Shown piece by piece: positions 1 through 64,000 of a DNA stretch of 64,000 bases; position 1 is the first letter of the stretch, and each line of letters begins with the position of its first letter. The position numbers were made by a program, and so were the translations under genes. Under the pieces are notes generated by a model. That model was not told where the DNA came from and did not search any database. It saw only the letters and a list, made by a program, of their open reading frames with translations. Origin of the DNA: Telopea speciosissima (Eukaryota > Streptophyta > Magnoliopsida > Proteales > Proteaceae); assembly GCF_018873765.1 (NCBI RefSeq), contig NC_057926.1, positions 51,813,878-51,877,877 of the forward strand. Direction: 5' to 3'.

Positions 1-791
1 ATTGTCCTTGAAATCAACTTTTAGAAATTAGTACAAGATGAAAATGCCTAAAAGTATCCATGGTCACACCTTTCATTTCCAATAATAATGTTTGGAACAT
101 TAGAATCCACATTCACATGTAAGTGCTTTAGCAAGAGGGCACTAAACAAGTCACAAATGTCTTTTTCTGTCATTCTTGTACAATTGATGGCCTCAAAGTT
201 GGTTAATGAAAAGATTGATGGGATTTGAAACACTAATAATGTAATAACCTTTGGTACCTTGTCAATTAGTTATTTATTCCTAAAATCTATTATGTCCTAT
301 AGATGAACATGATTGGTTAAATCTCTAAAATTCTATATTTAGATCCATTGTTGTTTCTTCATTAGGATAGAAAACACCACAAATGGAAAATGTTATTTTT
401 TTATTGATATATATTTTAAATAAAATTTAATCCTACTTGGCTTCACACCCTGTCTACTTAAATAAAGCCTTGATGACAATACTTCTTTGGTTGAAAGTCT
501 AATCACACTTCTTGATTTTTTTAGGGTGCAAGAAGGTCTAGTTGGTAGTAAGTAATTACCCTTTAGATCTTCAAGTAGTTACCCTTTAGATCTTCAAGGA
601 TTGATGGGATTTGAAACACTAATAATGTAATAATCTTTGGTACCTTGTCAATTAATGATTAAATCCTAAAATCTATTTTGTACCATAGGTGAACATGATT
701 GGTTAAATCCCTCAAATTCTATATTTAGATCCATTGTTTTTTCTTCATTGGGATTGAAAACCTCACAAATGAAAATTGTTAATTTCTTTAT

Positions 792-927
792 GGGTTCATG
801 TTCTCTGTGCCGCAGCACAAGCTGTGCCCATACACATGGACCTGCCACTCAGGGGCAGGGTGATCATTGTGCCCATCCCCATGTGTCTGGACGCAGCCTA
901 CGCCCCCGACACATAGAATATTCTCCT
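792..927 (-). mobile_element. MITE, GTTCTC family, copy 1
   Basis: A short element with imperfect inverted ends: one end reads GGGTTCATGTTCTCTGTGCC, the other closes with ATTCTCC. The core has the family's paired CCATGTGTCTGG / ACACATGG arms. It is flanked by TTTCTTTAT at 783-791 and 928-936. The paralogous repeat copy near 385-400 lacks it. Orientation is opposite to the copies at 4047 and 21918. A 9-bp duplication is typical of Mutator-like elements. Confidence 0.75.
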
Positions 928-1206
928 TTTCTTTATATATAATTTTAGAATGAAATTTAATCCTACTTGGCTTCACACCCTGTCTAACCAAATAAAGCTT
1001 TGATGATATTATTTCTTTGGTTGAAGGTCTTATCACACTTCTTGTGCTTTTTAGGATGCAAGAAGCCAAGAAGGTCTAGTTAGAAGTTGGTAGTTACCCT
1101 TTAGACCTTCTAAGTAATGTAGTAAACTAGTATGAGCAGAATTTTGAGATTGTTTCAATATCTTACACTATCTTATAATCCTTAGAACAACATTGTCCTT
1201 GAAATC

Positions 1207-1969
1207 TTTTTTTTGCTAAAAGGTTAGCAAGTATATTAAAATTGAAAAGGATGTACAAGATACATATCAAATGTTGAGAATTAAAAACTCAACCAGGAAC
1301 GTAAAATGCAATACATTAGCAGAATCGATAGTATGGTCTGCTTGAAGTTTCCCTACTAACCGAGCGAGCAATGAAATTTGGCAATTCATCCCACTTCTCT
1401 GAGGTTTTAGTGGTGGTTACCCTTTTAGCTAGGGTGTCTGCTGATGCATTACCCTCTCTGTAGCAGTGGGTAAAATGCCACTGTATAGAGGAGATGTAAG
1501 ATTCAACACTCCACCACTGTTGAAGAAAATCCCAAGAGATGTTAGAGACTAGTATCCCATAGACCACTGAGGCTGAATCGCATTCCACCCACAGGCGTTC
1601 TACCTGCATATCTTTCGCCTCTTTTATGCCTAAAAAGAAAGCTGCCATTTTTGCATGGAAATTCGTTCCAATACCTTCAAAGCTGGAGAAGCATCGTCTG
1701 GATATTTCCAAATGATTCCTAAGAATCCCCCCAGCTTCAGAGTAATCGAGATTACCAATGGAGCAGCCATCAATGTTCAGTTTCCACCACCCCATCGGTG
1801 GAGGAGACCACTGAAAATATCCTCCTCGATTTTGGTACAGCAGTAGTCACCTTAAAATACTTAGCAAGCATGAGTTACTGAACCGAATTAATTTTAACTC
1901 CTTTGATGAGAGAGTAGTCAGCAATCGCACTATGCACCTTTGCACAACTTGCCTTGAAAGGCTTCTCTG
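1207..1969 (-). mobile_element. 5'-truncated L1-type LINE with RNase H domain
   Basis: The minus strand carries an open frame at 1795-1316 (about 159 codons) resembling the RNase H-like domain at the 3' end of plant L1 LINEs. Visible blocks are KLNIDGCSIGN (first Asp), VECDSASVV (second Asp) and YREGNASADTLAKR (last Asp and AD.LA signature). The usual acidic residue of the second strand is not obvious (AKMAAFF). The 3' end is the T-run at 1207. A 12-bp direct repeat, GTCCTTGAAATC, flanks the element at 1195-1206 and 1970-1981, as expected of target-primed insertion. Reverse transcriptase and endonuclease are absent, so this is a dead-on-arrival copy. Confidence 0.85.
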
Positions 1970-2280
1970 GTCCTTGAAATCACCTATTAAAAATGAGACA
2001 TTTCCAATTATCATGTTTGAAAAATTAAATTTCAGTCACATATGTATGTCCTCTAGTAAGAGGGCACTAAACAATTAAAAAATGTCTTTTCTGTCACTGC
2101 ACAATTGATAGCCTTCTCTATGTTGATAATGAAAGGATTGATGAGATTGAAAAACAAACTAATAATGTAGGAATCTTTAGTACCTTATTAATTATTGATT
2201 TGTTCCTAAATCTATCTTGTCCCATAGGTGAACATGACCTGATCAACTCTAAAATTCCATATTTAGGCCATTTTTTTTCT

Positions 2281-4046
2281 TCCTTTTTTTGGGTTAGAGA
2301 CCAAAAATGAACACATAAAATTAATTCATTAACAAAAACAAGTGCATATAATACTAATATGTTGCATAAGATCCCATTGGTTGAAAAAGACATCTTCTAT
2401 TTAATTAGAGTGATGTTGAATAGATATAATAGATCACATTGGCTCGAATTTTCCTTCATCTTTCACCACGGCATCGTTAGTGTCGGATGGCCAAAGAGGA
2501 GGGTAGTTTCGACCTCGTCAATAAGGAGTGGGAGTATGATGATGACCCATGAATGCATTCACAAAGTCACTTCAATTTTGGAGAAAGAATTCTTTCTTAT
2601 GTACCCTATGTGTTAAAAAAAAAATTGGCAAATAAAGCTGCTAGAAATATCAGGCTAAGACTCAAAAAGGGAACATTGATACATGTTAATGAATTTGGGA
2701 TGGGCCTAAGAATTATAATGAGACCCTTGGGTCCAGGCCCATTTCTATGTATAAGAATCGTGCAAGCATGAACCTAGAAAATTTCATCCTCCCTGTTCTT
2801 AAAAGCAGCAGGTAGCCGACATGAAATAAATAATTCAGCCACTCTCCCCTTAGCTTTTTAATGGCTTAATCTTTGTTCTAGCCTCTTGCCCCAACTTCCT
2901 CCCCCCACCAAGAAAAAAAAAATATATTCTAGTGAAACTGGTCAAACAGGTCATCCAGTTTTGGAACACTTGTCATCATTTGACAAACCCAATTTAAGTT
3001 TTATTCATCAAAAATTTTGTTTTTTTTTAAAAATAAAATCCAAATTAGTCTCCTTTTGTTTATGTATGACATGAAAATAAGTGAATATTTCGAACAATTG
3101 GGTATTCCAGAGAAAGTTGAATACATGGTGGATCATGTGGTATGAGGTTGAGCAAAGATTAGCCCAAGCCCAGTTTGGATCGAAGTCAAATGAAGCATGG
3201 GAATCAGTCACCAAGTCCTATAATTGCTGGCAGATTTTTTGCCACCTAGGGTGAAAAAGAATCTCTTCATCTATGGTGATCTGATGCAATGATTAGACTC
3301 TTGGAATAATAAATCTCTTTCTTGATTGAATCTTACGGATCTTGTGGCTGAAGAGATTCTCTCTTCACCAAGGGTGATGGAAAATTTGGTCGTAATTGCT
3401 ATTGTCTACAATTTGCATTCTATATGTTAGAGAGAAAATGCCCTGTACATAAATTTAAATATTAGCATTGGTTTGGATATAATTAATCAAACTAAAGTTG
3501 ATATATCATAGCTTCACAACAATACATGAGCAAATTCTTGTAATATGATGATTAACATTAAACAAGTTCTATGTGAATTTTTTTTTCTAGAGTTAAACAC
3601 TTTTACAAGGAAAAAATTTATTAGTACACAATACCAATAGCTGAGAAAATCATTTGTCTCATTTGAGATATATTTATAGATTTGACTTAGTTAGGCAGTG
3701 ACGTCCAAATTCCCTTGGGATATGTAGTTGGATTGAATATTAATCAATTGGAGATTAATTTGATCTCTAACAAGATGTCATTTAATTGAAACAATGGATA
3801 TATTTTAGTCAATTTGACTAGTATAAAAAATAGCAATTATGCTCTCAGATATTTATTAAAATAAGCAAAAGGTTTTGTGCATGATCATGTTCATATATGG
3901 TCTTCGCTTCAATCATTTAATTTGGGGGTGTGTTGGGGGGGAGGGGGAAGAAGGAAGGTGTGTCCATTTTTGCTCTCTAGTGGACGAAGAGTTGAACCGT
4001 TTATATATTCACAACCATGCACAAAAATCAGACCCAATAAACTATG
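2281..4046. other. Gene-free AT-rich stretch
   Basis: No coding region, RNA gene or well-bounded repeat is recognisable. Short open frames here show no codon bias or family motif. Confidence 0.5.
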
Positions 4047-4166
4047 GGGAGAATGTTCTCTGCGCCCAAACACATGGGCAGCCTGTACAGGGGAGTAGGG
4101 TGATCATTGTGCCCACCCCCATGTGCCTGGGTGCAGTCTACGCTGCGGCACAGAGAACAGCGCCCC
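4047..4166 (+). mobile_element. MITE, GTTCTC family, copy 2
   Basis: Starts GGGAGAATGTTCTCTGCGCC and ends GGCACAGAGAACAGCGCCCC, so the two ends pair as an inverted repeat. Nine-base flanks TAAACTATG (4038-4046) and TAAACTATA (4167-4175) differ at one base, a decayed 9-bp target duplication. Confidence 0.8.
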
Positions 4167-6089
4167 TAAACTATAATATAACTTGAATCACATGTAGAAG
4201 ATGAAACTTATAAACTAGGGGTGAAATCTTTTTGCATAATTCTTCTATCATATTGGCCTATAAAAATACTGGTCAAGATGGAGTGTTTATGTAGGTAATT
4301 TTAGAGCTTAAATCTCTTCTTTAATTTCTTTATATGTTAAGGATTAATTACTATTTGTGGGTGATTATGACAATTAATTAAACTGGTAAATCACACACCC
4401 AGTTGCTAAAATAACCCTCTCTCTCTCTCTCTCTCTCTCTTACTTGCTTGAAATCCCTAGTTTCTTTTCTCTAGTAGATATCACAGCTGTGCTCGAAAAT
4501 ATAGTGACACTAGAGGGTTTTGCATTTGTAGAATCTTCAAGAGGGAATTCTACAACTTTTATCTTCTAGCTCGTGATCCATAAACCATAAACTATTAAAA
4601 ATTTTAAAACTACGAGTTATCTCTGCCCTATTATTTCACCTCTAACTACAGTTTTCCTGGTAAAATGACCCATGATATGTCTTAAACCAATGTATTTGGT
4701 ATGCATTCTAGAAATAGATTCTGAGTCTAGATGAAACAAATAACATGAAAGTCTACTTTGATGATAATTTCCATGGTTACACGAGAGGACCCAGATCCTC
4801 CATTACAAGATCATGAGGATAACACTATTGCACCAATCACTAGGTGTGAAATAGACAAACAAAACTGGATAGAGAAGGTCAGACTCCTCCTAGTTCCTCA
4901 TGAAGGGATATAATACAGACTTTTGTATAAGAGAACATAAATAAAAATTCCAATCATCCCCAGAAACACACTTTTAGTCTCCAGTCCAATGGGCCAGTAA
5001 TGCTCATGCCAAACCATATTGAAGGATGGGAAAACCTTTTGGTTTAGTTGAGATAAGGCTGAATTGAGTCACATTGATGGATTTAAACAAGATAAGAGCA
5101 TTTAAATTTGAAAAAACAATTTGTACAGTATAGTTTACAGCAAAATATCACATAACCCATAAGCTATGCACTAAGAAAACATGGGTGGTGATTATACCTT
5201 ATCATCTATAGCCTGGAATGCTCCCATCCTACGAGCCCATGGTTCTATTCTTCTTGATAGAACCATGGATGGGTTTGAACCCCATCGAGTCGGTCACCCA
5301 TCAATAAATGGACAATCTGTTACAGACACACAAGACCAACCTCAATGCTTTTTAAACTATTCATCGATCGCCCATCAACAAATGGACCATCTGTTTCTGT
5401 GAGATAAAACAAACCTAAATACTTTTAAGCAATCCAAGCTAATGGTAATCCTCAATAGTTTGATTATTGCCTATTTGCAATCCCTAATTCACAACCCACT
5501 TGTGGTTGAGCTGATCGTAAACACCCTAAACAATTAAGGCCAGCTTTGGAGGCAGCAACAAAAGTTAATCGTAGACCACCCCCCACCACCCTTCAAAAAA
5601 GAACCCCAAAAGGAGGAGAAAAAGTCTAGTTCAACGAAATCTCCTCTTTAATGACAAGGAGAAATATAGATTCGATATGAAAAACTTGAATTGATTCTTA
5701 ACCTCCATAAGGGTGAATACTAACACTGTTGTGGAGCAGCTCTTAGCCTCCAGAACATGTTTCCGACTTTCATCCAAAGTTTTGGATTTCATTCAAACGA
5801 GCAGAGTGGTTTACCCTCTTCGGACAAGGAACATAAAACCCTTGAGAAAGAATCCCCTCTAAGAGTCACTATATTTTCTTCTTCAAACTTGCCCTGTTAA
5901 AGCTCACTTACCATTTCCTATTGGACAAACATATAGAAGGAACGAAACCATGTCTGTCAAGCTACAATGGTCAAATAAATATGGAAGTATATCTATGCAA
6001 TTCATAGCAAATATGAACCTTGCGAAGCTCCAATCTAATATAGAACTTGACATAAGATTGCAGATTGCCGAGCTCTTAGTAAATCATTA
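4167..6089. other. Gene-free stretch with (CT)n microsatellite
   Basis: A CT-dinucleotide run lies at about 4415-4440. Nothing else is recognisable; short open frames near 5.2 kb show no family resemblance. Confidence 0.5.
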
Positions 6090-6250
6090 AATAGCATCCC
6101 AGTGCATGAGGCTCCCGCTACTGCAGGGTCTGGGAGGGGCAAATGTACACAGCCTTACCCCCTGCTTCGCAAGAGAGGCTGTTTCCAACTTTTGGACCTG
6201 CAACCAACTGGTTGCAATAAAGCAACTTAACCGATGCACCAAAGGTCGCC
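6090..6250 (-). mobile_element. Au-type SINE
   Basis: The sequence is the reverse complement of the widespread angiosperm Au SINE. It has the diagnostic blocks GCATGAGGCTCCCGC, CAGCCTTACCCCCTGCTTCG and AAGCAACTTAACCGATGCAC; the last holds the complement of the tRNA-like A box. Flanking direct repeats of about 19 bp (6071-6089 and 6251-6269, AGCTCTTAGTAAATCATTA with two changes) mark the insertion. It would be transcribed by Pol III on the minus strand if active. Confidence 0.85.
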
Positions 6251-6269
6251 AGCTCTTTATAAATCATTA

Positions 6270-8557
6270 TCATTGCAAAATTAGATCTTCAAGATTCTTT
6301 CAATTTTGCCTTCCAAATGTTGTAAAGAACTTGAGCTAAAATAGGAACCGTTTAACTCGAACTCCTCTTCACCAAGTAAACAAACCAACACTAAGAAGCC
6401 AAACACTAGAGTCTCAAGAACGCCTGTCATTCAAAGGGATCAAATCGAACAAAATCCAACCCCTACCAAAAGCATAAACCCAGATAACAGGGGGATATTA
6501 GCAACTGATGGGCAACTGAAAAACAAAATTAGTCTCAAAAGATATACTCTGTCCATCATGTACTCTAGTGTGTGAGCTACTGCAAAGAATCTTGGCCCCG
6601 TCCAATTTACGGAGAGAAATGATAAAAACATGGCACAAGCAACAGCTTGCGGACATGCATGGCTGCTATCCCACTGTTACAATGGGACTCATCTACTTGA
6701 AGACTTAGTCTACAGCACAGGTGAGATTCCAGCCTAGTGTACAGACACAGAAAACCCGACATCATTTTACTGCAGTTCCATACAAAAATTTGGACAACTT
6801 TACGTTTAAAAAAGAGTGATGGCATTTTGATCAAGCATAAAACTGGCATCCATGGAGGATGCCAGCGCTGTTATATGACTCGATGCATTTCCTCAATAAA
6901 CCATCATACCTTGTCATGTAAAAAAAAATGAAATAAAGTAACAAATCGATTTTAATATTACAACTAAAATATAAAATAGATTTTCTGTTGCAAATTGAAT
7001 TCTCCATATAAAAAAAAAAGCCCGTAGAAAGAGCCTTGGGCCAACGCATGGACACAGAAAACCAGTTGGTCAAGTTACTTGATAAACATGAAGTATGGTA
7101 ATACTCATAGGAGTTATATGAGTTGCTGCTGCTACTCCTACTTTTTCCAAAATTCTAATTTACCTGTCTAGGCCTAAAATAACCTGTGATCCGCACCTTT
7201 TCCTGCATTTTCCACATTTTCAATTTGATCCCAAGTGCTTTTGAATGAGGTTCTTTGAACATCACACAGCTCCTGAATTCACCAACCCAAGCAAACCTAG
7301 TCATCACCACCGTGATCCAATTACTGGAGTCCTGAATAACTAATATCTTCAACAACTGAGCCAAAATCACCCCCGATGAACCAATGGTTTTAATCCTCAA
7401 TAACCAATATCTTCCAGAAAGTGAGCCAAAGATGTTCCAACTCTCCTGCTCTACCATCCACTGAAATCCCAAAGCAAAACTTCCACACGACTTCCTCATC
7501 ATAATGAAAACCATTACCCAGTTCAGTAACCCAAGTACATTTATAACAGTAACCTTAACGCTCCAACTCCAACATATCACTCCAACACCACTACCAGGTA
7601 AGAGCCCCAGAAGAGCAGACTGATGATGGTAGGAGTAATACAATGAAGCTGATCCTAGTTAGTAGAGAATAGGTGGGTGGTTCAACTAATCAGTCCCAAA
7701 GTGCAACATGATGGCTATACAACTACTTAAAAAATCATGCTCCGCAGAGATCCTATGGATGACAGGGACAGGGAAAAACTCATCATCCAACCACTGTCAT
7801 CCTTGGACAGATCATCGCTGCCCAGTTATAAATTTGAAGATCAAAACATATGAAAGTTCAGCAGCATTCAAAGCAAAGTTTATGCTAGCCTAGATCATAA
7901 TCTTGAAACACTTAGGCATTACAGAGTCCACAACTGTAGGAACAGATACACAAAAGTATACAACAGACTTAGCAGTGAAAGCATTGATTGAATAAACAAG
8001 ACAACATCACATAGACTCTGAAAAAATAACTCCAACAAAACAAACTACTGTATCAGAAGTACAGTTTAGCAATAATGTATATTTATCTCCAATCATAATG
8101 TCCTTCACGAGTTCTACAGAACATATTTATGATAATTGCTGGAATAAATATTGATTTTGTTTTAAGGAGTGGAACACTCACTCAAAAGAAGAAGCTATGG
8201 CAATTTTTTTAATAGTATCTTACATGCTGTCACCATCCAATCAACTTAGACATGGTGCTTATTCACCAATAATTGGGGGGGTGGGGTGGGGTGGGGGGGG
8301 GGGGGGGAGGGGGGGAACTTTGACATGTTACTTTAACACTTATTTGTCACTATAACCAGATTTTGAAATGGAGAAAATGAAAAAGTAAAAAAATCAAACA
8401 AAAACAATTCCCAAAAATTAAAAAATAAGAAAAACCTAATGTGTAATGACAAGACTAAATGCAGAAACCTTTACTCTGACCTACAATACCTATATCTTCA
8501 GCAACTCTTATCTATTAACTGTTTGAAGATGGTTATTACCAAAAAAAAAAAAACTGT
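6270..8557. other. Gene-free stretch with G-rich tract
   Basis: No supported gene. A 489-nt open frame on the minus strand at 7155-7643 has no recognisable domain and is probably chance. A G-rich run of about 45 nt at 8272-8317 could fold as a G-quadruplex on the plus strand. Confidence 0.4.
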
Positions 8558-8740
8558 GTTTGAAGATGACAGCCTAGCGCATTGGTAAGGGAGACCAATG
8601 GCCCATTGATTTGCCAAGTCTTGGGATCAAGTCCAGCATTCACACTCTCCTCTCTCTTATCCCTCTTCTCCCTCAAGTGAATAATGTGATGAGTTTCGTA
8701 AAGAACATTTATCAAATGTTTCAATCATTTAAAAGAAGAA
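8558..8740 (+). mobile_element. tRNA-derived SINE
   Basis: A tRNA-like head carries a Pol III A-box-like TAGCGCATTGGTAAG near 8575 and a B-box-like GGATCAAGTCC near 8625. A pyrimidine-rich body and an A-rich end near 8730-8745 follow. It lacks the fold and flanks of a functional tRNA gene. The family is not identified. Confidence 0.6.
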
Positions 8741-9653
8741 GAAAGCAGAATATCAACAATGATCATTCAAATAACAAAGACTGAAATATCCCTCTACATT
8801 AACACAATGCTTTTTTGATACCTTGTTTACCATTTCGTAATCACGAATAAACTGACATCCATATGAGAAGAATTGAAAAGCAAGAAACTAAAGTGCAATC
8901 GAGTATTGAAATGAATTGCCAACATCATAATGCTAACTCAGCAAATATTTCTCTCTATGGATGGACATTTAAAAAATGGGGAACCAGTGTAAGACTTAAC
9001 TTTATCTGTTGGATAGATTCCAACTACGATCGGTCATTCCCCCTCTTCACATCATAAATGGTCATTATTGATAGTTTAAATCATGGGAGTTGAATCAGAG
9101 AGATAAAAAAGGAAATTCTTTTTATACCTAACATCTCTACCCTGATCCAACATGCAATTAGACAATACCTAGCAGTCTTGGAAACAAAGGATCTCCAAAT
9201 TAACAATACTTGAAAACGCACTCCAAATAGTGCATCTCAACGTAACTACATCCTCTACATAGGCACGAGTTGGTGTTACCAAGAACCATCTCATAAATTA
9301 ACGCAGTTCAACGAAAAAAAAAAAAAAAGATTAGTCGATTTGCTACTTCAATTCTCAAGCAACACATAATCCTCAATTCTTCTCAAATCTAAGTAGAATG
9401 AGTAGCAGAATTGTAAATCAAAATCCAGAACTAATGGATCAATCTGATTCACATGAGCATACGCAGTCACAAAAGATCTGATCTTTAAACCCATCGAAAG
9501 AAGTCATACCGCAATTGACAGCCTAAATGTTCATTAATACCCGTCCAAATGTAAAACATGTATACAAATCAAAATCCAACAACAAAGAAATCCAATTCAA
9601 AACAGAAGAAATTTTTTTTTTCTTGGAAGTAAACCAAGCTTATCTTTCTGCAG
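8741..9653. other. Gene-free stretch 3' of the BAP31-like gene
   Basis: AT-rich sequence with no supported gene. It probably includes the 3' untranslated region of the minus-strand BAP31-like gene, but no clear polyadenylation signal could be chosen. Confidence 0.4.
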
Positions 9654-10046
9654 TCAATCTTGATTCTTCAACTTCTCAACGCGTTGGTTGAGTTGCTCAA
9701 GGCGGACAACAAGTTGGGTGACGGAGAACAGAAGCCAGTAGAAGACGAGAGCAGCGGCGATCAAGAGGGCATTACGTTGGCTCTTCATGATGGATTTTTG
9801 GTGGCGAAGATGCTCGGTGGGAGTACATGATTCACCCTCGCATTTCGGCATTGTTTCGTACTTCCAGTAAATATCCATAAGCAGAAACAAGCAGAACGGT
9901 ACCACCGACAGGAATGGCTTCAGTAGGTTTCTGGTCACCGCGATGAGACCTTTCCGGAGACGGTCCAGACCTGGTAGGGTTAACAGAAGGAGCATGATCG
10001 CTTCCGCACCTGCGGCATACCCTAGAACTACCCACTCCAAAGCCAT
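9654..10046 (-). CDS. BAP31-like ER transmembrane protein
   Basis: A single-exon gene for a 130-residue integral membrane protein of the B-cell receptor-associated protein 31 / yeast Yet1 family, in its short plant form. Family members sit in the endoplasmic reticulum and help sort or export membrane cargo. The residues show a hydrophobic N-terminal segment (about 5-25), a second (about 44-62, PFLSVVPFCLFLLMDIY), a third (about 93-112, ALLIAAALVFYWLLFSVTQL) and a short charged tail with coiled-coil character (LVVRLEQLNQRVEKL). The start at 10046 fits the family N-terminus MALEWVVLGYAAGAEA. The tail lacks a clear dilysine ER-retrieval signal and ends KNQD. The frame is intact and no intron is needed. 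No neighbour suggests co-function. Confidence 0.9.
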   Translation of the reverse strand: MALEWVVLGYAAGAEAIMLLLLTLPGLDRLRKGLIAVTRNLLKPFLSVVPFCLFLLMDIYWKYETMPKCEGESCTPTEHLRHQKSIMKSQRNALLIAAALVFYWLLFSVTQLVVRLEQLNQRVEKLKNQD

Positions 10047-13000
10047 GGCAGAAAACCCTAAACGAGAGGAAGTCGGTAAGGTCAGATTTCAACAGATCGG
10101 TGTCTGGTTTTTTCGATTCAGTTGAGACAGGAGAAACAAAAAAGAAAGGAGATAAAGGCAAAAGGCGGAGAATAATAGGAGAAGGACAGACGGAGAAGGT
10201 ATAACTGGTGCACGTGGCAGCATCATAGCGTTTGAATACGTGGAAGAATCGGAACATCAGGCGGAGAGGGTATTCGCCAAGTTAACAGAGTTGGGCTGGA
10301 CGCGTTAAAATCCTCTGCAATACCGGCGGGGTGGCTGTGCACATTTGACGGTACAGCAGAGGTCATGTGTGCGACCTAACCTGGGCTGGACGAGGAGCAG
10401 GCCCGCCGCCAGCCTACCTTGCCCTTGGCCCTGGCCCTGGCCCGGGCCAGTTTGAGATGACGGTTATGGAATGTGGGCTTAAGTATCCTATTCTTTTTCT
10501 ACCTCAAGCACTTAATTACTAATCCTGGACTAACTTATGGGCTTATAAATTAGGTCTATTACAAGAAAATAAAAGGTCCATGCAACTATTCAAAACTTGT
10601 TTTTCAGCCCATTGGACTGCTACTTACTCCTTGTGAGCCTTCTAGACTTATGTCTAGGCCTGTTTACATGATCAATGTCTAATGCAACTACATCAAAAAA
10701 GGTGAAGATTGATGATTAAGAGATGTCTTAAAGTGACCATTTCCAGAATCTTGATTCAATCATGGATATATAAAGAGAGAATTGGAAAGAAGCCTCTATA
10801 TCATTTCTAAAATAAGAAGTTTTACTACCCTGAGGCCTGATGTCTTCAGATTTGGAAGAAATGGATCATTTGGTGCCACTCAACTTCTGGTGGTGCTTTA
10901 ATTTTTTTCATTACTCACGTGGTAGACATAAATAAATATGGTCAACATGATTGAGGATCTTAAATCAATTTCAATTCAAAATAGGCAAGAGAAATGGTAA
11001 AAAAGTGGGTCAAATTTAATTTGTAAAATCAAACTTTGCATACCTTTAAATCTTTCCTCATTTGACCACCAATGGAAGTTTATCTAGTTGGCTCAATGAT
11101 ATTTGCCACATGGTATTTAGATTGGTCAACTTTTGTACCCAAGGTTACCCACTTGTCAAGTTTTAACCCAATCCAAATTGGCCATGTGGCAAACAAATTA
11201 TTAAAATATCTAAGGCTGTCATGAGGGTGCACGTTACCATCTCGTGATACATGGACATACACGAGAGGATGAATTGAATTTGGATTTGAAATTTGACATG
11301 TGACTAATCCAATGGCTTGAAATCACTGTATGACACAATAGAAAAATTTAAACCTAGAATCTCAGTGGGCTTGATAACAAAGCCCATGATGAATATAACA
11401 AACCCATAAAACCCATGGCCTCATAAGGCACCAATTATTCGTGTAATTAAGTAGGCCCACAGGCATGACGGCAAGTGGCCAATCATTGATACCATGACAC
11501 GTGGCCAATCCATAGGCCCATTGGCCAACCTTATGGCCCACCAAATGGGTATCCAAAGATTAACCCATTCATGCAATTTGTTGTTTCATCTTTGGAGTTC
11601 AACAATACTAACTTTTGTTAACTTTATGGTTGTCGGTCATGATCTCCAACAATCTCATAATGCCACACTTTATTTGTTAATTTGGTTTTCACTATCTTGA
11701 CCTCACTTTACACTTTACTTTCTATAAAGCATATCTGAATCATGGTTGAAAAGAAAATCATCTTTGGGAAAGACTTCATGTGCTCATACCATATCCATAC
11801 TAACATAAGAAATTAAAGAAAGAAAGATCCAAGAATAAGCTAGTATCTTCCTTTGTCATGCTTTTGCAAATGATATAGAATGTCTTCATACTTTATTTAA
11901 TCTGTCTTGAGGAGATCCAATTACTAGTGAAGGCACCTCACATCTTCATACTATAGTAGTATCAGACATGCTTATCACTTTTATTACATGGATAAGTTTT
12001 TTTTTTTTTTTTTTTTTTTTTAAGATAAGAAGAGGTCTATGTATTAAAGCGAGACCAGCGCAAGGTATTCGAATACAAAGCTCAGATAATCAAGGAGTGG
12101 AAGACTGTCATGATGTTTGGCACGCAACGGACAAGACTTTCGAAGCCAAGGAGTCAGCATCGCTGTTATTCTCATAACGGGACAAGTTGGAGAAGTTACA
12201 TATTCTCATAGTGGGACAAGAAGGAGGTGTGTGTGTGTGTTTTTTTTATTGTATTTTATTTTTCTACGCAAACCCACAATGGAGAAAATTTTATCAAGCC
12301 TCAAAAGACTAACACTGAAGTATAATCTTGAGAATATCCTTTGGGAATGATGACTCCATAGACCCTGATGAAGGAAACACAAAGCCCACCGCGAAATAGA
12401 GTGAGCAAAGACATATATTTCAAGCATTCTAAAGTTCATTATGATGTCATCGACACTTTTCCCCTCTTGACCATAGTTTCGTAACTTGCTCGAACATCAG
12501 ACCAGGTTTTGATTGGTCTAAAAGAAGGTCAAACCCAAGGTTCAAATAAGCAGAATTGGCCTGAACCCTAGAAACCCTTCTTGGATTGACCGATTCTCGT
12601 TGGTAGGAATCAGGATCGGGCTCAGTCAATTCAACTAATTGATCCCGATTTTTTAAACCCTGATCAAACCAGATTGATTAATCTGATGGTGTAATAATAT
12701 TTTTTTTTACTAAGTGTTCTTGGTGAACTTGGTCTTATCAGTCAAGTTGATTTGGTTCTTGTGCAAATCTAAACCCTAGACTGATAGTTTTAGGTTATAT
12801 TAATAGTCACATTTAGAGTAAATCCATTAGGTCATAAGAAATATCTAAGCAAAAAATACTTGACAAACAGTGAATGTGGTCTTGTTGTATGATTTGATAC
12901 TTGTTACAATATCAACAACAACCCACAAAAAAACAATTTGTCACACATCAATTACCTTCCTATTTGAGATAAGCTAGAAGTTTTTAGCTGCAATATTACA

Positions 13001-14282
13001 CAACCTTTTATAAATGTGGAGAAAGATCAAAAGATGTCCACTTGATATTAATTAACAATATATTTTTCTGTTTATGTTCTGATTATTGATATGCTTAAGT
13101 GGTCCATGCTGATTAGATGAAGATTCTCCAAGTATTTTTTGCCCCCACCATGAGAATTAATGAGGAGTTTATGAGGATCTTTTAATAAAAAAATTACAAA
13201 GATGCCCCAGTCTTCAGAATTTTTTGAATCAATTTTTTAATTGATGTCTTAATTTATACCAGCTTAAAAGGGTAATGATGGAGAAAAGCTAGCCTTGTAT
13301 AATTACATTAAATTATGAACTAATTAATAAGTAATTAAAAAGAGAGTTTATTACAAGAGTGCATGGAAACAACCCTTGTGTGGATGTTTTGTCCTCTACA
13401 TGACATGCTGACTAAAAAGCCTAAAAATCATTTCCAACTTTATAAACTACAACATATTATGCAGATCTAAAGAGGAGACATTAGAGATAAGAAGAATATT
13501 CCATCAATTGGGATTTATAATTCTTTATGTATAAATCTTCCCTTTTTCATGATCTATACCTTTATCTTTAAATTCTTTCAGTTTTCTTTTCATCGGACAT
13601 GACATCCAATGCTTTATTGTTGCATTGGTAGATAGGAATATACACAAAGCTTTTAAGGGTTAATAGTGCCTTAAAATATTTAATCTACCAATTAAGCTAT
13701 CATAGTAGTATCCTTCACTACCTTTCTCCATTGCAAGCAAATCTCCTTTATTCACCTTCTTTGGAGTGTGTGGTACGTAGGACTTAAACAGTAAGAAAAC
13801 TAGAGATCTCTCTCTCTCCAGAAGGTTTTTTGAATAAAATCTGCCCTTATAAAAAGTCTCCAATGGGTTTCTTGAATCAAGTAAGACCCATATAGAGGGT
13901 TATGGTCTAGGATAATTAAGGGTATCCCCATATAATCATGGTTGGATTAAAGGAGCAAAGTGGTAGTGCCAAAGACTAGATTGGGCATGACCCACTAAGC
14001 CTTGTACCATATCAAGAGTTATCTTTCCCAACCATCTTACTGTAACTAGATTGACTGATCCACCTTATGGAAAACTCCTAGGCCATAAGAATTACCAAGA
14101 GCTTTGTGATAATTGATGAGAGAGAGAGAGAGAGAAGATACAAACACAATCTACTTTCTTTTTGTTGCCTATAACATAGACTCCACAACACTAACTTGTA
14201 TGCTTCATAATTCATATCATGTGGATGAATGTAGGGTAGGAGACCTATGGTCAATTAATCAATATAGATATAAAAAAACAAA
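10047..14282. other. Gene-poor stretch with LINE relic
   Basis: A GC-richer patch at 10260-10450, next to the BAP31-like promoter, is followed by AT-rich sequence. A LINE relic lies at 11997-12210 (separate entry). Other content is degenerate repeat sequence, including a patch at 12480-12670 resembling 38220-38400, and a GA run at 14116-14134. No gene is supported. Confidence 0.5.
11997..12210 (-). mobile_element. LINE 3' relic (RNase H tail plus poly-A)
   Basis: On the minus strand a decayed reading frame shows ENNSDADSLASKVLSVA, the C-terminal RNase H signature (N..AD.LA) seen in the better-preserved LINE ends of this window. It runs into a 3' tail of about 22 A (the T-run at 11998-12020). 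Only the last couple of hundred bases survive. Confidence 0.6.
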
Positions 14283-14438
14283 GGGAGAATGTTTTCTGTG
14301 TGGGATGTAGGGGCCAGAATGACCGCCATGCCCCCATGTATGGTAAAAATTCCGCCCCCTTTTGTGCCACAGCATGCACTCTCATTGGCTGGCGTGCCTG
14401 GCATGACCCCTGTGTCCCACCCAGAAAACAACGCCCCC
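14283..14438 (+). mobile_element. Divergent MITE of the GTTCTC family
   Basis: Starts GGGAGAATGTTTTCTGTGTG and ends CAGAAAACAACGCCCCC, matching the family ends. The core differs: it has CACTCTCATTGGCTGG, also seen near 18924-19086 and 62240-62380, which suggests a second subfamily. Flanks are A-rich, so the target duplication is uncertain. Confidence 0.65.
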
Positions 14439-15077
14439 AAATAAAAAAGGCTATTCGAAATTTATACTCTTTAAATTTCTATTTGATAGAAAACCCATCT
14501 CGGATGCTTAATGAGATGCATTTTGATAATTTAGCTGCGAAATAAGCATCTTAATCGATGATTTTGTTTTGGAATTAGTAGCACAAAACCATGGAAGTCA
14601 TCGTAAAATTTTGATTGAATCACATTGAATTAACAATGAGATTGAAGAACTACTGAAAAAGTAGGCTTAATTTATAAAAATCCTCCTCATAAGAACAAAC
14701 AAATAATAACATTTTGACTTCAAATTACCTAACTAAAACAGACATTCCACATTATATATCATCTGCACTTTCACAAAAGAATTTGCATTTTTGCTTTCTA
14801 CACAGTTTTAGGACAACTTTGTTAAGTGGGGGGTGGGGAGAATGTGGAATCTTAGGCTTCTCCTTTCTCCTCACAACTTTCTAAACTTTTGTCACTTGTA
14901 CCAAGGTAACTGCTTCCACTCATCCTTCCTTTCTTCTTCTCTTTATCAGTCTCCCTTTGAAAGGAAACACAAAAGAAACTCCAAAAAGATCAACAGAAAG
15001 AAATGTAGAAAAGCATGGAAGAAAAGTGAATCAAAAGAGCCACCGAAAGCCAAGTTACAGGAGCTTCCACTTAATTA
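14439..15077. other. 3' flank of the PDLP gene
   Basis: Intergenic sequence downstream of the minus-strand PDLP stop, probably including its 3' untranslated region. No other feature is supported. Confidence 0.4.
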
Positions 15078-17091
15078 TTATTTACCTCCACCTACACCAG
15101 AGAAAAGAAAAATTTAGAAATTAAAAAGATAAATAAGAAAAATTAAAAAAACAAATAATTATGTAGAAAGTAATTAAAGGGGTCATACTATTTCTCCTTT
15201 CAATGGCTCTGCTTATGAAAGAAACAAAAATTATGATCAGAGCAACCAAAGCCAACATTCCAATAATAATCGCGAGAGTCTTTGAAGTCTGATTTTGTTG
15301 AGAAGAAGAAGAAGAAGAACCTGTGGTTCACAATAAGAGAGTAAGAATTTTATGAAAATATTCTCTTGTCTTCAAGAAAAGATCAAAAAATTTCTCATCA
15401 ATAATTTTTCTTCTTTTGTTTTCCTTTTTTGCATGAGACGAGAAATATTGCTTTCTTTACATCAAAATCAATTCAAAAACCACACACAACTATAAGTCAT
15501 TTCAGTTTCTTTTTCTCAAAAACTAAGGTTTAATTAGCTTTATTCTTCAAACTAATTTCAACCAATTTTGGGACATAATCCTTTTCTTTAACTATCACAT
15601 CTTCATCAAACATTGGATTCTTCTCCCATTGTGTCACAATGAGAGAAAGTGATTAAACATGGAGGCCTTAGGTCCCTCATGAGATTGATAAAAAAATGGT
15701 TCACTCAGATCAAAAGGGTATATTTCAAAGTCTTCTCTACATAAAATTTAAATATTTCTTCACCTTTTGATTCAATATAATTAGAGGGATCCAATTTCTC
15801 TCTAAGTGAAGAAAAAATCTCTTCATCCATCACATCAGAGAAGATTTTTGGCTCAAATGAACTATAAACAATAGGAGGTGTTAGTTAATAATGAACTTAG
15901 AGTCCAATCATAGTATCACATCACGAATCTCTTCACCATGATGGGTTAAGAAAAACTTAATCCTAAATCAATATTAAGTGACTTCTCGGATACTCCATGT
16001 GAAACAATTTTCTCAGCCCTAGGATTTTGATCAAACGGCTCTCATGCTCTAAAGTTAGTTCATCATAAAACACTAATCATGTAACTCAATCAGACAAACA
16101 ATCCCTCCTGAAATTCCTAACCACCATGATCTCCTTGATCAAAACATATAAATTTAGTCAGGATTATAGGTTATTTATGTAAATTTAAAAATTTATAAAC
16201 ACACCCAATAACCCAGGGCGGCAGGGGTAAATTCAACAAGATGCAAGGAGATTTCTGTAAAATTTCTTGACGTTCAAATTCTTCTACCTATACTAATCAA
16301 GGATGCAAGAACTAAAACCAGAAACCACCATGAAGATATGATGATGTGTGAAACCCCTTACCGTTGCTCCCATGGGAATGATCTCCACCGGTGGAATACC
16401 TCACATAACACTTACCCAAGAACATATCACCGTACGCCGCTGCACCACACTCGCTCCGCAGCCGTCCGATCGCAGACGACAAGCAATCCTGACATTCGTT
16501 GGCACTCAGGTCACCCACACACTGAGCTACACCTTGTACTTCCCCAGACCCACCGACCCGGTATAACCCACCACCACTGGCCAGACCGTTCAACACCGCA
16601 TCCCTCTGGCTTATCAGGTCCGATTCATAACTGACCGGCGGTCCACACTTCTTCACGACAACCGTCTTGTCTTCCACACCCAAGAAAGATGTGTTATCAT
16701 ATTTGATGAAGCAGCCTTGCAACTGTACTGCGCCACCCGTAGAACTCGGACAGAGGATACCGAGTTGACTCACTGCTCGTTGAATACAGTTGGAACAATC
16801 GGGCATGGAGAGATCGCCTTGGCATTGGTAGAGACCGTAAACAACGTCTTGTTGGGTAGAGCCGGAGAAGGTTAGTTTGTTGAAAGAAGAGTAGGTGGCT
16901 GAGTTGACAAGCGAGGTGAGGAGCGAGTTGAGGTTGGACTCGTAAGCTGAGCCCGGAGAGTATGTGAGCTGAGAACAACCACCGTAGATGAAGGAATTGG
17001 TGTCTGCAGTTGATGGGTTTGGGAGAGATGAGAGGGAGAGGAAGAGAGTGAGGAGAAGGAACAAAGGAGGAAATCCATAAGCTCTGTACAT
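15078..17091 (-). CDS. Plasmodesmata-located protein (two DUF26 domains)
   Basis: A type I membrane receptor-like protein of the PDLP / cysteine-rich repeat secretory family. Family members sit at plasmodesmata and tune cell-to-cell movement, callose deposition and defence. The exons I infer are 17091-16362, 15320-15189 and 15091-15078, joined in phase to give 291 residues, a normal length. The parts in order are a signal peptide (about 1-29), a first Gnk2/DUF26 domain with the C-x8-C-x2-C motif at Cys90/99/102, a second at Cys191/200/203, a Ser/Gln-rich linker (245-258), one membrane span (259-279, LAIIIGMLALVALIIIFVSF) and a 12-residue cytosolic tail, SRAIERRNSGGK. The terminal GGK is common in PDLPs and supports the tiny third exon. 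Borders are G|GTAAGG, CCACAG|G, A|GTATGA and GTGTAG|G. There is no kinase domain, so it is not a CRK. The exact PDLP number cannot be assigned. Confidence 0.93.
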
Positions 17092-18923
17092 GGCTCTCTG
17101 CTTTGCTTTGCTTTCTCTGCTAATTCTTTGTCGAATGACTTGAGGGGGGATTTAAGTGAGAGATGAGAGAGACTATGGACCGTTTGATGGTGGGAGATAT
17201 TATCCCTGAGACATTCTCTGAGTGAGATTTAAGAAAGGACTTCTGCTTCTGGTACTGGTACCGTCTGATCAAGTGGTTCCCACCCACAAGATTTTCTGGG
17301 CCAGAAATTGGTCAGGTTTCTGGTTTGATTAAAGACCAACTCCGGGTTTTCCGTTTGATACTAAGTAGGAAAGTTTCTGGAGCTGAAAGGAAACCAATCA
17401 TTTAGTACTAATGAGGGTTAAAAGTGCGTGACAGGATTAGGTAATCCTGGAACCGTGTAACATGTGTTTGGGTCAAAGTCTATCGAACTTGGACTTTTCT
17501 CGCCAAAACAAACCGGTGGTTTTTTTAATAAATCCCACTATTCGGGTCATATTATGCGAACTGGTTCGACCAGCTGGTCCAATCCAGATTCGACATTACA
17601 TGCATCATAATGCCTTGTCCCAAGTAAGGTTTTAGTAATCGGTATCGGTATCAGCCGATACTGATCCGGATCGGTCTGTATCGGTTTGAATCGATCAAGT
17701 TTACCCTTATTTTCTTAAAAAAAAAAAAGATTTTTTTAAACATCTTTATCCTTGTTCGTATTAATCCATTAATACAGGATCAATCAAGAATCAATATCAA
17801 TCTCCATCAATACCATTACAAATCGATCGGTTCGATAACAATTCCTCAAACCATGGTCACATGAGCAACAAAGACAGGACTATCTATATCAATCATAGAC
17901 ACATTGAAAAGATAAGTCAGTACAAGGGAGAAGAGAAAGCTTGGTAAAAGATTGAGCTCTTCTTTTCCCTCGTACTTTCTCTTTTTTCCATTTTTGTTTT
18001 AAGAGTGAAGAAAGAGATAATGTTTCAGAAGGGAATTAAGGATTCTGAGGTTTTTGATGATTTTTTTTTCTTCTTCTAGTTGCTTTTTAGTGTTTTTCAT
18101 TTTCTTAGATTGTCAATTCCTTTACATTTCTTTACACACAAATCTAGACAAAAGACAGCTATTTCCACCCCCAATGATGGAGTTGCCATGTTCACCTCAC
18201 ATATATGATTTGGAATCAAATGGGCCGAGCCAACCCCAAAGTCTTTCAATTTCAGGTCACACCTGACCAGACTTGGTTCATTTAGCATTTGATACATGCA
18301 GGCCAGGTAGACCGTAGCTAAAGCTTAAGAACCGGATTGGACCATCCAAGCAAACCAAGATAGATCGGACACTGTCCTTTTATATTGACATCATACACGT
18401 TTGAAAGAAGAGAAAAGTTTCGGTGGATGTTGATTTGTATGTAAGAGATCCACATCATTAAATAAGGAGAGAGAATGAGAGAGCTTCAGAAAAGGGTGCA
18501 TATCGCATTTGTTAAAAAAATGATCTATTTTACACAATATATAAGGTGGATTGGACCAAATGGTCACAACTATAGGTTATGTGGGTCCAGATTAGGTGAT
18601 CTAAAATTGACCATTTGAAAGAAAATTATGAAACAATGATTTTCGGTTTTGTATATCCCCTTAAAACAAAACCATATAAGGTTAACTCTTAATTCTTATT
18701 TAATTTGACATATAATTAACAGTGAATGATAAGTCCATTTTTATTGACCAGCAAGTCCTTCCATTTTGTCCATTGTGTAATAGAAAATTATGGAGAGTTT
18801 TGTTTTGTTATGTTGTGGTTTCTTAATTCTAAGGAGCTCTAGTTTGGTCACTATCGTAAACTGCTTAAAAGTTTTATAGGAATAGAATCTTAAGTTGACA
18901 GTAAACAAGACAATTTAATTTAT
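17092..18923. other. 5' flank of PDLP and intergenic repeats
   Basis: Promoter and 5' leader of the PDLP gene lie just above 17091; no TATA box was chosen. At 17636-17830 is a decayed copy of a repeat rich in ATCGGTATCGG, also seen at 20940-21060, 26070-26250 and 40815-41060. No gene is supported. Confidence 0.45.
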
Positions 18924-19086
18924 GGAGAAATGGAGAAAAGTTCTGAGAGAGAGAGAGAGAGAGCCGCCCACAATCAGACACACAGGGGGGATCGAAATGA
19001 CTGCCCCACCCCCAATGTGTCAACTCACATTTTCATTGGCCCCGTACTCAAAGGGCCACACACCCCCACACAGAGAACATCAGCCC
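18924..19086 (+). mobile_element. MITE, GTTCTC-related subfamily
   Basis: Bounded by TTAATTTAT (18915-18923) and TTAATTCAT (19087-19095), a 9-bp duplication with one change. The right end CACAGAGAACATCAGCCC is typical of the family. The left end holds a GA-repeat expansion. The core TTTTCATTGGCC resembles the elements at 14283 and 62240. Confidence 0.7.
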
Positions 19087-19785
19087 TTAATTCATTTATT
19101 CAAGAGAAATGTTTAACTGCAATGAATTTCTCCCATATATTGAAGAAGTAGAAATAAAGAATAAAAAAAAAAGGTCCCAATAACTGATTGATCAAATCTC
19201 TTCTCCCATGTAGTGAAGGAGCTGTCCAGCTTTTGTTTTTAGTTTGAAAGAACAAGAGGGCTCACTTTGGACCATTACTATCTAAGAATATATTTCACCT
19301 AACTTGATAATTGAGGTGGGAATCTTAACAATTAAACTCATTCAAACTCAAACTCAAACTCAAGGGCATTCATATTTTAAGATTTTGATGAAAGAATCTT
19401 TATGTTTAGAAAAAACCCAACTCATCATTCCATATATACATATATGAAAATAGTAACAAATGGAATTCCATCTTCCCCACCCCAAAACACACACCTTCTC
19501 TTATATGTACCCTTATTAGAATTCATTCCATCCCATTTGGCTTTAATGTAATGCAATTAGAATTTCTAAGTTTTGGTTGGTGGAAGGTCATACTACCAGA
19601 ATTTAAATCAAGCTGAATGATGAAGAAAGATTCATGTAGCTGATCCCATTTAGTTGAGATAATTAATAATAGTTTAATAGAATTGAGGTTGGAGAATTTA
19701 CTATTTGGGAAATTTATGCGTGAAGGTTTAGTTTTCGCCCTCCTTCCTCGCCTTCTTATGTGTCATTTTGAATGTGTTTTTCGTC

Positions 19786-19816
<31 letters not shown>

Positions 19817-21193
19817 TAAGCAACCACTAAGGGACATACAAGAGACGTATAGAAGGGGCAAAAATGGGGACCAAGAAGACCACACACCTTGTAAAGCAGG
19901 AAACTAATACTTAATTGATGATACATATGCCAAGCATCAGTGCATTGAGAGGAATTGATATATCTATTGACAACAACCATCAGGCAAGCTCTTAAGCGAG
20001 CATTAATTCCATTGCCTTTTTCACATATTCATATTTTTGGCTTCTTTCATTGACTTTAGGGTTTTACTAGCATAATGAGAAGATTGACAGAAGAGCATTA
20101 TGACTCTGATACGAACAAATCTTGGGGCATCATGATTTTTGTTAATTAGAGATAGTAAAATAAAAATTATTTTTGAGACAACTGATTTGGTTACTATAAG
20201 ACTCCTTTGTCAAGAATCTCGTGATGTTAGGGTATTCGTTAATATTATTTTTCTGTGGCACTTTTATGCCCTTTTATTATAATCCAATCCTACCATTTTA
20301 CATTTCTACTAAAAAAATTTGATTGTTTTTTTTTTTGATGAATAATATGTAATTTTTAATAATGACATAATTACAAGTCACTTTAAAATTATTTTATTTT
20401 TATATTAAATTCTTTTGAGGATAAGAAAAAGGCAATAAAAAAAGATTACAATTTCCCACCTCACCATTTACATGCAAATATAATAATAAAAAACTTCATG
20501 TAAAAACGTGAGCCATGCTTTGACCTCTTTCTCTCTCTCCATCAACCATTGCTTGGGTGGGGGAGGGGTTGATGGGGACTTGTTTAATTTAATTTGGTTT
20601 GTCATATAGTTTTATCCATCATGGAGGAGGTCCAATCCATGGTTGTTGTTCCCACATAAAGCAATATAAGAGGAAAGAGATGGAAGAGGTAAGGGGTCTC
20701 ATTCAATAATGTAAAGTCATTTTTAACAAAATTATTTTTAAGTTATACGTACAATTGGGGTTTGTCTATATACTTTTAGATGCTTCGTTGCCCACGCGGA
20801 CCTTCTCATGTAATACCCGACCAACCCCATTCTCATTTTGTTTTTCCAAGCTTAGATGGTGGCTTCCCAACCCCTTTCCTCCAAAACTTCAATTTAAAAT
20901 ATTCATGAATTTCCTTAAAGAATGAGTTTTTTGACCATTTTACTCTTTATCCGTACTGTGCTATCGATACAGTATCGGCATAGTATTGATATCAATGACT
21001 AGTAAAATCAGTACGTATCGCTCAATATAGACGATACAATACCGATATTTAGAACCATGAGTAGAATGTTAGAAGATGTTATTTGTACGAGGGTCAACCT
21101 CGACTCAGACCATTTCCATGAAATTGAGAAAAATATTTCACCTTTGTCACGATGGTGACTTGTCATTCCATTAATTCCATTAATTTGCAGGAA

Positions 21194-21235
<42 letters not shown>

Positions 21236-21917
21236 ATGTAGTTCTACCACGGGGTCAATCTTGACTCGGACCATTTCCTCTTGACTTCGTGGGGGAATGG
21301 TTTCTATCATTTCAATTTCCTTAGGCCCCGTTTGTTCGTTTGACAGATAAAAAAGGTTGAGACACTTGTGAGGGTGGATCCCACATGTTGTGGATTGGAT
21401 TGATGTGTGGTTTGACAAAGAAAGGAAATGAAATAAATCATTTGGGATTGGTGTGTGGTTTGTATGATTACATTTTCATAAAAAATAAAAAAAAGTTACG
21501 TTGTGTGCATTGGATGCGTGGGTTTAATCACACATATGGTGTGTGTTGTGTATATCTACCATTCCATTGTCCTAAAAGTCGGTTAACCTTATGGGATTTA
21601 GTGTATGGTTTGTATGATTACAATTTTGAAAGTAAATGGGGTGGGAAAAAGAGGAGTGTCATCTCACCAGACAAAAATAAATGCATTTAATGAACTTGTC
21701 CCACTTGTTCTAACCAAATAGTCACATTTGTGGTAATTTGTGGGAAACAAGTACAAGTTTTTCACTTTTCTCCATTAAACAAACATAACCTTAAAGATAA
21801 AGATATAGGCTTAAAACACTAGTGAGTTTGTATTATAAATAGTATCAGGCAACAGGCATAGACTTGTCTGAAAATTATGTATCACATGTTAAGTTACAAT
21901 TTACAATAATAAAAGAA
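19087..21917. other. Intergenic stretch with simple repeats
   Basis: Contains a T-run then (GT)n at 19786-19820, a GA run of about 40 nt at 21190-21231, and the ATCGGTATCGG-type repeat near 20940-21060. A putative MITE lies at about 21322-21795: its ends TTAGGCCCCGTTTGTT and the complement of AACAAACATAACCTTAA are roughly inverted, and inside it a GTGTGGTTTG-type motif recurs three times. No coding gene is supported. Confidence 0.45.
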
Positions 21918-22059
21918 GGGAGAATGTTTTCTGTGCCAGGGGTGCAATCTGCGCGTGCCCAGACACATGGGGGTGGGCGAAATGACCATCCTACTCCCCT
22001 GAATGGCAGGCCCATGTGTTTGGGAGTAGGCTGCGCTGCGGCACAGAGAACATAAGCCC
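21918..22059 (+). mobile_element. MITE, GTTCTC family, copy with exact duplication
   Basis: Starts GGGAGAATGTTTTCTGTGCC and ends CGGCACAGAGAACATAAGCCC. The flanks are identical 9-mers, ATAAAAGAA, at 21909-21917 and 22060-22068. The two arms include ACACATGGG and CCCATGTGTTTGGG and would fold into a long hairpin. The exact duplication suggests a fairly recent insertion. Confidence 0.88.
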
Positions 22060-22926
22060 ATAAAAGAAATATAACTTTTAGTAACAATCACGCATCAAGT
22101 AAAATTGTAAGTATGGAGATCCTCTTCTCATATCAAGTATGCAAAACTGTTCTCTTGTATCACAACTAACTCTAGTGAAGTTGAATCATATATGAATACT
22201 CTTCTTAAGGTTTTTGAATGCCCCAAATTTGTGCAGATCGGGTTGACCATACAAATACAAGTACAGATATAAATACATGTTTCTATTTATAGTTTATAGA
22301 TACAGAAATGCATGTACACATATAGGTGTATCTGTATAAGTACATGTATACATACATAGTGTCTCTATGTATACATATACAATTATACATGTATAAGTGT
22401 GGTGTTTGAAAAAGCACCCCGAACACAATCCAACACATGAGAGAAGGGAGATACCCTTATAAGTCTACTTATAAGCTAGTCATTCCACTTGTTAGAAACC
22501 AATGTGGGACTATTCTTGAAAGGGTTCCTTACCTTTAAAATCCAACAGTTTGTTAGATTGCTGGTTATCTTTTTAAGATGATCAGCAATGTGTAGGCTAT
22601 TGAGATTCAAGCACTTGAGATACTGATAAAGGGTGCATATGAATTTAAATCGAAGGCATGGGAAGTTCCTGATAATATTCATGAGTTGCAGGAAGTTTCT
22701 CAATATGAAACAATTACATTTCTCATTGTGGCCAACCCTGTCAATTTATTTTTATTACAATTCTAATTCCTAAAAGGAGTAAGGGGTAGAGCATTCTATG
22801 ATCTACATGAGATATGGGTGGCAAAAGGGCGGCCTGGCCTGCTAGGCCCAATATAACCCAGTGTTTGGGCAGGCCTGAATCAAATATCATTAATTAAAGT
22901 CCAACCCAATTGCCACAAAATCTAGC
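22060..22926. other. Intergenic, with TACATGTATA-type simple repeat
   Basis: A purine/pyrimidine-alternating, TACA/TATA-rich patch at about 22240-22400 is the only structure seen. No gene is supported. Confidence 0.4.
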
Positions 22927-23337
22927 TAGGGGTGCAACCAGCCAGGTTGGGTTTGGGCTGGGTTTTCTAAAACCCCAGCTCAACCTTAGGTCACCTTAAC
23001 CAGCCAGGTTGGGTTTGCGCTGGCCATTGTGAGCGTACCCGCAAACATCACCTTGGGGCGAAATTTCTACCTTTCATTGGGGCAGCATGATATTTTCGCA
23101 CGCTTCTTTGTCTAAGCGCTGGAGCCTCGCGGCATTCTTTATCCCTATTTATATATACAAGGCCAAGCAAAGTGGATTGGGTTGGGCTCAGATTGAGGCC
23201 TCAATCCAAGCCCAGCCTGACCCTGCCCTGGGCCTGAAAATCTCAGTCCTGGCCCATCTAGCGGGCTGAAAAGCCCAACCCAGGCTATGTTCGGCTCAGG
23301 GCGGGCTTGGTCTTACCGGGCCAAACTTGCACCCCTA
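22927..23337. mobile_element. hAT-like non-autonomous element
   Basis: Terminal inverted repeats TAGGGGTGCAA and TTGCACCCCTA bound a 411-bp segment rich in CCAGGTTGGGTT and GGGCTGAAAAGCCC tracts, typical of hAT-derived MITEs in plants. The 8-bp flanks AATCTAGC and AGTCTAAA agree at only five positions, so it is old. The middle (about 23028-23150) is GC-richer and unlike the arms, and I do not recognise it. Confidence 0.6.
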
Positions 23338-24620
23338 AGTCTAAATTCTGGGTGCAAGAATTTTCCTGCATCAATTGGAGGCTTTTTAGGCTCTTATGAT
23401 GGTATATGCTGGAAAGAAACATTGAATCACGAACTACAGAAGCCTGGGCTGATTGTAAATGCATTTTGAAGGCTCCCTTTACTTGGAATTATGTGACTTT
23501 GCCACTGGGTGGAAGGGAACTCTGAAGTGATTGTCTCTTCTCTTTCTAAAAGCTTTACTTCTGGACTTGTTACTGTTCCTTGGTATATCAAGACAATCGT
23601 TAGTGACTCTGTGTTTAGCTTATAGGGAAGTTAATTTGGCTGCTCAGAACATGATTGCAGTAAGCAGGCAACCTAGCTTTCTGAGGTGGGTTTGGTTTTC
23701 TTCTTCCAATTTACTCTATTTCATGTTAGTGATCTGTTTTGTTCCTAGATTTTCAAGGGGATTCTCTCCAAGATCTAAACATCTTTCACGTAGACCACCG
23801 AGCAAACACCTTAGAAGCACATATATTTGGTTGTGTTTGAAATAGACTTCCATGGATTGTTGTCTGTTGTTGCTGATTCTAACAGGGACTACAAATTGAA
23901 ATACAAGAAGGCTTCATGAAAGTGAGGTAAGGTTTAATTGGGATTGGATCTTTGAGTGACTGTTGTGTTGCTTCCTGCTCAGAAGTAAACACTGATGATC
24001 TATAGAAGATTACGATCAAAGGTGACCGATTAGTGACATTTTATTTTTATTAGTTTATGTTTTCTTGCCAAATGGCAGAATAGGATGGATATGATGGGTC
24101 CTTGTGATAGACGACTGGACATAGGACATTTGATGTCTTCATATACTAGTTAGCCACTTAGCCCCTCCAACTAATAGTTCGAGCTTTTGGGTTGAAATCT
24201 AGCACATCCAGAGGTGCTCTGCAATGTAGAGTCAGTGCAAGTATAAACAATTTATGAGATGATTTTGAAACAGCTAGTATTTTTAGCAATATCTTGAGGC
24301 TTATTGACCATTGTACACTGTAGATATTAGTAGTTCATGTCTACTATTACTAATGCTGCTGCTACTACTACTGCTACTACTACTACACTCATTCAACTCT
24401 GTTTCCTCCAAACTTTCCAAGTAAAATACAGCATAAGTACATGTGTAAGAAACTACACAAATTTCTACAAACAATCTGCTCTTTCAGGAGAAAGGTACAC
24501 GAATAATTCCAATAAGAAATGTTTCCTTTTTTTTTTCCTTCAACTTTACACACATTAATTGAGAGTACTAACAAGCATAAAATGAATCATTGTAGTACTA
24601 AATCTTGTCATTTTAGTCAA
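23338..24620. other. 3' flank of the caleosin gene
   Basis: No supported gene. A (CTA)n-type microsatellite lies at 24340-24386. The open frame at 23531-23845 shows no convincing domain. Confidence 0.4.
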
Positions 24621-27600
24621 TTATGCTTTTTTGTGAGCTGCTGTTCTCTCCTCCAACTTTTCAAAGAGGGTTCCATCATAAACACCTCTAATGGTATCTT
24701 TGTCTAGAAAACCATTTTTGTCTTTGCCCAAGAGGTATAATACCTTCCATTCCGTCCAGGCGCCCAACCTACCACCAAGTCCATAATTTTTAACTCGTTA
24801 GGTTTTAAAGAAAGCCATAAAGATATAAAACACTAATTAGAATGACATACTAACCATCCTGCGTAGTCTTTAGGAACCCGGTTGTCCTTGAGCAATTCAG
24901 ATAACTCTTTTGATGTTAAAGCGTTTGGATTAGTATGGGCATGTTTATGAAAGATCTGCTCAAACTTTTCTGGAACGAATCTGAACAACATCAAAATTGA
25001 CATTAGAGAAACAGAACGATGAAACAGCATCGGAGACAAAGTAAAGGTTTGAAAGCTTCATTCCATACTAAAGGTATGTAAATTAATATTTAGTAAGTTC
25101 TGTACAAATAAAATGTTTCTCTAAAGAGGATTTACTTTGCCAAATATTTTTCCATGAGTTTCAAACTGTGCAATCCAATCTATAGGCACTCTGTGTTATT
25201 GGTGAAGCCTGATCTCAGTTTAATCCAGGAAGAACTGTTGATTCTTCCCCAATTCTGGTTTATCCACGTAAACCTTTATGTTTTGTGTGTGTGTGATCCT
25301 GTTTTGTTATTTCTTCTGTCAATCGTTGTTCTGCTGCATTGTTAATTCCTAACACTATGTTGATGGGAAATGGATAGAAAATAAAATCAATCAAAAGACA
25401 TATTAGTGACTAGTTTGCTATTTTGTTATTAGTTAACCTCATCACATGACTAGGATAATCAGATGGGTCTATTCGAAGACTGCCTATTGTAAGGATGATC
25501 TAGATTGAAGGACATGCATTCAACTGTTGTAGAAAATTGGAGTTGTTTAAAACAACATTGAAGGTTGGTGATTTCTCAATAGCACAACAGGTATAGTTAA
25601 AAGATTTGAAGATATTAGATATGTAAACATTCTCAGCAGACATTTTCTACTTGGTGCAATGTATAGGATGGCACTCAATAATGAAAGTGTATAGGATCTT
25701 TACCTTCCTTCTGTATCATAGACACCACTGTCGCTCCCATGTTTGCCTTTCTGAATGTTCTTTACCTCAATAGGGAAGAGAAGAGAGAATTTTCCCTACA
25801 GCAGAGATGATGAGGCAATGGATCTTAGTTAGGATAAATATGAAAAACATAAATTGAGATTAGAATGAGACAGGCTAGCCCAAAGAATCAATTAATGCAA
25901 TATTTTGAATCAGGAGAAAAAGAAAGAGAAGCTTGTCAGAATTGCCCTTTCAAGAGATAAAATTAGGGGAAAGACATTGTTAGCAACAACTAGTACAAGG
26001 ATTGATTTGTAGAAACTCAACTCAAATGTATTCTAAAGCATAGTTTTACAGGGTGTGGAGAAAGCCATGGATTAAGGTATCAGAATTGGATCGGCCATGG
26101 CCGATATCGATACCAGCTTGATACCGGATTGTTGGTACAAAACCAGGGAGGGCAAAATAGTCAAAAAAATTATCAGAATCTGGGGGGGGGGGGGGGAGAG
26201 GGGGCAAAATTGTCCAATATGGCTGATCCGTATTGGGATCAACTAGATAAGAAAACAATATGGTCTGACTCCCCTATTGAGCCCACCTGATACAACGCGA
26301 TAATTACTCTCCTGGCATTCAGATTCTCAAGGATCCAAACAGGGGGCCTTGTAGGCAATATGAATAACAGCATTTTGTTATAAAAACTCCATCTAACAGA
26401 ACAGATTTTAACCCAAGAGATGGCCCAACCTATGTCTGATACAAAGCAATCCCTATAAGTTTTTCAGTTCAGCAAAACCCCAACCATCTAACAGTTCAAT
26501 AATTCAGAAGGTTAAAGAATAAGCAATAGTAATTTGCTTGTCGGTGGCGCAATCATTGTTTGGGGAGTTGGATGGACAAAATCATGAGTCTGGGAGTATT
26601 TCAGACACTTCGTATATAAGGAAGAGTTAATTATTCAATTTACATGTTCTATTGCTCCGACTATAAACTTCATTATCTGGTCGGCAGACCAACAAACTTT
26701 TATCATATTTATTTCTTGGTTTAATATTTTTCAATAGCCATCATTCCTATTCCTACTGAATTTGCTCCATCTTCTACTCAGTCATTGGCTGTTAACTGGA
26801 CTCCTCCCTCGGCTCCTTGGGTTAAATTGAATGTGGATGCTGCTTGGGTAAAAGGTTCGAATAAAGGTGGGATTGGGAGTATCATAAGAGATCATAGAGG
26901 CCTTCCTCTCTCGGCGTATTCCTTTGGGGTTCATTGTGACTCTGCCTTTATTGGAGAAGCTATAGCCATTCGATCTGGTCTATTGCTGGCTATCAAGGGC
27001 GGTTTCAAGAAGATTTTGGTAGAATCTGACTGCTCCAGTTTAATCAACCAGATCGCTTTTTCTAGTCCGGATATTACTATTAGCAGCATCTATCATGATA
27101 TTGTTCTTTTACAAAAATCTTTTGATGATTGTGCTTTCTCCTTTGTTCCAAGGTCTGCCAATTCTGTGGCTGATTCCTTGGCCAGGTCTGCCCTTTGGTT
27201 GAGTCCCGAAAGTTTGGCCTCTTACCTCTCCTTGGCTTCTAAGTCTGTGTGAAGATGAAGCCATTGGTTGTATTGGCTTTTTCGGTCAATGAATTTCTCT
27301 TTACCAAAAAAAAAATCTTGCGGTTCTTATTCCTCATATCTGAGGCTGACCCAAGGAAGTAATTGATGGGTCACTCCTTCCCTTCTTCATGGCGCATTAA
27401 TTAATGCGGATAAGCTTATCTTAATGGCCACCAAATTCTGTGACATGATAAAACAATGTGCCAATTCCAACCGTTTGATAGAGAGTGAACAGTTTAGTGT
27501 CTTTCTGATCCATAATCAGGGATTAAGAGGCTCAGGGCTCTAGGGTTCTTCTAAAGTCCAATTATGGCGGTGGTGGTGGTGGGTATGTAAAAGAAGATGA

Positions 27601-28778
27601 TGATTTGGGGAAGATGAGGGCATTTTGGGGTTTTTAGGAATGAGTATCTAGGGGTAAAATAGTCTTTTCAAATTAGGTCAGGGTAATACATAAATAAGGG
27701 CAATTAGGTCTTTTCATTTATAAAAATAAAACAAAGGGTAAAATAGTCATTTTTAATTAGTTTAGGACAACAAATAAATGAGGATAATTAAGTCTTTCCA
27801 GATTTAAGAAAATAGAGCAAAAGGTAAAATAGTCAAAATTTTGGCATATAATGGTGGTATTTAACGGATTGAACTTATCTGGCATTTGGGGTGTAAAACA
27901 GAGGTAGTACGGGGAATATTAAAGAGGCGGTTACGAGGAATATTGGGTGCATTATAAGGGGGTACGTGTAGTTTACCCATAAGTTAATTAGAAAAAGAAA
28001 AAAAAAAATACACTATAAAGAAAGATTATGAAAGCCCAGGTCGTCCTTAAACTTCATTTGCCAGAGATGTCTAAAACTATAATTTAATGGATGATTCTGC
28101 AATTTAAAATTATAGATCAGATGGGCTCTCGCAGTCCTGCAACTCCTCCTGCCTAGGTGTTGGCTTCGATGTGTTTCCAACTTTTTGAAAAGCATTATAG
28201 AAACATATGGACCCAGTTCTCACGAAGAAACCAGAGAGATTTGGGAAAGTAGAGAGACTTACAGGACGAGTTTTACCACTGAGAGCGACATTAATGAAGA
28301 TAGAAGCAACGGTAGACAGAGGAATCCCAGAGCCGATCGCACGGAACCCTGAAATTTCATGAAAACATGGAAAAAGAAGTAGAAGAAGCAGAGAGATGTT
28401 AGAAATTTGAAAGAGGGGGTTCGAAAAAGAATAAAAAACCAGTACTTTAAACCATATATATGACGAGAAAGGAAGGAAAAAGGAAAGGAAAGGAAAGGAA
28501 GAACCTTTGAAGGTTTCCCAAGGGTAGATAAGCCCGTCTTTGTTCCTGTCGAAGAAAGCCGCATGCTTTTGAAGAGGTTCCAGATCGTCGCCATAGATAT
28601 CTGCAACTGTTTTTTCAGTTTCAGTAAATATCTAAAATAGAGACATAGGGAGAAGAACACAAACAAAACAAAAGAAACCCAGTTTGAATCATTTGAAAAA
28701 AAAAAGAGGCAAATCATGTCAGAAGAACTTACCCTGGTTTTTTGTATCATCAGAGAGTGCAACAGAAGAGGAAGCCAT
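24621..28778 (-). CDS. Caleosin / peroxygenase
   Basis: A caleosin-family protein: a Ca2+-binding, haem-dependent lipid peroxygenase of lipid droplets, ER or plasma membrane, acting in oxylipin and stress metabolism. The exons I infer are 28778-28733, 28600-28505, 28348-28263, 25795-25704, 24980-24855 and 24768-24621, which join in phase to 197 residues. Visible are the EF-hand loop D33[11 protein letters not shown]44, the two His expected to bind haem (His28 in LQKHAAFF and His95 in [11 protein letters not shown]), a hydrophobic segment (about 54-70, [17 protein letters not shown]) and the C-terminal blocks [34 protein letters not shown] and [13 protein letters not shown]. The N-terminus is short ([15 protein letters not shown]), closer to the small peroxygenase class than to seed oleosome caleosins. 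Intron 3 is 2.47 kb and holds a LINE end on the opposite strand. No disruption was found. Confidence 0.95.
26067..26250. repeat. ATCGGTATCGG-type repeat with poly-G tract
   Basis: Within caleosin intron 3, a stretch with GATCGGCCATGGCCGATATCG resembles patches at 17636, 20940 and 40815. It contains a run of about 16 G at 26181-26196. It is an old dispersed repeat of unknown class. Confidence 0.45.
26530..27315 (+). mobile_element. 5'-truncated L1-type LINE with intact RNase H frame
   Basis: Lies in caleosin intron 3, antisense to the gene. The frame 26785-27252 (155 codons) encodes a complete RNase H-like domain with the four acidic positions in place: [10 protein letters not shown] (Asp), [13 protein letters not shown] (Glu), LVESDCSSL (Asp) and [13 protein letters not shown] (Asp). 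A 3' leader and a run of ten A at 27306-27315 follow. The left boundary is uncertain and no target duplication was found. The protein is more likely a LINE ORF2 tail than a host gene. Confidence 0.75.
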
Positions 28779-29424
28779 TATAGAAGAAAAAAAATAAACG
28801 AGAGATCTGAAGAGGGCTTTGTGGGGTTGGAGGAGGGAGGAGTAAGGTCAGAATCGAAGGATGGGTATTTCAAAAGAGAAAAGACAGAGAATCGTGTATA
28901 AGGGAGCCCTTTTTTTCAAAATTCTAAATCTTTTTTGTGGGCTTTGGTTACACATCCATTTTTGGACGAGTTAGACAGTTAGAAGAATAAAGAGAAGAAA
29001 GCTAAGTATAAATAGGTTATAGAATAGAAAAGGAAGGTTAGATACTTCAATCTTCGATGGCTTTTTCTTCAGCGGATTGGGGAATGTGAACGGAGCTTTC
29101 ATGCTTTTACGCCACACATGTAGTTCTACACTTGTATCGTTTACGTTTCTCCACCGGGTTTAGCAACTTAGCATCCGATGGTCCACACGCCATTAACAAA
29201 TACTAAATCAGCTTCTCACGAAACGTCAGGCCTTGGCCTGCCTGCCTTCATTCATCATCATTTTATTCGGTGAAGCTCTGAACCTGCAAGCAAAGTAAAG
29301 CAATATTTTTTTGGGTAAGATTACAGTAAAAAATACCTAAAAACACATGAGGGAAGATTCTTCTGCTCCCGGACGCAATCTCATCTCTCCCATGGTTTCA
29401 TTTCGTTTCGTTTCGTTTTGTTTA
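28779..29424. other. 5' flank of the caleosin gene
   Basis: Promoter region and 5' leader of the minus-strand caleosin gene. No TATA box was confidently chosen and no other gene is seen. A TTTCG pentamer repeat lies at 29398-29418. Confidence 0.4.
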
Positions 29425-29551
29425 GGGAGAATGTTGTCTGTGCCGGGTGCGCCAGACACATGTGGGTGGGCGCAATGATCACCCTGTCCCCCTGAGTGGC
29501 AGGCCCATGTGTTTGGGCGCAGCTTGCTCTGCGGCACAGAGAACATGAGCC
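29425..29551 (+). mobile_element. MITE, GTTCTC family
   Basis: Starts GGGAGAATGTTGTCTGTGCC and ends GCGGCACAGAGAACATGAGCC; the arms carry ACACATGTGGG and CCCATGTGTTTGGG. Flanks TTTTGTTTA and TTTTTTTTC match only loosely because the target is T-rich. It inserted beside a TTTCG repeat. Confidence 0.75.
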
Positions 29552-29984
29552 TTTTTTTTCTTTTATCACGCAAACAGCAGGCCAATTCCAAAAGGGTCCC
29601 ATTTCGTATCTTGATTGACATCGTAACCATCTAAGTTTGGATGGCGGCTCCTAAATGAGGAATCTAGTGTATGTACTCAATCTAATAAAGCCAAATCTTT
29701 TCCTTAACACATCTATTTTTAATCCAAAGGTTACATCTAAAAGAGATCATAGTCTTAAAATAGCTTAGCCTCAATTATACCTCTTCTAAAACAAATGGTC
29801 TACCTCAAAATTGGTAATGATAATAAGGCCCAGTTCTGGTTTGATCCTTGAATCCCATCGATCCCTAGTTGCTCTCTCCCACTCTTCCCTTTAATTTTGT
29901 TCATGCTCAATCCAATCTCTTGTGGAAGTGACTCTATCTCTCGTCTATCCTGGAACATCAGTAGCGTTTTGAATTCCTATCTCT

Positions 29985-30310
29985 AGTCAAGAGGATCAAT
30001 GGTCATGCTCGATATCTAGCTAAGAAAGGTTTATTCTCCACTCAAAGTGCTATTAAATTCATTCGATCCCCATCTCCCTTTTGCCCCACTTTTTCTATAT
30101 GGTGGCGATATTTTTGGAAGTTTAAATGCAGGACTCGGGAATTAAAATGTTCTTTTTGCTCATTTTAAATGCAGGATTACCAGTCAAAGCTACCCTCGAA
30201 ATGAATCTCAGTCGAGCCTACTTGTCTTCTGTGTAGTTCTCGTGACGAATCCATTTCGCATCTCTTCCTCTGTTGTAATTGGACTAAACATATTTGGGCT
30301 AAGCAATATC
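29985..30310 (+). mobile_element. LINE relic, zinc-binding reverse-transcriptase tail (zf-RVT)
   Basis: Decayed plus-strand frames read like the zf-RVT region of plant LINEs: FWWRY/WKF near 30100, then SSRDESISHLFLCCNWTKHIWA near 30235-30300, including the C..H..L..CNW signature. Several frame breaks are present. It may continue at 31316-31560. Confidence 0.6.
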
Positions 30311-30429
30311 AAAAGATAAGCAAGAGATAGAAACATTATGATAGAAACATTATCACAATGTCTGGTTAATTAATCCAAACCCTCATTCATTCTTGAATAG
30401 GGATAAGTTCAAATCAGCAATCTATCGAT

Positions 30430-31010
30430 TGACATTGTCTAAAATCTCTTTTGGATCCAGGGCCAGGGCAATCCTGTGCTTCCAAATGAAGTAGGAAGTG
30501 ATTGTGATCACACTAAAAACCCATTTGCAGATAATCTTTCAAATATTAATCCTAAAGGACCTACAAACTAGATCCTTTTGGCAAAGTCATACGTGAAAAG
30601 AAAATGCCAAATAGATTCCTGGTGTGTGTTATAGAAAGGATACCACATGTTTAGGTTAATCCATTTACCTAAGATTCTCTAACAGGTATCCCATTATTAA
30701 AGACCCTCCAAAAAAAAATCTTGAATTTGAGATGAATACCCAATTTTCAAAAGAAACTCCACCATTGAGGCGCCGGGGAGAGGTTGTGTAATCCACTGGT
30801 ATGGGGAGGATTACTTTTGATCTTGAGGAGGTACCCAACAGCCAGTTTGGTGGTAAACTGTCCAGTTCGAGATAACTGACACCACCAATGATCAGGAGTT
30901 CAGGACCCTAAGAAAGAGGAATATTGATGGTTTCGGACTAGAGATGAAGGAAATAGAGTAGACAGAAGACTCACATTCCAAGAAGAACTAAATGGTTTAA
31001 CAGCAGAGAG
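30430..31010 (-). mobile_element. LINE relic on the opposite strand (zf-RVT)
   Basis: The minus strand shows WCQLSRTGQFTTKLA near 30870, then PQWWSFF and FKIFFWRVFNNGIPVRE near 30690-30760, the usual order of the LINE zf-RVT region. It runs on toward WKHRIALALDP near 30470. It is broken by stops and shifts. It sits between plus-strand LINE pieces, so one LINE probably inserted into another. Confidence 0.6.
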
Positions 31011-31315
31011 TTTTTGGATAGCAAAAACCTCCTTTCACATTTAGAGTTCTCCTTTGAATAGAACTTTCCGTAATTGCATTACAGCCTAACGAATTGTATC
31101 ATTTCTATATTTTGGTATTGATCATTCTAGTGAAACCGGATTCAACCATTTTGAATTCCAGTGTCCATAGTAATGGCACCCCAGAACCATGAATAGTACA
31201 ATAACAAAACCTTGAAGAAAACCTAACCAATTGTTCATGCAAGATCTACATTCCTAAAATGCATGAGGTTGGATGGGTCTCAATTATGATTATATAGGCA
31301 ACATATATGCAGCTG

Positions 31316-31560
31316 CTATGATATGGAATTTGGATATACAGGTTCTGTACAAGAGACTGAAGCCAGGGGTATCAAGCAAGTACTCATCAGAACAATGCCA
31401 TTGGGAGCAAAAACTGTAGAAATCTGGACTAACAGAGAGCTTGCTGGACTGGCTCTACTCCAGTGGACAAAATCTGTTGCCATATTGTGCCACAACTTAC
31501 CAAGTACTTGCAGAGAAAAGGAGAGTTTTTCACCCAAGGTGAAGAGATGCCACCAGAAAC
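31316..31560 (+). mobile_element. Possible RNase H relic of a LINE
   Basis: The frame at 31323-31571 reads QETEARGIKQVLIRTMPLG followed by TVEIWTNRELAGLAL, which fits the helix and second-Asp region of plant RNase H-like domains only loosely (Asn replaces the usual Asp). Its position after the plus-strand zf-RVT relic supports the call. Confidence 0.35.
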
Positions 31561-31570
31561 GATGGTCATA

Positions 31571-32742
31571 ATTATTCCACCTCTCTAGTGCTAAGTCCAA
31601 AATACCTCTACACTGCCCAAGACGCCCCCATCCAACTGCGATAAAAGTGGTGGGTGAGGAAATTCTTAGTTCAGTGTGTGAAGGTACACTTGATCTGCAA
31701 CAAAATACTCGAAAGGCTATTATTTGGGCTGCAACAAGAGAGAAATGGGTCCATAAAAAAAGAAGAGAAAAGATATGTTTCATATCAGATGGCCCCCTCC
31801 AAGTCTTAACTCTCAACCATGAAACTGTGAAAACAATCTAAAATTACAAAATTACAAATACAAGTTCAACAGTCCAATACATATTAGTCATCAGTATACT
31901 TCTTAAAAACCCCATGAGATGCCTTGATCCTCCTTGTGAATGGAGGACCTGTGGAGATAATCAATGGCTCGCTGCATCACAAAAGCATGTTTCAATCAGG
32001 AACCTCAACCGCCAAATGCATGGTCTGGATTGGCTGCATCACCCCTACATGTAATTTGTACCATGCAACATATGTACTCTACTTGGTTGATATTCAGGAA
32101 GTAAACTTTAATATCAAGCAATCCCAAGATGTTGGATTGCTTTGGTCTAATTTGTCCAGCCTACTTTACACACAAACAAAAATTTGAAGGAAAAATCCCC
32201 AGCCAGAAGGCCATCTACATGGAGATTATATACATTACTGTCATTGTTCGTTTCACTTTATTTAGAGAATGCAACATCTCAGCACCAATCCCTTTGGGTC
32301 TGCTCTTTGCTCTTCATTGCCTGCAAAAATATGTTTCAGCACATTTGCAACTCCACATTCCCAAATAATAAAAGATGAAATACCTCCACAAGTCTAAACA
32401 AAGAGGATGCTTTAATTACCTAGTATGAAATATAATAAGCCCCAACGATTGACTGATCCTACCCATTAAATTGAGGGCCATGATCTTAGATCCCCACCAA
32501 TAAGATCACTCTAACCATCCACCCTGACCCAGCTTCCTGCTTTATGCAAGTTTTATACAATTAAGGACCAGCCACCACCCCTTTCATCTGGTTAAGATGA
32601 TCCAATTGGTTTGTCTTTTAAGCAGCATTTCAGATTTGGCATGGCCCATAATCGCAGAATTGAAGAATCAGTCAAGCACATCAATTGTGGGGGAAGCTAA
32701 CCCTAGATTAGTAGTCTCGTCCCTTAAGAACTTAAAAGACTG
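31571..32742. other. 3' flank of UEV1
   Basis: No independent gene is supported. If the last UEV1 intron is spliced at 32768/32767, a further short exon should lie in this stretch; I could not identify it. Confidence 0.35.
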
Positions 32743-35700
32743 TCAGAGAGGTGAAGACACATGGGTCTCACCTTCAGGAGGCTGGGCTAGTTTCCGATTC
32801 TGAGGAGACATCATTTCCTTCTTCAACTGGGTAAGTACGTCCTCCATTGTGCATTCCCTCTGCCAATCAGCAAGCATTGGAAACTGACTGGGTTCAACCT
32901 GTTAAACAAGTGGTACATAAGATAAGAAAGCCAAAATGCTTAACAAGATACTATCTTGTGAGTAGCAGTACCTACCATTCCAGTTTCCTGGTTCACACAG
33001 GTCATGTTAATCCGTGTTTGGAATCTCACAGTTGGTGGATTATCTGGGTAATCTTTATCGCAGAAAAGTTTCAACTGGTAGATGCGCCCCTCGTGAACAG
33101 TCTGATATGCAACAGGAATAAGTAAAACATAAATTCTAGTTTCTTTCTCCAGCATGAAAGAGGGAAAGGCATAAATACTATAGAAAAAACGTGTAAAATA
33201 TGTAAATCCCAAGTTCCAAGAATCTTGACAAATCATAAAAGCTTACTATTGGATTTAAAAATGGATACACAGAATTGTAAGGATTAAAAAAAAAAACCTA
33301 CATTGGGAGGACCAATGATGGTCCCAGTCCATGACTGCATTAATATGTCATCAGCGTCATCCATTCCATAACTGACAGTTCCATCTCCGATTCCCTTTTC
33401 CCCCCGCTCGAGTTCTTCCAACAGTCTGAAGTTTCTCGGAACTGCAAGTAAGCGAGCAATATTCAGTTACATATTGAATTCCCTTTTCCCATCTATAAAA
33501 CATACAAAACATGAAACTGAAAACCATGGAAAGCTCCTATACACATTTATTGACTCATAACTCAAAAGGAAGCAAGTCTAGGAGGTACATTAGGTGTCTC
33601 ACCATGGTGCATATCCAGGGAATTACAGGTACCAAGGAACCTGCACAAACCGGCTAAAGTAGCTACCTAGATCAATTTACAATTTCCAAATTTGGAAAAC
33701 AAACTGGATGACCATTGACCATGCTTAATGCCCTTGTTTGGAAAAGAATTTTGAAAAACTTAATATTATTTTCAGCAATATCCTGAATAAATGAAGACAA
33801 TTTTGAATGTCAAATAAAGCATTAAGTAGTATAGTTAAATCATAGCACGTCTGACATAAAAAAAAAAGTATAGAAATGGACGATATAAATGCCAGTTTGG
33901 TCTCTCTTATAGCAAAGTCTAGCATCCTATTGACCAAGCATTCATTATAGAGTTTTATCAACAGGCTGGATTTATATCGTCTGCGGTTCCCTGACCGGTG
34001 CGGTTCCCTAGTGCCTCTCACAAGAGGGGGTGGGACCCACCTGGGGCACCTGACCGAACACTCTGTCCGGGTGGGGTCCACCCTCCTCTTGTGAGAGGCA
34101 CTAGGGAACTGCACCGGTCAGGAACCACAGACGATAAAAATTCCAACAGGCTGCATATCATGCCAAGAACTGACAAGCATAAGCATAATACCCCATCTGA
34201 GGAGCTGAAAAAGAGATTACATGGAGAATCGAGACTGATTATGAAGGAAAGGTACGAATACTTTAACTATATGGAATGAGAACTTTGTGAACTCACAACT
34301 AGATCAAATTAATTCAATCCAATTGACAGTCCATCCATTCAACAAGAAAAAATATTTAATACATCAAAGAAAACATTGTCTGTGCTTGAATAATCAAAAG
34401 CAAATATGTGTCTATCAAAAAATAATGATAATAAAAAAGCAAGTATTTTAGGGCTGCAACAGTTTGTGATCATGCCATTTCATTTACGGATATAAAGGAA
34501 GATCAAATAAGGAGTTAATCATTCTGATGATTTTCTTTCTTGCCAAGCGCTGTGGGTGAAAAAAATTGAAAAATAAATAACCAATTAGAAAGCTGACTCA
34601 CAAATTACACTCTCCAAACAGAGCTAATCATTCCAATGAATTTGTTTCATGCCAAAGGGTGCAGGTGAAAAAAAAAATCGAAAATAAATACCCAGTTACA
34701 AAGGTGAGTCAAAGATAACAGTCATCAGAGAGCCGTAGGACAAGGATTGAGAAATTAAAAATAAAAGGCAGAATGACAATGTGTTGACCAACACATGCAG
34801 GCTATATGATAGAAGTACCATGTTCCTAGGCCAATTAAAGGTACAAAAGTTCAACATATAAGTATGGGAAGAGGGCTATCACGAAGCAGATCCAAGCAAC
34901 GAGCATTTTGTACATTTCATAAAGTAACCTCAGAATGCAATGATCATGATCTAGGAAAAAAAAGAAAAGAAACACACCGATTTTTCATATTTTTATTTTC
35001 AAAAAAACAACTTTATTGAATGTAACATATAACAGATAATCTGTTGAAATCATACCAATTGAAACTGGAAAACCAAGAAACTTTATTGGGGGACCTCCTT
35101 CAGGTTATGTCATGACCTGGCAACTCAGACCCCCAAAGCTCAATGAAGAAATGAAATAAATATATTTGAAAACAAAATCATACAATCTCTTTATTGGTGG
35201 TCTTCAAGAGCTTCACATGGCTCGGTTCTTATTTAAGGTAATCTGACGTGCAATACAAATCTTCAAAAATTCCTCGACGTGCAATACAAATCTGTAACTC
35301 TCAAACTCACAGATTGGCACTTGTTCATTAAAATATAAATTTACTCCCTTGATTTTCTTAAAGAAACTAAAAACAAGTTTTAGAATCCAGACCATCTCAT
35401 CCACCAATTTGAAGTTAATAAGAACCATGAGCACCAGCTGTAGTAGTAGAGATGCCAGTAAAAATGTAAAATACGTCAACTCCAAAATGGTGAAGCCTTA
35501 CCCAAAGCATAATTTTTTCCCGCTTTAGGTAAATACATAAATCTTGCATAAACAATTACAAGTGTACAAAAAGCATGCTCACACTAACAAATGTGCAAAA
35601 ACACACATACACACACATGAACAAACACAAATACATATGCACACACTGAATGCTCTCATGGATTATACTCCTCACCAAAACGTCTCCATCCTCCTCTCTG

Positions 35701-37041
35701 CTTTGAATCTCAAAATCCAGTACTAAGAAATAAGAATTCTTTTACCACTTTTGCTGTTACACTCATCAGACCATGTCACTCTTCAATTCCATCTTTTACA
35801 TCAGAAGATACTTCAAAAACATCTCACTCAACTGCATTGCAGGTGACAAGGAGGATATTCCTCTCTAAACAAGATGCACTCATATAATAAGCCCTTAGTG
35901 GCTTAGATCCATTAATTCATCAGCGAACTTGAAAAGGCATGAGGATTAGGATTCAGGAGTATGGTCAGTTAGGCAAGCCTATTCTATACCAAAATTTAAT
36001 AAATACCACTTATTACCTCTTCATGATAAAAGCAAATGTGTGTTTCAGATTACTTTTTTTTTTATACATCTAGTCAATGGGATATATTTCTTTTCATACA
36101 TCTAGTTAAGGTTGAAAAATAACACCAAGTTAGTCTATCATTCACATATTTTACATGACAAGGCTAACTACTTATTACTCACAGGACCCCGAGTACTAAA
36201 CATATTAAAGCTTTGAAAAACTAGATCCTTATCATCTCCTATTTGTAGCCCCAAAATAAAATTTTGAGACATATTTCCAGTTAATCAAACTAACAACCCA
36301 CAACAGGATCAAAATCTATAGACATTTGTTGGCACCTCTCATCCAAAGCTCACTAAGACCCGCGGTTCACAAACAAAGTAGTGTACCCTCTGTGAACTCT
36401 CAAGGCGTTTCACACCCCTTGGCCCAGTGGTAAAGTCTCCAGGTGTTGATAGCATAGACTTGAGTTCCAGTGATGCCTCACTGGGGGTGGGGGTGGGGGT
36501 GGGGGTGGGGGTGGGGGCAGGGGAGAGGGAGGTTTACCGAAAAAAAGAAAGAAGTCCTTTCACAACACTATCAATCCCCAAGAACAGAAATATTTAAGGA
36601 AAAAAAATAGTTCTTTGGATGTTCCTAACAGCTAAAATTGAATAAACAACCTATATTTTCAGTTCAATCTGCACACATTATTACGGTTGCATGATTACCC
36701 AGAACAAAGGAAAGAACTAAAGGAGACTTTCAAGATCTCAACTAGTCTTAAATCTGTATCACCCAATTGACTTCAAACAATCATTCGACTCCACTGAATC
36801 CGAAATCTAATTTCAGAAATCGTTAAACATCTCAGTCCACAGACAAAGGCAGACAGAAAACCATAAACATCCAGTTAACAAGCAGCAGCACAGACTGAGA
36901 CTAGAATTTCATCAGTGTTACAGTTACTAGAGAAATATATAGCAAAAGCAATAAATCAAAGAGAAAATGAAGTTGAAAGAGAAGAAACAAGGGTTTCTTG
37001 TTTCTTAAGTTACCTACGACCGACGATCCTTCAGAGCCCAT
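32743..37041 (-). CDS. Ubiquitin-conjugating enzyme variant UEV1 (MMS2-like)
   Basis: A catalytically inactive E2 variant that pairs with UBC13 to build Lys63-linked ubiquitin chains in DNA-damage tolerance, immunity and signalling. The exons I infer are 37041-37014, 33441-33302, 33101-32976 and 32898-32743, joining in phase to 149 residues. Blocks are [70 protein letters not shown] and [19 protein letters not shown]. The last occupies the E2 active-site region without the HPN...Cys pattern. Then come [21 protein letters not shown] and [11 protein letters not shown]. The tail GETHVSSPL is reached only by reading through a potential donor, GAAG|GTGAGA. Known plant UEV1A/B proteins carry a longer, Cys-rich tail after PPEG, so a fifth exon or alternative splicing is possible. 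Intron 1 is 3.57 kb and full of repeats. Confidence 0.95.
33969..34143. mobile_element. Fold-back MITE in UEV1 intron 1
   Basis: Two arms of about 70 bp pair almost perfectly: TCGTCTGCGGTTCCCTGACC on the left and its near complement GGTCAGGAACCACAGACGAT on the right, continuing through CCTAGTGCCTCTCACAAGAGG and its mirror. The direct repeat CAACAGGCTG lies at 33959-33968 and 34144-34153, an 8-10 bp target duplication depending on the element edge. The ends resemble the elements at 51475 and 56960 (TTTTTATC-type). Confidence 0.85.
34513..34730. repeat. Two-copy direct repeat in UEV1 intron 1
   Basis: Two diverged copies of about 105 bp lie head to tail. They share AGCTAATCATTC-type starts, CTTGCCAAG / CATGCCAAAGGGTG and AAATAAATA blocks. 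They are intronic with no coding content. Confidence 0.55.
36410..36555 (+). mobile_element. SINE-like element with GGGGTG repeat
   Basis: A tRNA-like head has CTTGGCCCAGTGGTAAAG (A box-like) and GACTTGAGTTCCAG (B box-like). It is followed by about six GGGGGT units (36484-36520) and an A-rich end (36538-36550). It lies in UEV1 intron 1, in opposite orientation to the gene. The G-rich tract could form a quadruplex on the plus strand. Confidence 0.5.
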
Positions 37042-38687
37042 TTCACTGCAGCGACGCGGAACAGAGCTAGGGTTTCTCTCTGTCTTCAGCAATCGAGAGC
37101 TGAAGAGAGAGAAAGGAAACAAAGAGAAATCCAGAGAATCTAAGAGAGAGAGAGAGCGAGAGCGAGAGATTGAGGGAGATCAGGAAACAGTTGGGTCGAT
37201 TGGGAACGGCCGGAGAAAAAATGAAAAGCTCTCTGACAGATACAGAAAGTAATCCGCCTAACTACCAATCACAAGTCTCAAGAAAAAGGTGATGAAGCCT
37301 TAGATTTGGTTAATCAGATTCTTTTATCTGAACAACCACTCTCTGTTTTGCTTCCACGTAGCACTAATTTAATCAGAACCGTTGAAGGTAGCACCAGGAG
37401 AAAATCGCTGTGGGGAATTGATGCTCACTATGTAACAGCGAATCTAATCGTTGGATGGCTATGATCTCATCACGATACACCTCCACTAAACTCTATTACT
37501 AGGGATTTTCACTATTATGCAACCAATCATGAGAGAAGAAAAGGAATTTTCAATAATTTTTTGATAATGTGGCTTTAGTATCTTTTTGACTTTTGCCTTC
37601 ATCCCCTCCAATTCTGACACCCTCCAATTCCCCCTCCAATCCCTCATATTGGGAGCTGAAATGACTACTTACACACTGTAAGTAGTCATTTCAGCTTCCA
37701 TGTGAGGTATTGGAGGGTGTCAAAATTGGAGATAAAAATTCCGCTAATATTTAGACTATCTATTGAAATGCCAAATGGGTCCATGATTTAGGGCACCGCT
37801 TCAATCGGGTTTAATCGGGTATGGATCCGGTTAGCTCCAATTGGGTTTAATCAGTTCCCATTAATTTAAGATTCTATCGACCATTTAGATAGTTGGACAT
37901 GGACACGTTTCTATTTGATTAGTCAATTATTAGTCCATAATCGAACTATAACACAGTCTGATTGGTTAATTGGGCTATAAATTGTGCCTTAACAAGTTAT
38001 AATCCTACTAAATGGGCTTAAACGGATGCCGGTTGATCTCAATCAAGTGCTCTCAGGCTATAACCAATCATTGTTACCGACACTTTCCACAATCAGGCTT
38101 GGCCTTGCACCAAGCCATTTACTAATCAGTCAGTCCTATGTAGGGCTTTAATCGGTCAGGCCTATACGGCCAAACAATGTGGGATAGCATTTGACAACCC
38201 AATTGAATCAGCTGAATTTCGACTCAATTGGAATTGACCTGAACCCTAGAAAAACAGTTTGAATCGGGCGGTTCAAATCAACTGGAAATGGGATTAGTCT
38301 CAGTTGATACTGAGTTAATAGATTTGACTGATCCAATTCAATTACGAGATTAATCCCGATTTAAGCCGAACAATTCAACCGATCCAATTCCGATTCCTTG
38401 TGATTTATTAGGGTCATTAAAATTCTAGCTTAGCTTCTAATTAGGTGACTAGATCATTTAACACCATTTAGACTCACCATTGGCAATCCTTAGAACTAGT
38501 TGGGGTCCAATTTTAGAAAATTTTAAACTGTCCTATACTATTTATTATGTCCATTAATAAATAGGCCACACAGTCTGACAGTGATCTTCTACCCTTTCAT
38601 ATATGAAGAGATCTATCATTCTTTTCAATTCCATTTTCTTCAAATGGAGATGATACTAGCTGATTTCTAACATAACTGATTCGAATG
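37042..38687. other. 5' flank of UEV1 and degenerate repeats
   Basis: The UEV1 leader and promoter lie just above 37041, with a GA-rich patch at 37140-37175. A fold-back MITE sits at about 37600-37744 (separate entry). From 37790 the sequence is a degenerate, pyrimidine-skewed repeat rich in AATCGGGTTTAATCGG and CCCATTAATTTAAG. No gene is supported. Confidence 0.45.
37600..37744. mobile_element. Fold-back MITE
   Basis: A near-palindrome centred at about 37675: GCTGAAATGACTACTTACA pairs with TGTAAGTAGTCATTTCAGC, and outer arms GACACCCTCCAAT and ATTGGAGGGTGTC also pair. The right end GATAAAAATTCC matches the TTTTTATC end type of elements at 33969, 51475 and 56960. The target duplication is not clear. 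Confidence 0.75.
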
Positions 38688-38860
38688 AGAAAAAAGCGTG
38701 TATTCAATGCACGAGGTTCCCGTCACTACGAGGTTTGGGGAGGGTCATAATGTATGCAGCCTTATCCTCACTTCGTGGAGAGACTGTTTCCAGAAACTCG
38801 AACTCGTGACCACTTGGTCACAATGGAGCAACCTTAACCTTTGCACTAAGTTCCACCCTC
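38688..38860 (-). mobile_element. Au-type SINE
   Basis: Reverse-complement Au SINE with GCACGAGGTTCCCGTCAC, GGGGAGGGTCATAATGTATG, TCGAACTCGTGACC (B-box side) and AGCAACCTTAACCTTTGCAC (A-box side). Direct repeats TAACTGATTCGAATG (38673-38687) and TAACTGATTCGCATG (38861-38875) flank it. Confidence 0.88.
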
Positions 38861-41324
38861 TAACTGATTCGCATGGAAATTAAGTCAAAATAGATGAAAA
38901 CCGATATAATGTTCAATTCTGAGTTTTAACACTTTTCTAGAGTCTATCCTAGGGTGTCAATCGGTGTGGCCCAATCATTTAGGTTAGACCTAATCGATCC
39001 CCATTAATTTAAGGCCTCACACTGTTATTGCACCACTTAGTTAATTGGGTCTCATAGGCCAAGCAGGGACACATTTATATTTGATTTATAAGCTACCGAT
39101 TTATACTAGGCTTCATACTAATTTGGCTGAGTAGGCTATAAACAAGCTTTACTTGGTCGATTACCCATGCCAGTGGGTCCCGATTGGCTGCACATCAGGC
39201 TACAACCAAATACCAAGAACAACCAAATATTAATCAATCTAAACCCGACTCGAGGCCATTTACTAGCGGAGGATCTGATTTCGGGCTTTTATCAATCAAT
39301 TTGGATCACACCTATTGATGCGGGCCAGCTTTTGACACCCCTAGTCTATCCCAAGGGAAGGCAATTGCTTATCTACTCATCCATAAGGTGTGACAGATGA
39401 TAAAATTATACACTTTTGACATTTAACTATTTATGTACATTCTTTGGTTTGTTTTTTTTTATAGAAATTTTTTTTTTTGGATAGAAAATAGGTTATTCAT
39501 TCATGTACACCCAACGCCAAATAAAGAAAAACAAAAGACTTAACATGATAGATAGCATGATAAACACAAGGTATGGATATCTGGTATCCAAAACCAAAAA
39601 GTTGAAATTGATCCGATCTCACATGCCATTGACTGAGTCATCCTGACTAGGGTTATGTTCTAGATAAAAACTATTTATATATGTACATTCAATGTAGTCT
39701 ATGGATAGAAGAATACATAGAGTTCCACATAAAATAAAAATAAAAATAAAAATAAAAGATTATATTAAATAGAAGAAACATATATACGACTCCTTCATGC
39801 ATGCTCCATTTGGCTCTTGAGAGCGAAATATGTGGAGATAAACCCAACAAAACAAATGTTGGATAGATGACTTGTATAGAAGAGGTGGAATCCTACATAG
39901 CTGACCTGAAAATCACAAAAACTGAAGAAATTGGGGTGACGTGGTAGAAGCAACAACCACATACACCTAAGAGTTACACTTGTTTCTTAAACAAATGATA
40001 TTGAGCTAGAGTTGAATAGATCAACTACCCTTTGGAATAGCATGAACTGACCAAGAACATTGTTACACTAAAATGACAAAAAAAAAAAAAAAAAAAAACA
40101 ACTTTGATTACTAAAACATTTTCTTTAAATTAATTATCATTAGGGTTATGTAAACCCCCATGTGTCTGGGTGCAAGGGGTACACTCCCCCACAGGTCATC
40201 ATCACATAGAACTTTCTCTTTAAAGAAAAATACATCAAGTTGTTATAATAAATAAATAAATAAAGTGGTTTAGAAACCTAATCAAATAAGTTGACAGTAT
40301 TGCCTGTTCCATACAAAATGATGTGATTAGGAGGTTGGTCACTAGGCCGGCCTTGTGGTGCTTTTTTTTTAATTTTTTTCCTCATTGTATGTATAGGATC
40401 GATGTTCTCTTTGTCTGAGCCGAAGTTACGCCTAAACATATGGAAGAGGTATTTTCATCATTCAGAGGGGTAAGACAATCATATCGTCACCCCCATGTGT
40501 TTGGGTGTAGTCGGTCTGTGCCCCCAATACAGAGAACAATTTAAGTGACATTAACATTGGTCACTAAAGAATGGTACGCAAAGAGAGAGAGTGGTGAAGA
40601 ATACAATCCTCCTTGCAAATGATAAAGCATAATTGTGGATTGTCATTTCATATATACGACCTGTCTATCTCATGGCTGAAGTGACAAGCATGGATACTAC
40701 ATGTAAGGTTTTTCTTTCTTATGGGAGGTCTCTTGATTCAGGCAAGACTATCTTAACAAAAGGGATAACAGTTATTTATGTAATCAAACAAACATGGGAA
40801 GTATCTCCATCACTGTTTTAAGAATCTGTATCGGATAAAGGAATGGTCTCCGTCGATTTCGATCTGGATCGGCTAATGTCAGACAGATTTGTCTGATTTT
40901 CAAGGAAAATGGTTTGTTCACCACCCTTCATCGGTACAAATCTAGCGATACAGAATCGCCCTAGAATCGGTATTTCCAACCATCGATACAGATTAGGTTT
41001 TTTCAATAATCCGATACCAAAACCGATACCTAAAACTGCGATGTCCATCTCTCCCTCAAGTCGATATTTTCCCTGGAGGGAAGAAAGAAAAGAAACATTT
41101 GTTATGAATAAGGATACGAAAAGTAAAGTAGTTATTGGTTCTTAATTTAAAAAAGTTAAAATTAACAACTGAAATTAAAGGTATTGGAGGTCAAGAACGA
41201 TTGTACGGAAGAAATTAGGTAGTAACTAAAGTATATGGAAAGAAGAATAAAACAGATGATGTGGTCTGGCATCTCTAATATCGAAAAATCACTTCATTTG
41301 CCAATCACCTACTTACCATTCAAC
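38861..41324. other. Intergenic repeats and MITE relics
   Basis: Contains more of the degenerate TTAATCGG-type repeat to about 39400 and A-rich patches at 39730-39760 and 40075-40100. A partial GTTCTC-family MITE at about 40150-40212 keeps CCCCCATGTGTCTGGGTGCA. A fuller copy is listed separately. The ATCGGTATCGG-type repeat recurs at 40815-41060. No gene is supported. Confidence 0.45.
40399..40539. mobile_element. Degenerate MITE, GTTCTC family
   Basis: The left arm GATGTTCTCTTTGTCTGAGCC and the right arm ATACAGAGAACAAT, with the core CACCCCCATGTGTTTGGGTG, match the family. The ends have decayed and the target duplication is not seen. Confidence 0.6.
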
Positions 41325-44300
41325 TCAAAACTGAGGGGCCCTGCTGGGTGATCCCTTTCTCTTGCGTGAGTTAGGTCTCTTCTCCTTCTTCTCTGAGGGT
41401 GAAATGGTGTCTCTCTTTTCCTCATCTTTGGTAGTCTCCTCCCCTTCACCATTTTCATCCACCATGACTGGAGTTTTATCACCATATATTTCAGCAACCT
41501 GGAAGGTTAAAAACCAAGCACTAGTGAGATTAGTTGTGGCAATATTCTTTCATCAAGGAAACTAGAAACCCTTGGCCTTTCCACCTGAAACTTCAACGGA
41601 TTCGGCTCATCTGCGGCTTGGGGTTGAGCGCCCATCGTGCTGCGCTTAACTCACAGGCCGTCACGTGGATTTTATGCCGATCAAATGGTTAGTAAACGAG
41701 CTTAATTCAAAATTCAAAATTGCCACTCAAATTTCAAAAATGTCAGGCCACCGTTCAAAATTTAAAAAATGCCAGGACGTGCCACTCAAAATTTAAAAAA
41801 TGATAGGCCGCTAAGGATCTTGTCTACCAACCATTGGATCGGCATGAAATCCACGTGGCAGCCTGGGAGTTGAGCGCAATACGATGGCCGCTCAACCCCA
41901 GGCCGCAGACGAGCTCGATCTAACTTCAACTCGATTTTCTGTTAATAAATTTGTTATGGACAAACCTCGACACAACAGTAAGGTTGTTCTATTGCAACTT
42001 AGTTGAGAAACAATCTCTCTGCGATGTGGGGTTAAATGCTTCCCAAACACTGCAGTGTCGAGAGCCTCTAATGAGGGCTCTTGTGCACTAGATGCGCCTT
42101 TTTTTTTTACAATAATAAATTTGTTAAATTTTAAAAAACTAACCTTGCACCGAATGCTACAATAGAGTGCTGCATCTTGGAGAGTTCTTTCACAGCTCAC
42201 ACAACGATAACTTGTAGTACCACTTTGTTGTTGAGAACTGGGCCTCTTTTCTAAAAGCACTACTTTGGCCCTGTTAGTTTGAAATGTCTGTATGATCAAA
42301 CACATGAATGATTAATTTGTTAAAAAAAGTAAAAATAAAATAAGGGCTCATGTTCTCTGTGCCGCAGCGTAGGCTGTGCTCAGATACATGGGTCTGCCAC
42401 TCAAGGGGGCAGGGTGGTCATTGCACCTATCCTCATGTGTCTGGATGCAGCTTGTGCCCCTAGCACAGAGAACATTCTCCCATAAAATAAATAATTAGAA
42501 GGATCCATTACCTAGGTGGTTCACAAGGAATGGCATGGGTTACCCAAATATCTATCACGTGGTAGCTCAATCGGGGCCTAAATTTTGTAGATATGTACAT
42601 CCCTAGGTCCCCTCCATACACATCAAATTTAAACACAAATGGGAGTTTGCCAAGTGATAAATCAGAACTCTAAAATAATTGAAAAAGGGAGACTACATAG
42701 TAGTACTTGTCATACTATCGCATAGGTGTACGAACATACATGGAGAAGCATGCAAACATAAAGGGTGGTATTTGATTGCATTAGAATATTTAATCTAAAA
42801 CATCCAACTTTGATAATATTTAGAGGATTTTGGAATAATTAATGTATACCTAAAAATATATCTATATTTGCATTAAAAAAAAGTATCTAAATAAAATTTT
42901 CATTGTAAAATTGTCAAGTGTTTGATTTTAGAAGGTAAATTTGGTGTAACATACTTATCAAGTACTACTAAAAATGGGTTCTTGAAAACTTGATAGAGAA
43001 ATTATGAGCTATTGAATTCGAAAAAACTAAGTATAACAATTTTTTTTAAGGGAAGTAGTTTTCTGTCCCGGAGTGTGGATTACACCAGCACTTCCATGTG
43101 TCGTCTATCTCTCTTCTCCTCAAAACAAGGGGGGTAGAGGTGTCTTTTTATATGGAGAGGAGAGAGATAGACTCATGGGAATGCTGGCGTAAGCCACATT
43201 CCTAGATAGAGTTCTTTTTCCCAAATTTTAATTATAGATGTAGCTTTTATGCCCTTGTGCTCTTTGAAAACCCCCAATTGAACCAACCAATCTAATCTGA
43301 TATTTAAAACTATGCAAATTAACCTGTATTCCTGAACATCTGAAAAGCTTCCGCAGGTCTTGTACGTTGATGACATGTTGGTACATATACCTCCGTATCT
43401 AAAGTCAAGTAAACAAGTTGAAATAAGAAAAGATTATAATGATGATAATGATAATTTATATGCCTTAAAAGTCTTTTGCAATCAACTAAACCTTATAGCA
43501 ATAGTTTATGATGTTTGTCGCACCTACAACATTGATACCCCGATCTTCTACTTCCATCTGCCCCTATTTCCATGTGCACCCTACGCACAACGGGATGTGC
43601 AAAGACCATCTTACCCTTGCCCGAGTGCCTTGCCCGAACGGGGGTAAGACAGTCTTTGTGTGCCTCATTGTGTGTAGGGCGCACACGGAAATTGGGTCGA
43701 TTCTTGATACCCCACCCACAATGGGAAAAAAGAGTATTTTTCGTTTGGGAAAAAAATTTCTATTTGGTAGTGTTTTCTCCGCCCTCTCACATGGCACCGT
43801 GAGACGTCTTTGCCCCTGGGTAGGTACCAGGGCGTGCTCACCCATTGGCCTAGACGTTTGTGTAAAAACCATGCAACCAAATAGAGATCTCTTGCCCATT
43901 TTCTTTTTTACATTATATGGGGGAGGAGAGAGATACTCCAACTAGAGGCATTTTTTTAAGGCTAGATTACTGAACTAATTTATGAAAAAATTTAAATGTT
44001 TCTAGTATTTGCATCATGGATTAGGATTTAGGAAAAGAAATATATAAATATGATCTTATAAAATTCAAATGATGTGAGGAACATAAATATAAAAATCTAA
44101 GAGAATGTACACCCATCTATGATCAGTAATCTTTACCCCTATAGTACGAAATCGATAATACCCCTTATTCGATCTTCTCGATACCCTCTCAACACCATCT
44201 GAATTCATCAATCAAAGAAATTTGGGGGGAGGGGGGACAGTTAAAAGAGAAGCATAAGTCAGGCTCAGAGAGAGAGAGAGAGAGATACTTGGATATATTG

Positions 44301-44757
44301 GTGCTCAAGGTGATGCTGAAGACAATGTGAGCACATAGAACAGTGGCAATCAATGCAGAAGAAATTCAAGTCGTTCTTCTTTGCCTCCAAGTGGGTCTTA
44401 CAAGGCTCAAAGAATTCCGCATTGCACAACACCTTTAGCCATGCAGGTACACCACTGGAGTTATCCTGCAAGAGTTAATCACCAATTAGCACACATTAAT
44501 CATCAAATCTTTAAGAAGAAGAAGAAGAAGAAGAAATAGACATATATGGGCTCATGGTTAATGATGGACCATAATTATGGTTAATAATAAGCCAAGGCTG
44601 TTCCTTTAATTTCTCTTGAGAGTTGAGACCTCTTTCAACTGTAATAGATATGAGTTATATATGTGCATGAATCTGATCGAAGTGAGTACACAGAGAAATT
44701 TGTAGAAATAAATGGAAGATTCTAACATAAGAGAGATCCAAATCTAGTTCTTACCAT
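41325..44757 (-). CDS. PLATZ zinc-binding transcription factor
   Basis: A plant-specific PLATZ protein: a zinc-dependent, AT-rich-DNA-binding repressor or Pol III-interacting factor. The exons I infer are 44757-44755, 44465-44289, 43398-43324, 42287-42144 and 41498-41325, giving 190 residues. The B-box-like module reads FFEPCKTHLEAKK (Cys, His), then CIDCHCSMCSHC and HHLEHQYIQ. RRYMYQHVINVQDLRKLFRC follows, then the PLATZ core TFQTNRAKVVLLEKRPSSQ and CVSCERTLQDAALYCSIRCK, and an acidic/basic tail ending RKRKGSPSRAPQF. The first coding exon would be the start codon alone (TTATG|GTAAG), joined to GCAG|GATAAC; other PLATZ genes also begin with a very short first exon. The introns carry four MITEs. 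The core domain is certain; the start exon is inferred. Confidence 0.92.
41598..41921. mobile_element. Mutator-like MITE in PLATZ intron 4
   Basis: A 324-bp element with inverted ends of about 100 bp: GGATTCGGCTCATCTGCGGC on the left against AGATCGAGCTCGTCTGCGGC on the complement of the right, both continuing through GGGGTTGAGCG and CACGTGGATTT. The flanks are identical 9-mers, AACTTCAAC, at 41589-41597 and 41922-41930. Long inverted ends plus a 9-bp duplication are the Mutator hallmark. The middle repeats TCAAAATTTAAAAAATG. It carries no gene. Confidence 0.92.
42344..42481 (-). mobile_element. MITE, GTTCTC family, in PLATZ intron 3
   Basis: Reads GGGCTCATGTTCTCTGTGCC ... CACAGAGAACATTCTCCC, the reverse orientation of the copy at 21918. 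The flanks are identical 9-mers, ATAAAATAA (42335-42343 and 42482-42490). At 138 bp it is one of the best-preserved copies. Confidence 0.9.
43050..43222. mobile_element. Fold-back MITE in PLATZ intron 3
   Basis: The left arm GGAGTGTGGATTACACCAGC pairs with the right arm GCTGGCGTAAGCCACATTCC; further pairing runs through CTATCTCTCTTCTCC and its complement. The outer ends GGGAAGTAG and CTTTTTCCC are related to the element at 60603. The flanks TTTTTTTAA and AAATTTTAA match weakly. Confidence 0.75.
43558..43700. mobile_element. Fold-back MITE in PLATZ intron 2
   Basis: Arms ATTTCCATGTGCACCCTACG and the complement of GGGCGCACACGGAAATTGG pair, as do GCAAAGACCATCTTACCC and GGGTAAGACAGTCTTTG. The hairpin is nearly perfect around 43625. 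Boundaries are approximate. Confidence 0.75.
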
Positions 44758-46030
44758 AACTAATCAATCACAAGTTCCAAAATCGTGAAGATTTATTAAG
44801 TAAATTAAGTACTTAATTGGAAAGATTGAGATAGCAATCTCTATAAACAAGATCTAGCTGCTTCAGTGAACAACCAATTTTTAAGCCCACTTCCCTTAGG
44901 TTAATTGATTCCTTTAATAATATTTCCTTAATAAGAAAGTACTTTCTTTACACAACCCCATGTTGGAAATTCGCAAGCATGGTGTGTATTAAGAGACAAG
45001 ATATTCAATGGGGTTGTTAAAGAGTACCTCTAAAATGTAGGAACGGTTTTTATGATCGGTGTAGTATAGAGGATATCGCTAGACTAAGGGTATCAATCCG
45101 TCAGTTTGGTTCAGTTTTTGGTCCAATTTTATCGGTTTCTTGTGATAATGAGTGAATCGGAAAATAAACCATAAGGAAAGATTTGGTTTTGGTTAGTTTG
45201 ATGCGGTATTGGTCCAATTTTATTAGTTTGTGTGTGAGAATGAGTGAATCCAAAACTAAACCAATAATGAAAGATTTGGTTTCGGTTGATTTTATTGTTT
45301 TGACTAAAGAATCCAAGGCTCATTTGATTGATTGAGATAAAATTCATAAACCTATTGTGGAAGGATACTTTGCAATACGGGTATCAAACGGTCGATTCTG
45401 TCTAGTTTCGATGGTTTTCGAAATATGTCAAAAATTTTGTAATTTTATATTCTTTTTTAAAAATTTTTTAAAATAAAAGAACTCATAATATTTTTCCAAT
45501 GAGAGAAATAATGTCATTTTACATATTTACCGAAAACAATGACACCTTTTGACAATGACAACAATATGTCACTTTCTATTTATTTTAAAATTTCTTTTAT
45601 ACCCTTTATCTTAAAGGATTTTTCGGAATCAGACAAGGGACAATTAAAAGAAGGGAGAGAATTCCCTACATTCCCTGAGTACAATTTCAGGCAAATGAGA
45701 GAACCCCCTTTGAAATATGACAATAGAGGAGCGGGAATTTATTACATATCACTCCTCACATGAACAGAATTCACTAGCCTAATAGTGTTTGTTTGCGAAA
45801 TGGTTGGCATATCAATGAAGTGATTGGATATTTTATTCCATTTCTTTGCCATATATTTTTACTCTGCTACGTGTCTGTGGCCATCGCCTTAATGTGCTAT
45901 GCGATCAAAATTTTGAAGATAAATTTAAATTTAGTAAACTTCATTGATGTATTTCTACTCATCGTCTTGCCTCTTAATTACATTAAGAAGTAGTTTTTTC
46001 TTTTTTGGTAGGACATTAAGAAGTAGTTAG
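44758..46030. other. 5' flank of PLATZ and spacer
   Basis: Upstream region of the PLATZ gene. Near 45095-45310 a segment with GGTCCAATTTTAT.. and GAATGAGTGAATC recurs twice in tandem. No gene is supported. Confidence 0.4.
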
Positions 46031-47611
46031 CACTTAGCAATACAATTACATGGTGTTAGAGAGCCTTGACTGATAATTATTTGAAGTTAGAAGATCTCAT
46101 AGTGTAGAAAATAATGTGAACTTAAAACAATGTAGAAAAGAGTGAAAATCATAAACAACAATCACACAGTATACAAGGATTCACGTGGTTCAATAAAATT
46201 ACCTAACTCGACGGTTATTTGAGATCTGATTCATCATCTATGGAGAATAGGGTTACAACTACTCATCTTGACACCTCTCACTATAAATATATAGTAAAAC
46301 TCTACACAAATACAAATTACTGAAATATCCATGTAGCCCTACAAAATTTATACTTGGACTCTTCGAATCCTACGATCTCTTAAGGGTCCTTCATAATCAA
46401 CCCACTAATCCAAACAACGGAATATAAGACATGACACGTAACTCAGGACCCAGACAGCCCTACATAATTTAATTATAAAACAAAATAATATATACAAAGT
46501 GGAACACCAACAAGAATAATTTAAACAATTCAGCACATAAAACAAAAATAAGGCACCCACCCAATTACAAAAGAATTATATAATATACAAATTGTCTACG
46601 CCTAATTAAATTGTCCACCACTGTGGCACTAGGCACAACTTGTAGTGCTGAAACTAGTCCATCAAGCGGAGTAATATTGTTTGTTAAGGTTAGAGTTGGA
46701 AGTAAAAACGAAGAAGGGAGGAGTTGAGTAAAAATAGAAGATTTAATTATAAATCATTTATATCCCTCTGTTGCCGTGATCTCTTAAAATAAGATTACCC
46801 AACATCCTACAAAAAATGGTTCGATCAGGTTCTCGTACGAAAACCTTATCCCAATCAAATTGTGATAATATGAAAAAAAGGTCTTCGAGCTCCATGTTCA
46901 CACTCTTCATCATAAAAAGTTGTTCCAGTTTGACGATTTCACATTCTTTGGGACAAGCTCATCGTTTGTAGTCGACCATTTCACTTGCGGGGCGTATAAC
47001 AGATAACTCTCAAATTCATATAAACAATGATAAGATATAATGGAACATTGCAATCAATTCAAATCATTTCAATTTCAAAAGAAAAACAAAGAAATAGACA
47101 GAACAGGAGCTAGTTTAATGTGGGTGATATGCACAACTTTTTTTTAACCATCAAATTAGGTAAAATTTCATTAGTTTCCTCCAATATCTCATGTTTTTTC
47201 TGTTGTATGGCTCGAGCTACTTTTTCTGGTAAGATAAGATCGATGGGCACTTGGAAACCATAGATGAACATGGTTCCAGTTTGACATGTTTTGAATTCTT
47301 TGCTATATTAAAATGTTATTATATTGAATCAACAAACAAGGACATTTTTGTATGACACACAAAGAATAAGTGAATACCTTATTACTAACTTTTCATTAGA
47401 AAGGTATTTGTCTTGTAGGAAGTTTTACATGATGGTCCAGTAACTACTTACACAGATGGTTTTTGTCATGAGAATTATGAGTAGCATTGCCAACGATCAC
47501 ATCATAGCTATCGTCTTGGCTGACATGTGTCACATAAAGATGTGAAAAGATCAATGAACATTCGTCAACGTTTCCATCTTAGATACATGATTGTTATTTT
47601 TTCACCAATGA

Positions 47612-47772
47612 GAGCGCACGATGTGGCACAGTAGTGGTGACATTTTCACCATACATAGAAGGTAGGGCGATCATTCTGGTCCTTGTTATGAATGAGCGAG
47701 GCTCTTTTCTATCAAAAAAAAAAAAAATTTTGGGGGAGGCCCTTGCGTCCCACACAGGAAACGTTCTCCATT
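47612..47772 (-). mobile_element. MITE relic within the tandem array
   Basis: The right end, read on the minus strand, GGAGAACGTTTCCTGTGTGG, resembles the start of the element at 14283. A 13-A run interrupts it, and the left edge is unclear. Confidence 0.4.
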
Positions 47773-48299
47773 AATTTTTTTAGGTTAAAGTTATAATAAA
47801 AGGGAGTCGGTTAGTAGCCTGCCGGATCATAGAATATTAGATGGTCAAACCTAATATTCGCCATGTGACGGATCTATTAAGGCTTAAATATTATACGCTA
47901 ATAGCCTAATAGGTTCTTACCTTATCTATAAAATTTTGAGTTAAATCGATCAGTGTTTTGCAGTATAAAGCTTTAACGATTCAAAACATTGTGCAAGAAA
48001 ATTTGAATGGAAAAAATTAAATGTGAAAATATGCCGATACTTATGGTGTACGTAAATTATTGAGTTTTGCAAGAAAAGAATAAAAATAAAAATGGCATAT
48101 AGCTAATCTAGAGTCTAGATCATGCCCTTTTTAATCAAGGGTTGGATTTGTCAAATCATCTTTTCAAGTAGCCATGGCACATTAGGTGGTTGAGTATATG
48201 GAAGCTTCCATGGGTGGACTAACCTAAGAAATTTGACCTAAAACGATTTCAATTTAAAAAACTGTTTTTTTTAGAACACGGGTGTTTACACTCTATTTT

Positions 48300-48560
48300 T
48301 GGTCTATTTTGGTCAATAGAGAAATAGATCAAAATCTATTTCAACCAAGATTGACCTATTAGTCAGTGACTGGAAACGATCAAAAAATGGTCATGACTAA
48401 AAAACGGACAGAAAATGGTCATGATAAAAAATGGTTAATGACCAAAACAGTCAAAAAATGGTCATGTCAGTGACTGATGGATTGGCAGTGACCGATAAAT
48501 GGTCAATGACCGATGAACAGTGAGTAGGGTGATTATAACCAATTCCCAAAGAAATGGATA
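48300..48560 (+). repeat. AAAATGGTCATGA-type short tandem motifs
   Basis: Short irregular repeats of AAAATGGTCATGA and AATGGTCAATGACC recur about eight times. There is no coding content. The origin is unknown. Confidence 0.5.
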
Positions 48561-48568
48561 GTTATAAA

Positions 48569-48850
48569 ACTACTTTTTTCGCTAAAAGATCCTTGCATTA
48601 AAAATTCAACCAAAAGAAAACAGAGAACCAGAAAACCCAACTACAAACAGAGATGGCAAACCATCTCCCCAAACCCATTACATAAATCTGTAACTAGGCA
48701 AGCCTATGGCATTACGACCCAGCAACTCTTCAATATGACTGGGAAAAGAAAGGTTAGACACAGACTCTCCAGTAATCGTCGCATGTTTAGCCAAGTAGTC
48801 TGCTATAGGATTTGCTTCCCTGTAGTTATGAAACTACTTGTTAACTACAG
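48569..48850 (-). mobile_element. LINE 3' end (RNase H tail)
   Basis: The minus strand reads FHNYREANPIADYLAKHATI and, further on, IEELLGRNAIGLPSYRFM before a stop. This is the same RNase H C-terminus as the LINE at 1207-1969 (YREGNASADTLAKR ... YYRFC). The 3' tail ends near GCGAAAAAAG at the left edge. Only the last 280 bases remain. Confidence 0.7.
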
Positions 48851-51260
48851 AAACCGGCCACTTGAACTGCCAATGATGTCTATAAAAAGAAAAAATTCAA
48901 AACAAAGGAAAGGATCCACAAATCAATGAAACAATTCTATACATTTATATTCACAGATCAATCAAACTATTCTTTACATTTATCTTTTTGTTTTTTTTTT
49001 CTAGTTGTAAATGGTTTCCGTTCTTTTCCTTAAAAGAACCTGTTGGGGTTACTCTCCACCAGTACAATCAGATGCAATGATGTATCATTCAAAGTCAAAT
49101 TGAAGATCTCTGCAGTCCTTCAATGGCAAGATGGGAGGATCTCAAAAGAGGCGTCATTGGCTACTGGCAGTCGGCAATTTGGTGTTGTTAGCACATTTTT
49201 AAGACTTGTGTGGCGCTCTGGTGCCAACATCAAATTGAGGCTTCAACCCGACAATTGGTTGTTATTAGCACACTTACCATGGAGATTTTGGTGCCGGCAT
49301 CACACTGAAGCATTGATAGTGCGTTAATGGAGGCTTTGTAAACATTTTACCATAGATGTATCTAGAGAGAAAATTAATTTGATTTCTTCTTTTTCTTCTT
49401 CTTTTTCTTGGCATTGCAATATATCTCTGCATTTTTAAAGAAAACTCCTTGGATTACCAAGGCAATGGTAGGACCCATTCTTTGATTCAATTCATTTTAT
49501 GGCATTTTCAATTCACCGCTGCTGATGCTGAATTTAGTGGAAACAAGGGGATGTGTTTCCACTATGTGTTTCCACTAGGTGATGTCCATTATAAAAGATA
49601 ATCTATTGAAATCAAACTAATTGAACAATTATACTAAAGAATGCACACGTCCGAATTGAACTCAAGTTTCGGGTAGACAACACCATCGACGCAGTGATCA
49701 CCCACCAGTTCGTTTATGGAGATTCCTTAAAGAATTGAGAAGTTCCTTGTAGAGATGTAGCTTAGAATTGCGAAGTTTCTGGCAGATGGAGCATAATGAA
49801 CGACAAAATCCTTGTAGATGAGGAGGTGCAGACCCTCTCAAACTCCATGTAACCCATTTCAAACTCCACACACCCTCTCATTATTTGGAGAAGCTCTTCT
49901 CCTTTCATTCCCTCTGCCTGTAAAAGTTCCATTGTAAGATTCAGAACTATAAGGTCAAAATAATGAAGTTCGAGTTTGAAATTCTGAGCTAGAAAAGATC
50001 ACAAAAGAATAGTCAATTCGTGGAGTACCAAAATGAAATTTAATTATTTTAAGTTGGTAGACCTCATTGTGTAGAAAAATATGAACATAAAACAATGTAG
50101 AAAATAGTGAAAATTGCGAACAACAATCACACAATACTACTAAAGTACTAAGGATTTACGTGGTTTAGTAAAATTGCCTAAGTCTAGGGTGATATGAGAT
50201 CTGTTTCGATAACTATCAATGGAAAATAGGGTTATAGTTACTCATCCTCACACTCTCTCAATTACATAGAAAACCATCCCACTACAAATATATAGTGAAA
50301 TTTTACATAAACACAAATTATGAAAATATCCATGTAGCCCTACAAAATTTTTCCTTAGGGTCTTCAGACCCTAAAGTCTCTTAATGGTCCTTCAGAATTA
50401 ACCCACTAATCCATACGACGGAATACAAGACATCATACCCAACACAAGACTCAAGCAACCTACATAATTTTATTTATAAAACAAAAGAAATATATACATT
50501 GTGGGACACCTACCTTAGCCCTAAACCAGCAATAATAATTTAACCAAGTCATCTCACAAAACAAAAATAAGACACCCATCCCCAATACAAAATAAATTAT
50601 ATTATATGCAAATTGTCTAAGCCTAAATTGTATTCCAAACGAACCTGCTTTACCTCATCCGCAAGTATCATAATTCATAGCTGATAGCTTCATCCCGATC
50701 GTAACTGATTTGATTCTGCTTTTTAATAAAATTTTCTATGGTTTTACCCTTGGATCATATCAGTGGATTGGTATTTGATCAGTCAAGAATCGAGATTGGG
50801 ATAAGTCTCAGCTGATCCTGATCTAAGACCGATATTACGGAACTTGGACAGAATATGTATCTCTATGTCAGTTAAAGAACATCCATTTGCTTGTGAGGTA
50901 AAGGATGCTGTATAAAATTGTCGAATACCGATATTATATAGAATTTCATTAGTTTCTTCCGATATCTCATTTTTTTTTTCAGTTTTGTGGCTCGAATACG
51001 GCTACGCTAGTAAGTTAAGATGGCACTTGGAAACCATATGATGAACATTGGTCCAATTTGTCATGTTTTGAATTCTTTGTCATATTAAGATGTTATTATA
51101 TTGAATCAACAAACAAGGAAATTTTTGTATGAGACACAAAGAATAAGTGAATACCTTGTAGGGAGTTTTACATGATGGTCCAGTAACGACTTACACAGAG
51201 ACAGTTGTGCATGTCATGAGAATTATGAGCGGGGTACCCACGTTAACATCATAAGATTTA

Positions 51261-51395
51261 GGGAGAATGTTTACTATGCCGCAGCGTAGCTGTGCGCAGG
51301 CACATGGGCCTGCCACTTAGGGGGCAGGATGGTAATTGTGCCTACCCCCATGTGCCTGGACACAACCTACGTTGCGGTACAGAGAAAAGCACCCC
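51261..51395 (+). mobile_element. MITE, GTTCTC family, inside array block B
   Basis: Starts GGGAGAATGTTTACTATGCC and ends GGTACAGAGAAAAGCACCCC. The flanks are identical 9-mers, TAAGATTTA (51252-51260 and 51396-51404). The paralogous blocks at 57180 and 59545 read CATCATAAGACTTATAGTT with no element, giving two natural empty sites. Confidence 0.92.
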
Positions 51396-51474
51396 TAAGA
51401 TTTAATAGTTATCCTCTTAGCTGAGATGTGTCACGTAAGGGTGTGAAAAGATGAATGTTCACCAACATTTCTAT

Positions 51475-51636
51475 AGACCTTTATCTGCTCCATTTCTTGG
51501 GCGGGTCCATTTCCCAAGTTCCTCTAATAGAGGAGGCAGAAATGACCATCCTACCCCCTGCCCAGGTGGGGTCCACACCCTCTATTAGAGGAACTTGGGG
51601 AAATAAAGCGGACGGGAAATGAACAGATAAAAATAC
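51475..51636. mobile_element. Fold-back MITE inside array block B
   Basis: Arms AAGTTCCTCTAATAGAGG and CCTCTATTAGAGGAACTT pair near-perfectly; the outer ends are CTTTATCTG and CAGATAAAAA. The flanks CATTTCTAT and CGTTTCTAT form a 9-bp duplication with one change. Paralogues at 57260 and 59620 show the empty site AATGTTTCTATCTTA. Confidence 0.88.
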
Positions 51637-51706
51637 CGTTTCTATCTTAGATGCGTGATTGGTCGATCCTTCACCAATGTTTAACCCTTTATGCCCAGCT
51701 CAAACC

Positions 51707-53000
51707 AGTGATCAAGAATTCGATCGAAACCTGTCAAAACCGTCAAGTTGTCTCGGTTTCGACAGATTCTGAGACGAGTTGGATTGAAACTTTTAAAAAT
51801 CCCTTAACTCAGTCTGGTTTCGAGCATTTCGATTTGGCTTCAATCGAAACTGACGGTTTCAATCGAAAGCAGGTTGAAACGGTTGAAACCATGACCAAAT
51901 AGTATGCTTTTTCCTTGGTTTTAGCTGAACTGAACATGATGCCAATAATTCACAGACCAAGCATCTTTACTTTTAGGTGCAAAACCATACTACACAGCCT
52001 TATCTTCTACTCCTCCTACCTTCTTTTTCCCATTCAAACCAATGATAGCCTTATCTTCTATTCCTATCTTCTTCTCCTATTCTTTATTTTTGCATCTTCT
52101 GCTTCTTATTTATTTATTTCTTTTAGTTAAAATTCCATTATGGGTCAAAATCGTCCATCCTTCCAAAGATTTTTGGTTCAAAATGAAGAAAAAGATCTGA
52201 TGAAGAAATATTTGGGAGAAATGAAGCTGTTCTTGGTATTCCTCTAGTTCTATTCTATTATCGTCCATTGTAATTGTTTAAATTGTATGCTGTGTTGTTT
52301 TGTTGATTTACCTTTTTATTTTTGGGTTCATAGATCTCGAAAAGAGGATCATTTCAAGGAGGAGAGCAGTTTTTATGGAGGCATCTCCTTGTATGACAAA
52401 AAGTTTCTCAGGTGGGCTGGGGAGATCAATAAAGAGTTTGACATTAAATTCCAACCCTGTGCATTTCTTTTTCCAATCGGTAATGGACTATCAGACCAAT
52501 TGGTCCCATAACATGTCATGGGATACATATGTTGTGCATTTGGAGGAACGGCTTCGCAATCTTCAGTGGTACGCTGCTCGTGGATTAGACTCACCAAGAA
52601 ACTCCACATGAAATTAAAAAGGGGCATCTTAATGTTTTATTTGGATTCAATGTATTATTCATGGTTCAAGTACTTTATAATTATGTGAACTAATTATAAA
52701 TTTATAATACCATTTTATTGTCTGTATTGTATCAGCACGTACGTTAGTAAACTTGGGTCAATAACCACAAGTATTATTTTCAATGATTTTTTGATGAATG
52801 TAATTCATGGATTGTGTTTAAAATGTGAAAAGTAGGCAACCTGTAAAAAATCAGACCTAAAAAACATTGTTTTGGGGTCGAAACCTAGGTTTCCCCATCA
52901 ATGGGAAAAAATCCTAGATTTCGACCGAGATATGGTCAAAACCGAGACAAACTCGATTTCTGACTGATCGAAACCTCGAAACCCGGGTTTTAAAACCTTG
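51707..53000. mobile_element. Unclassified 1.3 kb element
   Basis: Bounded by identical 9-mers GCTCAAACC (51698-51706 and 53001-53009). Both ends carry GTTGTCTCGGTTTCGAC-like sequence in inverted orientation, and the right edge reads GGGTTTTAAAACCTTG. It interrupts array block C. The inside holds overlapping open frames at 52287-52611, with NWSHNMSWDTYVVHLEERLR and LQWYAARGLDSP that look protein-like but match no family I know. A Mutator-like non-autonomous element is the best guess. Confidence 0.6.
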
Positions 53001-54284
53001 GCTCAAACCCATCTAAAGCCCAGCTAACCATCCCATCCGAAACCCATCTATTTTCCTTTTTTTTCTTTCTTTCTTGTTTTTGTTAAAGTTATAATAAAAG
53101 GGAGACCATATAATATTAGATGATCAGACCTAATATCCACCATGTGGCAGATTAATTAAGGCCTAAATATTATGCACTAACTAGGTTCCTTCATTATCTA
53201 TCAAATTTTGAATTAAATCAGAGTTTGCCATGTGGCAGTATAAAACTTTAACGATTCATAACGTTTAAAAAAAAATATACATGAAAAACTATCCCAATAT
53301 ATGGGTGTTCGAAATTTTTTTGAGTTTAGCTCAAAAAAAAAAAAAAAAAAAAAAGAAATTTCACAGACACCCCCTAAAAGTATTTAATATCTCAGAAATT
53401 TATCATAGTTGGTCAAAATGTCACAGACACCCCTTATTTTTATGAATTTATTTCAATTTAATCCATTTTGTTAGTCTCTACAGTTAAGTATCTGTTAACT
53501 CTTTTTAAATGATGAAATTACCCTTACTTTAGTGAAATCCCTAAAAATTTATTATTTTTTTTCTCCCCTTCTTCTTCTCCTTCTTCACCAACACCACCAC
53601 CACCACCACCTCCAGCCCTCCGTCTCTTGCTCCCCTGCAACCCCGCCACCACCCTCTCCAGTCTCCCTCGCCCGACCATGCTCTCAGCAATCCAACCCCA
53701 TAAAAACCCTAACTCTACAAATTAAAACCTTAACCCACCAACGTATGGCGTAGTCCAAAAAAGCCTTATGCTCTATGAAACAGAAAAAGGAAACAAACAC
53801 AGAATACTCTGCCCATCTGCCATTGCCATCTGCTAGATGAAAACGAAAGCAAAGGTTGCAGATTGGCGATAGACGGAGAGGAACACAAACATAATTTACC
53901 AATTTCATCACAACAAAAGGAAAACACAGAAAGAGTGGAGACTAGACTGTAGAATACATATATTGAGCAAATACTTTTTTCGGCCATTTCCTAATTTTCT
54001 TGCTCCACCCACCAGAAACTTTGTTCTGTTCTTCCCTTCGGCAAGAATTCAAAATTTAAAAATAAAAAATGATTAAGTAGAGAGAGAGAGAGAGAGAGAA
54101 TATTTTCATCATATTTTGATTTTTAATACTATATTTGAATGAAAAACACCGACTAACACAAGTAGTAATTTTGTAGAAAATTGCATCGAATCAAATTGAT
54201 AAAAACAGGGGAAGTAATCCTTATCGGAAATCCTCTTGTGGGGAAATGTCTGTGTGTGTGTGAGAGAGAGAAAGAGAGATTACT

Positions 54285-54720
54285 AACCCTCTCGAGGGCT
54301 CCAAGGCACCTACTGAAGCCGAATAGGAGGAGTTTCTGCAATTCCGCTCCAAGTTCCTAACGACGGCAGTGGGCGTGGCGTTATGATGTGAAGAAATTAA
54401 ACGCAGCGGGACAACTAAGGAGGTGATCTAATGAAGCCGAATCCCGCAAAAACAAAGGATTGTCTCGCATGTCGCGTTGGGCTGTGGAATATGGATGTTG
54501 CGATTGAGAAGAGACGTTTGCAGCGAATTCACACACTTCTGCGAATCGTCCGGCGTCATAGGCCCATTCGATGACGACGCCGGAGCTGGTGCCGGAACCT
54601 GCAATGCAAACTTAGCATGCGCCGTAAACAGCCACGCCACTAGAATGAGACAGCAACAGCTACTGTCAAGAGACTCCCTCTGCAAATGGGGTAGCTACAT
54701 GCGTTGATTCCATGGTCGCC
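54285..54720 (-). pseudogene. Captured fragment of an At4g28100-like GPI-anchored protein gene
   Basis: The minus strand reads SSCCCLILVAWLFTAHAKFA, then MTPDDSQKCVNSLQTSLL, PQPNATCETILCFCGIRLH and, after a stop and frame changes, NATPTAVVRNLERNCRNSS and SRCLGALER. This is the central Cys-rich region of the plant family of uncharacterised GPI-anchored proteins exemplified by At4g28100 (recalled from memory). The signal peptide, N-terminal part and GPI-attachment region are missing. An in-frame TAG replaces the expected Gln codon after GIRLH, and at least one frameshift follows, so it cannot make the normal protein. The shortened open frame 54685-54428 (85 codons) has a hydrophobic N-terminus but is probably a by-product. 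Confidence 0.82.
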
Positions 54721-54767
54721 TTAGTCGGAGCAGGTGATGGGAGCCGGAGCCGCAGCCATAGAGGGAA

Positions 54768-54893
54768 GAAGATGAAATGACAGTTTTGTCCTTTTATTTA
54801 AATAACTAAGGGGTAAAATGGATATTTAGGGAAGAAGATGAAATGACAGTTTCGTCCTTTTATTTAAATAACTAAGGGGTAAAATGGATATTT
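54768..54893. repeat. Two-copy 62-bp direct repeat
   Basis: Two near-identical copies of a 62-bp unit begin GAAGAAGATGAAATGACAG and include GGGGTAAAATGGATATTT. They lie just inside the right inverted end of the gene-capturing element, where some Mutator-like elements carry subterminal repeats. Confidence 0.85.
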
Positions 54894-56959
54894 CACCTTT
54901 GGGTACTACCTGTGCTTAACGTTTGGGGTGTCTCTGACATTTTGACCAAGTATGATAAGTTTCTGAGATATTGGATACTTTTAGGGGGTGTCCGTAAAAT
55001 TAAAAAAAAAACAAAACATATGACTAATTTAGAGTGTAGACCATGCCTTTCATAATCAACGGTTGGATTTGTTAAATCAGGTGACTATGGCACATTTGGT
55101 GGTTGAATGTATGAAAGTTTCCATGGATGAATCGACCCCAAGAAATTTTGCCTAAAAGGAATTCAATTTTAAAAACCGTTTTTCTAGAACATGGCATGTT
55201 GCACAAATGGAAATTTTGTGATAGACAAAAATCAAAGTCTCCTCCTCATCTAGTTATATGTCAAGTTTCATCTCAAATGGAGTTGGGCAAATAACAACAT
55301 AAAAATTTTGAAAATCTAAAGAAAATAAATGGTGACAAATAAAAGGATTATCTCAATACACGAGTTCTGTAAATAATTTTGGGGTTGTAGGATGACATGA
55401 AATTAACTTTCTTAACTCTTTATCTTAACCCCAAAAATGGCAAGTACCATTAGGGTACCTAACCTTTAGTGAAAGTACACCTAAAATACCTTACATTTAC
55501 AATATTATGTTTAGGGTATCTATATTTCATAAATATTATGTTTTGAGATATCGATACTTCATTTTGTCGTCCTGGATTTAACTCAGGAGATTTCCCATGC
55601 CCTAGAAGCATTCCAAATCTTTTTGGTCTAGGATTTTTTTTTTTTTAAATGCTTATTCAATATGTTTTAAAAATCATAGAATTGGATTTACATAACTAAC
55701 CCTTACTCTATTTAATAAATAAGATGGAGAGAGAGAATGCTCTCATTTGCTAGTTAGAGAGGATACGTGTGTGAAATTCGATTTCTCTTTCATTTGCCTT
55801 TTTTGTTTGTTTTTGGGTCTTTTTCCTTCTTATTCTTCTCCATATGAGTGGAATAATTATCACCTCACTGAAATCTTGCACGACAGGTTGATTCTGAATT
55901 CTCTCAAGTTCTTGAGTGATCTTAGCAATGTCAACATTGCAATTTTGAAACGTAATATGACTCCATCGTCCAAGGCCAAAATTTCAGAGAGTAATGAAAT
56001 AAACTGAAATCAAATCTAGTCGGTGCTCGAGAACCGGTGGTAGTTCAAGACGAAGTTATATTGCCATTACAAGCCAAGACAACTAGTTGAAAACCATTAC
56101 AACAACGCAAAAAAGATAGAAAAACCATGTGGAAATTATTGTCACAACAATCCACAACTGTTGTACGAGAATTGGTGGCAGTTCAACCAACACTTTGTGC
56201 AGTAGGCACCACTTCCTCAATCCGACAAGTTGGAGCTTATTCTCGTCCCTCTTTGCTATAGGTTTGTCTAACAAAAAAGAAAAAAAAAACATGGTTGATT
56301 GATAACTTTTGAATGCAGGATAATGGTTGGATCTCTTTCTTCCTCCTCCTTGTCAATCTCTTGCATATAGTATTTAGGGTAAACGATGCTGAACTACACA
56401 TTAGAAAGTCATTTGAAAAGGTGGATGCTGAACTTGGGATCCTATTAGACACAAGAAGCAAATTTAGATGGGTACTATCACCCATACGATCCATAAAATG
56501 ACTGTTTAAATCTTAACCTATTTTTGATCTTATGCATAAATTCTAGTCCCGATAAGAAAACTAAACAAGATCTATTACCAACCTTTGATAGTTCCAGCGT
56601 ACTAAACTCACAAGCTATAAGCTGTATAGGCAGATGCCAAGCTTAACTTTTAAAAATATCATTTCATTAGTTTACTCCAATATCTCACTTTCTTCTTGTA
56701 AGATATGATGGCACTAAAAACCAAATGAAGAGCATTGTTCCAGTTTTTCATGCTTTGAATTCTTTGCTATATTAAGATATGTAATTATATTGAATCAACA
56801 AACCCAAGGAATTTTCTTTTATGAGACAAAGAATTAAGTAAATAGCTTCCTTGTACCTGATCACTACAAATGTATTTCTCTCCCAATGTGTTTAACATGA
56901 CGGCCAGTAACCACTTACACAGACTGGTGTGCTTTTCATGAGAATTATGGTTGGCATTA

Positions 56960-57158
56960 GGATTTTTATCCTCTCCAATTCCTTAAGTGTGGCAGTGCGG
57001 CAGTGCTAAGTGGAGATGTTGACACCTGGCAACTGTCGCATCCAACGGTCCGAGCTCATTGATATGGACGGTTAGATGCAGCAGCTGCTAGGTGTCGACA
57101 TCTCCACCTAGCACTGCTGCACTGCCACACTTTAAGGAATTGAAGAGGATAATTTTCC
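56960..57158. mobile_element. Fold-back MITE inside array block B
   Basis: The left arm GGATTTTTATCCTCTCCAAT and the complement of the right arm, GGAAAATTATCCTCTTCAAT, pair and continue through AGTGTGGCAGTGC and GTGGAGATGT for about 80 bp. The flanks GTTGGCATTA (56950-56959) and GTTGGTATTA (57159-57168) differ at one base. Paralogous block copies near 47485 and 51232 lack it. Confidence 0.9.
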
Positions 57159-60100
57159 GTTGGTATTACCAATGTTCACATCATAAGACTTATAGTTGTC
57201 CTCTTAGCTGACATGCGTCACGTATACTTAGTGAAAATATGAATGTTCACCAATGTTTCTATCTTAGTAGGCGTGACAATTCTCAACCTGATCGTTTTAT
57301 ACATGGGGACAATATGCCGATATATGAGGTGTATGTAAATTGTTGAGTTTTGCTAGAAAAAAATAAAACTAAAAATGGCATGCATATGGCTAATCTAGAG
57401 TCTAGACCATTCCCTTTTTAATCAATGGTTGGATTTATCAAATCATTTTTCCATGTAGCCATGACACATTAGGTGGTTGAGTGTATGGAATCTTCCATGG
57501 GTGGACCGACACCTAGAAAATTTACCTAAAAGGATTTCAATTTAAAAAACTGTTTTTCTAGAACATGGGATGTCCATTATAACATATAATCTATTGAAAT
57601 CGAACTAATTGAACAGTTATACACATATACTAAAGAATGCACTCGTCCGAACTTAAGTTTAGGGTAGACGACACCATCGACGCATTGATCACCCACCAGT
57701 TCGGTTATGGAGACAGATTCCTTAAAAGGAATTGCGAAGTTCCTGGTAGAGATGGAACTCACTGGTTATGGAGACAAATTCCTTACAGAATTGCGAAGTT
57801 CTTGGCAGAGATGGAGCGTAATTAGTGACTGAATCCTTGAGGGTGAGGAGGTGCAGACCCTCACAACCTCCATGTAACCCATTTCAAACCCCACACACCC
57901 TCCCTCATTATTTGAAGAAGCTCTTCTCCTTTCATTCCCTGTGCCTGTAATGGTTCCATTGTAAGAGTTAGAGCTATAAGGTCAAAATAATGAAGTTCGA
58001 GTTTGAAATTTTGAGCTAGAAAAAATCACAGAAGCATGGTCAATTCATGGAGTACCAAAATGAAATTTAATTATTTTAAGTTAATAGACCTCATAATGTA
58101 GAAAAATATGAACTTAAAATAATGCTAAAAATAGTGAAAATCGCAAACAACAATTACACAATACGCCTAAGGATTTACGTGGTTCAATAAAATTGCCTAA
58201 GTCTAGGGTGATACAAGATCTGCTTCAATAACTATCAATGAAGAATAAGGTTATAGTTGCTCATCCTCACACACTCTCTCAAATTACATAGAAAACCATC
58301 CCACTACGAATATATACTGAAACTTTACATAAGCACAAATTACTAAAATATCCATGTAGTCCTACAAAATTTTTCATTGGACTCTTCAGACCTACGACGG
58401 TCCTTCAGAATTAACCCATTAATCGATGCAATGGAATGAAAGACATCACACCCAACACAAGACCCAAGCAGACCTACCTAATTTTATTTATAAAACAAAA
58501 AATATATATACAAAATGAGACAGCCAATTTAGCGCTAAACCAGCAATAATAATTTAAACAATTCATCACACAAAACAAAAATAAGACACCCATCCCCAAT
58601 ACAAAAGAAATTATATTATATGCAAATTGACTAAGCCTAAACTGTCTTCCAAAACAACCTGCTTACCCTCATCGGCAAGTATCATAATTCATAGCACATA
58701 GCTTCAAGATTGATAGTACGAACTCTGGACAGGAATTGTAACTAAACTGGGAGCAGTTCAAGCGTGATATTGTCATTACAATCCGAGAGAACTAATTGTA
58801 AACCATTACAACATCGCAAAAAAGATAGGAAAACCATGTGGAAATTACTGTAGTTGACAATCCACTACTGTTGTGGGAGAATTGGTGGCAGTTCAAGCAC
58901 AAAGTAGTAATGCCATATCAGAATTTGAAAGTTGGCATCGATAATCTTCAAGCAATACAGCGCAAGTCTGTGTTGTTTTCTGTTCTAATATAACAACTCC
59001 TTAATATCCTGAAAAGGATGCAGAACTACACATTAGAAAGTCATGACCACGTTTAAATCTTAACCTATTTTTTTTTTTAATCTTATTCATAAATTCAAAA
59101 AGTTGTAGTCTGGAAAAAGAAAACTAAACAATGTCTATTATTAGTAGAGACGAGTGTATAAAGATATTGAATATCAGGGAAAAGGAGGTCGAGGAAATAG
59201 CATACGACACTTTTATAAGCTGTATAGACGGATGCGAAGCCTAACCGTTGATTCAAATATCATTTCATTAGTTTACTCCAATGTCTCACTTTCTTCTAGT
59301 AAGATATGATGGAACTAGAAACCATATGAAGAGCATTGTTCCAGTTTGTCATGCTTTGAATTCTTTGTAATATTAAGATGTAATTATATTGAATCAACAA
59401 ACCCAAGGAATTTTCTTTTATGAGACACAAAGCATTAAGTAAATAATAACTTCCTTGTACCTTTTCACTACAAATGTATGTCTCTTCCAACGAGTTTAAC
59501 ATGACGGTCCAGTAACTACTTACACAGACTGGTGTGTTTTTCACGTTCACATCATAAGACTTATAGTTATCCTCTTAGCTGATATGTGTCACGTATACTA
59601 GTGAAAAGATGAACGTTCACCAATGTTTCTATCTTAATAGGAGTGGCAATTGATCCTTTTATACAAGTGGGAGGGAGACCTTCACTATCTGTAGTGAAGA
59701 TTAGGTTTAGGTATGTTGTTAAGAATAGAGGTTTGTCAAATAGTTGATTCAGTATGGTTTCAATCTGTTTCTTATGTACCAAGTCAGTTCGAATCAGACC
59801 AATAAGGTGTTCGGTCTATAAAAATCAAATCGAGAATCAATATCTATCGGTCCGGTTAGTTTGAGTTTGTTATCAGTCTGGTTCAATGGTTTTTTTCATC
59901 GGTCCAATATTTTATTTTTTCATATATAAAAAAGTAAACAAATATTGAAATTTTCTGCTATAAGTCGGTCCAGTCGTTTTGACCTTATAACAATTTCTAA
60001 AATCCAAAATTAATACCGAACAGATAATGAGTTCAATCGATCATTTCGGTTTGATTGATTCAATTGGAACGGTCTATATAACCCCTGTTTACCCCTTTTT

Positions 60101-60602
60101 ACCCCGATCTTAATTTTTTCAAACGTTTAGAGGTAAAATATATATGACGTAGAATGTCATTGTAAGATTTTTCAATGCTTATTTATCATTTATTTTACAT
60201 AATATAATTATTTAAAATTATAACACAAAATGCCATTATAACCAGATTTTAATTTCGCAGCCCCTATATTGGGTTAAGATTATTGTGTAAGAGCAATAAA
60301 ATACTGAATCTAAAATCTAATTCAATCCAGTCATAAGCATCTCCTCTTGACTATAGCAAAAGTAATAGTTAAAATTAATAAGACTTACCTAAAGCCATAC
60401 TAAATCAGTGTGGTAGTTGGTGTGAGAATTGGTTTGCAATCAGTCATTCCTCTGCAATAGATCAATGATGTAATGAGACATGGAAAGTAATAAAAATTTG
60501 TATGAATGAGGATGTAAATCCAACATACTCAAACTCCATCTTTTTTTGGCGCGTTTTCTACGCTCGTTTTGAACTTTTTGTTCGGAGTTAATATTATACA
60601 TA

Positions 60603-60762
60603 GGGAAAAAGAACACTGCCTGGTCATGTGTAGCCTGTGCCTAAACACATTCCACCGTTTCATCCCCTACAAATGAAAAATCCCCCTGATCCATGTCCTT
60701 ATGTGTTCCCTCAGTGGCCCCACTCTAGTGCAGGGGTGCAACAGAACAGCGTTCTTCTTTCC
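60603..60762. mobile_element. MITE with GGGAAAAAGAAC ends
   Basis: The left end GGGAAAAAGAACACTG and the complement of the right end, GGAAAGAAGAACGCTG, are inverted repeats. The flanks TTATACATA and TTATGCATA (60594-60602 and 60763-60771) are a 9-bp duplication with one change. It is distantly like the GTTCTC family and the element at 43050. Confidence 0.8.
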
Positions 60763-60771
60763 TTATGCATA

Positions 60772-60938
60772 AAAAAAAGGCGTACCCAATACATGAAACT
60801 CCCGCCACTGCAAAGTTTGGGAGGGAATCATTATACATGCAGCCTTATTCTTCCTACTTTCACAGGAAAGCTGTTTCCAAACTCAGACTCGTGACCATTG
60901 GTCACAATGGAGCAACCTTAGCACCAAAGCACTCCTGA
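60772..60938 (-). mobile_element. Au-type SINE
   Basis: The third reverse-complement Au SINE: a tail of eight A's complement at 60771-60778, then GGCGTACCCAATACATGA, CTCCCGCCACTGC, GCAGCCTTATTCTTCC, ACTCGTGACCATTGGTCAC and GGAGCAACCTTAGCACC. It abuts the MITE at 60603-60762 directly. No clear target duplication was found. Confidence 0.82.
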
Positions 60939-60946
60939 AAAAAAAT

Positions 60947-60961
60947 ATATATATATATAAA
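60947..60961 (+). promoter_or_regulatory. Possible TATA box of the dioxygenase gene
   Basis: ATATATATATATAAACCCC lies about 185 nt upstream of the start codon at 61143 and ends in the TATAAA pattern of plant TATA boxes. It sits just after the Au SINE. It could equally be an AT microsatellite formed in the SINE flank. Confidence 0.3.
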
Positions 60962-61142
60962 CCCCATCTTTCTCATTTAATAAATCAACTTAAAAATTTA
61001 TTTGTACATATTTTATTATACTAGTTGGAGTTTGACCAGATTACTTTAACACCTTTAAAGTTATCTGCAACTTAAGTTTGGTTTTGCTTCTACACAACCG
61101 AATTAAGAGAAGGGGGAGATAAGATTCACTAATAGAGCGAAA

Positions 61143-62646
61143 ATGGAGAATGGAAGAGGCGAAGAAGAAGGATACGATCGGGCCAAGGAGGTGAAGCAAT
61201 TTGACGATTCCAAAATCGGAGTAAAGGGACTCGTCGACTCAGGCATCACCTCCATCCCTCGTTTCTTCATTCACCCACCCGATTCTCTCTCCTGCACCGC
61301 CACACCCACTGCCACCGCCATCGCAGCTTCTCCTCCTGCGTCTAATCCCATCCCTACCGTCGATCTCACCGACTTTGATTCAGACCGTAGATCGATCATC
61401 GTTGACCAAATCCGAGACGCCTCCCGTACTCTGGGCTTCTTTCAGGTCACTAACCATGGCATCCCTTCCGAAGTCATCGACCGTACGATCGCCGCCATCA
61501 AAGGCTTCAACGAGCAGTCGGTGGATATCAAAGCACTCCACTACAACCGCGATGTGGGACGCAGCGTATCATTTTCGTCAAACTTCGATCTCTACACATC
61601 GAAGGCTGCCAATTGGAGGGACACGATTGAATTAAGGTGGGGCCCGAATTTTGACATCAGTGAAATCCCGGAGATCTGTCGGAGTGAGCTCGTTGAGTGG
61701 GACAGGCAGGTTCAACGGTTGGGAGAGACGTTGATGGAGATCTTATCGGAAGGCTTGGGACTGGAGGGTGGAAGATTGAAGGCGTTGAGCTGCACAGAAG
61801 GGAAGACTATGGTGGCCCACTACTATCCGTTCTGTCCTCAACCAGATCTGACGCTTGGGACTTCGTCTCACACGGATCCAGGAGTGCTGACCGTGTTGCT
61901 GCAGGACCAGATCGGAGGGTTGCAGGTGAAGCACGGGGAGCATTGGGTGAATGTTCAGCCCGTACCTGGTGCTCTTGTCATCAACATCGGGGATATCCTC
62001 CAGGTAACCAAATTCATTTAATCTGAACCGGATGATTGAACCATGTTAGATAACCACCTGACAAACCCTAGTTTGGTGTGTAAACCATCGGTTAAACCAA
62101 AAAAAGAAAGGGGACCTACTCTTTCAAGGCTTCGCTAAAAACTCAATTTTTATCCTCTCAAATGCATTTTTAAAGTATATTGGCTAGTGCACGGCACTTG
62201 AGAAGATGAAAATACCCTTCGTTGTTATCGTATGTAAAAAAAACTCATCTTCCAACCACAATGGGGTGAAATTACCGCCCCACCCCCATGAAAGACAGAA
62301 ATCCCACCCCTAAGATACCAACGAACTCTCATTGGTTGTTGCACATATGTAGCCCCTCCAGTCCCCCATTATATGTGAGATTCGTTATATTTTTCAGGTT
62401 ATTTCCAATGATGGATATAGGAGCGTGGAGCACAGAGTGTTGGCCAATCATCTTCTGCAACCACGCATCTCAATTGCTATTTTTTTCAATCCAAGTAAGA
62501 GAGAGGACTTATATGGACCCCTTCCAGAGCTGATATCACAAGATAAACCAGCCCTTTATCGGCCATTTACGTTGTCAGAATTCTTAGGAAGGTTTTTCAC
62601 AAGGGGGTTGGGCGACAAATCTTTGATAAGCCACTTTCAACTGTGA
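61143..62646 (+). CDS. 2-oxoglutarate/Fe(II)-dependent dioxygenase (ACC oxidase homologue type)
   Basis: A soluble DOXC-class oxygenase that couples 2-oxoglutarate decarboxylation to substrate hydroxylation or demethylation. Two exons, 61143-62003 and 62398-62646, give 369 residues, with borders CAG|GTAACC and TTTTCAG|GTT in phase. The N-terminus YDRAKEVKQFDDSKIGVKGLVDSGITSIP is the hallmark of the group named 1-aminocyclopropane-1-carboxylate oxidase homologues. Next come DIOX_N (PIPTVDLTDF near 70; GFFQVTNHGIP near 98-108) and the double-stranded beta-helix. Iron ligands are His243 and Asp245 (SSHTDPG) and His299 (SVEHRV); the 2-oxoglutarate motif is R310-I-S312. YYPFCPQPDLT and NIGD are conserved. 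Everything needed for activity is present. The substrate cannot be told. True ethylene-forming ACC oxidase is unlikely because of the N-terminus. Intron 1 holds a MITE relic. Confidence 0.95.
62240..62385. mobile_element. MITE relic in the dioxygenase intron
   Basis: ATTACCGCCCCACCCCCATG and AACTCTCATTGGTTGTTGC correspond to the core of the element at 14283-14438 (ACTCTCATTGGCTGG). The ends are too decayed to bound. Confidence 0.4.
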
Positions 62647-63333
62647 AAGAGGCATCTTTGATAGTTGTTTTCTGTTTAAGTTGTTTTTTAGACCTGGTTG
62701 AACTGGTGGTTCAGTTGGTCCAGTTTAATTTAGATATTTAATTTTTTTTTTCTTTTTATTTAAGTTTGGATTCACGATTTCTTAGACTTTATAAGAAGTT
62801 ATGACAACCATAAATAAGATCAATTAACTTGCGTTCAACTTTAGAAAGAGAAGAGTTAGAGATGGGGGATTTAATTAGTTGTACCATAGAAGGACCTTGC
62901 AGGTACTCCATTCACAAACCTCAATGCATTTTGTCTAAGTAATGTAGAAGAATGATACAGCAATTGAAAATCATTGAATATTAGATTGATTTAAAATTGT
63001 GATCCGTTAAATTTTACGTTCAAACTCAATTATATATCATTTGATAAAATTAATCAATAATGTTTTGATAAGTCACATGTCAAATTTGGTGATCAATCTC
63101 ACATATACGACAACTAGCATAAGTTTTATCGATTTTTTAACATCCTAATCCTCCATTAAGTTCATGTTAAATTCACTTATAAATTTCTTAGACCTCTTTA
63201 AGATCCATTCTAACTTTCTAGTCTGAAATGTTGGCAATCGTGATGTAGGCAATATAAACCTTGAAATTTACGCCCCAACTGAACCGCTGTGTCAATTATA
63301 AAGGCTACAATGGAATGAGTTCTAAGTATATTA

Positions 63334-63368
<35 letters not shown>

Positions 63369-64000
63369 CCTGTTCTAATCAAGGTTTTAAGTTTTTCATT
63401 TTTCTCTTTAAAGATATTGTTTTATATAGTTGAATCGTTTAAAAGTAAAAGTCAACCTCACTAAATAAAGGGCAATTTTGGTGAGGTAAATTTAATTGAT
63501 TGCTTTAAAATTCGAATTATTTAAAATTTCTACCAACTCCCCCAATTAATCATTAAGTAAATTAAAATGATTTTTCTCTTCATCTACCCACCTACAAAAT
63601 TATCTGCCACAAACATGATAGTGTTGCCAATAGAGATTTCTTTGGCCGGTGGATGATCCGGACACCTGGCCCTTCCCTCCCCTGGGCAGGCAGCAATCAA
63701 TTGTGATGGTTTTGTTCGCGATGGGTAAGGCAACTATGGTGTTCTGGGCCGTGACGCATTTGGTCGTGTGTTGTTTGCCATCACTAGGCAACTATTGTGT
63801 TTTGGGCCATTCGTAGCAGACTACTTCGCTTGCTGAGACGTATAACAAACAGTTCACAAATTCAAATCATCAAGGATGATAAACCATTGGCATACCCTCA
63901 CGTATACTTTGCCAAGCAGCTAAGTCTTTACTATAACAACAAAGAACTATATTACTCTCTCTCTCTCTCTCCATTTTACAACTACAATTCAAATATCAGT
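62647..64000. other. 3' flank of the dioxygenase gene
   Basis: AT-rich sequence that includes the 3' untranslated region. An (AT)n run of about 30 nt lies at 63337-63367 and a (CT)n run at 63954-63972. The only other recognisable piece is the RNase H relic listed separately. Confidence 0.5.
63690..63860 (+). mobile_element. LINE RNase H relic
   Basis: The plus strand reads NCDGFVRDG, a stop, then GNYGVLGRDAFGRVLFAITR, matching the first strands of the plant LINE RNase H-like domain. A related tail sequence (CTTGC.GAGACGTATAACA) recurs near 46975-47030. It is a short, broken remnant. Confidence 0.5.

Follow-up and report, generated by a model that had tools for sequence, protein, structure and literature searches.

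A 64,000-nucleotide stretch of Telopea speciosissima DNA (the window) contains, within a repeat array, an element that is bounded by terminal inverted repeats (TIRs) and encloses a fragment of a host gene (Table 1). The inverted ends proposed in a sequence-only reading are real: 77 nt at 53357-53433 and 54925-55001 are 91% complementary, with 70/77 positions matching against a maximum of 37 in 2,000 shuffles. Comparison with copies elsewhere in the genome places the true tips 5 bp beyond 53357 and 55001, so that the element spans 53352-55006. Its outermost 5 bp are degraded on both sides, reading AAAGA on the left (mostly GGGAA in relatives) and AAAAA on the right (mostly TTCCC in relatives), and because both tips are degraded this copy is probably now immobile. 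The proposed insertion into an array copy is borne out, as the two flanks match element-free copies at ~47.8-48.3 kb and 57.3-57.6 kb; it is the array sequence, and not the host gene, that continues past the element ends. Subterminal direct repeats also exist as described, but they are 66 rather than 62 bp long, arranged in tandem, and confined to the right side.

Table 1. Features of the window element and its flanks (positions in the window)
Feature	Position	Strand	Basis or remark
Left flank, array repeat broken by the element	53104..53262	+	match to array copies
Left target-site A-run	53333..53354	.	hides target duplication, overlaps degraded tip
Left terminal inverted repeat, family A	53352..53433	+	comparison with genome copies
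Inner repeat of terminal motif, set 60 bp inward from the tip	53416..53436	+	direct-repeat comparison; also picked up by fuzzy end search
Family-A shell, left part, partly gapped here	53434..53736	+	common in part to elements with other interiors
Partial intron of At4g28100-like parent gene	53737..54287	-	alignment to parent; CC overlap at shell join
Partial exon 1 of parent gene	54288..54663	-	alignment to parent
30-bp stretch from putative demethylase exon, one side only here	54664..54693	+	in family B, present on either side of this cargo
22 bp more of putative demethylase exon, tag pointing to family B	54694..54715	+	ATGG overlap with A shell at its end
Family-A shell, right part	54712..54924	+	comparison with family-A copies
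Two tandem 66-bp units in right shell, 98% alike	54762..54893	+	self-comparison
Right terminal inverted repeat	54925..55006	-	comparison with genome copies
Right target-site A-run	55002..55011	.	overlaps degraded tip
Right flank, continuation of left-flank array repeat	55017..55199	+	match to array copies

The ends of this family, which we call A, recur in the genome (GGGAAAATTTCACRGACACCCCC), so they are not two unrelated repeats. Exact 24-mer ends of the family-A type number 302 (138 on the plus and 164 on the minus strand), and the reversed control gave 0. A literature search with short terminal motifs returned nothing on transposons among the matches listed. A second family, B, has ends and subterminal stretches about 71-78% like those of A.

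Target duplications are 9-11 bp long in the Mutator superfamily, 8 bp in hAT, and 3 bp in PIF/Harbinger elements. Among 30 A and B elements with two called ends, the flanking bases were alike at 9/9 positions in 13, at least 8/9 in 21, and at least 7/9 in 26, against 4, 11, and 55, respectively, in a cross-paired control (n=870). These rows are partly dependent, in that L002-L004 and L006 represent one insertion and two L020 elements share a target. The count left out L038-L069, which are repeats of loci already in the set or host-gene loci, and loci with no end pair (L005, L010, L011, L014, L016, L018, L029, L032, L036, L071, and L073). Two of the counted elements, L012 and L025, score low because their left ends were called on the inner motif; direct inspection of the flanks of L025 reveals a perfect 9-bp target repeat. 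Exact target repeats were 9 bp long in 12/30 elements and 10 bp in 1/30, with no other length within the 6-12 bp scored, and we rejected membership in hAT or PIF/Harbinger on the finding that 6, 7, or 8 bp never occurred as a full length. The family target duplications are 9 bp and A/T-rich. That of the window copy has 8/9 bases alike and is unreadable, because the insertion site is itself an A-run.

The TIRs of the window element, at ~82 bp, are long, as in the Mutator superfamily. They lie within the 70-710 bp range of grapevine Mutator-like elements (MULEs; PMC2528002) and are shorter than the 100-500 bp given as typical of MULEs in PMC3310237. The earlier suggestion of a Pack-MULE-like element therefore holds on several grounds: long TIRs, 9-bp target duplications, no open frame of at least 120 aa within the window element, and a segment of a host gene that exists intact elsewhere. 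It is the position of that segment between the ends, with the intact parent at another site, that assigns the element to the Pack-MULEs.

The gene fragment lies on the minus strand, and its homolog, an intact gene at C1:44.59 Mb in this genome (83% over 976 columns, gaps counted; ~10% divergence in gap-free columns), supplies the parent that the sequence-only reading had proposed to look for. The parent has open frames with a start, a signal-like N-terminus, one intron, and a hydrophobic tail (judged by eye). We take it to be At4g28100-like; tblastn comparisons with an approximate At4g28100 sequence gave 1.3e-45 for the window fragment and 1.7e-85 for the parent. A Pfam search with the fragment and this At4g28100 query matched no family, and no relative turned up when viral contigs were scanned with the protein fragment. 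What had been regarded as a possible second captured segment in the 400-bp middle resolves into family-A shell and parent intron; conversely, a captured stretch of ~52 bp, putatively from a demethylase gene (54664-54715), was absent from that reading. The exon cargo has a GC content of 0.52 versus ~0.40 in the shell.

The exon-1 fragment carries neither start codon nor signal peptide, is interrupted by one in-frame stop, and changes frame three times (frames read by eye). Judged by its sequence, the cargo is a broken fragment, and a protein function does not seem likely. A broken frame would also be expected of an ordinary local pseudogene or retrocopy, a reading to which we give almost no credence: the intron is kept, element sequence lies on both sides, array copies are without the segment, and relatives have 9-bp target duplications. 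A processed retrocopy in particular is rejected by the presence of the intron, whole in family B and partial in family A. Another suggestion was that the element serves as a source of small RNAs against the parent gene. The window element and the parent coding sequence have 16 exact 21-mers and 7 exact 24-mers in common; with the divergence given above and a longest exact run in coding sequence of 26 nt, such action would be only weakly allowed, and we regard it as quite improbable.

Family B contains the same gene in a more complete form. Its cargo spans 1,260 bp of the parent without a break (1443-2702; exon, intron, exon), present as a single piece in L007, L008, and L009 and nearly so in L012 and L013; it is split by later inserts in L017 and L019 and truncated in L011. 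A 30-bp direct repeat lies on both sides of the cargo in 7/8 B cargo loci, L011 having one side, and was absent from the 4-kb parent locus when looked for at up to 4 mismatches. Cargo-free B shells survive as well: in all four loci fetched, of six candidates, the 30 bp occurs once with uninterrupted flanks (two of the four, L071 and L073, have only one recognizable end). Exact direct repeats of at least 13 bp were found in L007, L008, L012, L013, and L017 among seven B copies (L017 also has other repeats), the 30-bp repeat being present only with mismatches in L009 and L019. The same search in 22 A copies yielded only L023 (39 bp) and L037 (13 bp). L023 has the only other long scar among those A copies, around a filler of repeated source.

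At the B joins, shell and parent share only ~1 bp on the exon-1 side, the exon-2 side has one extra T, and the element end sequences, looked for at these joins, were not found. This structure bears on local hopping, in which two neighboring insertions with compatible ends are mobilized as one and take the DNA between them. Although this is the model published for Pack-TYPE elements (PMC8903248), we reject it for this event as quite improbable. The cargo interrupts internal sequence that runs unbroken through the 4/4 fetched cargo-free shells, internal sequence is doubled over 30 bp at joins that lack end sequences, and the fetched donor locus, including ~1.2-1.4 kb on either side of the gene, has no match to the element ends. 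The 30-bp scar is consistent with template switching or with fill-in of a staggered break, and not with fusion of neighboring insertions.

By its sequence, the 30 bp is itself captured; its putative source is a DEMETER/ROS1-like gene, of which it matches the N-terminal exon. The RRM_DME domain (PF15628; four of six profile matches over the cut-off) was found in the genome at two loci only, C8:48492063-48493866 and C1:29002165-29007348, in each case on the same strand as one of the two N-terminal frames and ~9-16 kb downstream of it. The N-terminal demethylase frame had no significant Pfam or PDB match. Of the two candidate sources, the one at C8:48.48 Mb is closer. The one paper listed in a literature search for Pack-MULEs with DEMETER concerns an orchid PIF element.

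This short stretch links the two families. The 30 bp of family B lies beside exon 1 in 6/10 A cargo loci (L001-L005 and L018; up to 4 mismatches), and a further 22 bp of the apparent demethylase sequence is common to the five of those six that were aligned and to B copies L012 and L013. The 22-bp alignment was confined to copies in which the 30 bp could be matched with 4 mismatches, so that L006 is absent from it; L005 was not part of the element set. Most of the 22-bp tag is missing in 5/7 B copies (L007, L008, L009, L017, and L019), which looks like a shell deletion (compare L070). The exon-1 breakpoint is identical in A and B cargo, and A cargo forms one clade with support of 100/98 in a tree with six A rows, from which L010, L014, and L017 were left out as partial; another tree kept these three, and L016, L018, and L019 were in neither. 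Since the B cargo copies form a star, the point at which A branches among them is not fixed, and the second tree places A weakly next to L012/L013.

Direct capture by A from the gene is rejected, because A loci share B's 30-bp and 22-bp tag. Independent capture of the gene by A and by B might explain why the cargo has opposite orientations in the two families relative to their homologous ends, and why the 30-bp match at 4 mismatches is absent from 4/10 A cargo loci (L006, L010, L014, and L016, the last lacking that end). We nevertheless consider it highly improbable, as it is contradicted by the tag in the remaining loci and by the identical exon-1 breakpoint. The retention of B's 30 bp and 22 bp in A loci, together with the single A clade, points instead to a route from gene to B to A. 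Thus, the idea that the element carried a genic fragment to this site stands, but family A was apparently not its direct captor from the host gene. A's cargo could instead have come from B through ectopic recombination or gene conversion, without repair copying, given that ends and subterminal stretches are alike enough to pair. We find this unlikely, since the cargo is inverted relative to those homologous ends and the A joins consist of 2-4 bp overlaps with the shell (ATGG; CC), not long homology. We found no empty A shell in which the exact pre-cargo junction survives.

The cargo moved or was amplified after its capture. Cargo-bearing A copies occupy six differently flanked sites (L001; a C8/C44/C298 group; L005; L014; L016; and L018), the three C8 copies and those on C44 and C298 sharing flanks and being counted as one insertion, and cargo-bearing B copies occupy eight sites.

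The explanation we favor, and consider probable, is that the window element is a Pack-MULE whose cargo passed from the gene to family B and then to family A by internal repair copying, and subsequently spread. In a first step, a family-B MULE would have picked up a portion of a DEMETER/ROS1-like demethylase gene, from its N-terminal exon. Repair of a break or stalled fork within this demethylase fragment would then have used the C1 gene as template and copied 1,260 contiguous bp of it (exon 1, intron, and exon 2); we propose that this repair left doubled shell sequence, which would account for the 30 bp on both sides of B cargo. Finally, a family-A element would have taken ~980 bp from a B element, comprising part of the intron, exon 1, the 30 bp, and the 22 bp of demethylase sequence, and spread. 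The window copy is a non-autonomous Mutator-like member of this family that inserted into the array A-run; a MULE transposase acting in trans presumably moved it.

These observations indicate that captured genes can pass between transposon families, such that the family carrying a fragment need not be its captor. They also indicate that the genes captured and spread in this way include one for a host demethylase. One conjecture, which we think improbable, is that B copies of the demethylase N-terminal exon, derived from one of the only two RRM_DME loci found, give rise to small RNAs that damp the demethylase, thereby coupling demethylation to transposon load, and that breaks in the fragments act as landing pads for further host genes that are then passed between families.

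Like Pack-MULEs, the elements have long TIRs and 9-bp target duplications, occupy several insertion sites, and enclose a host-gene fragment, with GC-rich exon cargo set in an AT-richer shell. They differ in that the A cargo apparently came from another MULE family and retains a recognizable donor-family tag, and in that a single genome preserves the donor as well as the empty and the filled shell. PMC3310237, which states that the gene pick-up mechanism of Pack-MULEs "is yet to be understood," describes MULEs with tandem TIRs; these likewise combine, in a single family, gene-fragment cargo with motifs that recur inside the TIR or adjoining it, whereas in our elements the repetition is limited to a 21-bp motif inside the TIR and a 66-bp subterminal unit and does not extend to the whole TIR. 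With the Pack-TYPE elements of local hopping (PMC8903248), our families have in common a shell with conserved ends and varying interiors, but our joins lack element ends and the event is internal. In PMC8277862, whose authors call gap-filling in plant Pack-MULEs "worth exploring," animal Pack-TIRs formed by gap-filling or FoSTeST share with our elements an internal template-switch capture, an unlinked donor, short join overlaps, and later spread by transposition; ours is a plant Mutator-type case with a 30-bp shell duplication around the filler. With the donor gene, uninterrupted shell, and filled shell in one genome, and with a duplication of 30 bp and short overlaps marking the joins, this single event allows the two published models to be distinguished.

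The window element carries inverted ends of 77 nt that are 91% complementary, with 70 of 77 positions matching, compared with a maximum of 37 among 2,000 shuffles. This bears out the sequence-only reading that it is a real element, and the accompanying claim that it sits in a copy of a local array also holds: it breaks an array repeat, copies of which near 47.8-48.3 kb and 57.3-57.6 kb lack the element. The array itself (46074-59543) is degenerate, its blocks repeating at a period near 4 kb and about 76-89% alike; from the block spacing we infer that one block is missing and that another insertion lies near 51.2-53.0 kb. Two 66-bp units stand in tandem within the right shell, the shell being the element sequence that surrounds the captured gene piece, or cargo. 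The outermost 5 bp at both ends have degraded to A-rich sequence, which renders the target duplication of this copy unreadable and the copy itself probably immobile.

The genome searched amounts to 823 Mb, and copy numbers are lower bounds because only the best candidates were scored. Thirty related elements for which both ends could be called begin with GGGAA (family A, which includes the window element) or GGGTT (family B), followed by AATTTCACRGACACCCCC. A 9-bp target duplication was perfect in 13 of the 30, with at least 8 bases alike in 21 and at least 7 in 26, among rows that are partly non-independent (L002-L004 with L006; the two L020 elements) and include two with a mis-called end (L012, L025); cross-pairing the ends gave 4, 11 and 55, respectively, each of 870. 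When exact target repeats were scored at 6-12 bp, 12 had a length of 9 bp and one of 10, and A/T made up 90% of duplicated target bases. Exact 24-mer ends numbered 302 in the genome and 0 in a reversed control, and among 100 end places listed at least 15 pairs faced each other within 5 kb, with spans of 1.25-4.4 kb. One insertion recurs about every 42 kb on G000:C8:60833164-60919625 (three copies) and again at C44:143284-144971 and C298:15747-16947; since flanks are common to all, these represent duplicated segments, not separate insertions.

The parent of the cargo lies at C1:44.59 Mb (L015): an open gene that has a start codon, one intron, a signal-like N-terminus and a hydrophobic C-terminus. 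It resembles a sequence taken to be At4g28100 (1.7e-85); neither the fragment nor that protein matched a Pfam family. On C9 there is a paralogue whose exons match. The exon-1 fragment in the window lacks a start and contains one stop and three frame changes, the frames being our own reading. The window cargo is 83% identical to the parent when gaps are counted and 89.6% when they are not. Between the window element and the parent coding sequence there are 16 exact 21-mers and 7 exact 24-mers in common; the C9 paralogue has none of either length in common with the element. A 5' partial copy of the parent gene at C3:26.47 Mb (L061) ends close to the cargo's exon-1 breakpoint, possibly by chance or as another broken paralogue.

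Family B cargo corresponds to parent positions 1443-2702, comprising part of exon 1, the entire intron and part of exon 2. Its alignment to the parent is unbroken in L007, L008 and L009 and almost unbroken in L012 and L013; later inserts split it in L017 and L019, and in L011 it is truncated. A 30-bp direct repeat flanks the cargo on both sides at seven of these eight loci (L011 has one copy), and at ≤4 mismatches it was not found in the parent locus. At cargo-free B-shell loci, four of which were fetched among six candidates (L070-L073; L071 and L073 with one recognisable end apiece), the 30 bp occur once with continuous flanks in all four.

By sequence comparison, the shell surrounding the 30 bp is a captured exon. 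Frames matching it lie at C8:48.48 Mb (L074, 88%) and C1:28.99 Mb (L075, 73%); this N-terminal frame had no significant match in Pfam or PDB. The six RRM_DME matches in the genome fall at two loci, on the same strand as these frames and about 9-16 kb downstream of them, and on this basis we regard a DEMETER/ROS1-like gene as the exon's source. Because both gene loci cross the 30-bp stretch unbroken (L074 with a 3-base gap), the uninterrupted B shell is ancestral and the doubled form derived. L070-L073 have 10 to 147 exact 21-mers in common with the C8 demethylase stretch; no exact run longer than 18 nt links that stretch to the window element. The family B loci L070-L073 and L007-L019 are MULEs bearing N-terminal exon sequence of such a gene.

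At the exon-2 join in B, GGCA is common to shell and parent and the product has one extra T; the overlap at the exon-1 join is about 1 bp. Copying from the parent gene into a broken or stalled B shell, with return about 30 bp upstream, would yield the scar. Fill-in of a 30-nt stagger could alternatively have produced it; when plants repair offset nicks, duplications arise. The 30-bp scar and the joins seen do not fit a fusion of neighbouring insertions.

Among the ten family A cargo loci, six (L001-L005, L018) contain the 30 bp at ≤4 mismatches; it was not found at that threshold in L006, L010 or L014, and this end is missing from L016. A further 22 bp of demethylase sequence adjoin the 30 bp in all five A copies that were aligned (L001-L004, L018), as well as in B loci L012 and L013; most of the 22 bp is absent from the other five B copies, which comparison with L070 suggests is a deletion in the shell. 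Beyond this demethylase tag the A shell resumes at an ATGG overlap, and the opposite join is at CC. In a tree of 13 rows, A cargo forms one clade (support 100/98) and the B copies a star, and, relative to the homologous ends, the cargo runs in opposite directions in the two families. The shared tag and the A clade make a B element the most likely donor of family A cargo, possibly through copying during repair, possibly through ectopic exchange. The window element is a Pack-MULE, as first proposed; its cargo, however, appears second-hand, with an unusually complete record of acquisition, a reading we hold with good confidence, slightly lowered because six of ten A loci, not all, carry the tag.

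Other A copies enclose different interiors in the same shell; several genes can be combined in one Pack-MULE. L033 and L034 contain an intron-free RRM plus Gly-rich frame (L033 match, 1.3e-21), which in L033 is continuous with shell sequence as a single frame of 327 aa. L037 contains a full-length, intron-free RBX1-like frame (PDB match, 6e-60) in which HFHY replaces HFHC; the insert has 13-bp repeat flanks and a short A-rich 3' end, and the shell there is continuous in L031. It resembles a retrocopy inserted into a MULE, given that RBX1 is exon-split at two loci and intron-free in five copies, one with a stop (the four besides L037 at C4, C9, C6 and C658). L030 has a weak exonuclease-like match, under the cut-off. 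In L023 (C10:1.93 Mb), a second long scar doubles about 60 bp of shell (39 exact) around a 575-bp filler, itself repeated sequence found also at C4:18.39, C7:29.27 and C9:54.84 Mb at 95-98%. The L037 repeat aside, no long scar was found in the remaining A copies (22 searched).

Coordinates of cargo, frames and other family A elements
Feature	Location	Strand	Remark
Part of parent exon 1	window 54288-54663	minus	match to L015
Part of parent intron	window 53737-54287		match to L015
RVT_3 (RNase H-like) frame	window 1316-1846		
RVT_3 (RNase H-like) frame	window 26725-27252		
Stress-antifung (PF01657) frame	window 16312-17151		
Caleosin frame	window 28110-28631		
2OG oxygenase exon	window 61107-62021		
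RRM plus Gly-rich A MULE	L033:1079-2960		C5:0.9 Mb
RRM plus Gly-rich A MULE	L034:1032-2827		C2:11.8 Mb
RBX1-like A MULE	L037:989-2778		G000:C1:29.94 Mb

TIR and TSD lengths are reported for grapevine MULEs in passages of PMC2528002, and capture is reviewed in PMC13317346. Passages of PMC3310237 describe the mechanism of gene acquisition as not understood. Local hopping is put forward as a capture route in a section of PMC8903248, and gap filling with fork switching is put forward for animals in PMC8277862, which calls a plant test worthwhile.
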